DNA of 64,000 nt from Actinomycetales bacterium. GTDB taxonomy: Bacteria > Actinomycetota > Actinomycetes > Actinomycetales > Kineosporiaceae. The notes under the pieces are model-generated. The model did no database searches, was not told the origin of the DNA, and was given only the letters and a program-made list of their open reading frames with translations. Both the position numbers and the translations under genes were made by a program. Below, piece after piece: positions 1 to 64,000 of this stretch. The stretch's first letter is position 1. Each line of letters starts with the position of its first letter. The DNA is taken from positions 1-64,000 of the forward strand of contig JAAYAH010000224.1 in assembly GCA_012719445.1 (NCBI GenBank). The letters are read 5' to 3'.

Positions 1-849
1 GATCGTCCCGCACGACTCCAACGACGTGTTGGACCGCAACGAGATCCGCGACCCCGCACTCATCGTCGCCGAGTCCCGGATCACCACCCGCTCCATCGAC
101 GACCCCGACAACGAATTGATCGCCGCCTGCACCGCCGCCACGAAATCCCCACCCGCATACACCTGCGACCCACCCCGCCGCGCCGTCCACGTCCCCCCAC
201 TCACCGACACCTCCGCACCCGGCGTCCCCTGCCCACACGACCCCGACGACCCCCCACCACCCGACGACGTGCCGCCGGTGTCGACCTTGGTCAACCGCCA
301 CTGCTGGTTGGCGCCACCGGTGTCGGGGTACTGGGAGATCCGGGCGCCGTCGGCCGTCGACCACCCCCACAGGTCCATCGCCTTGCCGGAGTGGCGGTTG
401 ACGAAGCGGACGTAGCCGTCGGACTGCACCACGGCCTGCCACTGCTGGTTGTACCCGGTGGTCACCGGCCACTGGCGCAGCTCGGCGCCGTCGGCGGTGT
501 TCCAGCCCCACAGGTCGACGGCCTTGCCGCTGTGCCTGGCCACGATGCGCCACCACCCGGACGCGGCGGCCTCGAAGCGGAACTGCTGGCAGGGCGCACC
601 GGTGGCGGCCCACTGCTGGATCATCGCACCGTCGGCGGTGTCGCAGTTCGGGACGTCGATCAGCTTGCCGCTGTGCCGGTTGGCGATGGTGTACCAGTCA
701 CCGGCGTCGATGGTCGCCGCCGAGGCCGGCCCGGACGCGACCGAGGCGGTGAGCCCGGCGGCGACCAGGGCGAGGGCGACGGCGAGGGCCGGCCGCCTGC
801 CGCGGGAGCGGATGACGGGAGGACGGTGGGGAACCGACGGAGGTCGCAT
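1..849 (-). CDS. Secreted RICIN (CBM13-like) plus right-handed beta-helix protein, C-terminus beyond window
   Basis: Read on the minus strand from the ATG at 847-849, open to the window edge, so only the first 283 residues are visible. An AAGGAAG ribosome site lies just upstream. The first ~45 residues form a signal peptide ending ASA-A. Residues ~48-165 are a ricin-type beta-trefoil: repeated NRHSGK and Q-x-W elements (IQQW, LRQW, NQQW twice). A Gly/Ser linker follows. The last ~75 residues (VYAGGDFVAAVQAAINSL, RDSATMSAGSRISL, ending in CGTI) match the opening of secreted parallel beta-helix, pectate-lyase-like proteins. It likely binds and acts on plant or fungal polysaccharide outside the cell. 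The catalytic part is not visible, so the substrate is unknown. Confidence 0.8.
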   Translation of the reverse strand, partial: MRPPSVPHRPPVIRSRGRRPALAVALALVAAGLTASVASGPASAATIDAGDWYTIANRHSGKLIDVPNCDTADGAMIQQWAATGAPCQQFRFEAAASGWWRIVARHSGKAVDLWGWNTADGAELRQWPVTTGYNQQWQAVVQSDGYVRFVNRHSGKAMDLWGWSTADGARISQYPDTGGANQQWRLTKVDTGGTSSGGGGSSGSCGQGTPGAEVSVSGGTWTARRGGSQVYAGGDFVAAVQAAINSLSGSSMERVVIRDSATMSAGSRISLRSNTSLESCGTI

Positions 850-1119
850 GGTCTTCCTTTCCGGTGGGCGCCGCGGTACGGACAGCGGGCGGTCCGCCGG
901 CGGGCGACCGCCTCGCGGACCGGTGATCCGGGAACGTGCGCCGAGGAGGATCAGAGAGGTGACGCCGGCGACGATGATCGGATAACAGGATGTCGCCCAT
1001 CAGATGTCATGAAACGGACACGATGACCGGAACGGGCGCCGACAGGGGCGACCGGAACGGGCGCGAGAACGGACGTCGGAGGGAGCGCCGACAGGGCGAC
1101 CGGAGCGGGCTGCGCCGGC

Positions 1120-2493
1120 TCAGCCCCAGGCCTGGTCGACCGCCTCGACGAGCATGTGTCCCGGGTGCTCGATGAGCAGGTGCCGCCCGTCCTGCACGAC
1201 CGGCCGACCGGCCACGAGCAGGGTGTCGATGTCGGCGGCGGAGGCGGCCATGACGACCTGCTCCGGCAGCACGCCCGCGGTTCGGACGGAGTCGGTGCGC
1301 ACGCTGACGAGATCGGCGAACGCCCCCACCTCGACCCGGCCGGCCTCCGGCCAGCCCAGGGCGGCGTGACCGTACACGGTCATCGCGTCCACGAGCTCCG
1401 AGACGGCGAACCGACCCCGGTCCCCGGTGGCCAGCCGCTCGTGCATCTCCAGCCCGCGCGCCTCCTCGAAGAGGTCGACGACGGCGTTCTGGTCGGTGCC
1501 GAGGGTCAGCGACGACCCCGCGTCGGTGAGGTCCCGGCTGGGACCGATGCCGTCGGCGACGTCCCGCTCGGTCGTCGGGCAGATGCAGGTGCTCGTGTGC
1601 GAGCCGCCGATGAGCGCGACGTCCTCGGGGGTGAGGTGGGTGGCGTGCACGGCCGAGACCGAGGAGTGCAGGACCCCGTGGTCGGCGAGCAGCCGGGTCG
1701 GGGTCACCCCGTACGCGGCGAGACAGGCGGCGTTCTCCGACCTCTGCTCGGAGAGGTGCATCTGCAGCGGCCGCCGGGCGCCGTCGGCCTCCGTCGTCGC
1801 GTCGACGATGTCGGCGAACTGGTCGGCCGGCACGGCACGCACGGAGTGGATGCCGGCTGCCACCCGGAAGAACGCGTCGTCGGCCAGCGCGCTGACCCGG
1901 TTGGCCCAGCCCTCGGCGTCCCCGTCGTCGAAGCGACGCTGCACACCCTCCAGGGGCACCCCGATGCCCGCCGAGAGGTAGCAGGTGTCCAGCAGGGTGA
2001 GCCGGATGCCGGCCCGTCTGGCGGCCTCCCGCAGCGCCTCGCCCATGGCGTTGGGGTCGCCGTAGCGGGCACCACCAGGGCCGTGGTGCAGGTAGTGGAA
2101 CTCCCCGACGCAGGTCACCCCGGCCAGCGCCATCTCGGCGTACACGGCGGTGGCCAGGTCGCAGTAGGACTCCGGGTCCATCCGGGCGGCGAGGGCGTAC
2201 ATGCGCTCCCGCCACATCCAGAAGGTTCCGCCGCTGTCGTGGGTGCGCCCGCGCAGGGCCCGGTGGAACGCGTGCGAGTGGACGTTGGCGAACCCCGGAA
2301 GGACGACGCCGCGGAGCCGGGTCTCGCCGTCCCCCGGCTGGACCCCCGGGGTCACCTCGTCGATCCGCCCGTCCTCGCCGACGACGATCCGGACCCCCTG
2401 CGTCAGCCCATGGGGCAGCCACGCCCGCTCACACCACCACGTGGTGACAGAGGAGTCCTGCTTGCGCTGACGGCGCGCACTCACGATCGGCAC
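1120..2493 (-). CDS. hutF: Formimidoylglutamate deiminase HutF
   Basis: 457 residues, GTG start at 2491-2493 with GGGAAG directly upstream (tight spacing). Amidohydrolase-superfamily enzyme that deiminates N-formimino-L-glutamate to N-formylglutamate plus ammonia in histidine breakdown. Visible metal-site residues are H72 and H74 (VHSHAFHR), H246 (QMHLSEQ) and D334 (LGTDQN). CICPTTERDVADGI is typical of the HutF branch. Other hut genes are not beside it: downstream is the divergent-facing RICIN gene and upstream a divergent protease. It therefore looks like a stand-alone unit or the end of one. The alternative would be a related guanine or hydroxydechloroatrazine-type deaminase, but the motif pattern favours HutF. 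Confidence 0.9.
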   Translation of the reverse strand: MPIVSARRQRKQDSSVTTWWCERAWLPHGLTQGVRIVVGEDGRIDEVTPGVQPGDGETRLRGVVLPGFANVHSHAFHRALRGRTHDSGGTFWMWRERMYALAARMDPESYCDLATAVYAEMALAGVTCVGEFHYLHHGPGGARYGDPNAMGEALREAARRAGIRLTLLDTCYLSAGIGVPLEGVQRRFDDGDAEGWANRVSALADDAFFRVAAGIHSVRAVPADQFADIVDATTEADGARRPLQMHLSEQRSENAACLAAYGVTPTRLLADHGVLHSSVSAVHATHLTPEDVALIGGSHTSTCICPTTERDVADGIGPSRDLTDAGSSLTLGTDQNAVVDLFEEARGLEMHERLATGDRGRFAVSELVDAMTVYGHAALGWPEAGRVEVGAFADLVSVRTDSVRTAGVLPEQVVMAASAADIDTLLVAGRPVVQDGRHLLIEHPGHMLVEAVDQAWG

Positions 2494-2855
2494 CTTCCCA
2501 CGACGACGGGTCCCGTACCTGACGCCGCGCCGTTCAACATAGCGAGGTTATAGACGATCTGATCGCCACAGGAAGCCCGAATGTGACATCAACCCCCGAA
2601 ATGACGACGGCCGGTCGGTCGAGAGGACGAGACCAGCGTGCACCCGCCGTCTCCGCCCCCGGCTGCCGGGTCCGACCGGGGTCATTGCGAGCGAGCCGTA
2701 CCACAGGACAGCGGCGTGGCCCAGATCCAGGCGATGTGAGATTCACCTTTCTCCCTCGTCCCAACGCACCGCGCCCCGATTCCCGTTGGTCGGACGAGCG
2801 GGCGGGGAACCGACGGGGCCGCCCGACGTCGTGGACGAGGTGAACGGGAGAGGTC
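2494..2855. other. Divergent intergenic region between hutF and the S8 protease
   Basis: 362 bp between two divergent genes, so both promoters should lie here. I see no clear -35/-10 pair or long palindrome. The only firm element is GGGAGAGG at about 2844-2851, the ribosome site for the protease. Confidence 0.5.
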
Positions 2856-5800
2856 ATGAACTGGTGGGGTCGACGAGGCCGACACGAGGTGGCGGCAGGT
2901 GATCGATCGGCAGGTGGTCGGTCGGCAGGTGGTCGGTCGGCAGGTGGTCGGTCGGCACACCGTCGGTCCGCAGCCGGTCGACCGGTCGGCGGTCGATCCG
3001 CGGTGGTGCCGGTTCTCGCGGCGCTGGCCCTTGCGGCTCCGCCCGCGGTGGGGGCCGGACCGGCGACCGGGGCCGTGGCGTCCACCGGGACCGGAGCATC
3101 GGGTAGCGCCACCGCGTCCGGCGGGTCGACGGCGGCGAAGCGGTCCGTCGCCCTCGGCAGATCGCATTCGGTGACGCTGATCACCGGTGACACGGTCCGG
3201 GTGCGGATGGTGGACGGCGTCCCACAGGTCTCGACGGATCCGTCGCAGCACCTCGCGGGGGTGGTGCGTCGCCAGGGCAGGAACGTGTACGTCGTCCCGT
3301 CGACGGCGATGTCCCTGGTGGCCTCGCGCAGGGTCGACCCGGAACTGTTCAACATCACGAAGCTGATGGCACAGGGCCGCTCGGACGCGCGCAGCACCAC
3401 CCTCCCGGTGATCGTGGCCTCGGAGCGGGGCGCGCTCGCCCAGGATCCGCCGCGCAGGCCGCGGGCAGGAGCCCCGGCCGCACCCCGGGCCAGCAAGGCA
3501 CGGCGGAAACTGCCGGCGCTGGGTGCCACGGCCGTCACGGTGTCCAAGGCTCGGGCGGAGCACTTCTGGGCCGACGTGACCGAGGCGGACGCCGGTGCGG
3601 GCACTGCGGAGGGGACCGCACCGACCGAGCTGGCCGACGGCCTGGGCAAGCTCTGGCTCGACGGCCGGGTGCGGGCGACCCTCGACCGGTCGGTCCCGCA
3701 GCTCGGGGTGCCGGCCGCAGGGAAGAAGGGCCTGACCGGCAAGGGCGTGAAGGTCGCCGTCCTGGACTGCGGGGTCGACGACCAGAACGCCGACGTCGCC
3801 CCCGCGGTGATCGCGGAGCGGGACTTCGCCGGTGAGGGCGACACCGACGACCACTGCGGGCACGGTACCCACGTGGCCTCGATCGTGGCCGGGTCCGGCA
3901 GGAACTCGAACGGGAGGTACCGGGGCGTGGCTCCCGGGGTGTCCCTCCTGGACGGCAAGGTCCTCGACGAGGACGGCTGGGGCGAGGAGTCCTGGATCCT
4001 CGCCGGCATGCAGTGGGCCGTCGACCAGGGCGCCGACGTGATCAACATGAGCCTGGGCGGGGACGCCACCGACGGCACGGACCCGCTCTCGGCGGCCGTG
4101 GACGCCCTCAGCGCCTCCTCCGGCGCCCTGTTCGTCATCTCCGCGGGGAACGAGGGCGAGGACGGCGAGAACACCATCGGCTCACCGGGCACGGCGGCGT
4201 CCGCGCTGACCGTCGGGGCCGTGGACCGTGAGGGGCAGGTCGCGGAGTTCTCCAGCCGCGGCCCGCTCCCTGGCGGCTCGGCCAGGGTCAAGCCCGAGGT
4301 CACCGGCCCGGGCGTCGACATCGTCGCGGCCCAGGCCGACGGCACCGAGGCCGGCGACGTCGCTGCCTCCGGGTACGTGACGCTCTCGGGGACGTCGATG
4401 GCGGCCCCGCACGTGGCCGGTGCCGCAGCGATCCTGGCCCAGGCCCACCCCTCGTGGACGGGAGCGCGGCTGAAGGCGGAGCTGGTCGCCACGGCCAGGC
4501 CGAGCACGGACGCCCCGGTGTGGTCCCAGGGCACCGGACTGATCGACGTCGCGGCCGCGGTGGACGGCACCGTCGAGGTCAGCCCCGCCAGCCTGGACCT
4601 CGGGTTCCTCGACTGGCCGCACGGTGACGACCCGGCGGTCACCCGCACGGTGACCTACACCAACGGCGGCCCGTCCACGGCCGACCTGACCCTGGCGGCG
4701 TCGCTGGCCGACGCCGGGGGCGATGCCTTCCCGGAGCAGGGCGTCACCGTCACCCCGACGTCGCTGTCCCTGGCCCCCGGCGCCTCCGGGAAGGTCTCGG
4801 TCACGGTCGACCCGGACGCCGCGGGGGTCGGCGCCTGGGGCGGGTACCTCACGGCATCCGTTCCCGGCACGGCGAACGGCACGGCGAGCGGTGCGGCGAG
4901 GGTCGTCACCCGCACGGCTCTCGGTCTGGTCAAGGAGACCGAGAAGTACGACGTCGAGATCAGGGCCATCGACCGCTCCGGTCGGCCGACGTCCGCCTTC
5001 GACGCCCAACTGGTGAACGTCGAAACGGCCGAGGGGTTCATGTCCCTCCCACCGGTGGTGGACGGCGTCCAGCGGGTCCGGGTCCCGGTGGGCACCTGGA
5101 GCGTCGGCACCGCCGTCACCGAGGAGGACGGCGTCTCCATGTCGCAGGTCGTGCGACCCGAGGTGGTGGTGGACCACGACCTCACCCTGACGCTGGACGC
5201 CCGGACGGCGAAGCCCCTGGCCGCAGCGGTCACCGACGTCCGGGTGTCGGGGGTGATAGGCGTCGTCGACTACTCGTGGACGTCCGCCGATGCCGCCACG
5301 AACTCCTCGTTCCTCGTGTGGAGCGACCCGGACGCGGTGTTCCAGACCCCGACGGGGAAGGTCTCCCACCCGGGATTCGCATCCTCGGCGCGGGCCGAGT
5401 TCAAGGATTCGGAGATCTCCGCGTCCCTGCACGGCGACCCACGCGCGAAGGACTCCTTCGCACTGTGGTCGCAGTGGGAGGACAAGGCCCTGGAGGGGCG
5501 CCACACGGTGACCCTGGTCCCGGCACCGCCCGCCGGCCGGGCCGTGCGTCCGAGAGGTGCCTACGCCCTGCTCGTCGCGGACGAGGACCCGGAGACGCCG
5601 GAGGACGACGCCGTCGCCGAGCTGGTGTCGCGGGGCGCCGCAGGGGTCGTCCTGGTCCACGGCGCGGACAGGGGGTTCGCCTCGCTGGAGAAGCGCACCG
5701 TGCCGGCCCTGATGACGGACGCCGCCACCGGCAGCCGCCTTGCCGCCGCGCTGGGTCACCGGTCCGGCCGCCTCACCTTCGACTGCGCGCAGTGGACCAG

Positions 5801-6884
5801 GCCGAGCTACACCCTCGGCAGGGTCGTGCAGGGCAAGGTCCCCGAGACCGTCGCCCTGCGGGCCCGCCGCCGTGACCTCGTGGAGGTGCGCAGCGAGATC
5901 CGGGCCCAGAACGCCGACGCGGTGGGTGAACTCTCCTACCCGGTCCTCGGCCCCGACAACAGCGGTGGAGGGCTCATCCATCGGGTGAAGGCAGGAACGG
6001 TCCGCACCGACTACCTGCCCGCGGGCCTGCGTATCCAGGCCTCGTGGGTCATGGGCGCCGACATGAACGCGGGGTCGGTGGATCTCTGGAGCGGCGACTC
6101 CGCCATGGAGTGGACGTCGACGATGCCGGCCCACCGGGCCGGCGCGAAGGTCCGGCAGACCTGGATGAACGCCGTCCTGGCCCCGAGCACGGCGCACTCC
6201 GACGCCCCGGACCTGATCCCGTCGCTGTCCGGGGACCAGGTCGACGGCCTCGTCTCGTCGTTCACGGACGGCTCGGGCCACCGGACCGAGTACTCCGGAG
6301 ACGGGTCGGCCGCCTGGACGCTGACCAGGAACACGTCCCGGGGGAAGGTGGTGGCCGACGGCACGGACCCGTGGGTGTCGGCGACGCTACCGACCGGTCG
6401 CGGCCGGTACGTGCTGTCGTTCAGGGCGTCGCGGGCCCTGCCGCTGTGGCGGACGTCGCCGTCGGTGCGGTCGGTGTGGTCGTTCACGGCCGACGTCGCG
6501 GCGTCCGACGAGGACGACCCGTCCGGCGAGGACGCGGCCACGCCGCTGCCGCTGCTGGACGTGCGGACGAGACTGCCGCTGAACGTCACGAACACGGCGC
6601 GCGCCGGCAGGCCGATGACGTTCGCCGTCACCGGTGTCCTCGCCGGGGCGGACACGACGAGGGTCAAGACCATGACCGTCGAGATCTCCGCTGACGGCGG
6701 CAGGCACTGGCGGCGGGCCACGCTGACACGGGTGGACGCCGACACCTTCCGGGCGAAGGTGGTCAACCCGAAGGTCACCGGCAGCGGGGCCGCCCGCGGG
6801 GCGGTGGCCCTGCGGATCACGGCGAAGGCAGCTCAGGGCAGCACGGTCGTCCAGACGGTCAAGGCCGCCTACCGGGTGCGGTAG
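2856..6884 (+). CDS. Large secreted subtilisin-like S8 serine protease
   Basis: 1342 residues, ATG preceded by GGGAGAGG. Catalytic triad is D304 (VAVLDCGV), H336 (GHGTHVAS) and S514 (GTSMAAPHVAG), in the usual order; the oxyanion Asn lies in SAGNEGE. The Asp motif reads DCG, not the common D-S/T-G. A propeptide of ~250 residues precedes the domain. Residues after ~575 carry Fn3-like beta-rich segments and a stretch around 890-970 (VSRGAAGVVLVHG, VPALMTD) that resembles a PA domain. The signal peptide has an unusually long n-region of RSAGG repeats before the hydrophobic core at ~50-65. It likely digests extracellular protein. Downstream lies a strong hairpin shared with the convergent GH74 gene. 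Confidence 0.93.
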   Translation: MNWWGRRGRHEVAAGDRSAGGRSAGGRSAGGRSAHRRSAAGRPVGGRSAVVPVLAALALAAPPAVGAGPATGAVASTGTGASGSATASGGSTAAKRSVALGRSHSVTLITGDTVRVRMVDGVPQVSTDPSQHLAGVVRRQGRNVYVVPSTAMSLVASRRVDPELFNITKLMAQGRSDARSTTLPVIVASERGALAQDPPRRPRAGAPAAPRASKARRKLPALGATAVTVSKARAEHFWADVTEADAGAGTAEGTAPTELADGLGKLWLDGRVRATLDRSVPQLGVPAAGKKGLTGKGVKVAVLDCGVDDQNADVAPAVIAERDFAGEGDTDDHCGHGTHVASIVAGSGRNSNGRYRGVAPGVSLLDGKVLDEDGWGEESWILAGMQWAVDQGADVINMSLGGDATDGTDPLSAAVDALSASSGALFVISAGNEGEDGENTIGSPGTAASALTVGAVDREGQVAEFSSRGPLPGGSARVKPEVTGPGVDIVAAQADGTEAGDVAASGYVTLSGTSMAAPHVAGAAAILAQAHPSWTGARLKAELVATARPSTDAPVWSQGTGLIDVAAAVDGTVEVSPASLDLGFLDWPHGDDPAVTRTVTYTNGGPSTADLTLAASLADAGGDAFPEQGVTVTPTSLSLAPGASGKVSVTVDPDAAGVGAWGGYLTASVPGTANGTASGAARVVTRTALGLVKETEKYDVEIRAIDRSGRPTSAFDAQLVNVETAEGFMSLPPVVDGVQRVRVPVGTWSVGTAVTEEDGVSMSQVVRPEVVVDHDLTLTLDARTAKPLAAAVTDVRVSGVIGVVDYSWTSADAATNSSFLVWSDPDAVFQTPTGKVSHPGFASSARAEFKDSEISASLHGDPRAKDSFALWSQWEDKALEGRHTVTLVPAPPAGRAVRPRGAYALLVADEDPETPEDDAVAELVSRGAAGVVLVHGADRGFASLEKRTVPALMTDAATGSRLAAALGHRSGRLTFDCAQWTRPSYTLGRVVQGKVPETVALRARRRDLVEVRSEIRAQNADAVGELSYPVLGPDNSGGGLIHRVKAGTVRTDYLPAGLRIQASWVMGADMNAGSVDLWSGDSAMEWTSTMPAHRAGAKVRQTWMNAVLAPSTAHSDAPDLIPSLSGDQVDGLVSSFTDGSGHRTEYSGDGSAAWTLTRNTSRGKVVADGTDPWVSATLPTGRGRYVLSFRASRALPLWRTSPSVRSVWSFTADVAASDEDDPSGEDAATPLPLLDVRTRLPLNVTNTARAGRPMTFAVTGVLAGADTTRVKTMTVEISADGGRHWRRATLTRVDADTFRAKVVNPKVTGSGAARGAVALRITAKAAQGSTVVQTVKAAYRVR
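2890..3000 (+). repeat. 15-bp coding tandem repeat in the protease signal region
   Basis: About seven 15-bp units of the form GGTCGGCAGGTGGTC, three of them identical or nearly so (2905-2949), then degenerate copies to ~3000. They encode R-S-A-G-G pentapeptides in the positively charged n-region of the signal peptide. The period is a multiple of three, so copy-number change keeps the frame. Confidence 0.85.
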
Positions 6885-6891
6885 GGACGAC

Positions 6892-6936
6892 GCCGGGCAG
6901 GTCGGCACGACGCGAGGTCGTGCCGACCTGCCCGGC
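6892..6936. terminator. Bidirectional hairpin between convergent S8 protease and GH74 genes
   Basis: Perfect 20-bp arms (6892-6911 and 6917-6936) around a 5-nt loop GCGAG, starting 8 bp after the protease stop and 43 bp before the GH74 stop. There is no T-tract, as is usual in high-GC actinobacteria. It can serve both converging transcripts. Confidence 0.85.
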
Positions 6937-6979
6937 GATCACGGGTCGGTGGCCCGCGCTCGACGGACCACCGGGGGGA

Positions 6980-9811
6980 TCAGCTGGCGGTGCAGGTCAC
7001 GGTCGGGACGGCGTTGGAGCCGTTCCAGGACCCGAGGAACCCGAAGTTGGTGCTCCCACCGGCGGACAGCGTGCCGTTCCACGACATGTTCGTCGCCGTG
7101 ACGCTGGAACCACTGGTGGTCACATTCGCGCTCCAGTACTGGTTGAGGGTCTGGCCGTCGGGGAACGTCCAGGTCACCCGCCAGCCGCTGATCGCGGAGC
7201 TCCCGGCGGTGACCTTGACGTCACCCTGGAAGCCTCCCGGCCACTGCCCGGCCACCGTGTAGGTCGCCGAGCACGCCTTCCCACCCGAACTGGTCGTGGT
7301 CGTCGTGGTCGGCGGCCTGGTGGTCGTCGTCGTGGTGGTCGTGGTCGTCGTCGGCGGCCGCGTCGTGGTGGTCGTGGTCGTCGGCGGCCGCGTCGTCGTG
7401 GTCGTCGTGGTGGTGGTGGTGGTCGGCGGCCTGGTGGTGGTGGTCGTGGTCGTCGGCGGCCGCGTCGTGGTCGTCGTGGTCGTCGTGGTGGTGGTCGGCG
7501 GCCTGGTGGTGGTCGTGGTCACCGAGCCGGACGGGTCGGCGTACTGGACGCCGCGACCGTTGGTGCCGAGGTAGACCCGGCCGTAGATCCGCGGGTCACC
7601 GGTCAGCGCGTCGCCCATGTTGCCGAACTGGTGCTTGTCGTCGTTGATCCGGACCCAGTTCGCGGCCTTGTCGTCCGACCGGAACACCCCGGTCACCCCG
7701 TCGACCGTGCCGACGATGTAGATCGCCTGGTAGGACGCACCGGGTGCGGCCTTCCCGAAGCCCACGCTGCGGGCCCCGGTCACATTCGAGACCTTGGTGA
7801 ACGTGGCACCGGAGTCGGTGGAGCGGTACAGGCCGCCGGAGTCGCCGGCCAGCCAGATGTCGCCCTCGGCGCCGGGGACGGCGCGGAAGTTGACCGAGGT
7901 CGGCAGCCCGGAGGCCGTCTGGGTGAACGACTGCCCGCCGTTGGTGCTGACGTAGAAGGTGCCGTTGGAGACCGCGTAGAACTTCTGCGGGTTCACCCGG
8001 TCCGACTCGACCTTCGCGTTGGCCGGCACGCCCTGGGAGGCGCTCCAGGAGTTGCCGAAGCCCACCGAGTAGTGCACCTGGATGCCGGGGTCGCCCGGCG
8101 CCCAGACGAAGCGGCTGCCGTCGGCCGCGGCCGCGACCGTGCCGCCGTTGTTGACCCCGCCGGGCTCCTGGCCCTGGAACCAATTCGAACCGCCGTCGGT
8201 CGAGAACGCCACGTGGGCGTCGTTCGGCCGATCGGAGTCGGTGAAGTTGCCGGACCGCACCATGACGCTCGGGTTGGTCTCGGCGTAGTCGACGGACGTG
8301 GTCGAGGTGAAGACCGGGGTGGACATCATCTTCGACGGCACCTTGGTCAGGTCGGTGTGCACGAAGCCGCTGATGTCACCGAGACCGCTGACCAGCGAGG
8401 CGCCGGTCGGTGGGCTCATCAGGTCGAGGACCGCGGTCTCCTCCAGCCCCTGGGCCACCGGCTTGATGGTGATCTGGTCACCGGCGTCCCAGGCGGTGAG
8501 GTTCGTCGTCCCGTAGATCGTCGCCCCGGTGCCGTACATCATCCGGTTCGAGTTGAACGGGTCGATCTGCAGCTCCTCGGTCATCCAGCCGAGCTTCGGG
8601 GTGACCTCGGGCGGCTGCGGGTTGGCGCTGAAGGTAAGCCACGGGGCGCCGGAGATGTCCATCGTGTAGCGGAACGAGCGGCTGGGGTAGCTGGTCCAGT
8701 CCCAGGCCTTCGTCCAGGTGGCACCGGAGTCGGTGCTGCGGAAGATCTGGATGTCCGGCCACCAGGAGATCTGCGTCGTCACCATGATCGTGCTGGGGTT
8801 CTGCCGGTCGATGGTCAACCCGCTGTAGCCGAAGTAGGCGTCGCCGCTCGAGGAGGGGACCGGGCTGATCTGCGTCCACGTACCCGTGGCGATGCTGTAC
8901 TTCCACACGTCGCCCTTGGCCCCGTCGTACGGGCCGCCGGTGTCGGAGGTGGCGATGTAGAGCAGCTTGTTGGTCGGGTCGATGACGCCCTTGTGCGCCA
9001 TGTACCCGGTGGGCTGGCCGGCGACCCGCTCCCAGCTCGTCCCGCCGTTGGTGCTGCGGTAGACGGTGTTCTCCTTGTCGGCCACCCCGACATAGATGCC
9101 CTGGGTCGCGCTGCCCGCCGAGCCGGTGGACTTGTCGAAGGTCACCCAGACGACACCCTGGTTGTCGGCCGTGTAGTCGTTGGCCGGGTCCTGGACGTAG
9201 TTGCCGACGTTGGGGAAGTTGGTCACCTGCGACCAGGTGACCCCGGAGTCGGTGGACCGCCACAGGCCCTTACCGCTGGGCGCGCCGAAGTACAGGACGC
9301 TGTTCTTGTTGGGGTCGACCGCGAGGCGCTCACCCATGCCCCGGCCGGGCATGTTTCCGCCGAGCTTGAACGGCAGGGTCGTGATCTGCCAGGTGTTGCC
9401 GCGGTCCGAGGAGCGGATGATCGCGCCGTTGTTGGGGTCCCAGCTGTTGGTGTACATCCCGACCGCGGCGTACACCTTGTCGGCGTCCACGGGGTCGGGA
9501 GCGATGCTCACGCCGCCGAGGTAGCCCCACCTGTCCCAGCCCACCCAGTCGGTCAGCGGGATCCAGCGGGAGGTGGAGGGGTTCCACCGGTAGAGACCGC
9601 CCATGTCGGTGCGGGCGTAGATGAGGTCCTTCTCGGCGGGGCTGAACTCGATGCCGGGGACGAACCCGCCACCGACGATCTCGACGTTCTTCCATGTGTA
9701 TGCCTGGGAGGCGGCCGCGGTCGCCACGGGTGCGGTGGCGACCTGCGAGACCGCAGCCAGGGACGCGGCGACCAGGATGCCTGACGCCGCGCCGACAAGA
9801 CTCTTGCGCAT
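6980..9811 (-). CDS. Secreted GH74 xyloglucanase/endoglucanase with CBM2
   Basis: 943 residues from the ATG at 9809-9811, chosen over an upstream in-frame start because GAAGAGGG precedes it and a signal peptide follows at once (cleavage near TAAA-SQ). The catalytic GH74 double beta-propeller spans ~38-770. D69 (YARTDMGG) and D463 (EETAVLDLMSPP) match the two catalytic Asp residues of the family. BNR-type repeats (RSTDSGATW) recur. A long Thr/Pro/Arg linker follows and then a C-terminal CBM2 (CSATYTVAGQW to the final Cys), which binds cellulose. It hydrolyses xyloglucan or beta-1,4-glucan outside the cell. A LacI-type dyad lies ~155 bp upstream. Confidence 0.95.
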   Translation of the reverse strand: MRKSLVGAASGILVAASLAAVSQVATAPVATAAASQAYTWKNVEIVGGGFVPGIEFSPAEKDLIYARTDMGGLYRWNPSTSRWIPLTDWVGWDRWGYLGGVSIAPDPVDADKVYAAVGMYTNSWDPNNGAIIRSSDRGNTWQITTLPFKLGGNMPGRGMGERLAVDPNKNSVLYFGAPSGKGLWRSTDSGVTWSQVTNFPNVGNYVQDPANDYTADNQGVVWVTFDKSTGSAGSATQGIYVGVADKENTVYRSTNGGTSWERVAGQPTGYMAHKGVIDPTNKLLYIATSDTGGPYDGAKGDVWKYSIATGTWTQISPVPSSSGDAYFGYSGLTIDRQNPSTIMVTTQISWWPDIQIFRSTDSGATWTKAWDWTSYPSRSFRYTMDISGAPWLTFSANPQPPEVTPKLGWMTEELQIDPFNSNRMMYGTGATIYGTTNLTAWDAGDQITIKPVAQGLEETAVLDLMSPPTGASLVSGLGDISGFVHTDLTKVPSKMMSTPVFTSTTSVDYAETNPSVMVRSGNFTDSDRPNDAHVAFSTDGGSNWFQGQEPGGVNNGGTVAAAADGSRFVWAPGDPGIQVHYSVGFGNSWSASQGVPANAKVESDRVNPQKFYAVSNGTFYVSTNGGQSFTQTASGLPTSVNFRAVPGAEGDIWLAGDSGGLYRSTDSGATFTKVSNVTGARSVGFGKAAPGASYQAIYIVGTVDGVTGVFRSDDKAANWVRINDDKHQFGNMGDALTGDPRIYGRVYLGTNGRGVQYADPSGSVTTTTTRPPTTTTTTTTTTTRPPTTTTTTTRPPTTTTTTTTTTTRPPTTTTTTTRPPTTTTTTTTTTTRPPTTTTTTSSGGKACSATYTVAGQWPGGFQGDVKVTAGSSAISGWRVTWTFPDGQTLNQYWSANVTTSGSSVTATNMSWNGTLSAGGSTNFGFLGSWNGSNAVPTVTCTAS
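7291..7520 (-). repeat. Low-complexity Thr/Pro/Arg linker repeat in GH74
   Basis: A GGT/GTC/GTG-rich stretch coding on the minus strand for runs of Thr broken by R-P-P about six times (unit near TTTTTTRPP). It links the catalytic domain to CBM2. The blocks are near-identical at DNA level, so slippage or recombination could change linker length. Confidence 0.9.
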
Positions 9812-9964
9812 GGGTCCCTCTTCGACGACGGGGATGGTCAAGGGGCTCGACCCACCGGATCGGCGTCCAGTCGTCCGTCGCGCGGGGTCCAGGGAAGACA
9901 CGGACCGCACGATGTCGACACGACGCTCGGGCGCAGCTGACTGGCGGGGCGTACGACGGATTGT

Positions 9965-9976
9965 CGAAACGCTTCG
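9965..9976 (-). promoter_or_regulatory. LacI-type operator candidate upstream of GH74
   Basis: CGAAACGCTTCG is a near-perfect dyad with the central C-G step typical of LacI-family sites. It lies ~155 bp upstream of the GH74 start. A perfect TTGACA on the minus strand (10018-10023) is followed at 17 bp by GAAGGT (9995-10000), a weak -10. This would put the dyad about 10-25 bp past the start of transcription. Confidence 0.4.
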
Positions 9977-10091
9977 CATGCGGCTCCGGGGCAGACCTTC
10001 ACACGTTTTGATGGCGGTGTCAACGAGGTGATGTCGATGCCGACGAGTGGATTCACCCCATCACGGACGCCTCGGACGAACCGGTTCAGCA

Positions 10092-10262
10092 ATGGCAGGA
10101 CCGTTGCCTCTCCGTCTCCTCATCGACGAGGACTTCGGTGCCTTCGCCACCGCACGCCACCACGCCCTGCTGCGTACCGCCGTCCTGCTCACCGGTTCCC
10201 TCTCCGGCGGCGAGGTCGTCCGTTGGGCGGAGGCGCCGGATCCCCCGTATCCCGGATCCTGA
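10092..10262 (+). pseudogene. N-terminal remnant of a SigE-family ECF sigma factor
   Basis: A 56-codon frame from ATG 10092. After a short lead, the segment DEDFGAFATARHHALLRT followed by AVLLTGS closely resembles the conserved region 2 start of actinobacterial SigE-family sigma-70 factors (pattern F-x-x-F-x-x-A-R-x-x-x-L-x-R-T-A-x-L-L-T-G). The match ends at about SLSGGEVV, and the expected EDL(V/T)Q helix and region 4 are missing. It looks like a decayed or truncated gene. A short functional peptide is less likely. Confidence 0.5.
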
Positions 10263-10286
10263 CCCGAAGGGCCACATCAGCGCATG

Positions 10287-10306
10287 TTGACACTTAATGT
10301 CGCTTT
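10287..10306 (+). promoter_or_regulatory. Candidate promoter for the G5/excalibur gene, possibly leaderless
   Basis: There is no ribosome site before the ATG at 10307. TAATGT (10295-10300), a TANNNT-type -10, ends 6 bp before the ATG, which fits a leaderless transcript. The surrounding GACA-CTTAA-TGTC (10289-10301) is a partial dyad that a repressor could use. Confidence 0.35.
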
Positions 10307-10924
10307 ATGATCACTCATAGCCACATTCGGGGAGGCATCGGCCTCGCCCTCGCGTCCCTGCTCGCCCTGAGCTGCGCGGCCTGCGGGTCGACGGACGACG
10401 CGGCCGCCGACGCGCTCGACCGGGTCGACGCGTCGTCGGCGTTGTCGTCGACGGACGCCGGCACGACCTCGCTCTCGGACACCCGGTCCACCACGACCAC
10501 CACGACCGGACCGGAGATCACCCACCGGACCGTCCGGGTGCGCAGGGCGATCGCGTTCCGCACCCGGACCGTCAAGGACGCCTCCCGCGACGAGGGGACC
10601 CGTGCCGTCGTCACCCGGGGGACCAACGGGGTGCAGGAACTCGTCTACCGGGTGAGGGTGGTCGACGGGGTGACGACGACACGGACCCTGATCCGGAAGG
10701 TGACCGTCAAGAAGCCGGTGACCAGGGTCGTCGCCGTCGGCACCAGGAGCGCCTCGTCGTGCGACCCGAACTACAGCGGCTGCGTGCCGATCGCCAGCGA
10801 CGTCGACTGCGCCGGCGGCAGCGGCAACGGGCCCGCCTACCTGGACACCGCGGTACGGATCATCGGGGTCGACATCTACGACCTGGACCGTGACGGCGAC
10901 GGCTGGGGCTGCGAGGACGAGTGA
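10307..10924 (+). CDS. Exported G5 domain and excalibur-like calcium-binding protein
   Basis: 205 residues. The N-terminus has a short charged region, a hydrophobic stretch and SCAAC, so a lipoprotein signal is possible although the lipobox is not canonical. Residues ~70-145 are a G5 domain (THRTVRVRRAIAFRTRTV to KKPVTRVVAVGT), a fold found in cell-wall and resuscitation-type proteins that bind glycans. The C-terminus, with Cys pairs and DLDRDGDGWGCEDE, is an excalibur-like Ca-binding module. It probably sits at the envelope. No enzymatic domain is visible. The neighbours (sigma remnant, lacI) do not suggest a pathway. Confidence 0.8.
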   Translation: MITHSHIRGGIGLALASLLALSCAACGSTDDAAADALDRVDASSALSSTDAGTTSLSDTRSTTTTTTGPEITHRTVRVRRAIAFRTRTVKDASRDEGTRAVVTRGTNGVQELVYRVRVVDGVTTTRTLIRKVTVKKPVTRVVAVGTRSASSCDPNYSGCVPIASDVDCAGGSGNGPAYLDTAVRIIGVDIYDLDRDGDGWGCEDE

Positions 10925-11165
10925 CCGGTCGCCCGCGACCGGGACCGGCACGCCGGCTCAGGCGCTCCCAGTGACCGGAACTACCGCATCGGTTCGCCGA
11001 GAATCTCCCGTGACAACGTCCGGCAGGGCACACTGCTGAGGTCGACCCGGAGAGGCCCGCCGCCATCACCACCTGTCGGTATGCGAGAGTGCGCGGCATC
11101 GACGACGGCGGCGCGCGGGGTGTGGATCTGCGAACCGCCTCTGGGCGGGACAAGGAGCGTTGGTC

Positions 11166-12185
11166 GTGGTCACGATCGCGGATGTGGCGAAGGCCGCCGG
11201 GGTGTCCAGCAGCACGGTGTCCTACGTGCTCAGCGGGAAGCGACCGATCTCGCCGACGACCCGGGAACGGGTGCTTCGCAGCATCCAGCGCCTCGGGTAC
11301 CACCCCCATGCCGGGGCACGCGCCCTGGCCAGCCACAAGACCAACGTGCTCGCCCTGGTCGCCCCGCTGCGCCACGACGTCGTCGTCCCCGTGATCATGC
11401 AGTTCGCCACGGCCGTCGTCACCGCGGCCCGGCGCCACGACCACGACGTCCTGCTGCTCACCCAGGACGAGGGGCCCGACGGCATCGCCCGGGTGACCAG
11501 CAGCGCCATGGTCGACGCGCTCATCGTCATGGACATCGAGAGCGACGACCCCCGGGTCCCGCTGCTCGCCGAGCGGCGCCAGCCCGCCGTCCTCATGGGC
11601 CTGCCCGCCGACCCGATGGGGCTGAGCTGTGTCGACCTGGACTTCACCGCGGTCGGCAGGCTCGCCGTCGAGCACCTCGTCGGGCACGGTCACCGCGCGA
11701 TCGCCCTCATCGGGCAGCCGTCCGCGGCCTACGCCCGCGGCACCAGCTACGCGCCCCGGCTGCTCGACGGCTTCACCGCCGGCCTGCGCGGGAGCGGGAA
11801 CGGGGTGCACGGGATCGCCGAGCCGTGCGAACAGACCTACGCCGGAGTCACCGAGTGCCTCGACCGGGTCCTGGCGCAGATGCCGGACGTCACCGGGTTC
11901 GTCGTGCACAACGAGCCGGCGCTCGGGCCGCTCCTGGACCAGTTGCGGGAGCGCGGGCGGCTGGTCCCCACGGATGCGTCCGTCGTCGCGATCTGCCCCA
12001 CCAGCGACGCGCTGAGCCAGCCGGTCCGGCTCACCTCCATCGACATCCCGGCCTCCGAGGTGGGCACGGTCGCCGTCGAGATGGTGATGAACCAGCTCCA
12101 GCACGGCGGTGGGCCCGAGACCCGGCTGCTGGCCCCGCACCTCACCGAGCGGAACAGCTGCGCGCCGCCCCCCTCGACCACCTGA
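11166..12185 (+). CDS. LacI-family transcriptional regulator
   Basis: 339 residues from the GTG at 11166, preferred over the TTG at 11160 because AGGAG (11153-11157) is then 8 bp away. HTH at residues 4-24 (IADVAKAAGVSSSTVSYVLS) with the hinge helix around GARALAS, then a periplasmic-binding-like sensor domain to the end. It is a cytoplasmic repressor or activator that responds to a small sugar. It sits between GH74 and GH12 cellulase genes that each carry a LacI-type dyad upstream, so control of cellulose or xyloglucan use (a CebR/CelR-like role) is likely but inferred. A right half-site GCGCTCCCA at 10972-10980 may allow self-control. Confidence 0.9.
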   Translation: MVTIADVAKAAGVSSSTVSYVLSGKRPISPTTRERVLRSIQRLGYHPHAGARALASHKTNVLALVAPLRHDVVVPVIMQFATAVVTAARRHDHDVLLLTQDEGPDGIARVTSSAMVDALIVMDIESDDPRVPLLAERRQPAVLMGLPADPMGLSCVDLDFTAVGRLAVEHLVGHGHRAIALIGQPSAAYARGTSYAPRLLDGFTAGLRGSGNGVHGIAEPCEQTYAGVTECLDRVLAQMPDVTGFVVHNEPALGPLLDQLRERGRLVPTDASVVAICPTSDALSQPVRLTSIDIPASEVGTVAVEMVMNQLQHGGGPETRLLAPHLTERNSCAPPPSTT

Positions 12186-12225
12186 CCCGGGCGACCCCCG
12201 AACCCGGTCGACACGGTCCGGCGAG

Positions 12226-14340
12226 TCACCCGGCCCCGGGATCGGTCCCGTCGGAGGGCTCCACGGGATCCGGCGGGCTCGCGGAGCCCTGGACCAGGTC
12301 GAAGTACCGGTCGAACTCGGCCTCGGTCCGCAGTCGGCCGAGCTTGCCGAACTCGCGGTCCATGGCCAGCACCACGTGCTCCATGCTGATCGCGCCGGTC
12401 ACCTCACCGGTGCCGCCGGTCCTCTCCCTGTCCTCTGCTCCCCTGTCCCCTGTCCCCTGCTCCCCCGCCCGGCCGTCCGCTGCTCGCCCGGCCCCTGCGG
12501 CGAGGAACGCCGCGGTGAGGGCGACGTTGCGGATCACCCCTCCGGTCACCTTGAACTGCCGGGCCAGGAAGTCCAGGTCGATCCCGTCCCGTGGCGCCGC
12601 GGGAGGGAAGCTGCGCTCCCAGATCGCCCGGCGCTGCTGCTCGTCCGGGGACACGAAGTCGAGGGCGACGCTGATCCGCCGCAGGAAGGCCTGGTCGATG
12701 TTGCGCTGGAGGTTGGTGGCCATCACCACGAGGCCGTCGTAGCTCTCCAGCCGCTGCAGCAGGTAGGCCACCTCGATGTTGGCGTACCGGTCGTGCGCGT
12801 CGCTGACCTCCGAGCGCTTGCCGAAGATCGCGTCGGCCTCGTCGAAGAAGAGCACCATGTCCCCCGCGGCGGCCGCGGAGAAGATGCGCTCGAGGTTCTT
12901 CTCCGTCTCCCCGATGTACTTGCTCACCACCGCCGACAGGTCGACCTTGTACAGGTCGAGGCCGAGGGCGTTGGCGACGACCTCGGCCGCGAGGGTCTTG
13001 CCGGTGCCGGACGGCCCGGCGAACAGCGCGACCACCCCGGTGGACGGCACCGTCGGATAGCCCCACTCGCCGTACACCCGGCCGCGGAGGCGGTGCCGGT
13101 CGGCGAGCTCGTGGAGCTGACGCTTCTGGTCCTCGGGAAGGACGAGGTCCGCCCAGTCCCGGCGCGGCCGCACCCGCAGCGCGACCCCCTCCAGCAGCCC
13201 TCCGGCGAGGCGGCGGATCCCCTCCGCGACCCGGGCGCCGTCACCGTCGCTGGCCGCGGTCACCAGCCGCAACTGCTCCCTGGTCATCCGGATGCCCTGC
13301 GGCGGGTCGGCGCCGAAGGCGGACGACCAGTCGGCGTCCGTCGCGATGCCGTCGGTGACCTGGAGCTCCCGGTGCGGCACCCGGGGCAGGCTCTCCAGGG
13401 GGAGCTCCCGTGGCGAGCTCAGTGCCCAGCACAGGTGCCCTGCCCGCCGGACCCGGTCGCGGAGGACGTCGTCCGGCGACCCGGTGAGTTCAAGCACGAC
13501 ACCGGCCCCGGTGACCCCCGCCTCGCGGACCAGCGCGTCCCACCCGGCGGCGTCGAACGGCGGGGAGGCCACCAGCAGGTGTCGGTCCCCGAGCACGCCC
13601 GAGACCACCCACAGCCTGCTCTCCCGGTCGGCCCCGTTGACCAGGAGCAGCGGTCCCGGCGGCCGGTCGGCGGCGAGTCCTGGCCGCCACCAGGTGCCGA
13701 CCGGGAGCGCGGGGTCGGGGGAGTCGTCGCCGACCAGGGCCCAGACCACCCTGGTCGCCACCGAGCACATCCGCCGCGCCCACGGCCCGGTCGGCTCGAC
13801 GTCCACCAGCGCCGCCCGGCACAGCGGACCGGCCGGTGAGACCGCGAGCAGCGCGGTGTCGGCCAGCAGCCGGGGCAGGACCGCCAGCGTCAGCCGGGGC
13901 AGGTGGACGCTGTCCTGCAGGTAGGAGACCAGCCGCTGCCGCTGGGGATCCAGCTCGACCGCGACGAGCAGGGCGAGGACCTCGGCCGCGGTGGCGTCCA
14001 GCGCGCAGCGGCGGACGACGGTCCGGAACCGGTCGGCCCACCGATCGGGCCCGTCGTCGTCCGCTCCGAGCCAGGTCAGGAAGGCGTGCCGGGCGTCGGC
14101 CAGGGCGGGGGCGAATGCCTTACGAAGGGCCGACGCGTCCTCGGCGGGAGGGCTCTGGATGCCGGGCAGGCTCCGCAGAGCCCGTTCCACGTCGGCGTCC
14201 TCGACGTACATCCCGGCGAAGTCGCGCGGTGGGACCCCGGCCACGATCCGGCACAGCGCGGCCTCCCGCTGCAGCAGGACGTCGGCGAGGACCTCCCACG
14301 GAGCGGGTCCGCCGGGCGGGTCGTACCGGTCGCTCGTCAC
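12226..14340 (-). CDS. AAA+ ATPase of the contractile-injection (eCIS/phage-tail) type
   Basis: 704 residues, GTG start. The first ~420 residues are an alpha-helical, poorly conserved region. The AAA+ core is ~415-600: Walker A GPSGTGKT with K448, Walker B MVLFFDEADAIFGKR, sensor ATNLQRNIDQAFLRR. This arrangement is that of the large ATPase found in extracellular contractile injection and tailocin-like loci, where it is thought to act in assembly. No sheath, tube, spike or baseplate gene is present in this window. It begins 10 bp after a LuxR-type response regulator, so the two form an operon. A stand-alone VAT/CDC48-like remodelling ATPase is the alternative. Confidence 0.75.
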   Translation of the reverse strand: MTSDRYDPPGGPAPWEVLADVLLQREAALCRIVAGVPPRDFAGMYVEDADVERALRSLPGIQSPPAEDASALRKAFAPALADARHAFLTWLGADDDGPDRWADRFRTVVRRCALDATAAEVLALLVAVELDPQRQRLVSYLQDSVHLPRLTLAVLPRLLADTALLAVSPAGPLCRAALVDVEPTGPWARRMCSVATRVVWALVGDDSPDPALPVGTWWRPGLAADRPPGPLLLVNGADRESRLWVVSGVLGDRHLLVASPPFDAAGWDALVREAGVTGAGVVLELTGSPDDVLRDRVRRAGHLCWALSSPRELPLESLPRVPHRELQVTDGIATDADWSSAFGADPPQGIRMTREQLRLVTAASDGDGARVAEGIRRLAGGLLEGVALRVRPRRDWADLVLPEDQKRQLHELADRHRLRGRVYGEWGYPTVPSTGVVALFAGPSGTGKTLAAEVVANALGLDLYKVDLSAVVSKYIGETEKNLERIFSAAAAGDMVLFFDEADAIFGKRSEVSDAHDRYANIEVAYLLQRLESYDGLVVMATNLQRNIDQAFLRRISVALDFVSPDEQQRRAIWERSFPPAAPRDGIDLDFLARQFKVTGGVIRNVALTAAFLAAGAGRAADGRAGEQGTGDRGAEDRERTGGTGEVTGAISMEHVVLAMDREFGKLGRLRTEAEFDRYFDLVQGSASPPDPVEPSDGTDPGAG

Positions 14341-14350
14341 CGTCGGCCGC

Positions 14351-14974
14351 TCAGATGACCCCGGCCCTGGTGGCCATGCCGACGGCCTGGGCGCGGGTCT
14401 TGCAGTTGAGCTTCGTCAGCACGTCGTGGACGACGTTCTTCACGGTCCGCTCCGAGTACCGCAGGTCGAGGGCGATCCGCCGGGTGTCGTGCCCCTCGGC
14501 GAGGAGCCGGAGGACGTCCCGCTCCCGCTCGGTGAGCGCGCCCGGCGCGGTGGCGGAGCTGCGGGAGGCGTGCTCCAGGAGTCTGGGCAGGACACCGGGC
14601 GGCAGGGTGGTGCGGCCCTGGGAGACCGCGCGGGCCACCATGACGAGGAGCTCGGGGGTGAGCTCCTCGTGGAACAGGATGGCGCCGACCCCGGCCCTGG
14701 CGATCTCGTGGAGGTGGGCGTCCCTCGGCTCCCGCACGGTCGCCACCAGGCCGATCTCGGTGCCGGCGACCAGGCGCAACACCGTGGCCAGTCCCGGCCC
14801 GTCGGCGTCGAAGACCAGCAGGCCGGCCCGTTCGAGGTCGGGCACGGGCTTCAGCCCGTCGCTCTCCCCCACGACGGTGAACCCCGCCGCGGCGAGGGTG
14901 ACGGCCATTCCCCGCCGGATCACGGCGTGCGGATCGTCGATCCACACGTGGCGCGGACTCACTGTCACCGCCAT
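14351..14974 (-). CDS. LuxR-family response regulator
   Basis: 207 residues from the ATG at 14972-14974 (GGGGGCAG upstream); the longer in-frame start at 15091 adds a Pro-rich stretch with no homology. Receiver domain 8-120 with acidic pair D13/D14 and likely phospho-acceptor D56 (LLVFDADG). C-terminal LuxR HTH ~142-200 (LTERERDVLRLLAEGHDTRR, YSERTVKNVVHDVLTKLNC). There is no sensor kinase nearby, so it is an orphan. Coupling to the downstream AAA+ gene suggests co-expression and possibly control of that locus. Confidence 0.88.
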   Translation of the reverse strand: MAVTVSPRHVWIDDPHAVIRRGMAVTLAAAGFTVVGESDGLKPVPDLERAGLLVFDADGPGLATVLRLVAGTEIGLVATVREPRDAHLHEIARAGVGAILFHEELTPELLVMVARAVSQGRTTLPPGVLPRLLEHASRSSATAPGALTERERDVLRLLAEGHDTRRIALDLRYSERTVKNVVHDVLTKLNCKTRAQAVGMATRAGVI

Positions 14975-15235
14975 GCTCTGCCCCCGAAAGCGGAATGCCG
15001 CACCGTCAGAAGGAAGAGGCACCGCACCGAGCGCGCGGGGCCTTGTTGTGCATAATCCGAGGTGAGGCGGGACCAGCGCAAGCAGAACCACGAATCGTGT
15101 TCACACAGGTTCACTCGGTTCCACCGACCCGTCGGCACCGACTACCGGGATCCGCGTCCGGTGTTCCTTCGTCACCCCGGGTTCCCACCGACGTCTCGGT
15201 AATGGTTCTTCGCGGGGTCGGGGCTCCCGGCCGGA

Positions 15236-16051
15236 TCACGGGGTGAGCGCGGCGGAGAGGACCGCCCGCGCCGTGTCGGCGTCCCCGAACAGCTCGATCC
15301 CACCGCCGTCCAGGTCGCAGCGCTTCCACAACAGGAGCAGCAGGGCACCCGCGGACCCCCGCAGGGTGGCGTCGGTCTCGACGTCCCCGGCCGAGGCGGC
15401 ACCCGTCCCGTCGCCCGCGAGCACCCGGCGCCACGGCGTCCGCGGTGCCGTGTCCCCGCCGAGGGACGGGTCCCCACAGGGCAGCGGCCCGTCCCCGGGT
15501 GACCGGGGGCTCGTGATCTCGAGTGCCACCGACCCGGGGAGCGGCGGGATCCTCCCCAGCCGCACCTGGCGGGGGAAGAACAGGTCGACGACCTCGGCGA
15601 CACCGTCCCGGGCCAGTTCCTCGTCCACCGGCGCCCGGACACCCTGCGAGTCCTGGGCGTCCCACAGGTGAATCGCCGTCTCCAGGGCCTGGCGCCGGGC
15701 CCAGAACTCGGTGAGCTGCGGCCGGGGGCCGAAGGTCCAGCAGGGGGTCGTGGCCCCGAGCTCCCGCAGGGCGGCCAGCAGCTCGTCGGCCGCCTCCCGG
15801 TAGCGGGCGACCAACGGGCCCCGCTCCGACGACCCCCACGGCACCAGGTGGTCGGACACGCCCTCGACGGCGGCAGCCCGCGCCCAGCGGTGCACCTGGT
15901 CGAGGTGCCGGCCGAGATCCGCGAGGTTCCAGTCCGGGCAGGCCGCGATCCCGGCCTCCAGGTCACCGTCGCCGAGCAGCGAGACGAATCCCTCCATCGC
16001 GGCCTCCAGGTGCCGCAGCCGGTCGGAGTGGGGCGGGCCGTCGGGTTCCAC
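15236..16051 (-). CDS. Mycothiol-dependent maleylpyruvate isomerase-family (DinB-like) protein
   Basis: 271 residues, GTG start. The N-terminal DinB-like four-helix metal-binding domain (residues 1-150) has CPDWNLADLGRHLDQVHRWA and RRQALETAIHLWDAQ, supplying the usual His-x(n)-E/H metal ligands. A C-terminal sterol-carrier-like MDMPI domain follows (VETDATLRGSAGALLLLLW). Members of this family are mycothiol-linked transferases or isomerases in the cytoplasm. The specific substrate cannot be read from sequence. It stands alone between unrelated genes. Mycothiol use supports an actinobacterial host. Confidence 0.85.
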   Translation of the reverse strand: MEPDGPPHSDRLRHLEAAMEGFVSLLGDGDLEAGIAACPDWNLADLGRHLDQVHRWARAAAVEGVSDHLVPWGSSERGPLVARYREAADELLAALRELGATTPCWTFGPRPQLTEFWARRQALETAIHLWDAQDSQGVRAPVDEELARDGVAEVVDLFFPRQVRLGRIPPLPGSVALEITSPRSPGDGPLPCGDPSLGGDTAPRTPWRRVLAGDGTGAASAGDVETDATLRGSAGALLLLLWKRCDLDGGGIELFGDADTARAVLSAALTP

Positions 16052-16512
16052 GCCCGCATCATCGACCCCACCCGATCACGCCGGCGCAGCGGGTCCTCGA
16101 CCCGGCCCGCCCCGGGTATTCCGACGCTTTTTCGGATCGTCGAGACGAGTCGCGCGTTCCCCATCCGAGGTACCCCCGTCGTCCTCCGCCGAGAACGGGT
16201 GGGAGCCCGGTCCCGACTGCGGATGCCGGCCGGTGGGCTTCCGCATACGGCCCTATACCGGTTTCCCTTTTGAAAACCGTCGGAATAGCCACCCCACGGG
16301 GTGTTCCACGAGGGCTTTCCCGGCAGGACCGACCTCGGGACCGGCCCGGGATCACCCTCGGCTCGGCCCCGGGACCGACTTCGACACCGCCTTCGACACC
16401 GGCTCGACACCGGCCCGGCACCTGCCCTGTCGGCGGTCACCCTCCCGGCGTCGCCAGTAGTCGGGGGCTGCTGCCGATATCCGGGAGCACTCCGCACCAT
16501 GGAAGGAGCCCC
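16052..16512. other. 460-bp gene-free region upstream of a small ORF
   Basis: Contains a CGGTTT/AAACCG hairpin at 16258-16278 and a run of CGACACCG-like direct repeats around 16380-16410. The SD of the next gene is at 16501-16508. No convincing ORF or promoter pair was seen. Confidence 0.4.
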
Positions 16513-16692
16513 ATGAGCGTCGACGGCGTCGGAGCACGCACCCCCCAGCCGGTGCCACCCCCACCGCAACTGTCGAGCAAGGAACTCACCCTGACCGTCC
16601 TCGCGGCCCGCAAGGGCCTGACGCAGAACAGCGAGGTGGCGGCCAAGGCCGTCGAGACGCACACCGAGGCGCTCTTCGACCACTACGCCTGA
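16513..16692 (+). CDS. Small hypothetical protein (59 aa)
   Basis: ATG preceded by a strong GGAAGGAG (16501-16508), which argues for a real gene. The N-terminal third is Pro-rich (PQPVPPPPQL); the rest is a predicted amphipathic helix (SSKELTLTVLAARKGL, NSEVAAKAVETHTEALFDHY). There is no signal peptide or membrane segment. I do not recognise the family. It is followed by a large nested palindrome and then the HelD-like helicase, so it may be its own short transcript. Confidence 0.6.
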   Translation: MSVDGVGARTPQPVPPPPQLSSKELTLTVLAARKGLTQNSEVAAKAVETHTEALFDHYA

Positions 16693-16744
16693 TTCCCCGC
16701 CGCCCTCCTGCGGGCGCCCACCCGCCTCGCGCCCGGCGGTGAGC

Positions 16745-16823
16745 CGGACCGGCCGGGAGGAGTCGACGACCTCTCCGGGCATCCGGATGCCGGTAGTCGC
16801 GTCGACTCCTCCCGGTGGGTCCG
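16745..16823. repeat. Large inverted repeat with a nested palindrome
   Basis: Outer arms 16745-16768 and 16800-16823 pair over 24 bp with 2 mismatches; the inner 14 bp (GGGAGGAGTCGACG and its complement) are perfect. The loop holds a second perfect palindrome, GGCATCCGGATGCC, at 16778-16791. As RNA this would fold as a stem bearing a second stem. It lies 52 bp past the small ORF stop and may end that transcript. Confidence 0.8.
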
Positions 16824-16904
16824 CCATCCGGACGATCCGGGCGGTGGCGCGAGGGTCGGGCCGGAGCGACCGGTCAGGTGGCGGCCGGAACGACCGGCGA
16901 GGGC

Positions 16905-16985
16905 CAGGCGGGTGGCCGAGCGCGTGGCGGCCGGGGCGGCCGAGCACGTGGCGGCCGGGGCGGCCGAGCGGGTGGCATCCCGGGG
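16905..16985 (+). repeat. GC-rich tandem repeat upstream of the HelD-like gene
   Basis: About three imperfect copies of a 24-27-bp unit containing GTGGCGGCCGGGGCGGCCGA. The forward frame is open here and reads R-G-G-R-G-G, but this looks like low-complexity leader and not part of the helicase. Confidence 0.6.
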
Positions 16986-17117
16986 CGGGGACGACGCCGA
17001 GCGGATGACCCGCCCGCAACCCCCTCGCCCATCGGCCCCAGGACGCCCATACTTGTAGGTCGCGTCTGCGGTGGGGCCGCCCGCCGCATTCACCGGCCAA
17101 CCACGGAAGGGCTCGCC

Positions 17118-19514
17118 CTGAGCACCACAGACCAGCGTTCCGAGATCGGCTGCGAGCAGACCTACCTCGACCAGCTGTACCGGCACGTCGACACCCTCCG
17201 CGAACGCGCCGAACGTGACCTCGATCGCGTCCGGCGCGCCCCCATCGTCCCCACGCCGGCGGGCAGGGCCGAGCGGGACGCCTTCGACGCCTGGCACTCC
17301 GACCGGCTGCGCCAACTGCGGGCCGTGGAGGAGCGGCTCTGCTTCGGCCGGCTCGACCTCACCGGCGGCGAGCACCGGTACGTCGGCCGCATCGGTCTGT
17401 CCGACGACGACCGTGCCCAGCTGCTCATCGACTGGCGGGCCCCTGCGGCGGCGGACTTCTACCAGGCGACGGCGGCGGCACCCAACGGGGTCATCCGGCG
17501 GCGGCACATCGCCACCCGGGGCAGGACGGTGACCGGGCTGGACGACGAGGTCCTCGACGCCGAGGCCGTCGCCGAGGCCGCTGCGAACGGGAACTCCGCG
17601 CTCACCACCATCACCGGCGAGGGCGCGCTGATGACGGCCATCACCGCGCACCGCACCGGCCGGATGCGGGACATCGTGGCCACCCTGCAGTCCGAGCAGG
17701 ACCGGGTGGTGCGGGCACCGCTGGCCGGGGTGCTCGTGGTCCAGGGCGGGCCGGGCACCGGCAAGACCGCCGTCGCGCTGCACCGGGCCGCCTACCTGCT
17801 CTACACGCACCGGGACCGGATCGCGCGCAGCGGGGTGCTGGTGGTCGGACCGTCCCCGGTGTTCCTCCGCTACATCGAGCAGGTGCTGCCCAGCCTCGGT
17901 GAGACCGGCGTCGTGCTCACCACGCTCGCCGAGCTCTACCCGGGCGTCGAGGCGACGGCCCTGGACCCACCCGAGGTCGCGGTGGTCAAGGGCGACCTCC
18001 GGATGGCCACGGTGATCCGGGCGGCGGTGCGCGACCGGCAGCGACGGATCGACGTCCCGATCCCGCTCCGGCTGGACGGCGACCTCATCGAGCTGCAGCC
18101 GCGCGTCGTCGCCACCGCCAGGGCGAGGGCCCGTTCCACGGGGAAGCCGCACAACGGCGGCCGGGTCACCTTCGTCCTGCACCTGCTCGACGACCTGGCC
18201 GACCAGTTGGCCGCAGCCAGGGCGATCCGGGCGGACGACCTCGACGCCCGCGCCGACCTGCTCGCCGAGCTGCGGGCCAGCATCGACGTCCGGCGGGAGA
18301 TCAACCTCCGCTGGATGCCGCTGACCCCGGAGAAGCTGGTGCAGGACCTCTTCGCCTCCCCGGCCCGGCTGGACGCCGCCGCCCGCGGCATCCTCACCGA
18401 GCGGGAGCGGGAGCTGCTGTTCCGGGACCGGGGTTCGCCGTGGACGGCGGCCGACGTCCCCCTGCTCGACGAGGCCGCCGAGCTCGTCGGGGAGGACACC
18501 CAGGCCACGGCGGCGCAGGCGGCGCGGCTGGCGAGGGAGCGGGCGGAGGCCCTGGACTACGCCCGTGGCGTGCTGCGGATGTCCGGGGACCTCGCGGAGA
18601 TGGTGTCCGCGGAAATGCTGGCCGATCGGTTCGCCTCCGGGGGCCCGGACCTCACCCTCGCCGAGCGGGCCCAGGCCGACCGGGCCTGGACCTACGGGCA
18701 CGCCGTCGTCGACGAGGCCCAGGAACTGTCGGGGATGCAGTGGCGGATGGTGCTCCGCCGGGTGCCCTCGCGGTCGATGACCGTGGTCGGGGACGTCGCC
18801 CAGACCGGGTCGGCCGCCGGCACCACCGACTGGACCGAGGTGCTCGACCAGCACGCGGCGGACCGGTGGCGGGTGGCCGAGCTGACGGTGAACTACCGGA
18901 CGCCGGAGCGGATCATGAATCCGGCGGTGGCGATGCTGCGCGCGGCGGGGATCGAGGTGACCCCGCCGACATCGGCCCGGGAAGGCGACTGGGCACCGGT
19001 CGCCGAACGGGTCCGCACCCGGGATCCGGCAGCCGTCGCCGCGGCGGTCGTCGCCGCCCTGCGGGCCGACGACGCGGTGCTCGGGGGCGGCCGGTTCGCC
19101 GTGGTGGTCCCCCGCGCGAGCAGGGCCGATCTCGCCGGGCAGCTCGCCGCCGCGCTGGCCACCGCACCTCCTGCCGCCACGCTGGCCACCGCCCCTTCCA
19201 CCGACGGGCGACGGCCGCAGGCGGAGCCGACGGGCACGGGCACCGGTGGTGGCACCGACGCCGACACCGGCAGCGCAGGCGATCCGGCCGGTCCCGGGTC
19301 CGACCTCGCCGAACGGGTCTCGGTGCACACCGTCGACGACGTCAAGGGGTTGGAGTTCGACGGGGTGGTCGTGGTGGACCCGGTCGCGGTCGTCGCCGAG
19401 TCACCCCGGGGGGTCAACGACCTCTACGTCGCGCTGACCCGTCCCACCCAGCGGCTCACCGTGCTCCACCACGGCACCCTCCCGCCCGGTCTGGAGTCCC
19501 TCGCCGCCGATTGA
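17118..19514 (+). CDS. HelD-like superfamily 1 helicase/ATPase (RNA polymerase-associated)
   Basis: About 798 residues if translation starts at CTG 17118, which has GGAAGG 7 bp upstream and begins exactly where family homology begins (STTDQRSEIGCEQTYLDQLY). A GTG at 16815 would add ~100 low-complexity residues. Coiled-coil N-terminus (1-110), Walker A VQGGPGTGKTAVALH, motif II VVDEAQELSGMQW, motif III GDVAQTGS, and C-terminal KGLEFDGVVVVDP and YVALTRPTQRL. HelD/HelR proteins release stalled or rifamycin-bound RNA polymerase in Actinobacteria and Firmicutes. The region ~690-735 is a low-complexity Gly/Thr/Ala insert. A UvrD-type DNA helicase is less likely given the N-terminal coiled coil. Confidence 0.85.
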   Translation: MSTTDQRSEIGCEQTYLDQLYRHVDTLRERAERDLDRVRRAPIVPTPAGRAERDAFDAWHSDRLRQLRAVEERLCFGRLDLTGGEHRYVGRIGLSDDDRAQLLIDWRAPAAADFYQATAAAPNGVIRRRHIATRGRTVTGLDDEVLDAEAVAEAAANGNSALTTITGEGALMTAITAHRTGRMRDIVATLQSEQDRVVRAPLAGVLVVQGGPGTGKTAVALHRAAYLLYTHRDRIARSGVLVVGPSPVFLRYIEQVLPSLGETGVVLTTLAELYPGVEATALDPPEVAVVKGDLRMATVIRAAVRDRQRRIDVPIPLRLDGDLIELQPRVVATARARARSTGKPHNGGRVTFVLHLLDDLADQLAAARAIRADDLDARADLLAELRASIDVRREINLRWMPLTPEKLVQDLFASPARLDAAARGILTERERELLFRDRGSPWTAADVPLLDEAAELVGEDTQATAAQAARLARERAEALDYARGVLRMSGDLAEMVSAEMLADRFASGGPDLTLAERAQADRAWTYGHAVVDEAQELSGMQWRMVLRRVPSRSMTVVGDVAQTGSAAGTTDWTEVLDQHAADRWRVAELTVNYRTPERIMNPAVAMLRAAGIEVTPPTSAREGDWAPVAERVRTRDPAAVAAAVVAALRADDAVLGGGRFAVVVPRASRADLAGQLAAALATAPPAATLATAPSTDGRRPQAEPTGTGTGGGTDADTGSAGDPAGPGSDLAERVSVHTVDDVKGLEFDGVVVVDPVAVVAESPRGVNDLYVALTRPTQRLTVLHHGTLPPGLESLAAD

Positions 19515-19576
19515 GCGCCCGGCGCTCCCGAACCGCCCGGGGCCGGCTGGTGGCTCCGCGGGCGGACCGCAGGAAC

Positions 19577-19624
19577 GAGGGGAGGGGCCGGCACCCGTGC
19601 GGATGCCGACCTCTCCCTCCCCTC
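19577..19624. terminator. Hairpin between convergent HelD-like and GH12 genes
   Basis: Arms GAGGGGAGGG (19577-19586) and CCCTCCCCTC (19615-19624) are perfect, and an inner CCGGCA/TGCCG extends the stem with a small bulge. It lies midway between the two converging stops and can serve both. Confidence 0.7.
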
Positions 19625-19664
19625 CCGTGCGCCGCCGGAAGGGCGGTGTGGTGAGACGGACGGT

Positions 19665-20813
19665 TCAGAGCGCCGTGCAGGAGACGCTGACGCCGCTGCC
19701 GCTGCCGTTGCCCACGAAGCCGAAACTCGTGGTCTGCCCGGCATTGAGCCGCCCGTTGTATCCGGCGTTGGTGACGGTCACCGTGCCGGAGTTACCAGAG
19801 GCGGTGCCGTTCCACAGGTTGTTGATGGAGGCCCCGCCGAGGTTCATGGTGACCCGCCATCCGTTGATCGCAGAGCCGCCTGCCGTGACGTTCACGTTGC
19901 CGACGAAGCCGCCGCCCCAGGAGCTTCCGACGGAGTACGAGGCCGAGCAGGAACCGGCGCCGCCGCCCCCACCGCCACCGCCCCCACCGCCGCCACCACT
20001 GCTGGTGGTGGTGGTCGTGGTCCGGGTGGTGGTGTAGCCGCCACCGCCGCCCCCGCCGCCACCGTTGACGGAGGCGGAGAAGGAGTTGACGGCGAGGCCC
20101 ACGCCACCGCTCCACGGCTCGAACCCGGCCTGGATGCTGGTCAGGTACCAGGAGTTGGTCGCCCGGCCGCGGCTGATGGTGTCACGGATGAACGCCAACG
20201 TGTCGAAGGACCAACTGGAGATCGGCGACGAGGAGACGTAGGAGACCACGTCGTTGCCGCCGTTGTTGCCCTGCCAGACGGTCCAGTCCCTGCCGGCCAC
20301 GTTGGCGTTGCCGACGGGGGAACCGATCGGCTGGATCGAGCCCTGCCGGTTGAACCAGATCATGATCTCGGTCTGGTTCACGCCGTCGGTCTTCGGAGTC
20401 GAGTCGAGCCAGATGTCGAACGAGGCGTTGTAGGTCGCCCCGCTGACGAACGTGTAGCCGATGCTCGTCGGGATGCTACCGATCCCGCTGATCTGCCGCG
20501 GCGACGGCATACCGGAGCTGCAGTTGGTGTAGTGGCAGCCGAGGAAGATCGACGGGTACGACACCGGGGCTCCGGAGGTGCTGCCGACGCCGTCCTGTTG
20601 GGTGATCCGGAAGCCGCTGCCCGTCGTCTCGATGCACTGGGTGGCCGAGGTGCCCCAGCGGTTGTTCTGGACGATGTAGTCCCCGACCCGCGTGGAGCCG
20701 TACTGCTCGCAGATCGTCGCGGCGGATGCGGGCGCAGCGGCCAGCACGAGAGTGCCGAAGCCCATAGCGGTGGCTACGGCGGTGGTGATTGCGGTTGCCC
20801 GCAGGCGTGTCAT
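19665..20813 (-). CDS. Secreted GH12 endoglucanase with CBM2
   Basis: 382 residues from the ATG at 20811-20813, with GAGGAG upstream and a signal peptide ending ASA-AT; an upstream in-frame start lacks both. GH12 domain ~33-265 with nucleophile E149 (NQTEIMIWFN) and acid/base E232 (QAGFEPWSGG). Then a Gly-rich/Thr linker and a CBM2 at ~285-382 (CSASYSVGSSWGGGFVGNV to final Cys). It cleaves internal beta-1,4-glucosidic bonds in cellulose or mixed glucans outside the cell. A promoter and LacI-type operator lie directly upstream. Confidence 0.95.
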   Translation of the reverse strand: MTRLRATAITTAVATAMGFGTLVLAAAPASAATICEQYGSTRVGDYIVQNNRWGTSATQCIETTGSGFRITQQDGVGSTSGAPVSYPSIFLGCHYTNCSSGMPSPRQISGIGSIPTSIGYTFVSGATYNASFDIWLDSTPKTDGVNQTEIMIWFNRQGSIQPIGSPVGNANVAGRDWTVWQGNNGGNDVVSYVSSSPISSWSFDTLAFIRDTISRGRATNSWYLTSIQAGFEPWSGGVGLAVNSFSASVNGGGGGGGGGYTTTRTTTTTTSSGGGGGGGGGGGGGAGSCSASYSVGSSWGGGFVGNVNVTAGGSAINGWRVTMNLGGASINNLWNGTASGNSGTVTVTNAGYNGRLNAGQTTSFGFVGNGSGSGVSVSCTAL

Positions 20814-20861
20814 GTCACTCCTCGAGGGGGTACTCCGTGAGGGATGTACAGCAAGTGAACA

Positions 20862-20875
20862 TGGCAACGCTCCCG
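20862..20875 (-). promoter_or_regulatory. CebR/CelR-like operator of the GH12 gene
   Basis: TGGCAACGCTCCCG matches 11 of 14 positions of TGGGAGCGCTCCCA, the known site of the LacI-family cellulase regulators CebR/CelR. It lies 49 bp before the GH12 ATG and covers the predicted transcription start of the promoter at 20881-20908, a good position for repression. Confidence 0.6.
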
Positions 20876-20880
20876 CCGGA

Positions 20881-20908
20881 ATCGTAGATGTTTTCGGCGA
20901 CAGCGCAA
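20881..20908 (-). promoter_or_regulatory. Promoter of the GH12 gene
   Basis: On the minus strand TTGCGC (20903-20908), 16 bp, TACGAT (20881-20886). Transcription would start near 20874, inside the operator. Confidence 0.5.
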
Positions 20909-21290
20909 GTACCTGTTTCGACGGCCTCTCCGGACGTCCCTGAACGTCACCGGGTGACCACGCCCCGGCACGAGATCGGGTCGCCCTCGCCCCGCCGACC
21001 CCGAACCCCAGCGCCACCAGCGGCGATCCGGGAAATGGCACGCGTTCCGTCACCCCGGAGACATGATCGATCTCATCGGGCGGTGGCATTTCTTAACCGA
21101 TTCACCCGCGTTGAGCACCGCATTCGTGTGGAACCGTTTCCAGTTCAGCAGGTCACCACCGATATTGATCATCTTCTGGCGTGACGCTCCGTGACGTGCG
21201 CGCAAGCCGGAGCTCGCCCCCTGCCCGCCGGCCGTCGCGTGAGAGAGATCACATCCCGGGCGGGAGTCCCGCGGAGCCTCCCGTGTTGAG

Positions 21291-21304
21291 TACCTGTAGG
21301 GGTA
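21291..21304 (+). promoter_or_regulatory. CsoR/CstR-type operator candidate
   Basis: TACCTGTAGGGGTA resembles the TACCCC-n-GGGGTA dyads bound by CsoR-family sensors of copper or persulfide. It is 90 bp upstream of a CoA-disulfide reductase/rhodanese gene, a typical target of persulfide-sensing CstR. The right half is perfect and the left half degenerate. Confidence 0.4.
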
Positions 21305-21393
21305 TGCAGAACCGGGTGGCCCGCACCCGACGGAACGGCACACCGGCCGAGGACGGCCGGAGACAGACGGTCGGAGACAGGAGGAGGTCCGCG

Positions 21394-23121
21394 ATGAAGG
21401 CAGTCGTCGTCGGAGGGGTCGCCGGGGGCATGAGCTTCGCGGCCAGGGCACGGAGGCTCAGCGAGGACGCCGAGATCGTGGTGCTCGAGCGCGACCGGTA
21501 CGTCTCCTACGCCAACTGCGGTCTGCCCTACTACCTCGGCGGCGAGATCGCGGACCGGTCGAGCCTGCTCCTGCACACGCCGGACTCCCTCGCCGCGACG
21601 CTCGCCCTCGACGTCCGGACCGGGCACGAGGTGCTGGCCGTCGACCGTGCGGCCAGGACGGTGCGGGTGCGCGAGCTCGACACCGGCCGCGAGTACGACG
21701 AGCCGTACGACGCCCTGGTACTGGCCACCGGGGCCTCCCCGGTGGTGCCGCCGCTGCCGGGGGTCGACCTCCCCCAGGTCCGGGTCCTGCGGACCGTCGG
21801 CGACGTCGACGCCCTGAGCGGCCTCGTCGACGGTGGCGCCGGCCGGGCCGTGGTCGTGGGCGCCGGGTACGTCGGCCTGGAGGCCGCGGAGGCACTGCAC
21901 CACCGCGGGCTGGAGGTCACCGTCGTCGAGCTCGCCGATCAGGTGCTGTCCCCCCTCGACCCGGAGATGGCCCGCCCCGTCCACGAGGCGCTGCTCACGC
22001 ACGGGATCCGGCTCCGGCTCGGTGTCGGCCTGGCGGGGGTCCGCCCCGCGGAGCAGGGTCCGGTCGCCGACGGGACGGCCGACAGCCACCCGGCGGACGA
22101 CGCCGGGGCCGCGGTCGTGGTCGACCTCGCGGACGGTTCCTGCGTGCCCGCCGACATCGTGCTGCTGGCCATGGGGGTCCGGCCGGAGTCCACCCTCGCC
22201 CGTGAGGCCGGTCTCACCCTCGGCCGGAACGGCGCGGTGCTCGTCGACGAGCACCTGCGCACCTCCGATCCCGCGATCTACGCCGTCGGCGACGCCGTCC
22301 AGCTCGTCGAGGCGGTCACCGGCGCCCCCGCGGTCATCCCGCTGGCCGGGCCGGCCAACCGCGCCGGGCGGGCCGCCGCCGACCACCTGTTCGGGCGGAG
22401 CGGCGGGCGCACCCCGGTCCAGGGCACCGCGATCGTACGGGTGTTCGACGTCATCGCGGCGGGAACCGGTCGGTCGGAGAAGGCGCTGCGTGCTGCCGGG
22501 ATCCCCCACCACGCCGTCCACCTGCACCCCGGGCACCACGCCGGGTACTTCCCCGGAGCTCGGTCCGTCCACCTCAAGGTCCTGTTCGCCCCGGACGGCC
22601 GGCTGCTCGGAGCCCAGGCCACCGGGTCCGAGGGCGTCGACAAGCGGATCGACGTCCTGGCCACCGCCATCCGAGCCGGGATGACCGTGCACGACCTCGC
22701 CGACCTCGAACTGGCCTACGCCCCGCCGTTCGGGTCGGCGAAGGACCCGGTGAACATGGCTGGCTTCATCGGCGAGAACGTGCTCGCCGGCGATCTCACG
22801 CTCTGGTACGCCGACGAGCTCGACGACCTGCCCGCCGACGCCGTCCTGCTGGACACCCGCAGCGCCAGGGAGTTCGCCGCGGGACACCTGCCCGGCGCCG
22901 TCAACATCCCGCACACCCAGGTGCGGGAGCGGCTGGCCGAGCTGCCGCGCGGGGTTCCGGTGCGGGTGTACTGCCTGAGCGGGTTCCGTTCCTACCTCGC
23001 CACCCGAATCCTCCGTCAGAGCGGGTTCGACGACGTCCGTAACCTCTCCGGCGGTCTGTCCACCCTGCGGCTCGCCCTCCCCGACATCGCCCTGGAGCGT
23101 GAGGAGAACCTCGTCCGCTGA
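21394..23121 (+). CDS. CoA-disulfide reductase/NADH oxidase fused to rhodanese
   Basis: 575 residues, ATG with GAGGAGG upstream. N-terminal FAD site VVVGGVAGGMSFAARARR, single redox Cys C42 in YANCGLPYYLGG, NAD(P)H site VVVGAGYVGLEAAEALHHRG, FAD-binding YAVGDAVQL, then the dimerisation domain. The last ~95 residues are a rhodanese domain with catalytic C527 (YCLSGFRSYLA). Such fusions reduce CoA disulfide, persulfide or polysulfide and move sulfane sulfur in the cytoplasm. A CsoR/CstR-like site upstream fits sulfur-responsive control. The closest alternative label is a plain NADH oxidase. Confidence 0.92.
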   Translation: MKAVVVGGVAGGMSFAARARRLSEDAEIVVLERDRYVSYANCGLPYYLGGEIADRSSLLLHTPDSLAATLALDVRTGHEVLAVDRAARTVRVRELDTGREYDEPYDALVLATGASPVVPPLPGVDLPQVRVLRTVGDVDALSGLVDGGAGRAVVVGAGYVGLEAAEALHHRGLEVTVVELADQVLSPLDPEMARPVHEALLTHGIRLRLGVGLAGVRPAEQGPVADGTADSHPADDAGAAVVVDLADGSCVPADIVLLAMGVRPESTLAREAGLTLGRNGAVLVDEHLRTSDPAIYAVGDAVQLVEAVTGAPAVIPLAGPANRAGRAAADHLFGRSGGRTPVQGTAIVRVFDVIAAGTGRSEKALRAAGIPHHAVHLHPGHHAGYFPGARSVHLKVLFAPDGRLLGAQATGSEGVDKRIDVLATAIRAGMTVHDLADLELAYAPPFGSAKDPVNMAGFIGENVLAGDLTLWYADELDDLPADAVLLDTRSAREFAAGHLPGAVNIPHTQVRERLAELPRGVPVRVYCLSGFRSYLATRILRQSGFDDVRNLSGGLSTLRLALPDIALEREENLVR

Positions 23122-23244
23122 CGGTGCCCCCGGACCCCGCGGCGGGCACCCCGGGCGGGATCCTGACGTTGTCCGTGGCAGGCGCCGCGACGTCGGGCGA
23201 TGTCGCGGCGACGGTGTCGAGCGCCAGCCGTCGAAGGGGGCACG

Positions 23245-24138
23245 GTGGGACCAGAGGATCGCCTCGACGGGGTCGAGCTCCGCGGGCTCGTGCGGAGGGT
23301 CCCCGGGGGCCGGACCGTCCTGGACCGCCTCGACCTCGACCTCCCGGCCGGGGCGGTGACGGCGGTGGTCGGGCGGAACGGCTCGGGCAAGTCCACCCTG
23401 GCCAGGGTGGTCGCCGGCGTCGACCGACCCGACGCGGGCACCGTCCGTCGCCCCGTCCCCAGGGCCTTCCTGCTCGCGGAACGCGCCCCCGCGCTGCCGA
23501 GGTGCTCCGCCGCCGTCCTCACCGACGCGCTGGGCCGGGCACTCCGGGGTTCCACGGTGGCAGGGGACGGCGCGTCGGCCCGGCACCGGCTGCACGAGGC
23601 GTTGGCGGCCCTCGGCTCGACCCACGGGCCGGACGCCGCGCTGACCCGGCTCAGCAAGGGCACCCTGCAGAAGGCCCATCTGGCCGTCGCCTACGCCCTC
23701 GCCGCCAGGGTCACCGTCCTCGACGAACCGGAGACCGGGCTCGACCCCGCGGCGGCGACGGCGGCCGGAGAGCTGCTGCTGGCCCTCGCCGACAGCGGCT
23801 GCACCGTCGTCGTCACCGGGCACCGCCCGCCCGGCGCCGCCCACCGCAGCCTGCTGCTGGAGCAGGGCCGCCCGGTCCAGCCGGACCCGGTACGGGACCA
23901 CGAGCGGGTGTACCTGGTCGACGTCGCTCCCCCCGGTCGTGCGGCGGCAGTCCTCGGTCACCTCGGCCTCGCCCCCGGCCCCGGCCCCGGCCCCGGCCCC
24001 GGCGCCATGCTCGCCGCGGGACAGGAGCAGGCACGGGTGCGGGTCCCCGCCGCGGCGCTCCGGCAGACCCTGCGCGCCGCTCTCGACGCCGGGCTCGACG
24101 TCACCCGCGTCGTCCCGGAGACGGAGGCGGACCGGTGA
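23245..24138 (+). CDS. ABC transporter ATP-binding protein
   Basis: 297 residues from the GTG at 23245 (AAGGGGG just upstream). Walker A GRNGSGKST, signature LSKGTLQKA (a variant of LSGGQ), Walker B VTVLDEPETGLD and switch His in VTGHR. The C-terminus has a Pro-Gly run (~residues 240-253) and a short regulatory segment. Its stop overlaps the start of the next gene (GTGA), so the pair is translationally coupled. It probably powers an exporter together with that membrane protein; the cargo is unknown. Confidence 0.85.
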   Translation: MGPEDRLDGVELRGLVRRVPGGRTVLDRLDLDLPAGAVTAVVGRNGSGKSTLARVVAGVDRPDAGTVRRPVPRAFLLAERAPALPRCSAAVLTDALGRALRGSTVAGDGASARHRLHEALAALGSTHGPDAALTRLSKGTLQKAHLAVAYALAARVTVLDEPETGLDPAAATAAGELLLALADSGCTVVVTGHRPPGAAHRSLLLEQGRPVQPDPVRDHERVYLVDVAPPGRAAAVLGHLGLAPGPGPGPGPGAMLAAGQEQARVRVPAAALRQTLRAALDAGLDVTRVVPETEADR

Positions 24139-24800
24139 GCCTGGTCGGGTTGCTGCTGCGGTTGCAGCTGGTGCGGCGCCGCTCGCTGGCTGCCTGGGCG
24201 GTGTACCTGACGGTGCTCGCGGTGCTCAACGCCGGTCCGACCGGTCCCGTCCAGGGCAGCTTCGCCATGACCGGCGCCGCCCTGCTCGCCGTCAGCACCT
24301 GGCTGGTGATGGCGGGGACGGTCTGCGACCAGGCCACCACCTCGATGCTCGCCGCGGTCGCGGGCGGTCCGCGCCGCCTGCACCTGCTGCAGGCGGTCTC
24401 CGGCCTGCTGGCCGCGGTCCCGCTGGTGGTCCTCGCCCCGATCTGGGACGTCCTCGCCGCCGATCAGCCGGAGCTCGGTCCCGCCCTGCTGCTCGGGGTG
24501 CTCTCGCACCTGACCGCGGCCCTGGTCGGGGCCGGGATCGGCACCCTCGCCTCCCGCCCGGTGACCCGGGACGACGCCGTCGCCCTGCTGGTCGGAGCCG
24601 GCGGGTGCCTGTTGGCCCTCGGGGTGGAGGGCTCCAGCCCGTTCTGGCCGGTCTTCGCCGCGCTCGCGGACGGCAGCGCCCGGGTCACGACGGCAGCCGT
24701 CGCCTGCCTCGGGGCGGTGGCCTGGGCAACGGTGCTCACGGCGCTCGCCGGTGCGGTCGCAGGCCGCCGCCGTAGCTACGGCGCCAGGGCCAGGTCGTGA
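24135..24800 (+). CDS. Integral membrane protein, partner of the ABC ATPase
   Basis: 221 residues, GTG overlapping the upstream TGA. Around six hydrophobic helices are visible (AWAVYLTVLAVLNA, FAMTGAALLAVSTWLVMAG, LLQAVSGLLAAVPLVVLAP, and three more), with a basic C-terminus. No recognised permease family; the size and coupling suit an ABC-2-like half permease. Substrate unknown. Confidence 0.7.
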   Translation: MSLVGLLLRLQLVRRRSLAAWAVYLTVLAVLNAGPTGPVQGSFAMTGAALLAVSTWLVMAGTVCDQATTSMLAAVAGGPRRLHLLQAVSGLLAAVPLVVLAPIWDVLAADQPELGPALLLGVLSHLTAALVGAGIGTLASRPVTRDDAVALLVGAGGCLLALGVEGSSPFWPVFAALADGSARVTTAAVACLGAVAWATVLTALAGAVAGRRRSYGARARS

Positions 24801-25329
24801 CGGGGTGAACACCCCCTCGCCCGCGCGGGTGATCGATCGCTTCAAAGGTCAATCCTCGACCGCCCCGGTCGATAGGACACGTGACGGCTGACGGCTCCGC
24901 AGGCAGGGCTGCTGCGACTGTCCGTCCGTCGAAGGCTCCACCGGACACTGTCCCCCCCACGGTGAGGCCGGTGGAAGAAAGCGGCGGTCCGGGTCTCTGG
25001 CCCGGGCCGCCGCAACCATGTCCGGCCGTCTCCCTCCCCCGTGCCCGACGGCCCTCCCCCGTGCCCGGCGGCCCTCCCCCGTGCCCGGCGACTCCCGCCC
25101 GTGCCCGGCGGCCCGCCTCCGGTGATCACCGATTACGGACGGGTATGACCGCGAGAGCGGTCGTTCGCTCCCACAGACAGCGATCATGTGGGGAGAAGGG
25201 CGGGTGGAACCACCCGGGAGAAGGGTGGGCGCCGGCCGCTGCCCGCGGACCGGCGCCTCACCCCTTCAGCACTCCTCCGACACGTCTCCCCGCCGCCGGC
25301 CTCCTCCGCCCACGGGGTCCCGCCGCCGG
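24801..25329. other. Convergent gene-free region with a 20-bp tandem repeat
   Basis: 529 bp between the ABC membrane gene and the convergent papain-like gene. A small GGGGTG-AA-CACCCC hairpin follows the upstream stop (24803-24816). The tandem repeat at 25021-25120 is listed separately. No gene was recognised. Confidence 0.5.
25021..25120. repeat. Five 20-bp tandem repeats
   Basis: Units of GTGCCCGGCGGCCCTCCCCC in exact 20-bp register: a degenerate first copy, three close copies and a degenerate last copy. Non-coding, between convergent genes. Confidence 0.85.
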
Positions 25330-27234
25330 CTACGACCAGGTGAAGGCGGTGGCCTCGCTGGTGGCCGAGGTGCTCCACTTGGCCTTGAGCTGTACGTCTC
25401 CGGTGATCGCAGCCCGGGTCTTGGGCAACCTGAGGACGAGCTGGGTGTTGCTGATCCGCTTGAACGGGACCGACTTCGTGCCGATGTAGGCCTTCTTCAC
25501 CTGGGTGAGCGACGAGCCGGTCACGGTGATCTGGGTCCTCTCGCTGATGCTCGCGGTGTTCGCGCTCAGCGAGCTGATCACCGGTGGGTCCTCCGGGGCG
25601 TAGGTGAGCTGCCCCGCGACCACCGTCCCGCCCTTGGTCTTCACCTTGACGTCGACCGTACCGGCGAGGTGCGGCAGCGCGGAGAAGGTGATCGAGGTGT
25701 CGGAGGCGGCAGTGATCAGCTTCTTCGGAACCGTCTTCTTCTCAATGATCACCTTGCCGTTGCTGAGGTACTCCCCGGTGATAGTGATCTCGGTCCCGCC
25801 CTCGCTGGCGGCCTCGTCGGTCGACATCCCGTTCTCCGAGGCGATCACCGGCAGGACGGCGGTGTAGGTGTACTTCGTCTTCGAGGTCACGTCACTGGTG
25901 CCACCGGCATTGGTGACCGTGACGAGGGCCTTCCCGGCGACGCCCTTGGGCGTGGACACCGTGACCGTGGTGGTGCCGTTCGTGGTGACGACGTCACCGC
26001 TGTCCAGCTCGACGGCCGTCTCCCCGAAGTTCACCGCCGTCGACCCGACGAGGTTCGAGCCGGTGATCGAGACGGCGGTGCCACCGGAGGCGGTGCCCTT
26101 CTTGACCGAGAGCTTGAGGTTCGTGGCCTTGGGGTTGGCCGCGGCGGACCCCGGCGCGGGAGTCGTCACGCCGGTGATGGTGTAGGCGCCGGAGATGCGG
26201 TTGGTCACCAGGTCCCAGCCGAGCCGGGCGTCGCCCTGGTTCCCCCACACGGTCCCCCACGAGTTCCGGATGATCACACTGTCCGCGTCGTAGCCGACCG
26301 CGGTGACCATGTGGCCGCCGCTGTTGGTGCCGGAGTGGGTGGTGTAGACCCCGGAGCCGGTGAACTGGCTGAACGAGGTGTAGGCGTCCAGGCCGATACT
26401 CACCGGGTTTCCCGCGGCCAGGGCGGTCTGGAGCAGTTCCTTGCGGGCGGCGGCCTCAGCGCCGCCGCCGGTGTTGTAGCCCGCCCACAGCCGGGTCCAG
26501 TCGGTGACCTTGAAGTTGGCGGCGAAGGCCTTCTGCGCCTTCGTCGGCTTGACCTTGTAGGTGTAGTAGCCCTGGAAGTAGTCGGCCTGGGTGTCGACCC
26601 CCGACGCCTTGGCGTGGGCCAGCACCGCCTCAGGGCTCGTCCCCTTGGTCGGCGCCTTCTTGGTGTTCATCAGGTAGAGGTACAGCGGGGCGTAGGGGGC
26701 GCCCGTCTCGCCGTCCTTCGCCGCGTAGTAGCCCATCATCGTGTAGGCCACCGACCACGGCAGGCAGTCGCTGATCGGCCCCTGGCTCCGCGCCGGCGGT
26801 AGCAGGAGGTTCCCCTCGGAGTCCACGTCGTCGCGCAGGTCCACCGACGCGGGCGGTGCCGCCGCGGCCACCCGGAGTCCGGGTACCGGCAGGGCCGCGA
26901 GCGCCTTCGCGGCGTTCCGCTGCCTGGTCAGGGTGGCCCGGGCTGCCGCGGGCCGAGAGGGCGCGAGCACTCCGCCGCCGGTCCGGGGCGAGCCGATGCC
27001 GGTGACCGAGGGGTCGCCCGACCGGACCGCGGCCGTCGACGGGGTCGCGGACGGCGTGGAGACGGACACCGAGACCACGGGCGGCGAGGAGGGTGCGCCG
27101 ACGGCCGCGGTGGCCGTGGCCGGGACCGACAACCCGGCAGCCGCCAGTGGCAGCGCCAGGGCCCACCCGGCGAGGACGCTCCGCACCGGGTGTCGCACCA
27201 CCGGTACCGGGTTCGGGCGGGTGTCGCGTCGCAT
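25330..27234 (-). CDS. Secreted papain-like (C1) cysteine peptidase with IPT/TIG repeats
   Basis: 634 residues from the ATG at 27232-27234 (GGAGAGGGGAGCAGG upstream). Signal peptide to ~residue 44. The peptidase domain spans ~130-345 with oxyanion Q151 and nucleophile C157 (SQGPISDCLPWSVAYTM), H307 (SGGHMVTAVGYD) and N323 (IRNSWGTVWG). The active-site motif departs from the usual Q-G-x-C-G-S-C-W-A-F-S. Residues ~355-634 hold three IPT/TIG Ig-like repeats (GTAVSITGSNLVGSTAVNF, GTEITITGEYLSNGKVII, RTQITVTGSSLTQVKKAYI). It acts outside the cell. Its upstream neighbour on the same strand is an all-TIG protein, so the two may work together. Confidence 0.88.
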   Translation of the reverse strand: MRRDTRPNPVPVVRHPVRSVLAGWALALPLAAAGLSVPATATAAVGAPSSPPVVSVSVSTPSATPSTAAVRSGDPSVTGIGSPRTGGGVLAPSRPAAARATLTRQRNAAKALAALPVPGLRVAAAAPPASVDLRDDVDSEGNLLLPPARSQGPISDCLPWSVAYTMMGYYAAKDGETGAPYAPLYLYLMNTKKAPTKGTSPEAVLAHAKASGVDTQADYFQGYYTYKVKPTKAQKAFAANFKVTDWTRLWAGYNTGGGAEAAARKELLQTALAAGNPVSIGLDAYTSFSQFTGSGVYTTHSGTNSGGHMVTAVGYDADSVIIRNSWGTVWGNQGDARLGWDLVTNRISGAYTITGVTTPAPGSAAANPKATNLKLSVKKGTASGGTAVSITGSNLVGSTAVNFGETAVELDSGDVVTTNGTTTVTVSTPKGVAGKALVTVTNAGGTSDVTSKTKYTYTAVLPVIASENGMSTDEAASEGGTEITITGEYLSNGKVIIEKKTVPKKLITAASDTSITFSALPHLAGTVDVKVKTKGGTVVAGQLTYAPEDPPVISSLSANTASISERTQITVTGSSLTQVKKAYIGTKSVPFKRISNTQLVLRLPKTRAAITGDVQLKAKWSTSATSEATAFTWS

Positions 27235-27510
27235 CCTGCTCCCCTCTCCGCCTGCCTCCGGGCAGCTTCCCCGCCGGCGTCCCCCTTGTGATCGACGGGC
27301 AGAGCTGTGAGCTGCAGGTCTTCCGTTTCCGACCACTCGCGCGCCGGTGAGGGTCTCAGCCCGTGCACGACAGCGGCCCTCCGGTCCCCCGATCGATGAC
27401 ACCCGGATCCCCGGAACGGGGTAACGCCCCCGGCCCCCCGGCGAGGCGGGGTCGGGGCGAGAGGGCCAGCGGGGAGTCCGGACGAGGGTGAGGGCGAGGC
27501 CGGGCACGGC
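27235..27510. other. Leader region of the papain-like gene
   Basis: About 280 bp upstream of the peptidase start and after the hairpin at 27511-27546. It contains CTGAGA-type and several small stem-forming segments but I could not fit it to a known riboswitch. Confidence 0.3.
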
Positions 27511-27546
27511 GAGGCGCCGCAGGAGCTGATGCTCCTGCGGCGCCTC
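27511..27546 (-). terminator. Strong hairpin after the TIG-repeat gene
   Basis: Perfect 16-bp arms (27511-27526, 27531-27546) around the loop TGAT, about 70 bp past the stop of the minus-strand TIG gene. It separates that gene from the peptidase downstream. Confidence 0.85.
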
Positions 27547-27613
27547 TGTCCGGTTGACTCAGGTCATCCGGTCACACGACGAGCTGCACCGCTGTCAGCG
27601 GCGTTCTGCCTCC

Positions 27614-29161
27614 TCAGCCCGCCGCTTCGACGGTGAAGGCCTTCTTCTCCGATGTTCCACCGTCCGCAGTGACCGTGATCTCGTAGTCCCCGGCCTCCAA
27701 GCCCTCCGAGAGAGTGAGCGCGGCGGTGGTCGCCGTGACGTCGCCCACCGTCACGGTCAGACCGTCGACGGCTGCTTCGCCTGCCACGTAGACCGTTGCG
27801 GCGTCCAGCCCGGTGAAGTCCGTACCGGTGAGGGAGAGAGCCGTACCACCTGCGGTCAAGGCGTTCCCCTCAACTTTGGTGATCACGGGGACCTCGGCCT
27901 CCTCTTCGACGGTGCCGACGGTGAACTCGTAGGCTGTGGAGGACCCTGCGTAGGTGGTCGCGACCAGGCTGTAGTCGGCGTTGTCCGGCAGCGCGGGCAG
28001 ATTAATAGTGGCTTCATCAGCCGCGGTCACAACCGGCTTGGAGCCCTTGTAGGTCTTGCTGCCGACAGCGGCGGTCACAACGACGCTCTTGAGTCCGATG
28101 AGGTTCTCGCCGACGAGGTCCACCGTCGCCTTGGTGGTGCCGGGCTCGGTAGCGCCGAACCCGCTGACCTTCGGTGTGCCGCCGGCCTTACGCTCGAGGT
28201 CCTCGGACTCGGCGTACTCCCCGTACTTTGTCATCACCTTGATCTTGCCCTTGGCGACCGCATCACCTGCGGGCACGGTGACCTGGAGCGTGGTGGCGTC
28301 GGCCTTGTTCACCTTGACCTTTGCCTTCTCACCGTTGTACGTCGCCGTCTTGATCAGATTGAGCTTGGTGCCGGTCAGCGTGACGACAGTGGGCCCCTCA
28401 TTGATCACGTATCCGAGGTTGACCGCATCCTCGGCGAGGGTCGGCTTGATGCCCTCGTAGACGCAGTACCCGGCGTACAGAGTGCCGGCGCGCTTGTCCA
28501 CGACGGCGATGTCATTGACCCCGACCAGCTTCTTCGGCGGGACGATCGAGACCTTTTTGCCGTCTGCCGCGAAGGTCGGGTCCTTGACCGCCTTGCCACC
28601 AACAGTGATCTTGGTGAATTTGGCGTCAAGGCCCGTTCCCTCGATCTCCACGGCCGAGTTGGCCACGCCGCCCTCGTTGGTGTCCTCACTGGTGGCGGTG
28701 CAGGTCTCGTTCGCGGTGACCGTGGGCTTCTCCGCGTAGTAGGTGAACTTCGCACCCTTGGTGCCCGCGCCCACCAGGACCTTGACGTTCATCTTCGGCT
28801 TGCCGACCTTGGTGGGATGCTCGGCGTCGGCGGCTTCCGGAACCGTCACCTTGATAGCAGTGGCGGACAGCGCGGTGACCTCGGCGGCCTTGGCCTCACC
28901 GAACATCACGTCACCGGCCGTGCCCCACGTCCCCGGCGCTTCCCCCTCGCCGGGCGTCCAGGTCGCGAGGTCGGTGCCCCGGATGACGAGGACGTCCCCA
29001 CCGTCCTCGGAACCGCCGGGGATGGTGAGCTTCTTGACGACGGGCAGCGGGTCCGCGGCACTCGCGGAGGCCGCGGTCAGCACACCGCCACCGAGAGCAA
29101 GGGCCAGGACGCCGACGGTCGCCGCAGTCCGTTGCAGCCTTCTGCCTCTGAGAGCAGTCAT
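27614..29161 (-). CDS. Secreted multi-IPT/TIG domain protein
   Basis: 515 residues, ATG with AGAGGAGACATC upstream. Signal peptide ends ASA-AD. The rest is a chain of about five IPT/TIG Ig-like repeats (DVLVIRGTDLATWTP, VEIEGTGLDAKFTKITV, VVTLTGTKLNLIKTATY, TVDLVGENLIGLKSVVV, TALSLTGTDFTGLDAATVYV). It is acidic, with no catalytic domain, LPxTG motif or C-terminal anchor. Likely an extracellular structural or adhesive protein. Codon use is less GC-extreme (more AAG/ACC, several AAT, TTT) than its neighbours, as in the following peptidase, which shares the TIG fold. Confidence 0.85.
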   Translation of the reverse strand: MTALRGRRLQRTAATVGVLALALGGGVLTAASASAADPLPVVKKLTIPGGSEDGGDVLVIRGTDLATWTPGEGEAPGTWGTAGDVMFGEAKAAEVTALSATAIKVTVPEAADAEHPTKVGKPKMNVKVLVGAGTKGAKFTYYAEKPTVTANETCTATSEDTNEGGVANSAVEIEGTGLDAKFTKITVGGKAVKDPTFAADGKKVSIVPPKKLVGVNDIAVVDKRAGTLYAGYCVYEGIKPTLAEDAVNLGYVINEGPTVVTLTGTKLNLIKTATYNGEKAKVKVNKADATTLQVTVPAGDAVAKGKIKVMTKYGEYAESEDLERKAGGTPKVSGFGATEPGTTKATVDLVGENLIGLKSVVVTAAVGSKTYKGSKPVVTAADEATINLPALPDNADYSLVATTYAGSSTAYEFTVGTVEEEAEVPVITKVEGNALTAGGTALSLTGTDFTGLDAATVYVAGEAAVDGLTVTVGDVTATTAALTLSEGLEAGDYEITVTADGGTSEKKAFTVEAAG

Positions 29162-29454
29162 GATGTCTCCTCTTGATCATCGTCTTCGGCCGTCCGTGGC
29201 CGGAGAGCACGACTCAAGGGGTCCCTTCGGCAGCCTGACGGGGGAGTTCAATCGGATAGGAGGCGATCACCTGTTCGGGGGTAGCGCGCATCCGGGGGTG
29301 CCGTCATCACCCGCCGTGCACCCCTGCCCGACCGGCCCATCACGGGCGCACCAGGCCCGGGTCGGGAGGCCCGTGAGCGGCCGACCCGGGGTGCTCACCA
29401 GGGCTGGACTCGGCCTGACGGGTGTTCAGGTCGACGGACCCTCCGCGAACCCCG

Positions 29455-30135
29455 TCACCGGTTCGGGTCCGGCCTCGCGACCTCGACGATGAGCCGGGCG
29501 GGCTCGGCCTGCTCCATCACGATGAACGGCAGCCGCGCCGAGGTGCCGAGGGCGATGGTCAGGGTGTCCTTGTCGGAGCCGACGACCGCCTGGCCGACGA
29601 CGGCCGCCAGCCCTGGTGACATCGAGACGACGGGCGCCTTCCCCTGCGTCGCGTTGTCGACCCTTATCCGGAGCATCGCGGCTCCGGCGGGGATGGCCGC
29701 CTTCTTCCCGTCGACGGTCAGTTCACCGGAGTCGATCCGCTGACGGAGGTCGGTGACGTAGCCGACCGCGTAGCCGTCGAAGGCCCCCTCGAACTCGAGG
29801 GTCAGCCGGTCGACCTGCTGCATCGGGTGGATCCGGACCGTGTCCAGGGTTCCCGGCGGCTGCCCGCTGTCGGCCTCGGCGACCACCTCGACGTCCTCGG
29901 ACGGGGTCGGCCCGGGCGGCCCGTCGACCGCGGTGATGAGGGGGGTGGAGGTGCTGCCCATGGTTCCGGAGGCGGCGCCCCCGTCGTCGCGCCCCGTCGA
30001 GCCGGAGCCGAGCCACAGGGCTCCGGCCAGGACGAGCCCCAGGCCCGCCGCCACGACTCCGGCACGCACCACCGACGTCCCCACGATCCCCACCCTCCGC
30101 CGTCGGCCCGTCCGCCCCGCAGGCCACCGGGACAT
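29455..30135 (-). CDS. Exported AMIN-like domain protein
   Basis: 226 residues from the ATG at 30133-30135, whose first 50 residues have an Arg-rich n-region and one hydrophobic helix (AGVVAAGLGLVLAGALWLG); a longer upstream start is possible as no clear ribosome site separates them. The C-terminal ~130 residues (VRIHPMQQVDRLTLEFEG, YAVGYVTDLRQRIDSGE, EQAEPARLIVEVARP) match the AMIN-like domain common in actinobacterial exported proteins. Probably anchored and binding cell-wall or other surface polymer. Function unproven. Confidence 0.75.
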   Translation of the reverse strand: MSRWPAGRTGRRRRVGIVGTSVVRAGVVAAGLGLVLAGALWLGSGSTGRDDGGAASGTMGSTSTPLITAVDGPPGPTPSEDVEVVAEADSGQPPGTLDTVRIHPMQQVDRLTLEFEGAFDGYAVGYVTDLRQRIDSGELTVDGKKAAIPAGAAMLRIRVDNATQGKAPVVSMSPGLAAVVGQAVVGSDKDTLTIALGTSARLPFIVMEQAEPARLIVEVARPDPNR

Positions 30136-30256
30136 GACAGAGAGTATCCGGCAAACCACGAGAAGCAAGCAGGCGGGACGACGCGCAGCGCCGACCACGG
30201 GATCCGGACGATCCGCGCTGCCCCGACGAGATGTCAGGCCGCGGTGGCCTCGACGG

Positions 30257-31165
30257 TCACCCGACCGCCGTCACCTCGACGGTGACCCGGCCGCCGCGCT
30301 CCTCCCCCGGGGCGAGGACGAGGATCCCGGACCCCGGGATCCCCTCCTCCAGCAGGGTGAAGCCGTCGTTGGCGTTGGTCACCGGCTCCACCGCGAAGAC
30401 GTCGCTGCCGGTGGGGATGTAGAGGACGACGTTGGAGAACACCTCGTCCACCTGCAGCGTCACCTCCACCCCGCTCGGGTAGCTCAACCGGATCGGCACC
30501 TCGGGATCCCGGCCGGTGAGGCAGTCGTCCACCCACTCCTCGCCGAGCGGACGCAGCCCGGTGAAATCCACCCGCGGCTCCACCGGCACCGCAGGACCGG
30601 TCGGCAGACAGTCGACGAGCTCGAAGTACTCCCGGCAGGGGATCTCCAGCCGCACGTCGTCCCCCGGCCCGGTCAGCCGCCGCCGGAAGTAGGGGTGGTG
30701 CCCGAACCCGACCGGGACGGGGACCTCGTCCTCGTTGCGCACGCTGAGGTCGACGACCAACCGGGGACCGTCGAGCCGGAAGCCGACCCGGGAGGAGAAC
30801 CGCCACGGGTAGTTGACGCCGTGCACGGCGGACGAGTCGAAGGTCGCCTGCAGTTCGGTGTCACCGGCCAGCGAGACGTCCCAGGAGAACTCCATCGCCG
30901 TGCCGTGCAGGGCGGTGCCGTCGTCGGCGTTCCGACGCAGCCGGTAGGACCGGCCCTCGTGCCGGAGCACACCGTCCCGCACCCGGTTGGACCACGGCAC
31001 GAGCAGGTAGCTGGAGCAGTCCATGGCGGACCAGCGGTCGGTCTCGGGAGTCGGCCGGAGCAGGTCGTGCCAGTCGCCGTCGTGCCGGATCTGGCCGAAC
31101 GCCACCGACGCGCCGGCGTCGGGCAGGATCCCGAGCCGCCAGTGCTGGTTCTCCAGGGTGTGCAG
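30257..31165 (-). CDS. Aldose 1-epimerase (mutarotase)
   Basis: About 302 residues if started at CTG 31163-31165; AAGGAGG lies 5 bp upstream and overlaps the stop of the GH94 gene (31176). No ATG, GTG or TTG fits this homology boundary; the farther upstream frame to 31291 lies inside the GH94 gene. Galactose-mutarotase fold with catalytic His residues in AVHGVNYPW and GFGHHPYF and Glu in FAVEPVTNANDGF. It interconverts alpha and beta anomers of free aldoses. Beside a disaccharide phosphorylase it would equilibrate the anomers of released or acceptor sugar. Confidence 0.88.
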   Translation of the reverse strand: MHTLENQHWRLGILPDAGASVAFGQIRHDGDWHDLLRPTPETDRWSAMDCSSYLLVPWSNRVRDGVLRHEGRSYRLRRNADDGTALHGTAMEFSWDVSLAGDTELQATFDSSAVHGVNYPWRFSSRVGFRLDGPRLVVDLSVRNEDEVPVPVGFGHHPYFRRRLTGPGDDVRLEIPCREYFELVDCLPTGPAVPVEPRVDFTGLRPLGEEWVDDCLTGRDPEVPIRLSYPSGVEVTLQVDEVFSNVVLYIPTGSDVFAVEPVTNANDGFTLLEEGIPGSGILVLAPGEERGGRVTVEVTAVG

Positions 31166-31175
31166 GGATCCTCCT

Positions 31176-33608
31176 TCAGCCCAGGACGACGAGGACGTCG
31201 ACGGGATCGCCGGCGACACCGACGAGACGATCTGCGGGGACGACGTTTCCATCGACGGCTTCTCCGTTGAGGGTGAGGGAGCGGACACCACGGTTGACGT
31301 GTCCCGGATTCTGCACCCTTATCCGAATCCGGCGACCGCGGAACCGTCGCTCGACCTCGAAACCGTCCCAGTCCGCCGGGATGCAGGGATCGATCCGGAG
31401 GCCGTCGGCGACCGGCGCGATCCCGAGCAGGTACTGGGTCACCGCGATGTAGGTCCAGCTCGCCGTCCCGGTCAACCACGAGTTCCGGGACTGCCCGAAC
31501 CGCGGCGAGTGCTTACCGTGGGTGAACTGGCAGTAGACGTAGGGCTCGGCCTGGTGCACGTCAGCCTGGTCGTTGTACCGGGCGGGCAGGTAGCTGCGGT
31601 AGTAGTCGTACGCTCTGTCACCGCGGCCGAGCATCGCCTCGGCGACGATCGCCCAGGAGTTGCTGTGGCAGAAGATGCCGCCGTTCTCCTTGTGGCTGGG
31701 CGGGTAGACGAGCAGCGACAGCATGACCCCCTCGACCGGCTTCGTGTGAGGAGGTTCACAGAGCACCAGCCCGTGCTCGGTGGCCAGGTGCTGGTGCACG
31801 GAGTCCATGCACTGCAGCGCCCGGTCCTCCTCCGCCGCGCCGCTGATGACCGCCCAGACGTTGGACTCGAGGTAGATCTTGCCCTCCGGCAGTGCCGCGC
31901 TGCCGAGCCGCACGCCGGTGGCGGAGATGCCGCGGATGAACCAGTCGCCGTCCCAGGCCACGTCGCCCGCGGCCTTACGCACCGCGGCCGCCTGCTCCTC
32001 GCACCAGGCCGCGTCGGCGTCCCTGCCCCGGATCCGGGCCAGCTCGGCCACCCGGCCGCAGGCCGCGTGGAAGAGGAAGGTGGAGAACAGGCTCTCGCCG
32101 CTGACCCCGAGGTTGACGCAGTCGTTCCAGTCCGCGGCCAGCCCCTGCATGAGGCCGTTGGTGCCCCGGTGCGCCATCGAGAACCGCAGCGCCTGCAGCA
32201 GGTGGTCGAGGACGCTCGCCCGGCCCGAGTCCGCGTAGGGCAGCTCGGTGTCGAGGTAGTCGAGGTCACCGGTCTCGAAGACGAAGTTGGCGACGGTCAG
32301 CGGCAGCCACAGCGTGTCGTCGCTGCGGTACTGCTCGACCGTCGGCGCCTGCTCCTGGCCCGGGGTGTGGGTCAACGGCTTGACCAGCGGCATCGCGCCG
32401 CCCTCCGCCGTCTGCCCGGTGAGGATGAGGTCGAGCCGCTCCCGGACCGCCTCCGGGATGCTGTGCGTCACCGCGAGCATGTCCTGGACGGTGTCCCGGT
32501 AGCCCAGGCCGTCCCGGTCACCGGCCTCGACCAGGCTCACCCCGCGGGACCAGTTGAAGGTCATGTGCGTCTGGTAGGCGTGCCAGACGTTGACCATGCT
32601 GTTCAGCTCGGGATCGGGGGTGTCGACCTGCATCGGGGTCAGGTGGTCGGCCCAGTCGGCGCGGATGGCCTCCAGCTCGGCGGCGACCCGCTCCGGCGTC
32701 GCGTAGGTCGCCAGCACCTCCCGGCCCGACGGCAGCCCGCGCCACTCGGCGCCGGGCTGCCCCATCCCTAGCACGAAGATCAGATCCCGGGACTCACCGG
32801 GAGCCAGCTCGACCGTCGCGTGCAGCGACGCGCAGGCGTTGTCGCCGACGGTCTCGCTGCCGGAGCAGCGGCCCCGCTCCACCGCGACCGGGGCCGCGGG
32901 GGTCCGGTACCGGCCGAGGAAGGCGTCCCGGTCGGTGTCGAAGGAGGTCACCTCGGCGCCCGCCAGCCCGAAGAACAGCGACTTGGCGCCGGACCGGGTC
33001 CGGTTGAACCGGTGGATCATGCCGTCCTCGTACCGGGCCTGGACGACGTACTGGCTGTACTGGAGGTTCTCCAGGTCCTGGCGGAAGTGCCACTCGTTGG
33101 CGAGCTCTGCGTAGCTGAACACCGAGAGCCGCCGGGGCGCGTCACCGGGGTTGGTGACCCGCAGCGCCCAGTACTCGAAGGCCTGCCCGCGCGGCACGAA
33201 GCAGGTCAGCGTGCTCTCGATCCCGGCGTAGCGCGCCTCGAACACCGAGTACCCGAGACCGTGCCGGACCGTGCCGACGTACCCGCCGTCCGCCCCGCCG
33301 TCGGCGCTCAGCGGTTTGCCGACCGGTTGCCACGACGCCGACCAGAACTCCCCGGCGGCGCACGCGTCGCCGCCCGCGTCGTCCCGCAGGTAGAGGTACC
33401 GGCCGGGCTGGTCGGCGGGTACCCCGTTGAACCGCATCCGCAAGATCCGCCCGGTGCCACCGGAGCGGTAGAAGCTGTAGCCGCCCGCGTTCTGGGTGAT
33501 GATCCCGCCGTACAGCCGGGATCCGAGGTAGTTGATCCAGGAGGCCGGGGTGTCCGGCCTGGTGATCACGTACTCGCGGGCGTCGTCGTCGAAGTGACCG
33601 TACTTCAT
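31176..33608 (-). CDS. GH94 disaccharide phosphorylase, chitobiose/cellobiose phosphorylase group
   Basis: 810 residues from ATG 33606-33608 (MKYGHFDDDAREYVIT). Full-length GH94: N-terminal beta-sandwich, linker helices, (alpha/alpha)6 barrel with the acid motif ADWNDCVN, and a C-terminal jelly roll (GVRSLTLNGEAVDGNVV). It cleaves a beta-linked disaccharide with phosphate to give an alpha-sugar 1-phosphate. Details such as FWSASWQPVGKPL, VERGRCSGSE and LESNVWAVISG are nearer to the N,N'-diacetylchitobiose phosphorylase subgroup than to cellobiose phosphorylase, so its substrate may differ from that of the second GH94 enzyme at 36796. Its 3' end carries the ribosome site of the epimerase gene. 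Confidence 0.9.
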   Translation of the reverse strand: MKYGHFDDDAREYVITRPDTPASWINYLGSRLYGGIITQNAGGYSFYRSGGTGRILRMRFNGVPADQPGRYLYLRDDAGGDACAAGEFWSASWQPVGKPLSADGGADGGYVGTVRHGLGYSVFEARYAGIESTLTCFVPRGQAFEYWALRVTNPGDAPRRLSVFSYAELANEWHFRQDLENLQYSQYVVQARYEDGMIHRFNRTRSGAKSLFFGLAGAEVTSFDTDRDAFLGRYRTPAAPVAVERGRCSGSETVGDNACASLHATVELAPGESRDLIFVLGMGQPGAEWRGLPSGREVLATYATPERVAAELEAIRADWADHLTPMQVDTPDPELNSMVNVWHAYQTHMTFNWSRGVSLVEAGDRDGLGYRDTVQDMLAVTHSIPEAVRERLDLILTGQTAEGGAMPLVKPLTHTPGQEQAPTVEQYRSDDTLWLPLTVANFVFETGDLDYLDTELPYADSGRASVLDHLLQALRFSMAHRGTNGLMQGLAADWNDCVNLGVSGESLFSTFLFHAACGRVAELARIRGRDADAAWCEEQAAAVRKAAGDVAWDGDWFIRGISATGVRLGSAALPEGKIYLESNVWAVISGAAEEDRALQCMDSVHQHLATEHGLVLCEPPHTKPVEGVMLSLLVYPPSHKENGGIFCHSNSWAIVAEAMLGRGDRAYDYYRSYLPARYNDQADVHQAEPYVYCQFTHGKHSPRFGQSRNSWLTGTASWTYIAVTQYLLGIAPVADGLRIDPCIPADWDGFEVERRFRGRRIRIRVQNPGHVNRGVRSLTLNGEAVDGNVVPADRLVGVAGDPVDVLVVLG

Positions 33609-33784
33609 GGAGGCCTTCGGGTCGGGCGGACGGTGGCGCGGACAGTGACCGGATCCGGCCCTCCGCGGACCCGCCCTGTCAAGGTCACGGCGAGCCGTGC
33701 ACAGGCTAGCCGGAGGACCCCCCGGGTGCCCAGATCGTTGGCTGTGATGCCTGCGGTGGCCAGGACCTTCCGACTCGGCTCTAC

Positions 33785-33822
33785 GACGGCGGACCCTGGT
33801 CATCCCGGAGTCCGCCGCCGTC
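33785..33822 (-). terminator. Hairpin after the ABC permease gene
   Basis: GACGGCGG (33785-33792) pairs with CCGCCGTC (33815-33822), ~30 bp past the permease stop on the minus strand. Confidence 0.55.
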
Positions 33823-33828
33823 ATGCCA

Positions 33829-33860
33829 GTCAGGTGGTCAGGTGGTCAGGTGGTCAGGTG
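33829..33860. repeat. Four perfect 8-bp tandem repeats at the permease stop codon
   Basis: GTCAGGTG repeated four times in a row. The permease stop TGA (minus strand, 33854-33856) lies in the copy nearest the gene. Confidence 0.9.
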
Positions 33861-35284
33861 GTGCGCAGGTTCACCACCGCCGCCGCCTCGCGCACCTGTG
33901 GCCGGAGCACCCAGGTAGCCAGGGCACCGAACCCGGTGACCGCCACCATCGCCACCACCCCGCCGAGGAGGGCTCCGAGCACCGCCGCGGCATTCCCGGC
34001 GAGGACGGCGAACAGCGCCACCCCGAGGACCGTCTCCGCCGTCACCGCGAGCAACGCCGGACCGGTCACCTGCAGGCGGAGCACCCGGGTGAGCTGTGCG
34101 GTGCCGACCCCGAACGCGGCGAGGGCCGCCATGGCCCGCCGGCCGTCGAGGATCTGTTCGGCGGTGCCGACGACGGCCGACATCCCGGCGACGATCATCG
34201 CGAGAACCGCCGCGACCCCGGCGAGCCCCGAACCGACGAGGTAGAACCCCACGTCGTCGAACAGGGAGAGTCGGACGTCGTCGGGTGCGGCGTCACAGCC
34301 GGAGCACCAGTAGTGCCCCGCCACCGTCGCCACGATCATCGCCCCCGAGATCATCAGGGCGAGACCGCAGACGACCACAACGGCCACGACATGCCCGGGG
34401 GTCACCGGGTCGAACCGCAGCCGGGCGGCGGCCAGCACCCGACGGACGTCGCCGGACCGTTCGAGTCGCCGGGCGGTCAGCAGCACCAGCGCCGGAGCGG
34501 CGAGGAACCCCGCGAGCACGAGTCCCGCGATGGCGGGACCCGTCGACACCGGCCTCAGGTTGTCCGGAGCCGTGTTCGACATCGAGGCCCACCCGAACAG
34601 CAGCGCCGCCCCGGCGGCGAGGGCCGCGAGCAGGTACCGCGTCCGTCGCACCGCCCGCGGTGACCGCGAACGGACGCGCTCGACCCCCGCGGGGACCTCG
34701 CGCACCGTGACCCGGCCGCCCCACCAGGCGACGAGGGCTACCACCGCGACGACCACCGGGCAGGCCAGCATGTCCCAGCGGTCGGGCCACGGCACCAGCC
34801 GGATGTCACGGCGGACGAACCGGCCGCCGGCGGACAACACCAGGTAGACCCCCACGGCGCCGACCCCCGCGGCCAGCCCCGCCCGCCCGGTCTCGGCCCC
34901 CGACAGCCGCCGGAGCTGCCGCAGTGACGCTCCCGCCGCCCGCAGGGCGACCAGCCGGCGCAGGCGCGCCGCACTGCCGACCCGCAGGGCCTGGACACCG
35001 AGGACGAGCAGCGGCACGCAGAGCAGCACCCCCGCGACAACCACCCCGTACCGGGTGCCGGGGGCCTCGACGTAGGGCGCGTAGCCGTCCCCGGAACCAG
35101 GCCAGGTCAGCAGCCCACTGTCGTCCGCCCAGGACCCGTCGGGGCCGCCGTAGCGGGCGATCCGCGCGGCGCCGAGGAGGAGGCCTCCCGCCCCGCCACC
35201 GGCGACGACGACGAGCCACCAGCGTCGCCACTCCGCCGAGGTGGACGGCCGGGCCAGCCGGAGCAGCGGGTCCCCCGCCCTCAC
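33854..35284 (-). CDS. FtsX-like ABC transporter permease
   Basis: 476 residues, GTG overlapping the ATPase stop (GTGA). About eight to ten hydrophobic segments, first near 22-40 and 80-98, last group at ~340-465, with two extracytoplasmic stretches. One (around ATVAGHYWCSGCDAAPDD) holds a Cys pair that could form a disulfide. The weak FtsX/MacB pattern near RAAGASLRQLRRL is visible. Third gene of the PadR-ATPase-permease operon, likely a drug or peptide efflux or sensing system. Substrate unknown. Confidence 0.85.
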   Translation of the reverse strand: MRAGDPLLRLARPSTSAEWRRWWLVVVAGGGAGGLLLGAARIARYGGPDGSWADDSGLLTWPGSGDGYAPYVEAPGTRYGVVVAGVLLCVPLLVLGVQALRVGSAARLRRLVALRAAGASLRQLRRLSGAETGRAGLAAGVGAVGVYLVLSAGGRFVRRDIRLVPWPDRWDMLACPVVVAVVALVAWWGGRVTVREVPAGVERVRSRSPRAVRRTRYLLAALAAGAALLFGWASMSNTAPDNLRPVSTGPAIAGLVLAGFLAAPALVLLTARRLERSGDVRRVLAAARLRFDPVTPGHVVAVVVVCGLALMISGAMIVATVAGHYWCSGCDAAPDDVRLSLFDDVGFYLVGSGLAGVAAVLAMIVAGMSAVVGTAEQILDGRRAMAALAAFGVGTAQLTRVLRLQVTGPALLAVTAETVLGVALFAVLAGNAAAVLGALLGGVVAMVAVTGFGALATWVLRPQVREAAAVVNLRTT

Positions 35285-36003
35285 CGGAGCACCGCCTCGT
35301 GCTGCACCACGCCGTCCAGCAGCCGGACCTCCCGGTCCGCCACCGCCGCGACCTTGTTGTCGTGGGTGACGACGACGAGCGCCGACCGGGTGGACCGGCA
35401 GGTCTCGACCATGAGCCGAAGCACCTGCTCCCCTCCGTCACTGTCCATGCTCCCGGTGGGCTCGTCGGCCAGGACGACGCTCGCCCCGGTGACCAGCGCC
35501 CTCGCCACCGCGACCCGCTGCGCCTGCCCGCCGGACAGGTCGGCCGGGTGGGCCGAGGCCACGTCGGCGACCCCGAGGCGGTCCAGCCACCCGGTCGCCG
35601 CGGCCCTGGCCGCCTCGCGCCCGGTCCCGTCGAGCAGCAACGGCAGGGCCACGTTGTCGACCACGGGCAGCTCCGGGACGAGCTGCCCGTGCTGGAGCAC
35701 CAGGCCGATCTCCCGCCGCCGCAGCGCACTCGCGGCGTCGTCGTCCAGGGCGATCATGTCCTGGCCGCACACGGTGACCGAGCCGCTGTCCGGTCGCAGC
35801 AGCCCCGCCGCGACGTGCAGCAACGTCGACTTGCCGCTGCCGCTCGGCCCGGTCACCGCCACCACCTCGGCCCTGCGGGCCGTCAACGACACCCCGCGCA
35901 GCGCGGGCGTACGCGGGTAGGCGAAGGTCACCGCCCGCAGGTCGAGGACCAGGTCCCCGTCCGTCCTCGGGCCGGGCGTCGGTGCGTTTGCCGGCTCGGT
36001 CAC
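35281..36003 (-). CDS. MacB/LolD-type ABC transporter ATP-binding protein
   Basis: 240 residues from GTG 36001-36003, which overlaps the PadR stop. Walker A GPSGSGKST, Q-loop VLQHGQLVPELPV, signature LSGGQAQRVAVARALV, Walker B VVLADEPTGSMD, switch THDNK. Pairs with the downstream FtsX-like permease. The long upstream open frame is PadR sequence in another frame. Confidence 0.92.
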   Translation of the reverse strand: MTEPANAPTPGPRTDGDLVLDLRAVTFAYPRTPALRGVSLTARRAEVVAVTGPSGSGKSTLLHVAAGLLRPDSGSVTVCGQDMIALDDDAASALRRREIGLVLQHGQLVPELPVVDNVALPLLLDGTGREAARAAATGWLDRLGVADVASAHPADLSGGQAQRVAVARALVTGASVVLADEPTGSMDSDGGEQVLRLMVETCRSTRSALVVVTHDNKVAAVADREVRLLDGVVQHEAVLR

Positions 36004-36626
36004 TGGTCCTCCTCGGGGGTCTTGGCGTGCAGGGCATCGGGTGTCCGGCCGGATCCCGGGAGGCCCGGGTTCTGTCGGGGGGATAGGTCCGGTCGGGGAG
36101 GTGGCCCGGCCTCCGGGACCGGATCCGGCCTGGCGAGCCGGTCGGCGGCGCGTTCCAGCCAGCGCAGGTCGGCGTCGAGATGCTCCAGCGCGTGGTCGCG
36201 GGACAGTGCCGCCAGCGGGTCGGTGGGCTGCTGGTCGCTGAGCTCCCGCATCCGGCGGAGGTAGGCGGTCCGCTGGGCCAGGAGCATGGGCAGCGGGTCC
36301 GCCGAGATGCGCAGCGCTGCGACCGTCTTGCGGACCAACTCCCCCGCCCCGGGGGACATCGGGGCGACCGGCTCGGCCAGCCAGCGCTCCACCCGTTCCC
36401 GTCCCCGTGGGGTGAGCGCGTAGACGGTGCGCTCCGGACCGCCGTCCGCCCTGACCTCGGCCACCTCGACGCAGCCGTCCTTGGTCAGCCGGCCGAGGGC
36501 CGAGTAGACCTGCCCGTAGGCCAGGGGATTCGCCAGCGGGAACCACTCGTCGTGGATCCGCTTGATCTCGTAGCCGTGCCGGGGTGCGGCCACGAGGGCC
36601 GCCAGCACGAGGTCGGTGGTTCCCAC
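36000..36626 (-). CDS. PadR-family transcriptional regulator
   Basis: 208 residues from GTG 36624-36626. Winged HTH in the first ~85 residues (LVLAALVAAPRHGYEIKRI, PLAYGQVYSALGRLTKDGCV, TVYALTPRGRERVERWL), then a C-terminal helical dimerisation region (LAQRTAYLRRMRELSDQQ, LEHLDADLRWLERAADRLA) and a Pro-rich tail. The start has no ribosome site but sits 6 bp after a -10 box, so it is likely leaderless. It should repress its own operon through the palindrome over that promoter and be released by the transporter's substrate. Confidence 0.9.
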   Translation of the reverse strand: MGTTDLVLAALVAAPRHGYEIKRIHDEWFPLANPLAYGQVYSALGRLTKDGCVEVAEVRADGGPERTVYALTPRGRERVERWLAEPVAPMSPGAGELVRKTVAALRISADPLPMLLAQRTAYLRRMRELSDQQPTDPLAALSRDHALEHLDADLRWLERAADRLARPDPVPEAGPPPRPDLSPRQNPGLPGSGRTPDALHAKTPEEDQ

Positions 36627-36632
36627 GGAGCT

Positions 36633-36662
36633 GTTATACACACTGTATATAGCCACTGTCCA
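36633..36662 (-). promoter_or_regulatory. Promoter and PadR operator of the ABC operon
   Basis: On the minus strand TGGACA (36657-36662), 18 bp, TATAAC (36633-36638), then 6 bp to the GTG start. The perfect dyad TATACA-CAC-TGTATA (36635-36649) lies across the -10 and spacer, where a bound dimer would block RNA polymerase. Confidence 0.75.
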
Positions 36663-36719
36663 TACACACCATGAACAGTTGGCCGATCGCCCTGGGCGCT
36701 CACCCCCGAGGCAAACAGA

Positions 36720-36772
36720 CATGATCTTGGTTGATCCGGACCGGATACCGACCCGGATCAACCAAGATCATG
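36720..36772. repeat. 20-bp perfect inverted repeat between GH94 and padR
   Basis: CATGATCTTGGTTGATCCGG (36720-36739) and its exact complement (36753-36772) around a 13-nt loop. It lies past the GH94 stop at 36796 on the minus strand only by being upstream in sequence, i.e. downstream of that gene, and can end its transcript. ATGATC/TTGATCC-rich repeats of this kind are common between genes of several actinobacterial families, so it may be a dispersed element. Confidence 0.75.
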
Positions 36773-36795
36773 GTGATGTCGAGCGAGGAGCCCGG

Positions 36796-39219
36796 TCAGA
36801 CGACGCAGTCCACGGTCACCGTGCTGCCAGGGGCCGCGTACGGCACCAGGGTGCCCTCGACCGGCCTCCCGTCCACCGTCAGCCGGGCCCCCTTGCCGCC
36901 ACCGTTCTTCACCGTGATCCGGTAGGTGGCGCCGCGGCAGACCCGGGTCACCGTGAAGGAGGGGACCTCCGGACCGATACACGGGTCGACCAGGAGCCCG
37001 TCGAAGTCCGGGCGGACCCCGAGCAGGTACTGGCTGACCGCGACGAAGTTCCACGCCGCCGTCCCGGTGAGCCAGGAGTTCTTGGCCTGGCCGGGGGTCA
37101 CGGCGTCCTTCCCCGCGATCATCTGCGAGTAGACGTAGGGCTCGGTCTTGTGGATCTCACTGATGTCCTGCCGCCAGGCCGGAGCGATCTTCTTGTAGTA
37201 CTCGTAGGCCCGCTCCCCGTTCCCGAGCACCGTCTCACCGATGATCACCCACGGGTTGTTGTGGCAGAAGATGCCGGCGTTCTCCTTGTAGCCCGGCGGG
37301 TAGGTGCTGATCTCGCCGTACTCCACGTGGTAGCGGTCGAAGGGCGGGTTGAGCAGCACGATGCCGTGCTCGCAGTCGAGCCGCTCCTTGACCGACTCCA
37401 TGGCCTTCGCAGCCTCGCCGGTCTCGACCCCGATGCCGGCCATGACGCAGAAGCCCTGCGGCTCGATGAAGATCTGCGCCTCCTCGTTCGCCGAGCTGCC
37501 GACCGGGTTGCCGAAGTAGTCGTAGGCACGGAGGAACCACTCGCCGTCCCAGCCGTGTTCGAGCACCACCCGGGCCATCTCCGCGATGCTCTCCCGGGCC
37601 GCGGCTGCCTGCTCGCCGAGCCCGCGTCGCTCCGCGAGTTCGGCGAAGTCCTGGCCGTACTTGCAGAACATGCCCGCGATGAAGATCGACTCTGCGGTGC
37701 GCCCCTCCTGGTTCGCCGTCGTCTGGAAGGACTCCCCCGGCTGGGTGGAGAAGCAGTTGAGGTTGAGGCAGTCGTTCCAGTCGGCCCGGCCGATGAGCGG
37801 CAGGCCGTGCGGGCCGAGGTTGTCCAGCACGTGCTGGAAGGACCGCGCGAGGTGCTCGAAGAGGGTCGCCGTGTCGTTCTCGTCGTTGTCGAACGGCACC
37901 TGCTCGTCGAGGATCGCGACGTCGCCGGTCTCCTTGACGTAAGCGGCGACCCCGGCGATCAGCCACAGCGGGTCGTCGTTGAAGCCGCTGCCGATCGCGT
38001 CGTTCCCGCGCTTGGTCAACGGCTGGTACTGGTGGTACGCGCTGCCGTCCGCCCGCTGGGTCGCCGCGATGTCGAGGATCCGCTCCCTTGCCCGCTCCGG
38101 GACGAGGTGGACGAACCCGAGCAGGTCCTGGTTCGAGTCCCGGAAGCCCATCCCCCGGCCGATGCCCGACTCGAAGTACGAGGCGCTCCGGGACATGTTG
38201 AACGTGACCATGCACTGGTACTGGTTCCAGATGTTGACCATCCGGTTGAGCTTCTCGTCGTCCGAGATCAGCGTGTAGACCCCGAGCAGCCTCGACCAGT
38301 ACTCGTCCAGGGCGGCCATGGCCGCGTCGACGGACTCGCTGGTGGAGAAGCGCTCCAGCATCGCGCGCGCCTTCGTCTTGTTGACGACGTTGTGGCTCTC
38401 CCACTTCTCGTCGTCGGCGTTCTCGACATAGCCGAGAACGAAGACGAGGTCCCGGGACTCGCCGGGGGCGAGGGTGACCTCGATGCCGTGTGAGGCGATC
38501 GGCTGCCAGCCGAGCGCGACCGAGTTCCGCGAGGCGCCCTCGACGACGACCTGAGGGGCGTCGAACCCGTTGTACAGCCCGACGAAGGTCTCCCGGTCGG
38601 TGTCGAAGCCGACGATCGGCGCGTTCACCCCGTAGAAGGCGTAGTGGTCACGGCGCTCGCGGTACTCGGTCTTGTGGTAGATCGTGCTCCCGTCGATCTC
38701 CACCTCACCGACGCTGTAGTTGCGCTGGAAGTTCTCCATGTCGTCCGCGGCGTTCCACAGGCAGAACTCCAGGAACGAGAACAGGGTGACGGTCTTGTCG
38801 ACAGCGTCGGTGTTGGTCAGCCGCACCCGGTGCAGCTCGAGGTCCTCACCGAGCGGAACGAGGAAGAGCAGCTCGGCCCGGATCCCACCGCGCTCACCCG
38901 TGATCTTCGTGTACCCGAGACCGTGCCGGCACTCGTAGAAGTCGAGGTCCCGCTTGACCGGGAGGTAGGACGGCGACCAGTGGTCCTCACCGTCCTTGAC
39001 GTAGAAGTACCGGCCACCGACGTCCGTCGGCACGTTGTTGTAGCGGTACCGCGTGAGTCGGCGCATCTTCGCGTCCCGGTAGAACGCGTACCCGCCCGCC
39101 TGGTGCGAGACGAGCGAGAAGAACCTCTCGGTACCCAGGTAGTTGATCCACGGGTAAGGGGTCCTGGGAGTCGTGATCACGTACTCGCGATGGACGTCGT
39201 CGAAGTGCCCGAAACGCAT
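36796..39219 (-). CDS. cbp: Cellobiose phosphorylase (GH94)
   Basis: 807 residues from ATG 39217-39219 ([16 protein letters not shown]); a GTG six codons upstream is less likely. The sequence follows the characterised Cellulomonas gilvus enzyme along its whole length ([71 protein letters not shown]). The general acid Asp lies in ADWNDC (D480 or D483). It converts cellobiose plus phosphate to alpha-glucose 1-phosphate and glucose in the cytoplasm, saving ATP. It stands as a single gene with a candidate promoter ~270 bp upstream. Confidence 0.95.
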
Positions 39220-39490
39220 GCCGGCCTTGCCTCTCACTGCACGGGCAGACCAGCGCCCTGCTCACCGTCCGCTGCACGCCGCGGACCGGAAGACCGTGGT
39301 CTGCGTGGTCACGCGCACCGACTCCAGGTGCGCCGATCTGTCTGTCGCGCGGCTGTGCCCCTCTCCACATGCCCACCGCGGTCGGTGCAGCACGGCGGCT
39401 CCCACGAGAGGACCGGCCGAACGGGCGTCAGACCGAGCACCCCGCCCGCCGGTGGGGAGTCCGAGCAGAACGCCCCGACAACCGCGGATA

Positions 39491-39520
39491 ACCCTAGGCT
39501 GCCCCGGTTACGATCCGCAA
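39491..39520 (-). promoter_or_regulatory. Candidate promoter for cellobiose phosphorylase
   Basis: On the minus strand TTGCGG (39515-39520), 18 bp, TAGGGT (39491-39496). An AACC-N12-GGTT dyad overlaps it. It would leave a ~265-nt leader; the rest of 39220-39663 shows no gene. Confidence 0.4.
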
Positions 39521-39663
39521 TGACGTACACGACTCGCTGGCGCCCAAGGTACCCGCCCGGCAACGACCCGTGGCAGGAATCAGCCCGGCACGCCGGGAGG
39601 GCCCCGTCCCGGACCGCGAGCGTCACCGCCGTCGCGAGCGGAGTGCCCGGCCGGAGCGCCCGA

Positions 39664-40131
39664 TCAGGATCCCGCGGGCCGGTCCGGGTCCTGCCGTGGA
39701 GGGCGGCGCGACGGCGGCGGGGCCGGGACCGGCCTGCCTGCCGGTGGCGGCGCCGGGACCGGCGGCTGCGACGGCGACCCGGTGGGCGACTGCCCGGGGC
39801 CGGGGCGGGCGGGCGGCCGGGGCCGGGGCGGGTCCGCCGGGTCGGGCGACCCGTGCCTGCGCTGCGACCTGCGGGTCCCCGAGCGCGCGCCGGGTGCCGG
39901 CCTGGCGAGCCGTTGGAGCCTCCCGGCGAGAGCGCCGAGATCGTCGACGTTGCTGGCCGCGGCGGCGTTGGCGGCCTGGACCTCGGCGTACACCTCCGCC
40001 CGGTGCACCTGCACGCTCCGGGGGGCCTCGATGCCCAACCGCACCGTGTCCCCGCGCACATCGAGGACGATCACGCGCACGTCGTCACCGATGACGATGC
40101 TCTCCCCCGCCCGACGGGTCAGGACCAGCAC
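39664..40131 (-). CDS. csrA: Carbon storage regulator CsrA with long Pro/Arg-rich tail
   Basis: 155 residues from GTG 40129-40131, 7 bp after GGAGGGAG. The first ~65 residues are a complete CsrA (VLVLTRRAGESIVIGDDVRV, VRLGIEAPRSVQVHRAEVY), an RNA-binding dimer that blocks flagellin mRNA translation in many flagellated bacteria. The remaining ~85 residues are a basic, Pro-rich, probably disordered tail not found in typical 60-75-residue CsrA. It is 43 bp downstream of fliW, its known antagonist, and next to the flagellar genes. Confidence 0.92.
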   Translation of the reverse strand: MLVLTRRAGESIVIGDDVRVIVLDVRGDTVRLGIEAPRSVQVHRAEVYAEVQAANAAAASNVDDLGALAGRLQRLARPAPGARSGTRRSQRRHGSPDPADPPRPRPPARPGPGQSPTGSPSQPPVPAPPPAGRPVPAPPPSRRPPRQDPDRPAGS

Positions 40132-40174
40132 TGCGGGCTCCCTCCATGGACCCCGGGCCGCGACGGACGCCCCG

Positions 40175-40747
40175 TCACGCCACGGCTGCCCTGATCGGCC
40201 AGTCCGACCCCGAGAGGATGACCTGGGCTGCGGTACGGGTGCGGCCGTTGACGACGACCGGTGCCATGAGGTTAGCGGTCGTCCTGCCCTCGCCCCCGCC
40301 AACCGTGACGATCACCAGGACCAGCGCGTCGGCGGCGTCGGACAGCCCGAGCGCCGCGCAGGTCGCGTCGTCGAGTTCGAAGGCGTAGTCGGAGAAGAAC
40401 GCCGACGGCACGACGACGAGGAACCGGATCTCCGGCTGTTCGATGCTCCGCAGTTCGTAGAGCACCGGGACCGGTCCCGTCGCGTCCCCGTCGCCGGCTC
40501 CCGGTGCAGGGGACCGGTCGGCCCCGTCCGCGGGCTCCGGGTCGGCGGATCTCTCGTCCCCGAGGGTGACCAGGACGAACCGGGAGAGCCCCGGGAAGCC
40601 GGGCAGCGGACGGACGAAGCGGATCTCGGGGAGGGCGTCCTCGGCCCCCGGCGGTTCGGCGGTGTCCCCTGCCGGACCCGCCACGGGACCCGGCGTTCCG
40701 GGGCGCCCGTCCACCACCTCGGCGAGGTCCTCGACGACGTTCTCCAC
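40175..40747 (-). CDS. fliW: Flagellar assembly factor FliW
   Basis: 190 residues from GTG 40745-40747 (GGGAGGGA upstream). Contains the FliW core (LPEIRFVRPLPGFPGLSRFV, PVLYELRSIEQPEIRFLVVV, TTANLMAPVVVNGRTRTAAQ). A ~30-residue Asp/Ala/Gly-rich insert (about residues 65-95) interrupts it. FliW binds flagellin in the cytoplasm and, when free, binds CsrA, linking flagellin export to flagellin translation. Encoded just upstream of csrA on the same strand. Confidence 0.92.
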   Translation of the reverse strand: MENVVEDLAEVVDGRPGTPGPVAGPAGDTAEPPGAEDALPEIRFVRPLPGFPGLSRFVLVTLGDERSADPEPADGADRSPAPGAGDGDATGPVPVLYELRSIEQPEIRFLVVVPSAFFSDYAFELDDATCAALGLSDAADALVLVIVTVGGGEGRTTANLMAPVVVNGRTRTAAQVILSGSDWPIRAAVA

Positions 40748-40870
40748 CCGGGTCCCTCCCTCGGCAGACCGATCCGGTCGGCCACACGGCACGTTTCTCA
40801 ACGTAGCGGATTCACTACACAATGCCACGGTCTCGGGTCGCCGGTGGCCCGGTGCCCGGTGGGTCCTCGT

Positions 40871-40904
40871 CACCGGCGGATCCGGGTCACCGGCGGATCC
40901 GGGT
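40871..40904. repeat. Perfect 17-bp direct duplication at the flgL stop
   Basis: CACCGGCGGATCCGGGT twice in tandem, ending at the flgL stop codon (minus strand). Confidence 0.9.
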
Positions 40905-41779
40905 CATCGCAGGAAGTCCGCGAGCGAGGTCTGCAGCACCCGAGCGGCCGCGCCGAGGGCCGCCTCGTAGGCGACCCGCTGGGACTCCAGGTGCATGATC
41001 GCCTCAGGCATGTCGACGTCCTCGTTCTGGCTGATCCTCGCGGTGAAGTCGATCTTCTCGCTGTCGAGGTTCGCCTTCGTCGTCTCCAGAGCCGCGGCCC
41101 TCGCCCCGACGTCGCCGAGCCCCTTGAGCACGGCGGACAGGTGCTCGTCCAGCTCCCCCAGGAGGTCGCCGAGGTTGTCGGGGTCGGTCAGCACGTCCTC
41201 CGCCGCCCGTTCCAGGGTGCCCGGCAGCAGGTCGGCGGCGACGTCGGTGCCCCGCACGTCGATCCGGAGGGTGGCGTCCCTGCTGATCCGGGACACGATC
41301 TCACCATCGTCACCGGTATAGCCGCCCGAGGCGTCGACGGCCACGTCCCCCGGCGCCGTCCCCCCGAACACCGGCCGGTCCAGCCACCGGGTGTTGTAGA
41401 GACCGATGACGCTGTCCCGGATGACCGACAGTTCCTCGGCGATGGCCACCCGGCCCTCGTCGCTCATCGCACCGCTGCGCGCCGAGACCAGCAGGTCGCG
41501 GGCACGGTGGATCTGGTTGCTGATCCCGACGAGGGTGCTGTCGGTGATCCCCAGCCGACCGGTGGCGTCGCTGATGTTGCGCAGGTACTGCTCGTCGGCC
41601 CGCTTCTGCGAGCGCAGCTTCATCGACGACGCCGTCGCGGAGGGGTCGTCCCCCGGCCGGGTCAGCCGCCGGCCGCTGGACAACTGGTCCTGGTACTTCT
41701 TGGTCCGCGCCATCGCGTCCTGGATGCCGCGCAGCGCGGCATCGCTCATGGACCTGTGGGTCACCCGGGAGACGCCCAC
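40904..41779 (-). CDS. flgL: Flagellar hook-filament junction protein FlgL
   Basis: 291 residues, GTG start with AGGTGAG upstream. Flagellin-like ends: N-terminal coiled coil (QDAMARTKKYQDQLSSGRRL, ISDATGRLGITDSTL) and C-terminal helix (YEAALGAAARVLQTSLADFL). Exported through the flagellar secretion system without a cleaved signal, it joins FlgK to the filament. Third gene of flgN-flgK-flgL, 5 bp after flgK. Confidence 0.93.
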   Translation of the reverse strand: MGVSRVTHRSMSDAALRGIQDAMARTKKYQDQLSSGRRLTRPGDDPSATASSMKLRSQKRADEQYLRNISDATGRLGITDSTLVGISNQIHRARDLLVSARSGAMSDEGRVAIAEELSVIRDSVIGLYNTRWLDRPVFGGTAPGDVAVDASGGYTGDDGEIVSRISRDATLRIDVRGTDVAADLLPGTLERAAEDVLTDPDNLGDLLGELDEHLSAVLKGLGDVGARAAALETTKANLDSEKIDFTARISQNEDVDMPEAIMHLESQRVAYEAALGAAARVLQTSLADFLR

Positions 41780-41784
41780 TCAGC

Positions 41785-43185
41785 TCACCTCCCGACCACG
41801 CCGGTGCGGTTGACGAGGACGTCGAGCATCTCGTCCACGGTGGTGATCACCCGGGCGGAGGCCTCGTAGGCGCGCTGGAAGAGGATCATGCTGGTGAGCT
41901 CCTCGTCCAGGTTCACCCCGGCGTCCGACTCCACCGCGACGTCGGCCGTCGTGAGCACGGCCTGCTGGACGTCGAGGGCGCGCTCCACGCTCTGCACCTG
42001 GACGCCGAGCTCGGTGGCCAGGTCGCGCCACAGCACGGCGGGACCCGGGCCGCCGAGCACCTGTTCCGCGTACCGGTCGTCGACGAGGTCGCCGATGGCC
42101 ATCGCCACCGAGCCGTCGACGATCCCGGGCGCCGCGGCGATCGCGAGCTCGCTGGGATCGGTCACCACGACCGAGAGGGTCAACGCGTCCTCGCCCTCGA
42201 AGAAGTCCGAGCCGCCGGCCCCGTCGAGGGTGTACCCCCCCGCGTGCAGGGTGTTGACGGCGTCCCGCAGCGAGACCGCGACCGCGTCGACGTCGGCGGC
42301 GATCGCCGGGAAGTCGGCGCCGAGCACCCCGAGCAGACCGCCCGCCGCCCCGGAGGACACCGGCACGGTGGTGTCGTTCCAGACCAGCCGGGGCGGGTCG
42401 GTCACCGCCTGCGCCAGGTTCTCGCCGCCGACCAGGGTGAACGGCGACGCCGCCCGGCCCGACACGATGTCGATCCCGTTGACGTTCACCGACACCATGC
42501 CGTGCTCCCCCGGCACCGCGACCCCGCCGACCAGCTCACCCAGCGTCCGCACCAGCTGGTCGCGCTGGTCCTTGAGCTCGTTGACGGCCCGGCCGGCCAT
42601 CTCGCCTTCCTGGATCCGCCCGTTGACCCCGGCCAGGTCGACGGCGGCCTGGTTGGCCTCGGCGACGGTGTTCTCCAGCTCGCCGTACGACATCCGCCAG
42701 CGCTCGGAGATCCCGGTGGCGACGAAGGCGAGCTGCTGGGCGACCGCCCGGCCGCGCTGGATGACCACGGATCCCGCGGAACTGTCCGTCGGGTGCTGGG
42801 CGACGTCGTGCCAGGAGACGAAGAAGTCCTCGAGCACCGCCTGCAGCCCGGTGTCCCCTGGCTCGCCGAGGAGCTGCTCGACCCCGGTGAGCGCGCTCGA
42901 CCTGGTCTCCAGGGCACTCATCTTGCCCCCCGCGATGGCCCTGGCCCCCTCGAGGAAGGTGTCCCGGATCCGGACCACGCCGGTGACGTCGACCCCGCCG
43001 TAGGAGATGTCGGAGCCGGTGAAGATCCCGGTCGTGGGCGGGGCCCCGATCGCGGCGAGGTCGACCCGCTGCCTGGAGTACCCGGGGGTGTTCGCGTTGA
43101 CGATGTTCTGGCTGGCGACGTCCATCGCGCGCTGGGCGGCCCCCAGCCCGGAGACGGCGGTGTTCAGCGTGGAGAATCCCGACAT
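41785..43185 (-). CDS. flgK: Flagellar hook-associated protein FlgK (HAP1)
   Basis: 466 residues from ATG 43183-43185 (GTGAGG upstream). Conserved N-terminus FSTLNTAVSGLGAAQRAMDV and SQNIVNANTPGYSRQRVDL, and C-terminus LDEELTSMILFQRAYEASAR. Builds the first junction layer on the hook. Begins 7 bp after the flgN stop. Some of the N-terminal open frame upstream of this ATG belongs to flgN in another frame. Confidence 0.95.
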   Translation of the reverse strand: MSGFSTLNTAVSGLGAAQRAMDVASQNIVNANTPGYSRQRVDLAAIGAPPTTGIFTGSDISYGGVDVTGVVRIRDTFLEGARAIAGGKMSALETRSSALTGVEQLLGEPGDTGLQAVLEDFFVSWHDVAQHPTDSSAGSVVIQRGRAVAQQLAFVATGISERWRMSYGELENTVAEANQAAVDLAGVNGRIQEGEMAGRAVNELKDQRDQLVRTLGELVGGVAVPGEHGMVSVNVNGIDIVSGRAASPFTLVGGENLAQAVTDPPRLVWNDTTVPVSSGAAGGLLGVLGADFPAIAADVDAVAVSLRDAVNTLHAGGYTLDGAGGSDFFEGEDALTLSVVVTDPSELAIAAAPGIVDGSVAMAIGDLVDDRYAEQVLGGPGPAVLWRDLATELGVQVQSVERALDVQQAVLTTADVAVESDAGVNLDEELTSMILFQRAYEASARVITTVDEMLDVLVNRTGVVGR

Positions 43186-43192
43186 CGCGGCC

Positions 43193-43711
43193 TCACAGCG
43201 TCCGGTCGACGGCTCGGGTGCCGGGACCGGCACGGAAGCTCCCGGTGCGTCCCCTGGCGTCGTAGCCCCGGGCGGCCCCCTCGTCGGACCCCGCGCCCGC
43301 CGCCCCGGCCCGCAGGCCGGTGAGGGCTGCCTGGACCGCGCCGGCGCCCGAGAGCACCAGCTGCCGGTTGGTCTCCGCCACGGCGGCCAGCTCGCCGGTC
43401 AGGGTGAGCAGCACCTGTCGGTGCTCCAGCAGGACCTCCGTCCACGGCGGCTGGGCCCCCGCCGCGAGCTGTTCGAGGCTCGCCCCCGGCGGCAGTCCGA
43501 GCTCCCGCGCGACGTCGTCGGCGACGGCGGCCCGCTGCAGCTCGACCACTCGTAGCTCGTCCAGCACCGTCTCGACCTCCGCGGTGGCGAGGCGCAACCA
43601 GCGGATCCGCCCGGCCGCCATCAGCAGCTGCTCGCACTCCATCCGGTAACTGAGGCGTTCCAGCAGCTCACGCTGGCGCCAGAGGACGGCTGCCAGATCC
43701 GGAAGGCTCAT
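43193..43711 (-). CDS. flgN: FlgN-family flagellar export chaperone
   Basis: 172 residues, ATG with AGGAG upstream. Helical FlgN pattern (LWRQRELLERLSYRMECEQL, QLVLSGAGAVQAALTGL). Directly upstream of flgK and flgL, its expected cargo. The C-terminal ~35 residues are Gly/Arg-rich and variable. First gene of a sigma-28-type operon. Confidence 0.85.
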   Translation of the reverse strand: MSLPDLAAVLWRQRELLERLSYRMECEQLLMAAGRIRWLRLATAEVETVLDELRVVELQRAAVADDVARELGLPPGASLEQLAAGAQPPWTEVLLEHRQVLLTLTGELAAVAETNRQLVLSGAGAVQAALTGLRAGAAGAGSDEGAARGYDARGRTGSFRAGPGTRAVDRTL

Positions 43712-43748
43712 GACGGGCTCCTGGGGCGTGACTGACCGGTCCGAGGTC

Positions 43749-43775
43749 CTGTCGGCAGCGGACGGGGCGACCTGA
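43749..43775 (-). promoter_or_regulatory. Sigma-28 (FliA) promoter of flgN-flgK-flgL
   Basis: On the minus strand TCAGGTCG (43768-43775), exactly 11 bp, GCCGACAG (43749-43756). Same layout as the flagellin promoter and the E. coli TAAAGTTT-N11-GCCGATAA consensus. The leader to the flgN ATG is ~30 nt. Confidence 0.7.
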
Positions 43776-43885
43776 GCGATCGCGCGGCGGCGACGCTGCG
43801 CCGCCCGGGTGATTCACCCGCTCGGGCGGGTGGCGCCGGGCTCCCGGTCACTGGAGCGGCGCCGCCGTCCGGCCGATGGGAGAGG

Positions 43886-44890
43886 GTGACCGCAGCTCCG
43901 CTCTCGACCTCCTCGCCCCGGAGGCCGACCGGCACCGGTCCCGCGACCCTCGAGGAGCTGGTGACCGGCAACCTCGCGCTCGTCGGTCACCTGGCCCGGG
44001 AGGTCGCCGCACGGCTGCCCCGGCATCTCGACACCGACGACCTCGCCGGGGCCGGTGCCCTCGCCCTGGTCCAGGCCGCCCGCACCTACGACCCCGACCA
44101 CGGCGTCCCGTTCGCCCGGTTCGCTGCGACACGGGTGCGCGGGGCGATGCTCGACCACATGCGCTCCCGGGACTGGGCCACCCGGTCGCTGAGGTCACGG
44201 GCCCGCGCCCTGGCCGCCGTCGCCGAGGAACTCACCGGCGCCCTGCACCGGGCCCCGACGGACGCCGAGCTGGCGACGGCGGCCGGGATGACCGAGTCCG
44301 AGGTCCGCGAGGTCAGGGACGGCACGAACCGGGCGGCGCTGCTGAGCCTCGACCCGGTCGGCGTCGGCGAGAACGGCCTCGCGGCGAACCTGACCGACAC
44401 CGGGCCCCGGCCGGAGGAGGCGCTCATCGCCGCCGAGCGTCTCGGCTACCTGCGCGACGCCCTCGCCGAGCTGCCCGAGCGCCAGCGGCTCGTCGTCACC
44501 GAGTACTACCTGGAGCAGCACCAACTCACCGAGATCGCCGAGCGGCTCGGCGTCACCCAGTCCCGGGCCTCACAGCTCCGGGCGGAGGGCCTCGACCTGC
44601 TCCGGGACGCGCTGACCACCCTGCTGCACACCGACGCCAGGGCGGGAGAGGGCGCCTCGGCCGGGTCGGCCGCCGACTCGGGGGCCTCGGGCGGAGCCGC
44701 TGCCAAGGCGGCGGACGGGCTGCGGGCCAGGCGGCGATCCGCCTACATCGAGGCGGTGGCCCGCCGGTCCCCGGTCCGGGAGCGTGCCGACGTGCAGGCC
44801 TACCTCGACGGGGCCGCCCTCGGGTCCCCCGGACGGGGGAACGGCGCAGGTCACCCGTCCGGCCCCGCCCGGACTCCTCAAGAGGCGTGA
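43886..44890 (+). CDS. fliA: Flagellar sigma factor FliA (sigma-28/WhiG family)
   Basis: 334 residues, GTG at 43886 directly after GGGAGAGG. Region 2 (ALVQAARTYDPDHGVPFARF, ATRVRGAMLDHMRSRDWATR), region 3 (ALHRAPTDAELATAAGMTES) and region 4 (LPERQRLVVTEYYLEQHQLT, RLGVTQSRASQLRAEGLDLL) are complete. A ~80-residue Ala/Gly/Ser-rich C-terminal extension exceeds the usual length. It directs RNA polymerase to late flagellar genes, such as fliC beside it. A GCCGATGG at 43872-43879 ends 6 bp before the start and might be its own -10, though no matching -35 is seen. Confidence 0.92.
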   Translation: MTAAPLSTSSPRRPTGTGPATLEELVTGNLALVGHLAREVAARLPRHLDTDDLAGAGALALVQAARTYDPDHGVPFARFAATRVRGAMLDHMRSRDWATRSLRSRARALAAVAEELTGALHRAPTDAELATAAGMTESEVREVRDGTNRAALLSLDPVGVGENGLAANLTDTGPRPEEALIAAERLGYLRDALAELPERQRLVVTEYYLEQHQLTEIAERLGVTQSRASQLRAEGLDLLRDALTTLLHTDARAGEGASAGSAADSGASGGAAAKAADGLRARRRSAYIEAVARRSPVRERADVQAYLDGAALGSPGRGNGAGHPSGPARTPQEA

Positions 44891-44904
44891 CCGCCGGCCG
44901 ATAG
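44878..44904 (+). promoter_or_regulatory. Sigma-28 (FliA) promoter of flagellin
   Basis: TCAAGAGG (44878-44885), 11 bp, GCCGATAG (44897-44904), 58 bp before the fliC ATG. The -35 overlaps the fliA stop region. Confidence 0.8.
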
Positions 44905-44962
44905 GTACCTCGAGCCGGTCCACGGACGAACCGGCAGCGAGACCCGATCCAAGGAGGACACC

Positions 44963-45745
44963 ATGGGTCTGCAGATCAACCAGAACATCGCGGCGTTCAA
45001 CTCCTACCGCAACCTGTCCATCACCGACGGCCAGATGGCCAAGTCGCTGGAGAAGCTGTCCAGCGGGTTCCGGATCAACCGGGCGGCCGACGACGCCGCA
45101 GGCCTGGCCATCTCCGAGGGCATCCGGTCGCAGGTCGGCGGCCTGCGGATGGGTGTCCGCAACGCCCAGGACGGGGTCTCGGTCGTGCAGACCGCTGAAG
45201 GTGCGCTCACCGAGATCCACGCCATGCTCCAGCGCATGAACGACCTGGCGGTGCAGTACAACAGCGGCACCCAGAACGACGACTCCAAGGCCGCCATCGA
45301 TTCCGAGTTCACGGCCCTGACCGAGGAGATCGAACGGATCGGGTTGAACACGAAGTTCAACGGCACCGCGCTGTTCGAGGGGAACGAGATGGTCTTCCAG
45401 GTCGGCTACGACGCCGGGGACACCATCACGGTGACCAGCGAAGCCCTTGCCTCGGTCAGCGTCAGCGCCGCGGTCGACGACAGCGCCTCCGTCCAGGAAG
45501 CGATCACCACCATCTCGACCCAGCGGGCCACGCTCGGTGCCCTGCAGAACCGGTTCGAGCACACGGTGAACTCGGTCAACGTCAGCATCGAGAACCTGTC
45601 CGCGTCCGAGAGCCGGATCCGCGACACGGACATGGCGCTGGAGATGGTCTCGTTCACCAGGGCGCAGATCCTGTCCCAGGCGGGCACCGCGATGCTCGCC
45701 CAGGCCAACCAGGCACCGCAGGGCGTGCTCTCGCTGCTGCGGTGA
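44963..45745 (+). CDS. fliC: Flagellin
   Basis: 260 residues, ATG preceded by AAGGAGG. Short flagellin that is nearly all D0/D1: N-terminus MGLQINQNIAAFNSYRNLSI, LSSGFRINRAADDAAGLAIS, and C-terminus ENLSASESRIRDTDMALEMV, AQANQAPQGVLSLLR. The central variable domain is only ~60 residues, so filaments would be smooth. Own sigma-28 promoter and own terminator. The CsrA target site, if any, would be around the AAGGAGGA before the ATG. Confidence 0.97.
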   Translation: MGLQINQNIAAFNSYRNLSITDGQMAKSLEKLSSGFRINRAADDAAGLAISEGIRSQVGGLRMGVRNAQDGVSVVQTAEGALTEIHAMLQRMNDLAVQYNSGTQNDDSKAAIDSEFTALTEEIERIGLNTKFNGTALFEGNEMVFQVGYDAGDTITVTSEALASVSVSAAVDDSASVQEAITTISTQRATLGALQNRFEHTVNSVNVSIENLSASESRIRDTDMALEMVSFTRAQILSQAGTAMLAQANQAPQGVLSLLR

Positions 45746-45752
45746 GCAGCAC

Positions 45753-45790
45753 CGGTGGGGGCGGTCGCCCTGGCGCGACCGCCCCCACCG
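45753..45790 (+). terminator. fliC terminator
   Basis: Perfect 16-bp arms (45753-45768 and 45775-45790) with a 6-nt loop CCTGGC, 7 bp past the fliC stop. Confidence 0.88.
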
Positions 45791-45912
45791 TAACGACGTG
45801 AGGGGACGGCCTCGGGACCCGTCCCCCACGGCACGGAAGTGCCGGGTGCCGTCCGGGTCCTACGCGCGTGGATCCGGTCGGTGCGCACCACACCGTCCCA
45901 GGGAGGGACGAC

Positions 45913-47757
45913 ATGTCCCAGATGAGCATCAGCGGGGTCTTCTCAGGGCTGGACACCGCGTCCATCGTCAGCCAGCTCGTCAGCGTCGAGGCCCGCCAGC
46001 AGCAGCTGGTGAAGGCCCGGATGAGCGGCGCCCAGAAGGCCGTCGACGCCTACGGCGCCCTCGTCACCTCGATGAAGAGCCTCTCCAGCCAGGCGACCAC
46101 ACTCGCCACGACCTCTGCCTGGGCGGGGACCTCGGTGACGTCCTCCTCGCCGACCGTCACCGCCGGCTCCACCGGCCTGCGCGCCGCCTCGGTCACCTTC
46201 GACGTGACCTCCGTCGCCAGGGCACACACCCTGGTCAGCGCGGACACCGCGGCGACCCTTCAGGACGTGGTCGCCGACGGCACGGTGACCCTGACCAAGG
46301 ACGGCGACAGCCCGGTGGCGATCGAGGTCGGCAACGGGACCCTCGCCGAGGTCGTCGCCGCCATCAACTCCGCCGACCAGGGTGTCCTGGCCGCGGCCGT
46401 GCAGACGGCCCCGGGCCAGTACCGGCTCCAGGTGTCCTCGACGACCACCGGCGCGGCCAGCGGGTTCACCCTGGACGACGTCGACATGGGGCTGATGAAC
46501 ATCGCCTACCAGGGGTCCGACGCCACGATCTCGGTGGGCGAGCTGAACCCCTACACGATCACCTCGTCGACGAACACCTTCGACTCCGCCGTCGACGGGC
46601 TCTCCTTCACCGTGAGCGAGAAGGTCAACGGGGTCACCGTCAGCTCGACCCTCGACGGCACCAAGGTCGCCGACCAGGTCTCCGACCTCGTCGACTCGAT
46701 GAACTCGCTGCTCGACGACCTGGCACAGCAGACCGCCTGGAACGCCGAGACCAAGACCGGCGGGCCGCTGCTCGGCGAGTCGGTGGTCCGGCAACTCCAG
46801 CAGGGCATCCTCTCCCTGGTCGGCGACGCGAGCGCACCAGGGGTCGAGCTGGGCCGGTCCGGCAGGGTCAGCTTCGACCGGGCCGCGTTCGTCGAGGCGT
46901 TCGAGGCCGACCCGACCGCGGTGGCTACCGCCTTCGGCAGCGTCTCCTCCTTCGCCGCGGCACCAGGGGTCACCGGGAACGTCCAGGTGGTGCGGGCCCC
47001 GACGAACCGGGTGGCCGGGACCTACGCGCTGCAGGTCGCCGTCGCCGCGGCGAGGGAACGCTGGCGGATGGAGCCGCCCGGCGGGATCATCGCCGGCCAG
47101 ACCGTGCTGATCATGCGCGGGTCGATGGTGCTCAGCTACACCGCCGGAGCGGGCGACACCCTCGCCGACGCCGTGGCCGCGGTCAATCTCCAGGCGGCGC
47201 ACATGGGGCTGGGGATCGGAGCCGCCGTCGACGGCGCCAACATCGTGCTGACCTCGATCACCGCCGGATCCGCCGCGGCGTTCACCGCCTCGGTGAGCGG
47301 CGGCACCGCGGTCCAGGTCGTCGCCGGGACCGACGTCCAGGGCACCATCGACGGCCAGCCGGCCACCGGCTCGGGCACCTCGCTGTCCCTGCGGAACAGC
47401 ACCAGCCCGGCCGACGGGATCGTGCTGTCCGTCGACGTCTCCGACGACGACGTCGCGGCCGGCGGCGGGGACGTGGGGTCGGTCACCTACGCGCCCTCGT
47501 TCGCGACCCGGCTGTCCGCCCTGCTCGACGACTACACCCGCACCGGCACCGGGCTGCTGGTCACCAGCCAGGAGGGCCGCGCCTCCGACGTCAAGGACCT
47601 GCAGGCCCAGATCGACGCCTGGGACCTGCGGCTGGAGGCCCGCCGGACCTCGCTGACCCGCCAGTTCACCGCGATGGAGACCCTGCTGGCGAACATGCAG
47701 AGCCAGATGTCGATGGTCTCCGGACTGAGGGTGAACATGCTCGGTGGGGACGCGTGA
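45913..47757 (+). CDS. fliD: Flagellar filament cap protein FliD (HAP2)
   Basis: 614 residues from ATG 45913 with GGGAGGGA upstream; an earlier in-frame GTG adds non-homologous residues. N-terminus ISGVFSGLDTASIVSQLVSV and C-terminus LTRQFTAMETLLANMQSQMS are the helical ends of FliD. The long middle is Thr/Val/Ser-rich beta structure. Caps the filament and helps flagellin fold. Followed by fliS. Confidence 0.94.
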   Translation: MSQMSISGVFSGLDTASIVSQLVSVEARQQQLVKARMSGAQKAVDAYGALVTSMKSLSSQATTLATTSAWAGTSVTSSSPTVTAGSTGLRAASVTFDVTSVARAHTLVSADTAATLQDVVADGTVTLTKDGDSPVAIEVGNGTLAEVVAAINSADQGVLAAAVQTAPGQYRLQVSSTTTGAASGFTLDDVDMGLMNIAYQGSDATISVGELNPYTITSSTNTFDSAVDGLSFTVSEKVNGVTVSSTLDGTKVADQVSDLVDSMNSLLDDLAQQTAWNAETKTGGPLLGESVVRQLQQGILSLVGDASAPGVELGRSGRVSFDRAAFVEAFEADPTAVATAFGSVSSFAAAPGVTGNVQVVRAPTNRVAGTYALQVAVAAARERWRMEPPGGIIAGQTVLIMRGSMVLSYTAGAGDTLADAVAAVNLQAAHMGLGIGAAVDGANIVLTSITAGSAAAFTASVSGGTAVQVVAGTDVQGTIDGQPATGSGTSLSLRNSTSPADGIVLSVDVSDDDVAAGGGDVGSVTYAPSFATRLSALLDDYTRTGTGLLVTSQEGRASDVKDLQAQIDAWDLRLEARRTSLTRQFTAMETLLANMQSQMSMVSGLRVNMLGGDA

Positions 47758-47824
47758 TGCCGCCGACGTGAGCCGGTCCCACCCGACCCGACCCGCCACC
47801 CCGTGCACCCGCCAGGAGAGACCG

Positions 47825-48244
47825 ATGAGCAGCCTCGCCGCAACGCAGCGCTACGCCAGCGACGCAACGGAGACGGTCAGCCCGGCCCGGCTGGTGACGA
47901 TGCTCTACGACCGGCTGATCACCGATCTCGCGGTCGCCGAGGAGGCCATGCGGCGGGGCGACATCGAGGCCACGGGGTTCCGGGTCGGGCACGCGCAGGA
48001 GATCCTGCTCGAACTGCGCGGCACCCTGGACACCACGATGTGGCCCGAGGGCGAGGGACTCGCCAGCCTCTACGTGTGGATGGTCGGCGAACTCATGCAG
48101 GCCCGGCTGCGCAACCAGCCGCAGCGGATCGCGGACTGCCGGGACCTGGTGGAACCGTTGCGGGAGGCGTGGCACACCGCCCAGCAGAGCCTTGCCGGCG
48201 TCGACTCCCCCGTCGTCGGCGGCCGGGTCGACGGCGCGGCCTGA
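47825..48244 (+). CDS. fliS: Flagellar export chaperone FliS
   Basis: 139 residues from ATG 47825 (CAGGAGAG upstream). Conserved RYASDATETVSPARLVTMLY, RGDIEATGFRVGHAQEILLE and LASLYVWMVGELMQARLRN. Four-helix chaperone that binds the flagellin C-terminus in the cytoplasm. 67 bp after fliD, 26 bp before the next gene. Confidence 0.94.
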   Translation: MSSLAATQRYASDATETVSPARLVTMLYDRLITDLAVAEEAMRRGDIEATGFRVGHAQEILLELRGTLDTTMWPEGEGLASLYVWMVGELMQARLRNQPQRIADCRDLVEPLREAWHTAQQSLAGVDSPVVGGRVDGAA

Positions 48245-48270
48245 CCCGCCCGACGAACTGGAGACCCCCC

Positions 48271-48594
48271 ATGTCCACCGCGTCCGGCAGCCCGGCCGAA
48301 GAGGTCTGGGCCAGCTACTTCGCGGCGGTCGAGGCGGCGGCGCTGGCGGTCGCCGAGAAGTCCCGGCAGGGGCAGCTGCAGCCGTGGCCCGACCTGATCG
48401 CCCCCGGGGTGCCGTTCCCGGTGACGCTGGAGCGCCGCCGGGTGGAGGTGCTGGCCGTGATGGAGGGCGCCGTGCGGGAGGCCAGGATCCGCCGGGACGC
48501 CATCGCACAGGACCTCGCTGCCCTGCACCCGCCGCGGACGAAGGTCACCGACACCTCGGGCACGCTCGGGAGCCACCTCGACATGGTCGGGTGA
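48271..48594 (+). CDS. Small protein in the fliT position
   Basis: 107 residues, ATG 48271 with GGAG upstream. Mostly helical (VWASYFAAVEAAALAVAEKS, RRVEVLAVMEGAVREARIRR), no signal peptide. Its place after fliD-fliS suggests a FliT-like export chaperone, but sequence identity to FliT is not evident. Could also be an actinobacterial flagellar accessory protein of unknown role. Confidence 0.65.
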   Translation: MSTASGSPAEEVWASYFAAVEAAALAVAEKSRQGQLQPWPDLIAPGVPFPVTLERRRVEVLAVMEGAVREARIRRDAIAQDLAALHPPRTKVTDTSGTLGSHLDMVG

Positions 48595-49078
48595 CCCGGC
48601 CGCGCAGGAGCCGGCGGCACCGACCGCCAGTGGCACGGACCGTGGGTGGCACGGACCGCCGGTGGGACGGACCGTGGGCGGGACGGACAGCCGGTGGCAC
48701 GGACAGCGGGTGGGACGGACCGGGCATCCCCCGCCGACAGCACCCGGAACGCCCTCGCCACACTGTGACCCAGGCCACACCAAACCCGGTCGGTGACCGC
48801 GCTGTGTCGCCACGGCGCGGTGACCGCGGCACGACCCTGCACCGTTCGGGCGAGCGCCTCCGCCGCGACGTCACGATCCGCGAACGGGGACCCCGCAGAC
48901 CTGGGCCGGGAGAGGGAAACAGCAGGTCGTGGACGGTTCACGGCTCAAGCAGACCCCCGACGGCACCGAAGCTGACGACGAGCACGGACTGCTCCTCCGC
49001 GGCCAGGGACAAGGCCCCACGTCCGATCCACGGTGCGCCCTGGCGCGATGCCACGGGTGCCGAGGGACGAGGTCCGCC
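48595..49078. other. Gene-free gap before the flgB operon
   Basis: 484 bp separating the late genes (fliC-fliD-fliS) from the basal-body operon. It holds the 16-bp tandem repeat at 48628-48723 and presumably the flgB promoter, for which I see no convincing boxes. The forward frame upstream of flgB is open but low in coding character. Confidence 0.5.
48628..48723. repeat. Six 16-bp tandem repeats
   Basis: Units like GGGTGGCACGGACCGC and CGGTGGGACGGACCGT, six copies in 16-bp register, starting 33 bp after the fliT-position gene. Confidence 0.85.
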
Positions 49079-49426
49079 ATGCTCGACAGCGTCTCGCTGC
49101 GCTCCCTGCACGCAGCCCTCGACGGCCTCTCCGCCCGCGAGCGCGCCGTCGGGGACGACATCGCCAACGTCAACACCCCGTACTTCACCGCGCGGCGGGT
49201 CAGCTTCGAGAGCCAGCTGCGCAGCGCCGTCGAGGACGGCACCGACCCGATGGCGGTCCGGCCGGTCGTCACGTACAGCGCCGACCCCGCCGGGCTCACC
49301 GGTAACAACGTCAGCCTCGAGGCGGAGACCCTGCTCGGCCTCGACACCAGCCTGCGGTACGACCTGGCGGTCCGGGCGACCAGCGACCGGTTCTCGCTGC
49401 TGCGCACCGCGCTCAGGACGGTGTGA
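49079..49426 (+). CDS. flgB: Flagellar basal-body rod protein FlgB
   Basis: 115 residues from ATG 49079 (GAGGTCC upstream); the longer open frame starts inside non-homologous sequence. MLDSVSLRSLHAALDGLSAR and DDIANVNTPYFTARRVSFES are the rod-protein N-terminal motif. Proximal rod subunit. First gene of the flgB-to-fliK run. Confidence 0.93.
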   Translation: MLDSVSLRSLHAALDGLSARERAVGDDIANVNTPYFTARRVSFESQLRSAVEDGTDPMAVRPVVTYSADPAGLTGNNVSLEAETLLGLDTSLRYDLAVRATSDRFSLLRTALRTV

Positions 49427-49429
49427 GCC

Positions 49430-49828
49430 GTGTTCGCGGCCCTCGGCATCAGCGGCTCGGGGATGCTCGTCCACCGCACCTGGATGGACGCCATCTCCGA
49501 CAACATCGCGAACGTCAACACGGTGCGGGCCACCGACGAGGAGGCCTTCCGGGCCCGGTACGTCATCGCCCAGGCGCTCGAGAACGGTTCCACCGGAGCG
49601 GGTGTCGCCGTCGGCGGTATCGAGCTGAGTGACGCGCAGGGACGCCTGGTCTTCGACCCGACGCACCCGCTGGCCGACGCGAACGGCCTGGTCCGGCTGC
49701 CCGAGGTCGACCTCGGCGAGCAGCTCACCACCATGATCATGGCTCAGCGCGGGTACCAGGCGAACATCGCGCAGGTTGACCGGGTCAAGGCGGCCTACCA
49801 GTCCGCGCTCCAGATGGGCCGGTCCTGA
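49430..49828 (+). CDS. flgC: Flagellar basal-body rod protein FlgC
   Basis: 132 residues, GTG 3 bp after the flgB stop. Conserved [20 protein letters not shown] with NIANVNTV and C-terminal [20 protein letters not shown]. Rod subunit. Its TGA overlaps the fliE ATG. Confidence 0.95.
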
Positions 49829-50253
49829 TGGCCGTCCCCGCGATCGGCGGGATCTCTGGGGCAGGTGGCCTGTCGCACCTGGCCGAGCTGTACCGCCAGC
49901 AGATCACCGGGTCCGCCGCCGCGGCGCGCCCGGCGTCCACCGCGGCGGCGGCGACCGCAGGGACCGGCGCCGTCCAGGCGACGGGCACCCCGGGCGTCGG
50001 CGGCGTCAGCGGCGTCAGCGGCGTCAGCGGCGGCGGCAGCTTCACCTCCGCCCTCGGCGACGGCCTGCGGGCCGTGGAGTCGCTGGACCGCACGGCGTCC
50101 GCCAAGGCCGTCGCCGCCGCGACCGGTGACCTCACCGACGTCCACGACTACGTCATCGCCGCCACCCAGGCCCAGGTGGCGACGGAGCTCACCACGACCG
50201 TCCGGAACAAGGCGCTCGACGCCTTCAACGAGATCATGCGGATGCCGCTGTGA
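49828..50253 (+). CDS. fliE: Flagellar hook-basal body protein FliE
   Basis: 141 residues, somewhat longer than usual because of an Ala/Gly-rich N-terminal half with [10 protein letters not shown] repeats. The C-terminal half is typical ([36 protein letters not shown]). Joins the MS ring to the rod. Overlaps flgC and fliF. Confidence 0.92.
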
Positions 50254-51851
50254 GCCCCCGCCTCGACAAGACCCTCGGCCGGGCGCGCGGCGCCCTCGCC
50301 GGGTTCACCCCCGGCCAGCGCGGCGTCGTCCTGGTGGCGGTTGCCGCGCTCCTGCTCGGCGCGTACGCGCTGTCCCGCTGGGTGTCCCAGCCACAGTGGA
50401 CGCCGCTGTTCGGCAACCTGTCCGGCGCCGACGCGAACTCCATCGTCGAACAGCTCTCCGCGGACGGCGTGGAGTACCGGCTCACCGACGGCGGCGCCAC
50501 GGTGCTGGTCCCGCAGTCCAGCGTCTACGACCTGCGGGTCCGGCTCTCCGGGCAGGGCCTGCCGTCCGCCGGCGCAGAGGGCGGGTACTCCCTGCTCGAC
50601 GAGCAGGGCATGACCGCGACGGACTTCCAGCAGAACGTCGCCTTCCGAAGGGCGCTGGAGGGCGAGCTGTCGAACACCCTCCAGGCAATGGACGGCGTGC
50701 GCAGCGCCGTCGTCCACCTCGCCCTGCCGGAGAAGGACGTCTTCGCCAGCGAGCAGGTCAAGCCCACCGCGTCGGTGCTGCTCGCCCTGCAGTCCGGGAA
50801 GACCCTCAGCCGCGAGCAGGTCACCGCGGTGACCCACCTCGTCGCAGGCAGTATCGAGGGGCTCGAACCCGATCAGGTGACCGTCACCGACTCCTCGGGG
50901 CAGCTGCTGTCCGTCCCCGGCGACGGCTCCACCGGCACGTCCGCCGCCGCGGGCGAGACCGACGAGCAGACCGCCCGGTACGAGCAGCGGGTCAGCAGCG
51001 CCGTCCAGCAGATGCTGGACCGGGTGGTCGGCTCCGGCCGCAGCGTGGTCCGGGTCAACGCCCGGCTCAACTTCGACACCACCGACACCACCAGCGAGAA
51101 CTACACCTACCCCACCGAGATCCCGCCGCTGTCCGACGAGGAGTCCACGGAGGGGTACTCGGCCAGGGGCGAGGCCACCGGCGGCACCCTCGGCCAGACC
51201 TGGCCGACCCTCGGCGCGGAGACCGGCACCGGGACCGACGACGACGGCAGGTACTCCAAGCAGCAGCGCACCCGGAACAACGCCGTGGACAAGACGGTGT
51301 CCCGGTCCCAGGTCGCCCCGGGGCGGGTGGAACGGCTCTCGGTCGCGGTGATCCTCGACGCGCGCGCGGCCGGCTCGCTCGACCCGATCCAGATCCAGGA
51401 TCTCGTCGGCAACGCCGTCGGCCTCGACCCGGAGCGCGGGGACAGCGTCCAGGTCACCCGGCTCCCGTTCGACACCTCGGCGGCGGAGACGGCGACCAAG
51501 GAGCTGGCGGCGGCCGAGAAGGCGGCGAAGACGCAGGGGTACGTCGACCTCGGCAAGAAGAGCGGGTTCGGCCTGGTGCTCCTGATCGCGATGTTCCTCG
51601 CCATCCGGATGGGGCGACGCGGCCGGGGCACCTCGGTGCAGGTGACGGCGCAGGACCTGCCGGAGACCCCGGCGGGGGTGCTCGTCCCGTCCCAGGTCAA
51701 GCCCGCGCTGCAGAGCGGCCCGGCCACCGCGTCGCTGGCCACCGATGCCGAACGCCAGCACATGCGCGAGCACATCGCCGAGCTGGTGGAGAAGCAGCCG
51801 GAAGAGATGGCCGCCGTGATCCAGAGCTGGCTCGCTGAGCGGAGCGGCTGA
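50250..51851 (+). CDS. fliF: Flagellar MS-ring protein FliF
   Basis: 533 residues, GTG start overlapping fliE. TM1 at ~27-43 ([16 protein letters not shown]), periplasmic ring-building motifs ([60 protein letters not shown]), TM2 ~441-455 ([16 protein letters not shown]), and a C-terminal FliG-binding tail ([19 protein letters not shown]). Confidence 0.97.
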
Positions 51852-52867
51852 TGGCCAGACCCTCCACCACCATCGACGGCCTGCGGAAGGCCGCCATCCT
51901 CCTGGTCCAGCTCGGCCGGGACCGGGCGGCGCTGGTGCTGTCCCGGCTGCCGGAGTCCACCGTCGAGGAGCTGACGGCGGAGATCGTCCGGCTCCGGGAC
52001 GTCAGCGCCAGCGACGCCGAGACGGTGATTCTCCAGGCGCACGAGGAGCTGGCCACCAAGAACGCCACCACCCGTGGCGGCATGGAGCTGGCCCGACAGC
52101 TGCTGTCGGCGGGCCTCGGCGCCGAGCGCGCGGACGAGATCATGTCCCGGCTGGGGGCCACCCTCGCCGACATGCCGTTCGAGGGCCTGCGCCGCGCCGA
52201 CGCCCGGCAACTGCTGTCGTTCCTCGCCGAGGAGCACCCGCAGACCGTCGCCCTCGTCCTCGCCCACCTCTCCCCCGCCCAGTCGGCGATCGTCCTCTCC
52301 GGGTTCGACCAGAAGCTGCAGACCGAGGTCGCCTACCGGATCGCGCTGCTGGAGCGGGCCAGCCCAGAAATGATCAAGGTGGTGGAACGCGAGCTCGACC
52401 GCCGGATGTCCACCGTGCTGGGGCCGCAGGAGCTGGCCTCGATCGGTGGCGTCGCCCCGCTGGTCGCCATCATCAACCGGGCCGACCGGACGACGGAACG
52501 CCTGATCCTCGAGGGCCTGGAGTCCGTGGACGCCGACCTGTCCGAGCAGGTCCGCGCGCAGATGTTCATCTTCGACGACATCACAACGCTGGACGACAAG
52601 GCGATCCAGCTCATCCTGCGCAGCGTCGAGAGCGGCGACCTGGCGATGGCGCTCAAGGGCGTCCGCGAGGAGGTCAAGGAGAAGGTGCTGCGGAACCTGT
52701 CCACCCGGGCGGCGGAGAACCTCACCGAGGAGATCGACCTGCTCGGCTCGGTGCGACTCAGCCAGGTCGAGGAGGCCCAGGCCAAGATCGTCCAGGAGAT
52801 CCGCGCCCTGGAGCAGACCGGCCAGATCCTCATCCAGCGAGGCAGCGATGAAGAGTACGTCAGCTGA
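51851..52867 (+). CDS. fliG: Flagellar motor switch protein FliG
   Basis: 338 residues, ATG overlapping the fliF stop. Contains the EHPQT motif (LLSFLAEEHPQTVALVLAHL) and the C-terminal torque domain (LEGLESVDADLSEQVRAQMF, IFDDITTLDDKAIQLILR) with charged residues facing MotA. Cytoplasmic C ring. Confidence 0.97.
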   Translation: MARPSTTIDGLRKAAILLVQLGRDRAALVLSRLPESTVEELTAEIVRLRDVSASDAETVILQAHEELATKNATTRGGMELARQLLSAGLGAERADEIMSRLGATLADMPFEGLRRADARQLLSFLAEEHPQTVALVLAHLSPAQSAIVLSGFDQKLQTEVAYRIALLERASPEMIKVVERELDRRMSTVLGPQELASIGGVAPLVAIINRADRTTERLILEGLESVDADLSEQVRAQMFIFDDITTLDDKAIQLILRSVESGDLAMALKGVREEVKEKVLRNLSTRAAENLTEEIDLLGSVRLSQVEEAQAKIVQEIRALEQTGQILIQRGSDEEYVS

Positions 52868-53534
52868 GCGGGGGACCGGGCCGGACCGGCCGGTCGTGCG
52901 CCCGGCACGGCTCGACCGGCAGCTCTCCGACAGCCCGCTGGACCCCTGCTACGCCGACCCGCACCTGGAGCGGCTCGTGGCCATGGCCGGCGAGCAGGCC
53001 GCGGAGCAGGCCAGAGCCGAGGGCTACGCCAGGGGGTTCGCCGAGGGCTCCCGGGCCGCCGCGGAGCGGGCCAGGGCGCTGGAGGAGCGCCGCCGGCAGG
53101 AGGACGTCGCCCGCAGGGAGGCCTTCCACGCCTCGGCGGCCTCGGCGCTGACCACTCTCGGCTCCGCGGCCAGAGCGCTGCGGGAGAGCTCGGACGCGGT
53201 CTGGGCCGAGGTCGCCGACGCGCTCGTCGACGGCACGCTGACCCTGGCCAGGGCCGCCCTCGGCCGGGAACTCGGGACCGTCGACGCCGAGGTCGCCGAG
53301 GCGGTGCGACTGGCGGCCAGGACGGCCGGGCAGACCGACCTGACCATCCGGGTCCACCCCGACGACCTCTCCGTGCTGTCGGGGCAGTCGGTCGAGGGCC
53401 TCCCGGACGAGGTCCGGTTCATCGCCGACCCCGAGGTCCCCCGCGGCGGGGCCCTCGCCGTCGACGGGTCCCGGCAGGTGCTCGCGCACCTGGAGTCCTC
53501 CCTCGCCGCGGCCGAGGAGGTGCTGCGCTCGTGA
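52848..53534 (+). CDS. fliH: Flagellar export ATPase regulator FliH
   Basis: 228 residues; ATG lies 20 bp inside fliG, a long overlap for this operon. Coiled-coil region with ARAEGYARGFAEGSRAAAER and C-terminal domain (ALVDGTLTLARAALGRELGT, DDLSVLSGQSVEGLPDEVRF). Negative regulator and stator-like partner of FliI. Confidence 0.88.
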   Translation: MKSTSAERGTGPDRPVVRPARLDRQLSDSPLDPCYADPHLERLVAMAGEQAAEQARAEGYARGFAEGSRAAAERARALEERRRQEDVARREAFHASAASALTTLGSAARALRESSDAVWAEVADALVDGTLTLARAALGRELGTVDAEVAEAVRLAARTAGQTDLTIRVHPDDLSVLSGQSVEGLPDEVRFIADPEVPRGGALAVDGSRQVLAHLESSLAAAEEVLRS

Positions 53535-54886
53535 CCGGACAGGGGACCGCGCTCGCCGCGGCGCTGCGGGAACGGGTCGGCCGGGCGGCCGAGGCCGCGG
53601 CACCGTCGATACGCGGCAGCGTGCACGAGGTCGTCGGGCTGGGCATCGGGGTGCGCGGGCTGCGGGCCGCGGTCGGGGAGCTCGTCGTCGTACACGCCTC
53701 CGCCGGACCGCTTCCGGCCGAGGTGGTCTCGCTGCACCCCGACGGCCTCACCTGCCTGCCGCTCGGCAGCACCGCCGGGGTCGCCGCAGGCGATCCCGTC
53801 ACGGCCACCGGGAAGGTGTCCCGCGTCCCCGCCGGCCCCGGGCTGCTGGGCCGGGTCGTCGACCCGCTGGGCCGTCCCATCGACGGCGGGCCGCCGCTCA
53901 CCGACACCGAGGCGGTGCCGCTGGAGATCGGCGCGCCCAACCCCCTGCTGCGCCGCCGGGTGGACCGGGCGCTGGCCACCGGAATCCGGGCGATGGACAC
54001 CCTCGTCCCCCTCGGAGCCGGCCAGCGGGTCGGCATCATGGCCGGGTCGGGGGTCGGCAAGTCCACGCTGCTCGGCATGGCCGTCCGCGGCACCGTCGCG
54101 CCGATCCGGGTGGTCGCCCTGGTCGGCGAGCGTGGTCGCGAGGTCCGCGAGTTCCTCGAGGACACCCTCGACGCGCAGGCCAGGGCCCGCAGCGTGGTCG
54201 TCGTCGCCACCGCGGACGACCCCGCGTTGCTGCGGCTCACCGCCGCCTTCACCGCGACCAGGATCGCCGAGTGGTTCCGCGACGCCGGGCAGGACGTGCT
54301 GCTCGTCGTGGACTCGGTGACCAGGACCGCGATGGCGCAGCGCGAGGTCGCCCTCGCCGCGGGGGAGCCCCCGGCCACCCGGGGCTACCCGGCCAGCGTC
54401 TTCGCCATGCTGCCGCGGCTGCTGGAGCGGTCCGGGCCGGGACCGACGGGCAGCATCACCGCCCTCTACACGGTGCTCGTCGAGGGCGACGACCTGCAGG
54501 ACCCGATCGGGGACACCGTGCGCGGCATCCTCGACGGCCACGTGGTGCTGTCCCGGGCCCTGGCCACCGCCGGGCACTTCCCGAGCATCGACGTCCTGGA
54601 GTCGGTGTCCCGGGTCGACCGGGTGATCCTCCCGCCGGACCGGCTGGCGCTGGCGGTGCGGATGCGCCGACTGCTCGCGGCCTGGCGCGACGTCCACGAG
54701 CTCGTCGAGGTGGGCGCCTACGCGCAGGGCAGCGACCCCGACGCCGACACCGCGATCCGGCTGCGCGCCGCCATGGACGCCTTCCTGCGCCAGACACCGG
54801 ACGAGATCACGGACGCGGAGCGGTCCTGGGCCGACCTCACGACCCTGCTCGGCCAGGGCGGCGGGACCGCAGGAGGTGCCCGATGA
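53531..54886 (+). CDS. fliI: Flagellum-specific ATPase FliI
   Basis: 451 residues, GTG overlapping fliH. Walker A IMAGSGVGKSTLLG with K177, Walker B QDVLLVVDSVTRTAMAQRE, plus the T3SS-type MDTLVPLGAGQRVG. F1-beta-like hexamer that drives export of rod, hook and filament subunits. Confidence 0.97.
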   Translation: MTGQGTALAAALRERVGRAAEAAAPSIRGSVHEVVGLGIGVRGLRAAVGELVVVHASAGPLPAEVVSLHPDGLTCLPLGSTAGVAAGDPVTATGKVSRVPAGPGLLGRVVDPLGRPIDGGPPLTDTEAVPLEIGAPNPLLRRRVDRALATGIRAMDTLVPLGAGQRVGIMAGSGVGKSTLLGMAVRGTVAPIRVVALVGERGREVREFLEDTLDAQARARSVVVVATADDPALLRLTAAFTATRIAEWFRDAGQDVLLVVDSVTRTAMAQREVALAAGEPPATRGYPASVFAMLPRLLERSGPGPTGSITALYTVLVEGDDLQDPIGDTVRGILDGHVVLSRALATAGHFPSIDVLESVSRVDRVILPPDRLALAVRMRRLLAAWRDVHELVEVGAYAQGSDPDADTAIRLRAAMDAFLRQTPDEITDAERSWADLTTLLGQGGGTAGGAR

Positions 54887-55368
54887 GCCGACGGTTCCGG
54901 CTGCAGACCCTGGAGCGCCTCCGCTCCGCCCGGCTGGAGCACGCGGCCGGGGCGCTCGCGGCCGCGGGTGAGCGGCTCACCGCCGCCGTCTCCCTCCGCG
55001 ACCGGCTGGTCCGGGAGCTCCGTGGGACCACGGCGCCGGCCCTGGCCACCCCGACCGACGTCCAGGTGGCCGCGCACCGGCGGGCACGCCTGCACGAGCA
55101 GACCCTCACCGCGGAGGCCGAGGTGCGGGCCGCGACGGACGCCGTCGAGCAGGCACGGGACGCGTGGGTCCTGGCCAGGGCCCAGCTGCGCGCCGTCGAG
55201 ATGCTCCACGAGCGGCACCGCGCGCACCTGCGGCACCAGGCAGCCCACGCCGAGCAGCGGGAGCTGGACGAGCTCGCCGGTTCGCGGGTGACCAGCCTCC
55301 GGCAGCGGCCGGCGGGCGACCGGCGGCTGGAGCCGGTCCCCGGTCCCACCGGAGGTGACGCGGCATGA
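54883..55368 (+). CDS. fliJ: Flagellar export protein FliJ
   Basis: 161 residues from ATG 54883 (AGGAGGTG upstream, overlap with the fliI stop). Long antiparallel coiled coil (FRLQTLERLRSARLEHAAGA, QARDAWVLARAQLRAVEMLH). Central stalk of the FliI ring. Weakly conserved, called by position and helix pattern. Confidence 0.88.
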   Translation: MSRRFRLQTLERLRSARLEHAAGALAAAGERLTAAVSLRDRLVRELRGTTAPALATPTDVQVAAHRRARLHEQTLTAEAEVRAATDAVEQARDAWVLARAQLRAVEMLHERHRAHLRHQAAHAEQRELDELAGSRVTSLRQRPAGDRRLEPVPGPTGGDAA

Positions 55369-56465
55369 CCGAGGGACTGATCGCGCTCCAGGCCAGGGTC
55401 GCGGAGCTCCGGCGGCTCGTCGGCGAGCCGGCGACGGGCCGAACCGCTGCCTCCGGGTCGGCGGGTACCGGGTCGGCCGGCACCGGCTTCGACGAGCTGC
55501 TCGCCTCGGTCGGCGGGACCATCGGCGGGACCAGGAGTGCCGCCGCGACGACGTCCGGGATCGGCGGCAAGGACGACGGGACCGCGACCGGCCTCGGCCG
55601 GCGGGTGGTCGACATCGCCCGGCAGTACCTCGGCGTGCCCTACCGGTGGGGCGGTACCGACCCGGACACCGGCCTCGACTGCTCCGGGCTGACCCAGCTC
55701 GTCTACCGCAAGGTCGGCGTCGAGCTGCCCAGGGTCAGCCGCGACCAGGCGCGGCAGGGGCGCGAGATCGGCTCCGTGGACGAGGCCAGGGTCGGCGACC
55801 TGGTTTTCTTCGACTCCCCGGTCGACCACGTCGGGATCTACGTCGGGAACGGCCGGATCCTGCACGCGCCGCACTCCGGCGAGAAGGTGAAGATCAGCAA
55901 GATCTGGGAGCGGCCGAGCCACATCCGCCGGGTCCTGCCCGAGACCGCCGCTGCCTCCGGCTCCGGCTCGGTGGCCTCCGGCTCCGTCGCGGCGGCGGTC
56001 CGGGCGGCCCAGCTGGAACTGCTCGCCGCCGGGGTGAGCCGGACCTCGTCGACGGTCGCAGGCCGCACCTCCGGCACCGACCTCACCGGCCCCTACGCCG
56101 ACCTGTTCACCACAGCCGGACGCCGGCACGGCGTCGACCCCGCGCTGCTCTCCGCGGTCGCGAAGGCCGAGAGCTCCTACAACGCCGCCGCGGTGAGCCC
56201 GGCCGGTGCCCGCGGGCTGATGCAGCTCATGCCGGGCACGGCCCGCGAGCTCGGGGTCGACCCGCTCGACCCGACCGAGGCCGTCGACGGCGCCGCCCGG
56301 TTGCTGGCCCGCCACCTGCGCACCTACGACGGGAGCACCGACCTCGCCCTGGCCGCGTACAACGCCGGGCCCGGCGCGGTGGCCCGGTACGGCGGCGTGC
56401 CCCCGTACCGGGAGACCCGCACCTACGTCCACCGAGTCACCGAGTTCTGGGAGGCCCTGCGATGA
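55365..56465 (+). CDS. NlpC/P60 peptidase fused to lytic transglycosylase (SLT), flagellar muralytic protein
   Basis: 366 residues, ATG overlapping fliJ. No signal peptide. N-terminus 1-20 is helical. NlpC/P60 domain ~78-192: C106 (TGLDCSGLTQLVYR), H155 (VDHVGIYVGNGRILHAPHSG). Ala/Ser linker ~195-235. SLT domain ~243-366 with catalytic E269 (SAVAKAESSYNAAAVSPAGA, RGLMQLMPGTARELGV, ALAAYNAGPG). It can cut both the stem peptide and the glycan of peptidoglycan. Placed between export genes and fliK, it probably opens the wall for the rod, the job of FlgJ in Proteobacteria, and may leave by the flagellar export system. Confidence 0.9.
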   Translation: MTEGLIALQARVAELRRLVGEPATGRTAASGSAGTGSAGTGFDELLASVGGTIGGTRSAAATTSGIGGKDDGTATGLGRRVVDIARQYLGVPYRWGGTDPDTGLDCSGLTQLVYRKVGVELPRVSRDQARQGREIGSVDEARVGDLVFFDSPVDHVGIYVGNGRILHAPHSGEKVKISKIWERPSHIRRVLPETAAASGSGSVASGSVAAAVRAAQLELLAAGVSRTSSTVAGRTSGTDLTGPYADLFTTAGRRHGVDPALLSAVAKAESSYNAAAVSPAGARGLMQLMPGTARELGVDPLDPTEAVDGAARLLARHLRTYDGSTDLALAAYNAGPGAVARYGGVPPYRETRTYVHRVTEFWEALR

Positions 56466-58486
56466 GCGTCACCCCCGCCACGGCCGCGTCCGTCCGCTGG
56501 GCGCCGACCGGGGACCCGGATCCGGTGCCGGATGACGACGGGACCGCGTTCCTCGCGGTGCTCGCCGGGACCAGGGGACTGCCGTCGCCCGCCACGGCAG
56601 CGACCGGACCGCGCCCGGCCGGGTCCGGGGACGGCGGGTGGGCCGACCGGGAGGTCCCGGCCCCGCACCGGGAGACCGACCGGTACCCGTCCCGGACCGG
56701 CCACGACACGGACCGCGACGTCACCACGGACCCGGCGCGGGAGCGGCGGCGGCTGGACCGCGCCCGCGACGAGCGCTTCGCGGCCGACGAGGCGCACCGC
56801 GACGGCGCGCGCGGCTCCGTCGCCCGGAACCGGCGCGCCGACAGGCCAGGCGGGCACGGGGGAACCCCTGCGGCCGAGCCGGACCGCGCCTCCGGTCCAC
56901 GGGAGGACCGGCGACGGGCCGAGGGACCGGGTGCCGCCGATCCGACGACCGCGCCCGGGAGCGCCGGCGCGGTCCGCGACCCTGCCGAGAGCACGGTCAC
57001 CGACCGGACGGCGACCGACGACGCCGGTCCGGCCAAGGGATCGGCCCAGGGGACGGCTCAGGGGACGGCTCAGGGGACGGCTCCCGGGTCGGCTCAGGAG
57101 GCTGCCGCCTCCGGCCGGTCCGACTCCGCCGGCTCCCCCGGTGCCACCGGAGCCTCTGGTACCCCCGGGAGCCCGGGAGCCGCCGGGGGGACGGTCCCAC
57201 CGGCCGCTCCGTCGGCCGTGGCCCAGGGCGGCGAGGCCGGAACGGGGGGGACCGGAACCACCTCTGCCGGGGCCGGTCAGGGCACCGGAACCCCGGCGAC
57301 CGGGACCCCGGTCGGTGCGGGAGCGCCCTCGGTGCCATCGGCTGCGGGGCAGCAGGACAGCGGCGGCACCTCGGCCGGACCCGGTGCGAGCGCCGGCGGC
57401 TCGGGTGAGCCGACGCCGTCGCCCACCGGGGCCGGTCCCGACCCGGCCGCGGCTCCGGCGACGGCCGCAGCCCCGGGTCGGGCGACCGGTGCGGCTGACG
57501 CCCCTGCTCCCGCCCTCCCCACGGAGAGCGGTGACGTGGGCGGGACGACCGCGGAGGGCACCGGCGGGACGGCCCGGCCCGGAACCGTGGCCACCCCGGC
57601 GGCTGGCGACCCCGGGACCGCCGGCCAGGGCCTGCCGCAGGAGCAGGGCCTGCCGCAGGGGCAGGGCCGGGCAGCCGGTGCCGAGGGCACGGCCACCGGC
57701 CAGGGCGCCGGTCCCGGCGCGGAGACCGGCACGGGAACGGGGACCGGCCCAGGTACCGGGACCGGCACCCCTGCCGGGTCCTCGCCGGTGACCACGGTGC
57801 CGAGCGGCGGACCCGCGCCCGACGGGCCCGGTGACGCCGGGACCGGGCTCCGCACCGGAGCGACCCGGGCGGCGGGCGTCGAGGGCACCGCGACGACCGT
57901 CGCGGCCGCCCGCGGCACCGATCCGGCCACCGGCAGCTCCACCGCGACCGGCGCAACGGGCGGGCCGCCCGGCTCCACCCCGCAGCAGTCGGTCGCCGAC
58001 CAGGTCGTCAAGCACCTGGTCGCCGCCAGGGCACTGCGCGACGGGACCCAGCGCACCGTGCTGCACCTCGCCCCGGACCACCTGGGCTCAGTGACGATCA
58101 CGGTGGACGTCCGGGCCGGGGCGGTCCGGCTCGACCTCGTCGCCGGGGACGGCGCACTCGCGCTGCTCCGCCCGGCGCTGGCCGAGCTACGCGCCTCGCT
58201 GGGCGAGGCGGGCCTGCAGCTGACCGACGTGGCGCTGCGGGACCAGGGCGGTCCCGGCGACGGCGGGCGGGGAGCCGGCCGGCAGCAGGCCACGGCGGAT
58301 CCCGCCGACCAGGGCTGGACCGGGGACCGGGGACCAGGGGTCGGGGACCAGGGGCCTGGTGCCGGGGACCGGGAACCGGGGGACACCCGGCCCTGGGTGG
58401 CGGGGGCGCCGTCCCCCGACAACACCGGCCGCCGGGACCGGACCGGGCGGCACGGCCCCGAGCGCCGCCTCGACGTGCGGGTCTGA
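56462..58486 (+). CDS. fliK: Flagellar hook-length control protein FliK
   Basis: 674 residues, ATG overlapping the previous stop. Residues ~30-510 are low-complexity Gly/Thr/Ala/Pro sequence (about 190-480 almost pure G-T-A-P), suited to an extended molecular ruler. The Flg_hook domain is at ~510-600 (VKHLVAARALRDGTQRTVLH, LAPDHLGSVTITVDVRAGAV, ELRASLGEAGLQLTDVALRD). The tail is Gly/Asp/Arg-rich. Secreted to measure hook length. Confidence 0.9.
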   Translation: MSVTPATAASVRWAPTGDPDPVPDDDGTAFLAVLAGTRGLPSPATAATGPRPAGSGDGGWADREVPAPHRETDRYPSRTGHDTDRDVTTDPARERRRLDRARDERFAADEAHRDGARGSVARNRRADRPGGHGGTPAAEPDRASGPREDRRRAEGPGAADPTTAPGSAGAVRDPAESTVTDRTATDDAGPAKGSAQGTAQGTAQGTAPGSAQEAAASGRSDSAGSPGATGASGTPGSPGAAGGTVPPAAPSAVAQGGEAGTGGTGTTSAGAGQGTGTPATGTPVGAGAPSVPSAAGQQDSGGTSAGPGASAGGSGEPTPSPTGAGPDPAAAPATAAAPGRATGAADAPAPALPTESGDVGGTTAEGTGGTARPGTVATPAAGDPGTAGQGLPQEQGLPQGQGRAAGAEGTATGQGAGPGAETGTGTGTGPGTGTGTPAGSSPVTTVPSGGPAPDGPGDAGTGLRTGATRAAGVEGTATTVAAARGTDPATGSSTATGATGGPPGSTPQQSVADQVVKHLVAARALRDGTQRTVLHLAPDHLGSVTITVDVRAGAVRLDLVAGDGALALLRPALAELRASLGEAGLQLTDVALRDQGGPGDGGRGAGRQQATADPADQGWTGDRGPGVGDQGPGAGDREPGDTRPWVAGAPSPDNTGRRDRTGRHGPERRLDVRV

Positions 58487-58572
58487 CCAGGACCGCACCC
58501 CCGGCGACGCCGCACCGACCAGCAACAGCCGGCAACTGCCAGCACCGAGACGACACCAAGGGAGCGACGACC

Positions 58573-59004
58573 ATGGCCGATCCGATCACCCAGGTCACCG
58601 GCTCGGTGACCAACTACGGGACCGGGACGACGGCCGGGACCAGCTCGAACCAGCTGGACTCCGAGGCCTTCCTGAAGCTGCTCGTCGCCCAGCTCCGGTT
58701 CCAGGATCCGAGCAGGCCGACCGACGCCAGCCAGTTCCTGTCCCAGACGGCGCAGTTCACGCTGGTGGAACGGGTCGAGGAGCTGTCGACCCTCAACGAC
58801 CAACTGCTCGCAACGACCAGGTCGGCGTCCGCGGTGGGGCTGGTCGGCCGGACGGTCTCCTGGACCGACGGAGCGGGGAAGACCGTCGAGGGGATCGTCT
58901 CCGGCGTGAAGGTCACCGGCGGCCAGGTCGTGCTCGAGGTCGGCTCACAGGAGATCTCCCTCGACCGGGTGACCAGGGTCAGGGAGGTGAGGCCGACTCC
59001 CTGA
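58573..59004 (+). CDS. flgD: Flagellar hook assembly protein FlgD
   Basis: 143 residues, ATG 58573 with AAGGGAGCGACG upstream. N-terminal LDSEAFLKLLVAQLRFQDPS and QFLSQTAQFTLVERVEELST are diagnostic. Short form lacking the longer FlgD C-terminal Ig domain. Hook cap scaffold. Confidence 0.95.
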   Translation: MADPITQVTGSVTNYGTGTTAGTSSNQLDSEAFLKLLVAQLRFQDPSRPTDASQFLSQTAQFTLVERVEELSTLNDQLLATTRSASAVGLVGRTVSWTDGAGKTVEGIVSGVKVTGGQVVLEVGSQEISLDRVTRVREVRPTP

Positions 59005-59215
59005 CCGGACCCACCGACTCCCGGCCGACCGGCTCGGCCGGCCGTCCCCCTCCGGATCCGGCCGACGACCGGACCCGGCACCGCAGGTCCCCGGCGGCAC
59101 GACGCCGCCAGGCCCTCCCGGCACGGATGCCACCCCCGCCGCGACGGTACCCGCGAACACGGCCGACAGGCCGGGCTCAGCACCCGCAGCGGTCCCACCC
59201 CTCTTGGAGGACTCC

Positions 59216-60406
59216 GTGCTCCGCTCGCTCTTCTCCGGGATCACCGGTCTCCGACAGCACCAGACGATGATGGACGTCGTCGGGAACAACATCGCCAACG
59301 TCAACACCACCGGCTACAAGACCAGCTCAGTGGTGTTCGAGGACACCCTCAGCCAGCTCATCCGGGCCTCCGGCGCCGCGGGCGAGGAACGCGGCGGTGT
59401 CAACCCGGCACAGGTCGGGCTGGGCGTCCAGCTCGGCGGGATCAACGTCAACTTCGGCCAGGGCTCCGCCCAGAGCACGGGCAAGGCCACCGACCTCATG
59501 GTCCAGGGCGACGGCTTCTTCATCGTGCGCGACGGCCAGGAGTCCCTCTACACCAGGGCCGGCGCGTTCTGCTTCGACAGCGACGGCCGGCTGGTGAACA
59601 ACCAGGGCCTCCGCGTCCAGGGCTGGGTCGGCGCGGCAGGGGTGATCAACACGGACGGCGCCATCGCCGACATCGTGCTCCCGGCCGGGACCCTCATCCC
59701 GCCGTCCCCGTCCTCCTCGGTCACGGTCGGCGGCAACATCATCTCCGGCACCGAGAGCACGATGACCCTCGGTGTCACGGTCTTCGACCAGGCCGGCAAC
59801 AGCCACGACCTGTCGATCGTGCTCACCTACGACTCGGGCAGCTACCAGGTCGAGGTCCTCGAGGGCGAGGACAGCAGGGGAACGGGGACGTTGGAGTTCC
59901 TCGACGACGGGACCCAGGACCCCGACGCCCCCGCCGAGGTGGCGGTCACCCTGGAGGACGGGACGGAGATCACCATCGGCATGGGCGGGGTGACGTCGTT
60001 CGGCGGGAGCGGCTCGCTCGCGGTCACCGACGCGGACGGGTACTCGGCGGGCAGCCTGCAGCAGTTCCAGATCTCCGCGGACGGGACCGTGGTGGGCATC
60101 TTCAGCAACGGCGAGAAGCTCAACATGGCGCAGATCGCGCTGTCCAGCTTCAACAACCCGCAGGGCCTGGAGAAGGCAGGCAACTCCACCTACCGGTCGA
60201 CGTCCAACTCCGGGCTGTCCCAGGTCGGGGTCCCGGGCAGCGGGGCAAGGGGCACCCTGCTCGCCGGCTCGCTGGAGATGAGCAACGTCGACCTGGCCCA
60301 GGAGTTCACCGGGCTGATCATCGCCCAGCGCGGGTTCCAGGCGAACTCGCGGGTGATCACCGCGAGTGACGAGATCCTCCAGGACCTGGTGAACATCAAG
60401 CGCTGA
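59216..60406 (+). CDS. flgE: Flagellar hook protein FlgE
   Basis: 396 residues from GTG 59216, 4 bp after GGAGGA; the TTG at 59204 would lie within that ribosome site. N-terminus LRSLFSGITGLRQHQTMMDV, VVGNNIANVNTTGYKTSSVV; middle DLMVQGDGFFIVRDG; C-terminus ALSSFNNPQGLEKAGNSTYR and QEFTGLIIAQRGFQANSRVI. 211 bp gap from flgD shows no other gene. Confidence 0.96.
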   Translation: MLRSLFSGITGLRQHQTMMDVVGNNIANVNTTGYKTSSVVFEDTLSQLIRASGAAGEERGGVNPAQVGLGVQLGGINVNFGQGSAQSTGKATDLMVQGDGFFIVRDGQESLYTRAGAFCFDSDGRLVNNQGLRVQGWVGAAGVINTDGAIADIVLPAGTLIPPSPSSSVTVGGNIISGTESTMTLGVTVFDQAGNSHDLSIVLTYDSGSYQVEVLEGEDSRGTGTLEFLDDGTQDPDAPAEVAVTLEDGTEITIGMGGVTSFGGSGSLAVTDADGYSAGSLQQFQISADGTVVGIFSNGEKLNMAQIALSSFNNPQGLEKAGNSTYRSTSNSGLSQVGVPGSGARGTLLAGSLEMSNVDLAQEFTGLIIAQRGFQANSRVITASDEILQDLVNIKR

Positions 60407-60476
60407 GCGGTCCTGATCCGGTCCTGATCCGGTTCTGAGCACGTGCTGAGCCGGTCCGCACCGTTCCCGGCCCGGT

Positions 60477-60504
60477 CCCGGCCCGGTCATGTGACCGGGC
60501 CGGG
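60477..60504 (+). terminator. Hairpin after flgE
   Basis: Perfect 13-bp arms (60477-60489 and 60492-60504), CCCGGCCCGGTCA and its complement, with a minimal loop, 71 bp past the flgE stop. Confidence 0.75.
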
Positions 60505-60523
60505 CACCGCTCACGGCCGAACC

Positions 60524-60581
60524 GGCGTCCCCCGTCCGGCGGGTGGCCACCCGCACGGCCCCCTTCCGGACGGGGGACGCC
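60524..60581. repeat. Inverted repeat with nested palindrome between flgE and flbD
   Basis: Perfect 16-bp arms GGCGTCCCCCGTCCGG (60524-60539) and complement (60566-60581). Directly inside the left arm is a second palindrome CGGGTGGCCACCCG (60540-60553). Same design as the element at 16745-16823. May reinforce the terminator or act as an RNA structure. Confidence 0.8.
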
Positions 60582-60713
60582 ACGCACCCCGGCGCCCGGT
60601 GCGGCGCCGCGGTTCCGCCGCCCGGGTGAGCGGGACGTCAAGAACCGGCACCCGCTGCCGACCTCAGTGGTGGGGACACGGACGGACCCCCACCGGATCC
60701 AGGGACGGACCTC

Positions 60714-61121
60714 GTGATCATTCTGACCAGGCTGGGTGGCCACCCGATGGCCGTGAACCCTGACCTCATCGAGCGCGCCGAGCCGACGCCCGACACGGTG
60801 ATCACCATGACCGACGGGCGCAAGCTCGTCGTGGTCGAGTCGGTCCAGGAGATCATGATCCGTGTCCGGCACTGGCGGGCCTCCGTGGTCGCCGAGGCGC
60901 AACTGCTCTGCACGGAGCTGCGGAACGACCCCGATCGCCGCGCCGATCCCGGTGGCGGGGACGACGTGAACGCCAGGGACGCCGACGACGCGGACCGGAA
61001 CGACAGGGACCGCGACGACGGGGATGACGGCGACGCGCCGTCGACGGACCGGATCGGCGGCCTGACCGCCATGGAGGCCTCACTGGCCAGGGTGCTCCGC
61101 CTGCCGCAGAGGAGGGAGTGA
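60714..61121 (+). CDS. flbD: Flagellar FlbD/SwrD family protein
   Basis: 135 residues, GTG start. First ~62 residues are the conserved FlbD domain (ILTRLGGHPMAVNPDLIERA, DTVITMTDGRKLVVVESVQE). The rest is a variable tail with a strongly Asp/Arg-rich stretch (~78-112). SwrD raises motor torque in Bacillus; placement directly before motA fits. Confidence 0.9.
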   Translation: MIILTRLGGHPMAVNPDLIERAEPTPDTVITMTDGRKLVVVESVQEIMIRVRHWRASVVAEAQLLCTELRNDPDRRADPGGGDDVNARDADDADRNDRDRDDGDDGDAPSTDRIGGLTAMEASLARVLRLPQRRE

Positions 61122-61124
61122 GCG

Positions 61125-61898
61125 ATGGACCCGGCCACCGTCATCGGCGTGATCCTGGCCTTCGCCGCCCTCTTCGGATCCATGATCATGGAAGGCGGCT
61201 CCCCGGCCTCGCTGTTCCTGCTTCCCCCGATGTTCCTGGTCTTCGTCGGCTCCTTCGCCGTCTCCCTCGCCTCGAACACGGTGCCCGGCTTCCTCGGCTC
61301 GGCGAAGTGGCTGGTCTACGCGCTGACCGCGAAGAAACCCGACGTCGAGGCGGTGGTCGAGCCCCTGGTGAAGATGGCCGAACGCGCCCGACGGGAGGGC
61401 CTGCTCGCACTCGAGCAGGAGATGGAGACCGTCAACGACCCGTTCATGAAGCACGGCCTGCAGATGGCCGTCGACGGGACCGACCCCGACGACCTGTGGG
61501 AGATCCTCAGCGCGGAGGTCAGGGCGAAGAAGACGTCGGCGGCCAACGGTGCGAAGTTCTGGGAGGACGCCGGTGGCTACGCGCCGACCATCGGCATCCT
61601 CGGCACGGTCATGGGCCTGGTCACCGTGCTGAAGAACCTCGCGGATCCCGCGGAGCTGGGCGGGCACATCGCCGTCGCCTTCCTCGCGACGCTGTGGGGC
61701 GTGCTCCTCGCCAACCTGCTCTGCATCCCCTTCGGCAAGCGGATCAAGACGGTCGCCGCGGCGGAGTCGGCCCGGATGGAGCTGATCATCGAGGGGGTCC
61801 TCGCGATCCAGGCCGGATCGAACCCGCGGGTGGTCGCCACCAAGCTCAAGTCGAAGATGACCCCCGTCGGACCTCCCGCCGCGAAGGAGGCCGCGTGA
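61125..61898 (+). CDS. motA: Flagellar motor stator protein MotA
   Basis: 257 residues, ATG 3 bp after flbD. Four membrane segments (1-20, ~28-48, ~150-170, ~180-200), the conserved GGYAPTIGILGTVMGLVTVL, and the cytoplasmic loop KMAERARREGLLALEQEME with the charged residues that touch FliG. Inner-membrane proton channel with MotB. Confidence 0.96.
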   Translation: MDPATVIGVILAFAALFGSMIMEGGSPASLFLLPPMFLVFVGSFAVSLASNTVPGFLGSAKWLVYALTAKKPDVEAVVEPLVKMAERARREGLLALEQEMETVNDPFMKHGLQMAVDGTDPDDLWEILSAEVRAKKTSAANGAKFWEDAGGYAPTIGILGTVMGLVTVLKNLADPAELGGHIAVAFLATLWGVLLANLLCIPFGKRIKTVAAAESARMELIIEGVLAIQAGSNPRVVATKLKSKMTPVGPPAAKEAA

Positions 61899-63007
61899 GC
61901 GGGCCCGGCGGCAAGCGCCGCCGCGTGGAGGAGGAGGATCTCGGGGCGCACGAGAACGAGGAGCGCTGGCTGCTCACCTACTCGGACATGATCACCCTGT
62001 TGATGGTGCTGTTCATCGTCATGTTCGCGATGAGCCAGGTCGACCAGAAGAAGTACATGGCGCTGAAGACGGGCCTGTCCGCCGGATTCGGCGCCCCGGT
62101 GGCGATGCTGCACGGCGCCGACCGGATGCTCGACCCAGGCGGGGCCATAGCGCCCGACAGCGTCAACCTGTCGGGTGACGTCTCCAGCGAGCGGGTCGTC
62201 CCCGCGCTCGAGCCGACCCCGAAGGTGGAGACCAAGGACGTCGCGAGGGTCGCCGAACTGGCCAGCGCCACCAGCCGGGCGCAGGTCGAGAGGGAGTACC
62301 TCGAGCTGGAGAAGGTCCGCAAGCGTCTCGTCGCCTCGCTGCGCAAGGCCGGGATCCCGAAATCGGCGACGTTCCGCTACGACGAACGGGGTCTCGTCGT
62401 CACCATCGCCACGGACGAGGTCCTCTTCGCCAACGCCAGCGCCGAGCTGCGCGGGTCCGGCCGGAGGATCCTGGACACGCTGGCCCCGACCCTGCGCGAG
62501 ATCCCCAACGCGATCAGTGTCGACGGGCATACGAACTCGCTCCCCATCTCCACCGAGCGATACCCCTCGAACTGGGAGCTGTCCGCCGACCGGGCAACGG
62601 GCGTGCTGCGGTACCTCAGCACCGCCCGGGGCATCCCGGTGAGCCGGCTCTCCGCCGGCGCCTTCGCCGACACCGAGCCGCTCCGGTCGCACTCCGACCC
62701 ACGGGCCGTCGTCCTCAACCGCCGGGTGGAGATCGTCGTCATCGCCCCCCTCGACGCGTCCTCGGGACGGGCCCTCGCGGAACTGGGCGCCGACGTCACC
62801 AAAGAGGCGATCAAGGCGATGGACGAGGTCGCCGTCCCGGTGACGTCCCCCACGGCGCCACAGCGGACGCAGGGGACGCAGGGCACCCAGCGCGGGGAAC
62901 CGGCGACCGGGACGGCCGGGACCGCGGGGACGGCGGAAGCCGGGCACACCACCGGCCCGCGGACCACCGCCGACGTCTACGCGCAGACGCACGGGCCTCC
63001 CGGCTGA
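61895..63007 (+). CDS. motB: Flagellar motor stator protein MotB
   Basis: 370 residues from GTG 61895 overlapping motA. Single membrane helix 26-45 with proton-carrying D31 (RWLLTYSDMITLLMVLFIVM), then an OmpA-like peptidoglycan-binding domain ~185-290 (SVDGHTNSLPI, NWELSADRATGVLRYL, RRVEIVVI). The C-terminal ~60 residues are Thr/Gly/Pro-rich. Confidence 0.96.
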   Translation: MSGPGGKRRRVEEEDLGAHENEERWLLTYSDMITLLMVLFIVMFAMSQVDQKKYMALKTGLSAGFGAPVAMLHGADRMLDPGGAIAPDSVNLSGDVSSERVVPALEPTPKVETKDVARVAELASATSRAQVEREYLELEKVRKRLVASLRKAGIPKSATFRYDERGLVVTIATDEVLFANASAELRGSGRRILDTLAPTLREIPNAISVDGHTNSLPISTERYPSNWELSADRATGVLRYLSTARGIPVSRLSAGAFADTEPLRSHSDPRAVVLNRRVEIVVIAPLDASSGRALAELGADVTKEAIKAMDEVAVPVTSPTAPQRTQGTQGTQRGEPATGTAGTAGTAEAGHTTGPRTTADVYAQTHGPPG

Positions 63008-63151
63008 CCCCGGGCGCGAAACCCCCGGCCACCCCCCGACGCACCATCCCGGGCCACCACCGGCACCCCACCGCGGCGCACGACCCGCGGCACCGACACC
63101 AGCAGGGCGCAGAAGACCGATACCAGCGGGGCACAGGAGAGGGACGACACG

Positions 63152-63628
63152 ATGGCGAGACGGAAGAAGGCCGTCCCCGAGGGGGGGCCGGACGGCACAG
63201 CGGAGGGCACCGCCAAGGGCGGCAAGAAGAAGCTCCTCGTCGTCATCCCGCTCGTGCTCGCCCTCGCCGGCGCGGGAGTCTGGTTCTTCCTGCTGCGCGG
63301 CGGGGACGACGCGCCGAAGGAGCCGGTACCCGGCGCCGTCGTGCACGTCGAGAACCCGATCACCATCAACCTCGCCGGCGGGCACTTCCTGAAGCTGGGG
63401 CTGGCGCTGCAGCAGGACGCCGCGGCCGGCGGAGGCGGCGAGGGAGGCGAGCTGGACACCGCCCAGGCCATCGACCTGGCCATCTCCACCTTCAGCGGGA
63501 GGTCCATCGAGGAGCTGTCGAAGAAGGAGGGCCGCGAGCACGCCAGGGAGGAACTGCTGAAGAAGATCGAGAAGGCCTACCACCACGAGGTCTACAAGAT
63601 CTACTTCACCGAGTTCGTCATGCAGTGA
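63152..63628 (+). CDS. fliL: Flagellar basal body-associated protein FliL
   Basis: 158 residues, ATG with GGAGAGG upstream. Lys-rich cytoplasmic N-terminus, one membrane helix ~29-47 (LLVVIPLVLALAGAGVWFFL), periplasmic domain with NPITINLAGGHFLKLGLALQ and YKIYFTEFVMQ. Supports the stator. 144 bp gap from motB contains a ~24-bp imperfect duplication (about 63096-63143). Confidence 0.93.
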   Translation: MARRKKAVPEGGPDGTAEGTAKGGKKKLLVVIPLVLALAGAGVWFFLLRGGDDAPKEPVPGAVVHVENPITINLAGGHFLKLGLALQQDAAAGGGGEGGELDTAQAIDLAISTFSGRSIEELSKKEGREHAREELLKKIEKAYHHEVYKIYFTEFVMQ

Positions 63629-63724
63629 CCCCCTGACCAGCACGCGGTGAACCCGGGACCGCCACGCGGTGACCCCCGAGCCGTCTCGCGGTGACCCCCG
63701 GGCCGTCACGCAGTGACCATCCCC
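63619..63724 (+). repeat. 22-bp tandem repeat growing from the 3' end of fliL
   Basis: Unit 0 (63619-63640) contains the last fliL codons and stop; units follow at 63641, 63663, 63685 and (partial) 63707, of the form CACGCGGTGACCCCCGAGCCGT. Each carries GTGACC. It fills the gap before fliM. Confidence 0.85.
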
Positions 63725-63762
63725 GGCTCAAGCCCCGCGCCCGGGATCCCGATGCCACCCCC

Positions 63763-64000
63763 GTGGGCTCCTCCGATCAGGCGACGTCGGCGCGGACGCC
63801 GTCCTCGCGACGCAAGGGGGGCGAGCCGCGGACCTACGACTTCCGCCGCCCGGTGCGGCTGGCCCGCGAGCACGCCCACCTGCTGCGGGTCGCCATGTCC
63901 ACCTTCGCCCGCCAGGCGACGACCGTGCTCACCACGACGCTGCGTACGGTCTGCCAGCTCAGCGCGACCCAACTGGAGGAGCTCAGCTACGACCAGTACC
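63763..64000 (+). CDS. fliM: Flagellar motor switch protein FliM, C-terminus beyond window
   Basis: Open to the window end. After a variable N-terminus, RTYDFRRPVRLAREHAHLLR and MSTFARQATTVLTTTLRTV are the conserved FliM start. Start is uncertain: GTG 63763 is used here, but GTG 63691 is in frame and would begin inside the 22-bp repeat; neither has a good ribosome site. C-ring protein that would bind CheY-P. Confidence 0.85.
   Translation, partial: MGSSDQATSARTPSSRRKGGEPRTYDFRRPVRLAREHAHLLRVAMSTFARQATTVLTTTLRTVCQLSATQLEELSYDQY

Follow-up and report, generated by a model that had tools for sequence, protein, structure and literature searches.

An eCIS-type AAA+ ATPase and a LuxR-type regulator encoded apart from the structural genes of a contractile injection system

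Extracellular contractile injection system (eCIS) regions are reported to encode invariably an AAA+ ATPase and a Pvc16_N protein (PMC10020575). The ATPase Pvc15 loads cargo, and D2 is its sole active ATPase domain (PMC11495950); when the ATPase of Streptomyces coelicolor was deleted, particles formed and their function was lost (PMC10020575). Regulators also belong to this picture: a GerE domain adjoins 25.8% of eCIS loci, with a kinase in 9% of those (PMC8213781), and the LuxR-type protein SCO4263/SlpR is required for Streptomyces particles (PMC8505568). To find LuxR/GerE regulators next to eCIS genes is an established pattern rather than an odd coupling.

The two-gene unit and its surroundings

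The stretch that we analysed (64,000 nucleotides; hereafter the window) starts at the first base of C200, a 94.6-kb contig in an actinomycete genome of 5.42 Mb and 283 contigs. The assembly scores as 99.3% complete and 1.85% contaminated, and the closest named relatives of the ATPase are found in Cellulomonas species. An earlier note on this DNA had described an ATPase and a LuxR-type regulator as a compact two-gene unit; the unit was confirmed at the same coordinates. Its features are these (residue numbers refer to the ATPase):

12226-14340, minus strand: eCIS-type AAA+ ATPase (Afp15/Pvc15/SCO4259-like), 704 aa, with an N domain, a D1 without a Walker A motif and an active-type D2 (Pfam AAA and WHD matches, tree clade, alignment)
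12481-13188, minus strand: D2 AAA module, residues about 385-620, with Walker A GPSGTGKT (442-449), Walker B FFDEAD (498-503), sensor-1 TN (542-543) and an Arg pair (554-555) (Pfam, alignment A1)
13708-14040, minus strand: winged-helix variant domain PF22977, residues 101-211, in the N domain (Pfam)
14351-14974, minus strand: LuxR/NarL-type regulator, 207 aa, with a partly degenerate receiver and a GerE DNA-binding domain (Pfam, receiver alignment)
14975-15235, minus strand: likely promoter region of the unit, containing an inverted repeat, ACCGA-N4-TCGGT, that is not significant alone

The regulator begins with an ATG at 14974, and its stop codon lies 10 bp from the GTG that starts the ATPase. 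Both are real genes, as judged from their long open frames and a codon-position GC pattern typical of the genome (GC1/2/3 of 0.78/0.51/0.94 and 0.76/0.50/0.91 for the two genes). Around the pair lie a LacI regulator in convergent orientation (11160-12185), a protein of the mycothiol isomerase type (MDMPI; 15236-16051) and, at 16815-19514, a UvrD-type helicase; no histidine kinase is found among these immediate neighbours. Profiles for sheath, hub, gp25, J and Pvc16 yielded no matches in the window or in the remainder of C200, just as the note had claimed for the absence of structural injection genes here. The contig is free of them for 12 kb to the left of the pair and 80 kb to the right, the leftward view being limited by the contig end at 12.2 kb. 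Thus, neither a kinase nor an eCIS locus stands next to the pair. The window ATPase does not lie inside an eCIS gene cluster, the genome's eCIS being on contig C127; this position weakens its placement in a standard cluster, not its homology.

Elsewhere in the window, positions 40-63 kb hold a large flagellar cluster and not an injection system. The cluster (FliW, flagellin, FliE, FliF, FliG, FliH, FliI and a sigma factor) occupies window positions 40175-64000 and continues to about contig position 80600 (L013), with export-apparatus-like genes downstream. The stretches 6980-9979 and 31176-39237 contain two genes of the GH94 phosphorylase type, together with a repeat protein that has Thr-Pro linkers and, at its C terminus, a cellulose-binding-module-like domain; their sequences suggest cellulose or glucan use.

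The ATPase and the eCIS of this genome

The ATPase matches the Pfam AAA profile at 2.5e-25 and PF22977 at 1.4e-7. All of the D2 motifs (Walker A, Walker B, sensor 1 and the Arg fingers) are invariant in alignment A1, and residues 205-385, the place of D1, hold no Walker A. Most of the eCIS-linked ATPases tested match PF22977: a second ATPase of this genome (on contig C139) and that of genome G004 do so strongly, Cellulomonas-type proteins score at or below the cut-off, and the G575 protein has no match. In the AAA lid region there is a low-complexity insert (residues about 618-650; window 12391-12489) that is missing from the four aligned relatives. The best NCBIfam match, the IteA anti-phage ATPase, was rejected (93 bits vs. 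a cut-off of 510), and an AlphaFold model of the ATPase made with 5 sequences was too poor for use (pLDDT 48).

The ATPase of Cellulomonas phragmiteti matches the window ATPase at 54% over 680 aa. In that species and in C. avistercoris, a sheath gene lies divergent to the ATPase relative, and hub, gp25, J, an eCIS-core protein and Pvc16 occur in the same stretch. Phylogenetic analysis placed the window ATPase in a five-row clade (support 98-100) with the proteins of these two species and that of G069, all three directly adjoining sheath and other eCIS genes, and with a detached copy from G377. By these comparisons, we identify the window ATPase as an eCIS ATPase of the Afp15/Pvc15/SCO4259 type, which upholds the note's assignment from its core layout.

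The genome holds a single eCIS structural cluster. It lies on C127 (16.9 kb) and comprises sheath, tube, an eCIS-core protein, a LysM tube protein, hub, PAAR, gp25, J and a Tail_P2_I-like protein; neither an ATPase nor Pvc16 is found on that contig. Genome-wide, there are one sheath, one Baseplate_J, one Pvc16_N and two eCIS-type ATPases. The sole Pvc16_N (the tail terminator) is on contig C85, directly behind a regulator that is 58% identical to the one in the window and is its only close paralogue. A divergent SLT/NlpC-type wall hydrolase stands beside that regulator-Pvc16 pair, and in two Cellulomonas-type loci a hydrolase of the same SLT type separates Pvc16 from a GerE regulator. The second ATPase (C139:7375-9582) belongs to a separate tree clade (support 97). 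Next to it are a toxin-like protein of 1500 aa, rich in glycine, and a helical-repeat-like protein, neither with a Pfam match; the ATPase and these neighbours (L012:1193-9582) are possibly a separate loading module. The C127 structural operon is headed by a lone 111-aa receiver-like protein with no output domain (L002:476-811; E 9e-4, below Pfam's cut-off). Upstream of that operon (about L002:226-252) is a perfect inverted repeat, TCACCGGT-N11-ACCGGTGA.

Taken across C127, C85 and C200/C139, the genome thus encodes sheath, tube, hub, gp25, J, Pvc16 and ATPase, that is, a complete eCIS. Contamination was rejected as the source of C127, C85 and C139: their tetranucleotide composition correlates with that of C200 at r = 0.87-0.90, much as segments of C200 correlate with one another (0.83-0.90). 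The ends examined of these four contigs share no 18-mers, so their adjacency is neither shown nor excluded, and with the genome in 283 contigs, C127 could adjoin C85 or C139.

Which ATPase serves the C127 cluster? The second one, on another contig, makes the assignment tentative. The C127 sheath groups (support 95-97) with the sheaths of G004, G005, G008, G009, G373, G575 and G451, and the ATPases tied to those sheaths fall into two clades of ten rows each (support 100 for both). One of these holds the G575 and G451 proteins along with the window ATPase; the other does not contain the C139 ATPase. Because the clade of the window ATPase, and not that of the C139 protein, includes ATPases linked to C127-type sheaths, sequence kinship makes the window ATPase the more likely partner of C127. 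The window ATPase itself groups with Cellulomonas-type relatives and the C127 sheath is in another clade; the eCIS parts are therefore a mosaic.

In three genomes of the same family (G004, G005 and G006), the order regulator, Pvc16, ATPase is found within the eCIS locus; the sheath follows after another 5-10 kb or so. We also surveyed 49 other eCIS-type ATPase loci, mostly from an order-level scan and with roughly 20 kb examined per locus: at least one structural eCIS gene was near 46 of them. The exceptions are G377:C28 (L073:4883-11055), G069:C4 (L095:8537-12125) and a third locus, truncated by a contig end. In the first two, the detached ATPase adjoins a DUF4157-type protein (called by profile for G377 and by eye for G069), and no eCIS structural gene occurs in a further 13-20 kb per side (about 50 kb around). 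Nor was one found nearby in three class-level relatives on short contigs. Given these counts and exceptions, detached eCIS ATPases are rare but recurrent.

The regulator

The DNA-binding domain of the regulator is clear: GerE is matched at 9.1e-15 (54.5 bits vs. a cut-off of 23.5). The receiver is another matter. Pfam Response_reg has no match in the window regulator, nor in any of the full-length eCIS-linked regulators tested. In alignment with ordinary NarL-type proteins, the window receiver keeps the acidic pair (DD) and the phospho-accepting Asp, and it has Val in place of the switch Thr and His in place of the Lys. The C85 paralogue has Glu at the phospho-Asp position and His at the Lys position; in the eCIS-linked regulators of other genomes, the phospho-Asp is lost (mostly to Val) and Arg occupies the Lys position. 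The protein is thus no canonical NarL-type response regulator, having neither the switch Thr/Ser with Lys nor an adjacent cognate histidine kinase. Given the non-canonical receivers and the missing Response_reg matches, the term "response regulator" describes ancestry only, and control by an ordinary kinase appears doubtful. The partly degenerate receiver suggests control by abundance, a ligand or dimerisation instead. The note's orphan response regulator under signal control must be amended here: no kinase is adjacent, but the receiver's partial degeneracy argues against a plain orphan response regulator. A conserved LuxR-type regulator with a degenerate receiver also occurs in genus g5 (L113-L118); its presence in a genome devoid of a sheath gene (G007) shows that this regulator family is not confined to eCIS loci.

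The regulator tree resolves just the window protein and its C85 paralogue, deeper placements carrying long-branch warnings; kinship of the window regulator to eCIS-linked regulators at that depth appears weak. In 396 order-level and 395 class-level genomes, no other regulator reached an E-value below 1e-28 to 1e-30. Since this exact regulator lacks close relatives there, the regulator-ATPase pair is private to this lineage as sampled.

Competing readings and comparison with known systems

We favour reading the pair as one half of a regulator-cis16-cis15 module that was split, in which the ATPase would be the remote loading ATPase for an eCIS whose parts are dispersed. The simplest history that we infer is that an ancestral unit of this kind was duplicated and then split. 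Our main reading, to which we assign a probability of roughly 0.68, is that the window ATPase belongs, as its Cis15/Afp15-type ATPase, to the one eCIS of this genome, although its gene lies apart from the structural operon. The note had offered a remote partner of a distant injection locus as one of its options, and the single structural cluster on an ATPase-free contig supports it. Against this reading count the absence of the pair from the other genomes searched and the weak deeper kinship of the regulator. The promoter regions of the modules also yielded no significant shared operator: the best matches equal or barely exceed shuffles. Further, C139 or C85 could abut C127, and the C139 ATPase could serve C127 instead.

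The last of these points has a fuller form, in which the eCIS on C127 relies on the C139 ATPase and the one in the window is kept as a specialised spare, for the loading of a particular cargo encoded elsewhere. The toxin-like and helical-repeat-like proteins beside the C139 ATPase fit such an arrangement, as do the detached ATPases next to DUF4157-type proteins in G069 and in G377, the latter in the clade of the window ATPase. The window ATPase has no adjacent cargo gene, however, and the clade evidence ties C127-type sheaths to its own kin rather than to that of the C139 protein; we regard this arrangement as possible but improbable. The pair might also be left over from an eCIS locus that was lost or has moved, and persist by chance; the mosaic of a Cellulomonas-type ATPase with a sheath of another clade, as well as the long lid-region insert, would suit that history. 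Yet both frames are intact with genome-typical codon bias, the gene pair is tight, and Walker A and B, sensor 1 and the Arg fingers are all preserved; the note's suggestion of a relic is on these grounds disfavoured, and we consider it quite unlikely. Its third suggestion, a protein-remodelling system unrelated to injection and under its own regulator, could appeal to a D2 that by sequence is generic AAA, with p97/Cdc48 as the closest solved structures, and to the sub-threshold IteA match. It is not needed to explain a protein whose full-length relatives are eCIS ATPases, nearly all of them linked to structural genes, and whose regulator has a paralogue linked to an eCIS part; we hold it to be highly improbable.

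If the window ATPase does serve the C127 eCIS, then by analogy with Pvc15 and SCO4259 it would act as a hexamer whose D2 hydrolyses ATP, such that cargo is held or unfolded and loaded into the assembled tube; particles made without it would form and not work. The LuxR regulator is probably co-transcribed with the ATPase and most likely drives its own two-gene unit. With its C85 paralogue, it would probably also activate the other eCIS modules, so that the scattered parts are made together. A bolder and distinctly tentative extension is that the eCIS is stably dispersed, its structural operon, its terminator and its ATPase each having a chromosomal site to itself. A non-canonical receiver-type protein would head every one of these sites (a full regulator at two, the lone 111-aa receiver at the structural operon). 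These proteins might form a phosphorylation-independent switch that times cargo loading apart from assembly.

Such a layout bears on how eCISs are found. Surveys of these systems find contiguous loci; here, the ATPase and the tail terminator, both reported as invariable, are off the structural contig. A locus-based survey would call the system incomplete and its ATPase unrelated, and detached ATPases are seen in at least two other genomes. The layout separates loading from assembly genetically, and the decayed receivers of eCIS-linked LuxR regulators make the signal that activates an eCIS testable outside the kinase model.

How does the pair compare with its described counterparts? With the eCIS ATPases Afp15/Pvc15 and SCO4259 of S. 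coelicolor, the window ATPase shares the N-D1-D2 order and complete motifs in D2 only, and with other eCIS ATPases it shares the winged-helix variant domain; its relatives over almost the whole length adjoin eCIS sheath genes. It differs from Afp15/Pvc15 in being encoded apart from the eCIS structural operon. The regulator resembles the GerE/LuxR eCIS regulators (the shell domain of PMC8213781; SCO4263/SlpR) as a LuxR DNA-binding protein of a kind found next to eCIS genes, mostly without a kinase, the likeness to SCO4263 being one of LuxR type and eCIS context rather than of homology comparison. It differs in that two paralogues in one genome each head a separate module and in that its receiver is less degenerate than those of its eCIS-linked relatives. 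The units of G004, G005 and G006 have the same gene kinds in the same direction with the regulator first, but there they are contiguous inside the eCIS locus, whereas here Pvc16 is on another contig with the other paralogue. The system is thus of a known kind in a layout that the 46 linked loci of 49 mark as unusual: a scattered version of a known machine, not a new machine.
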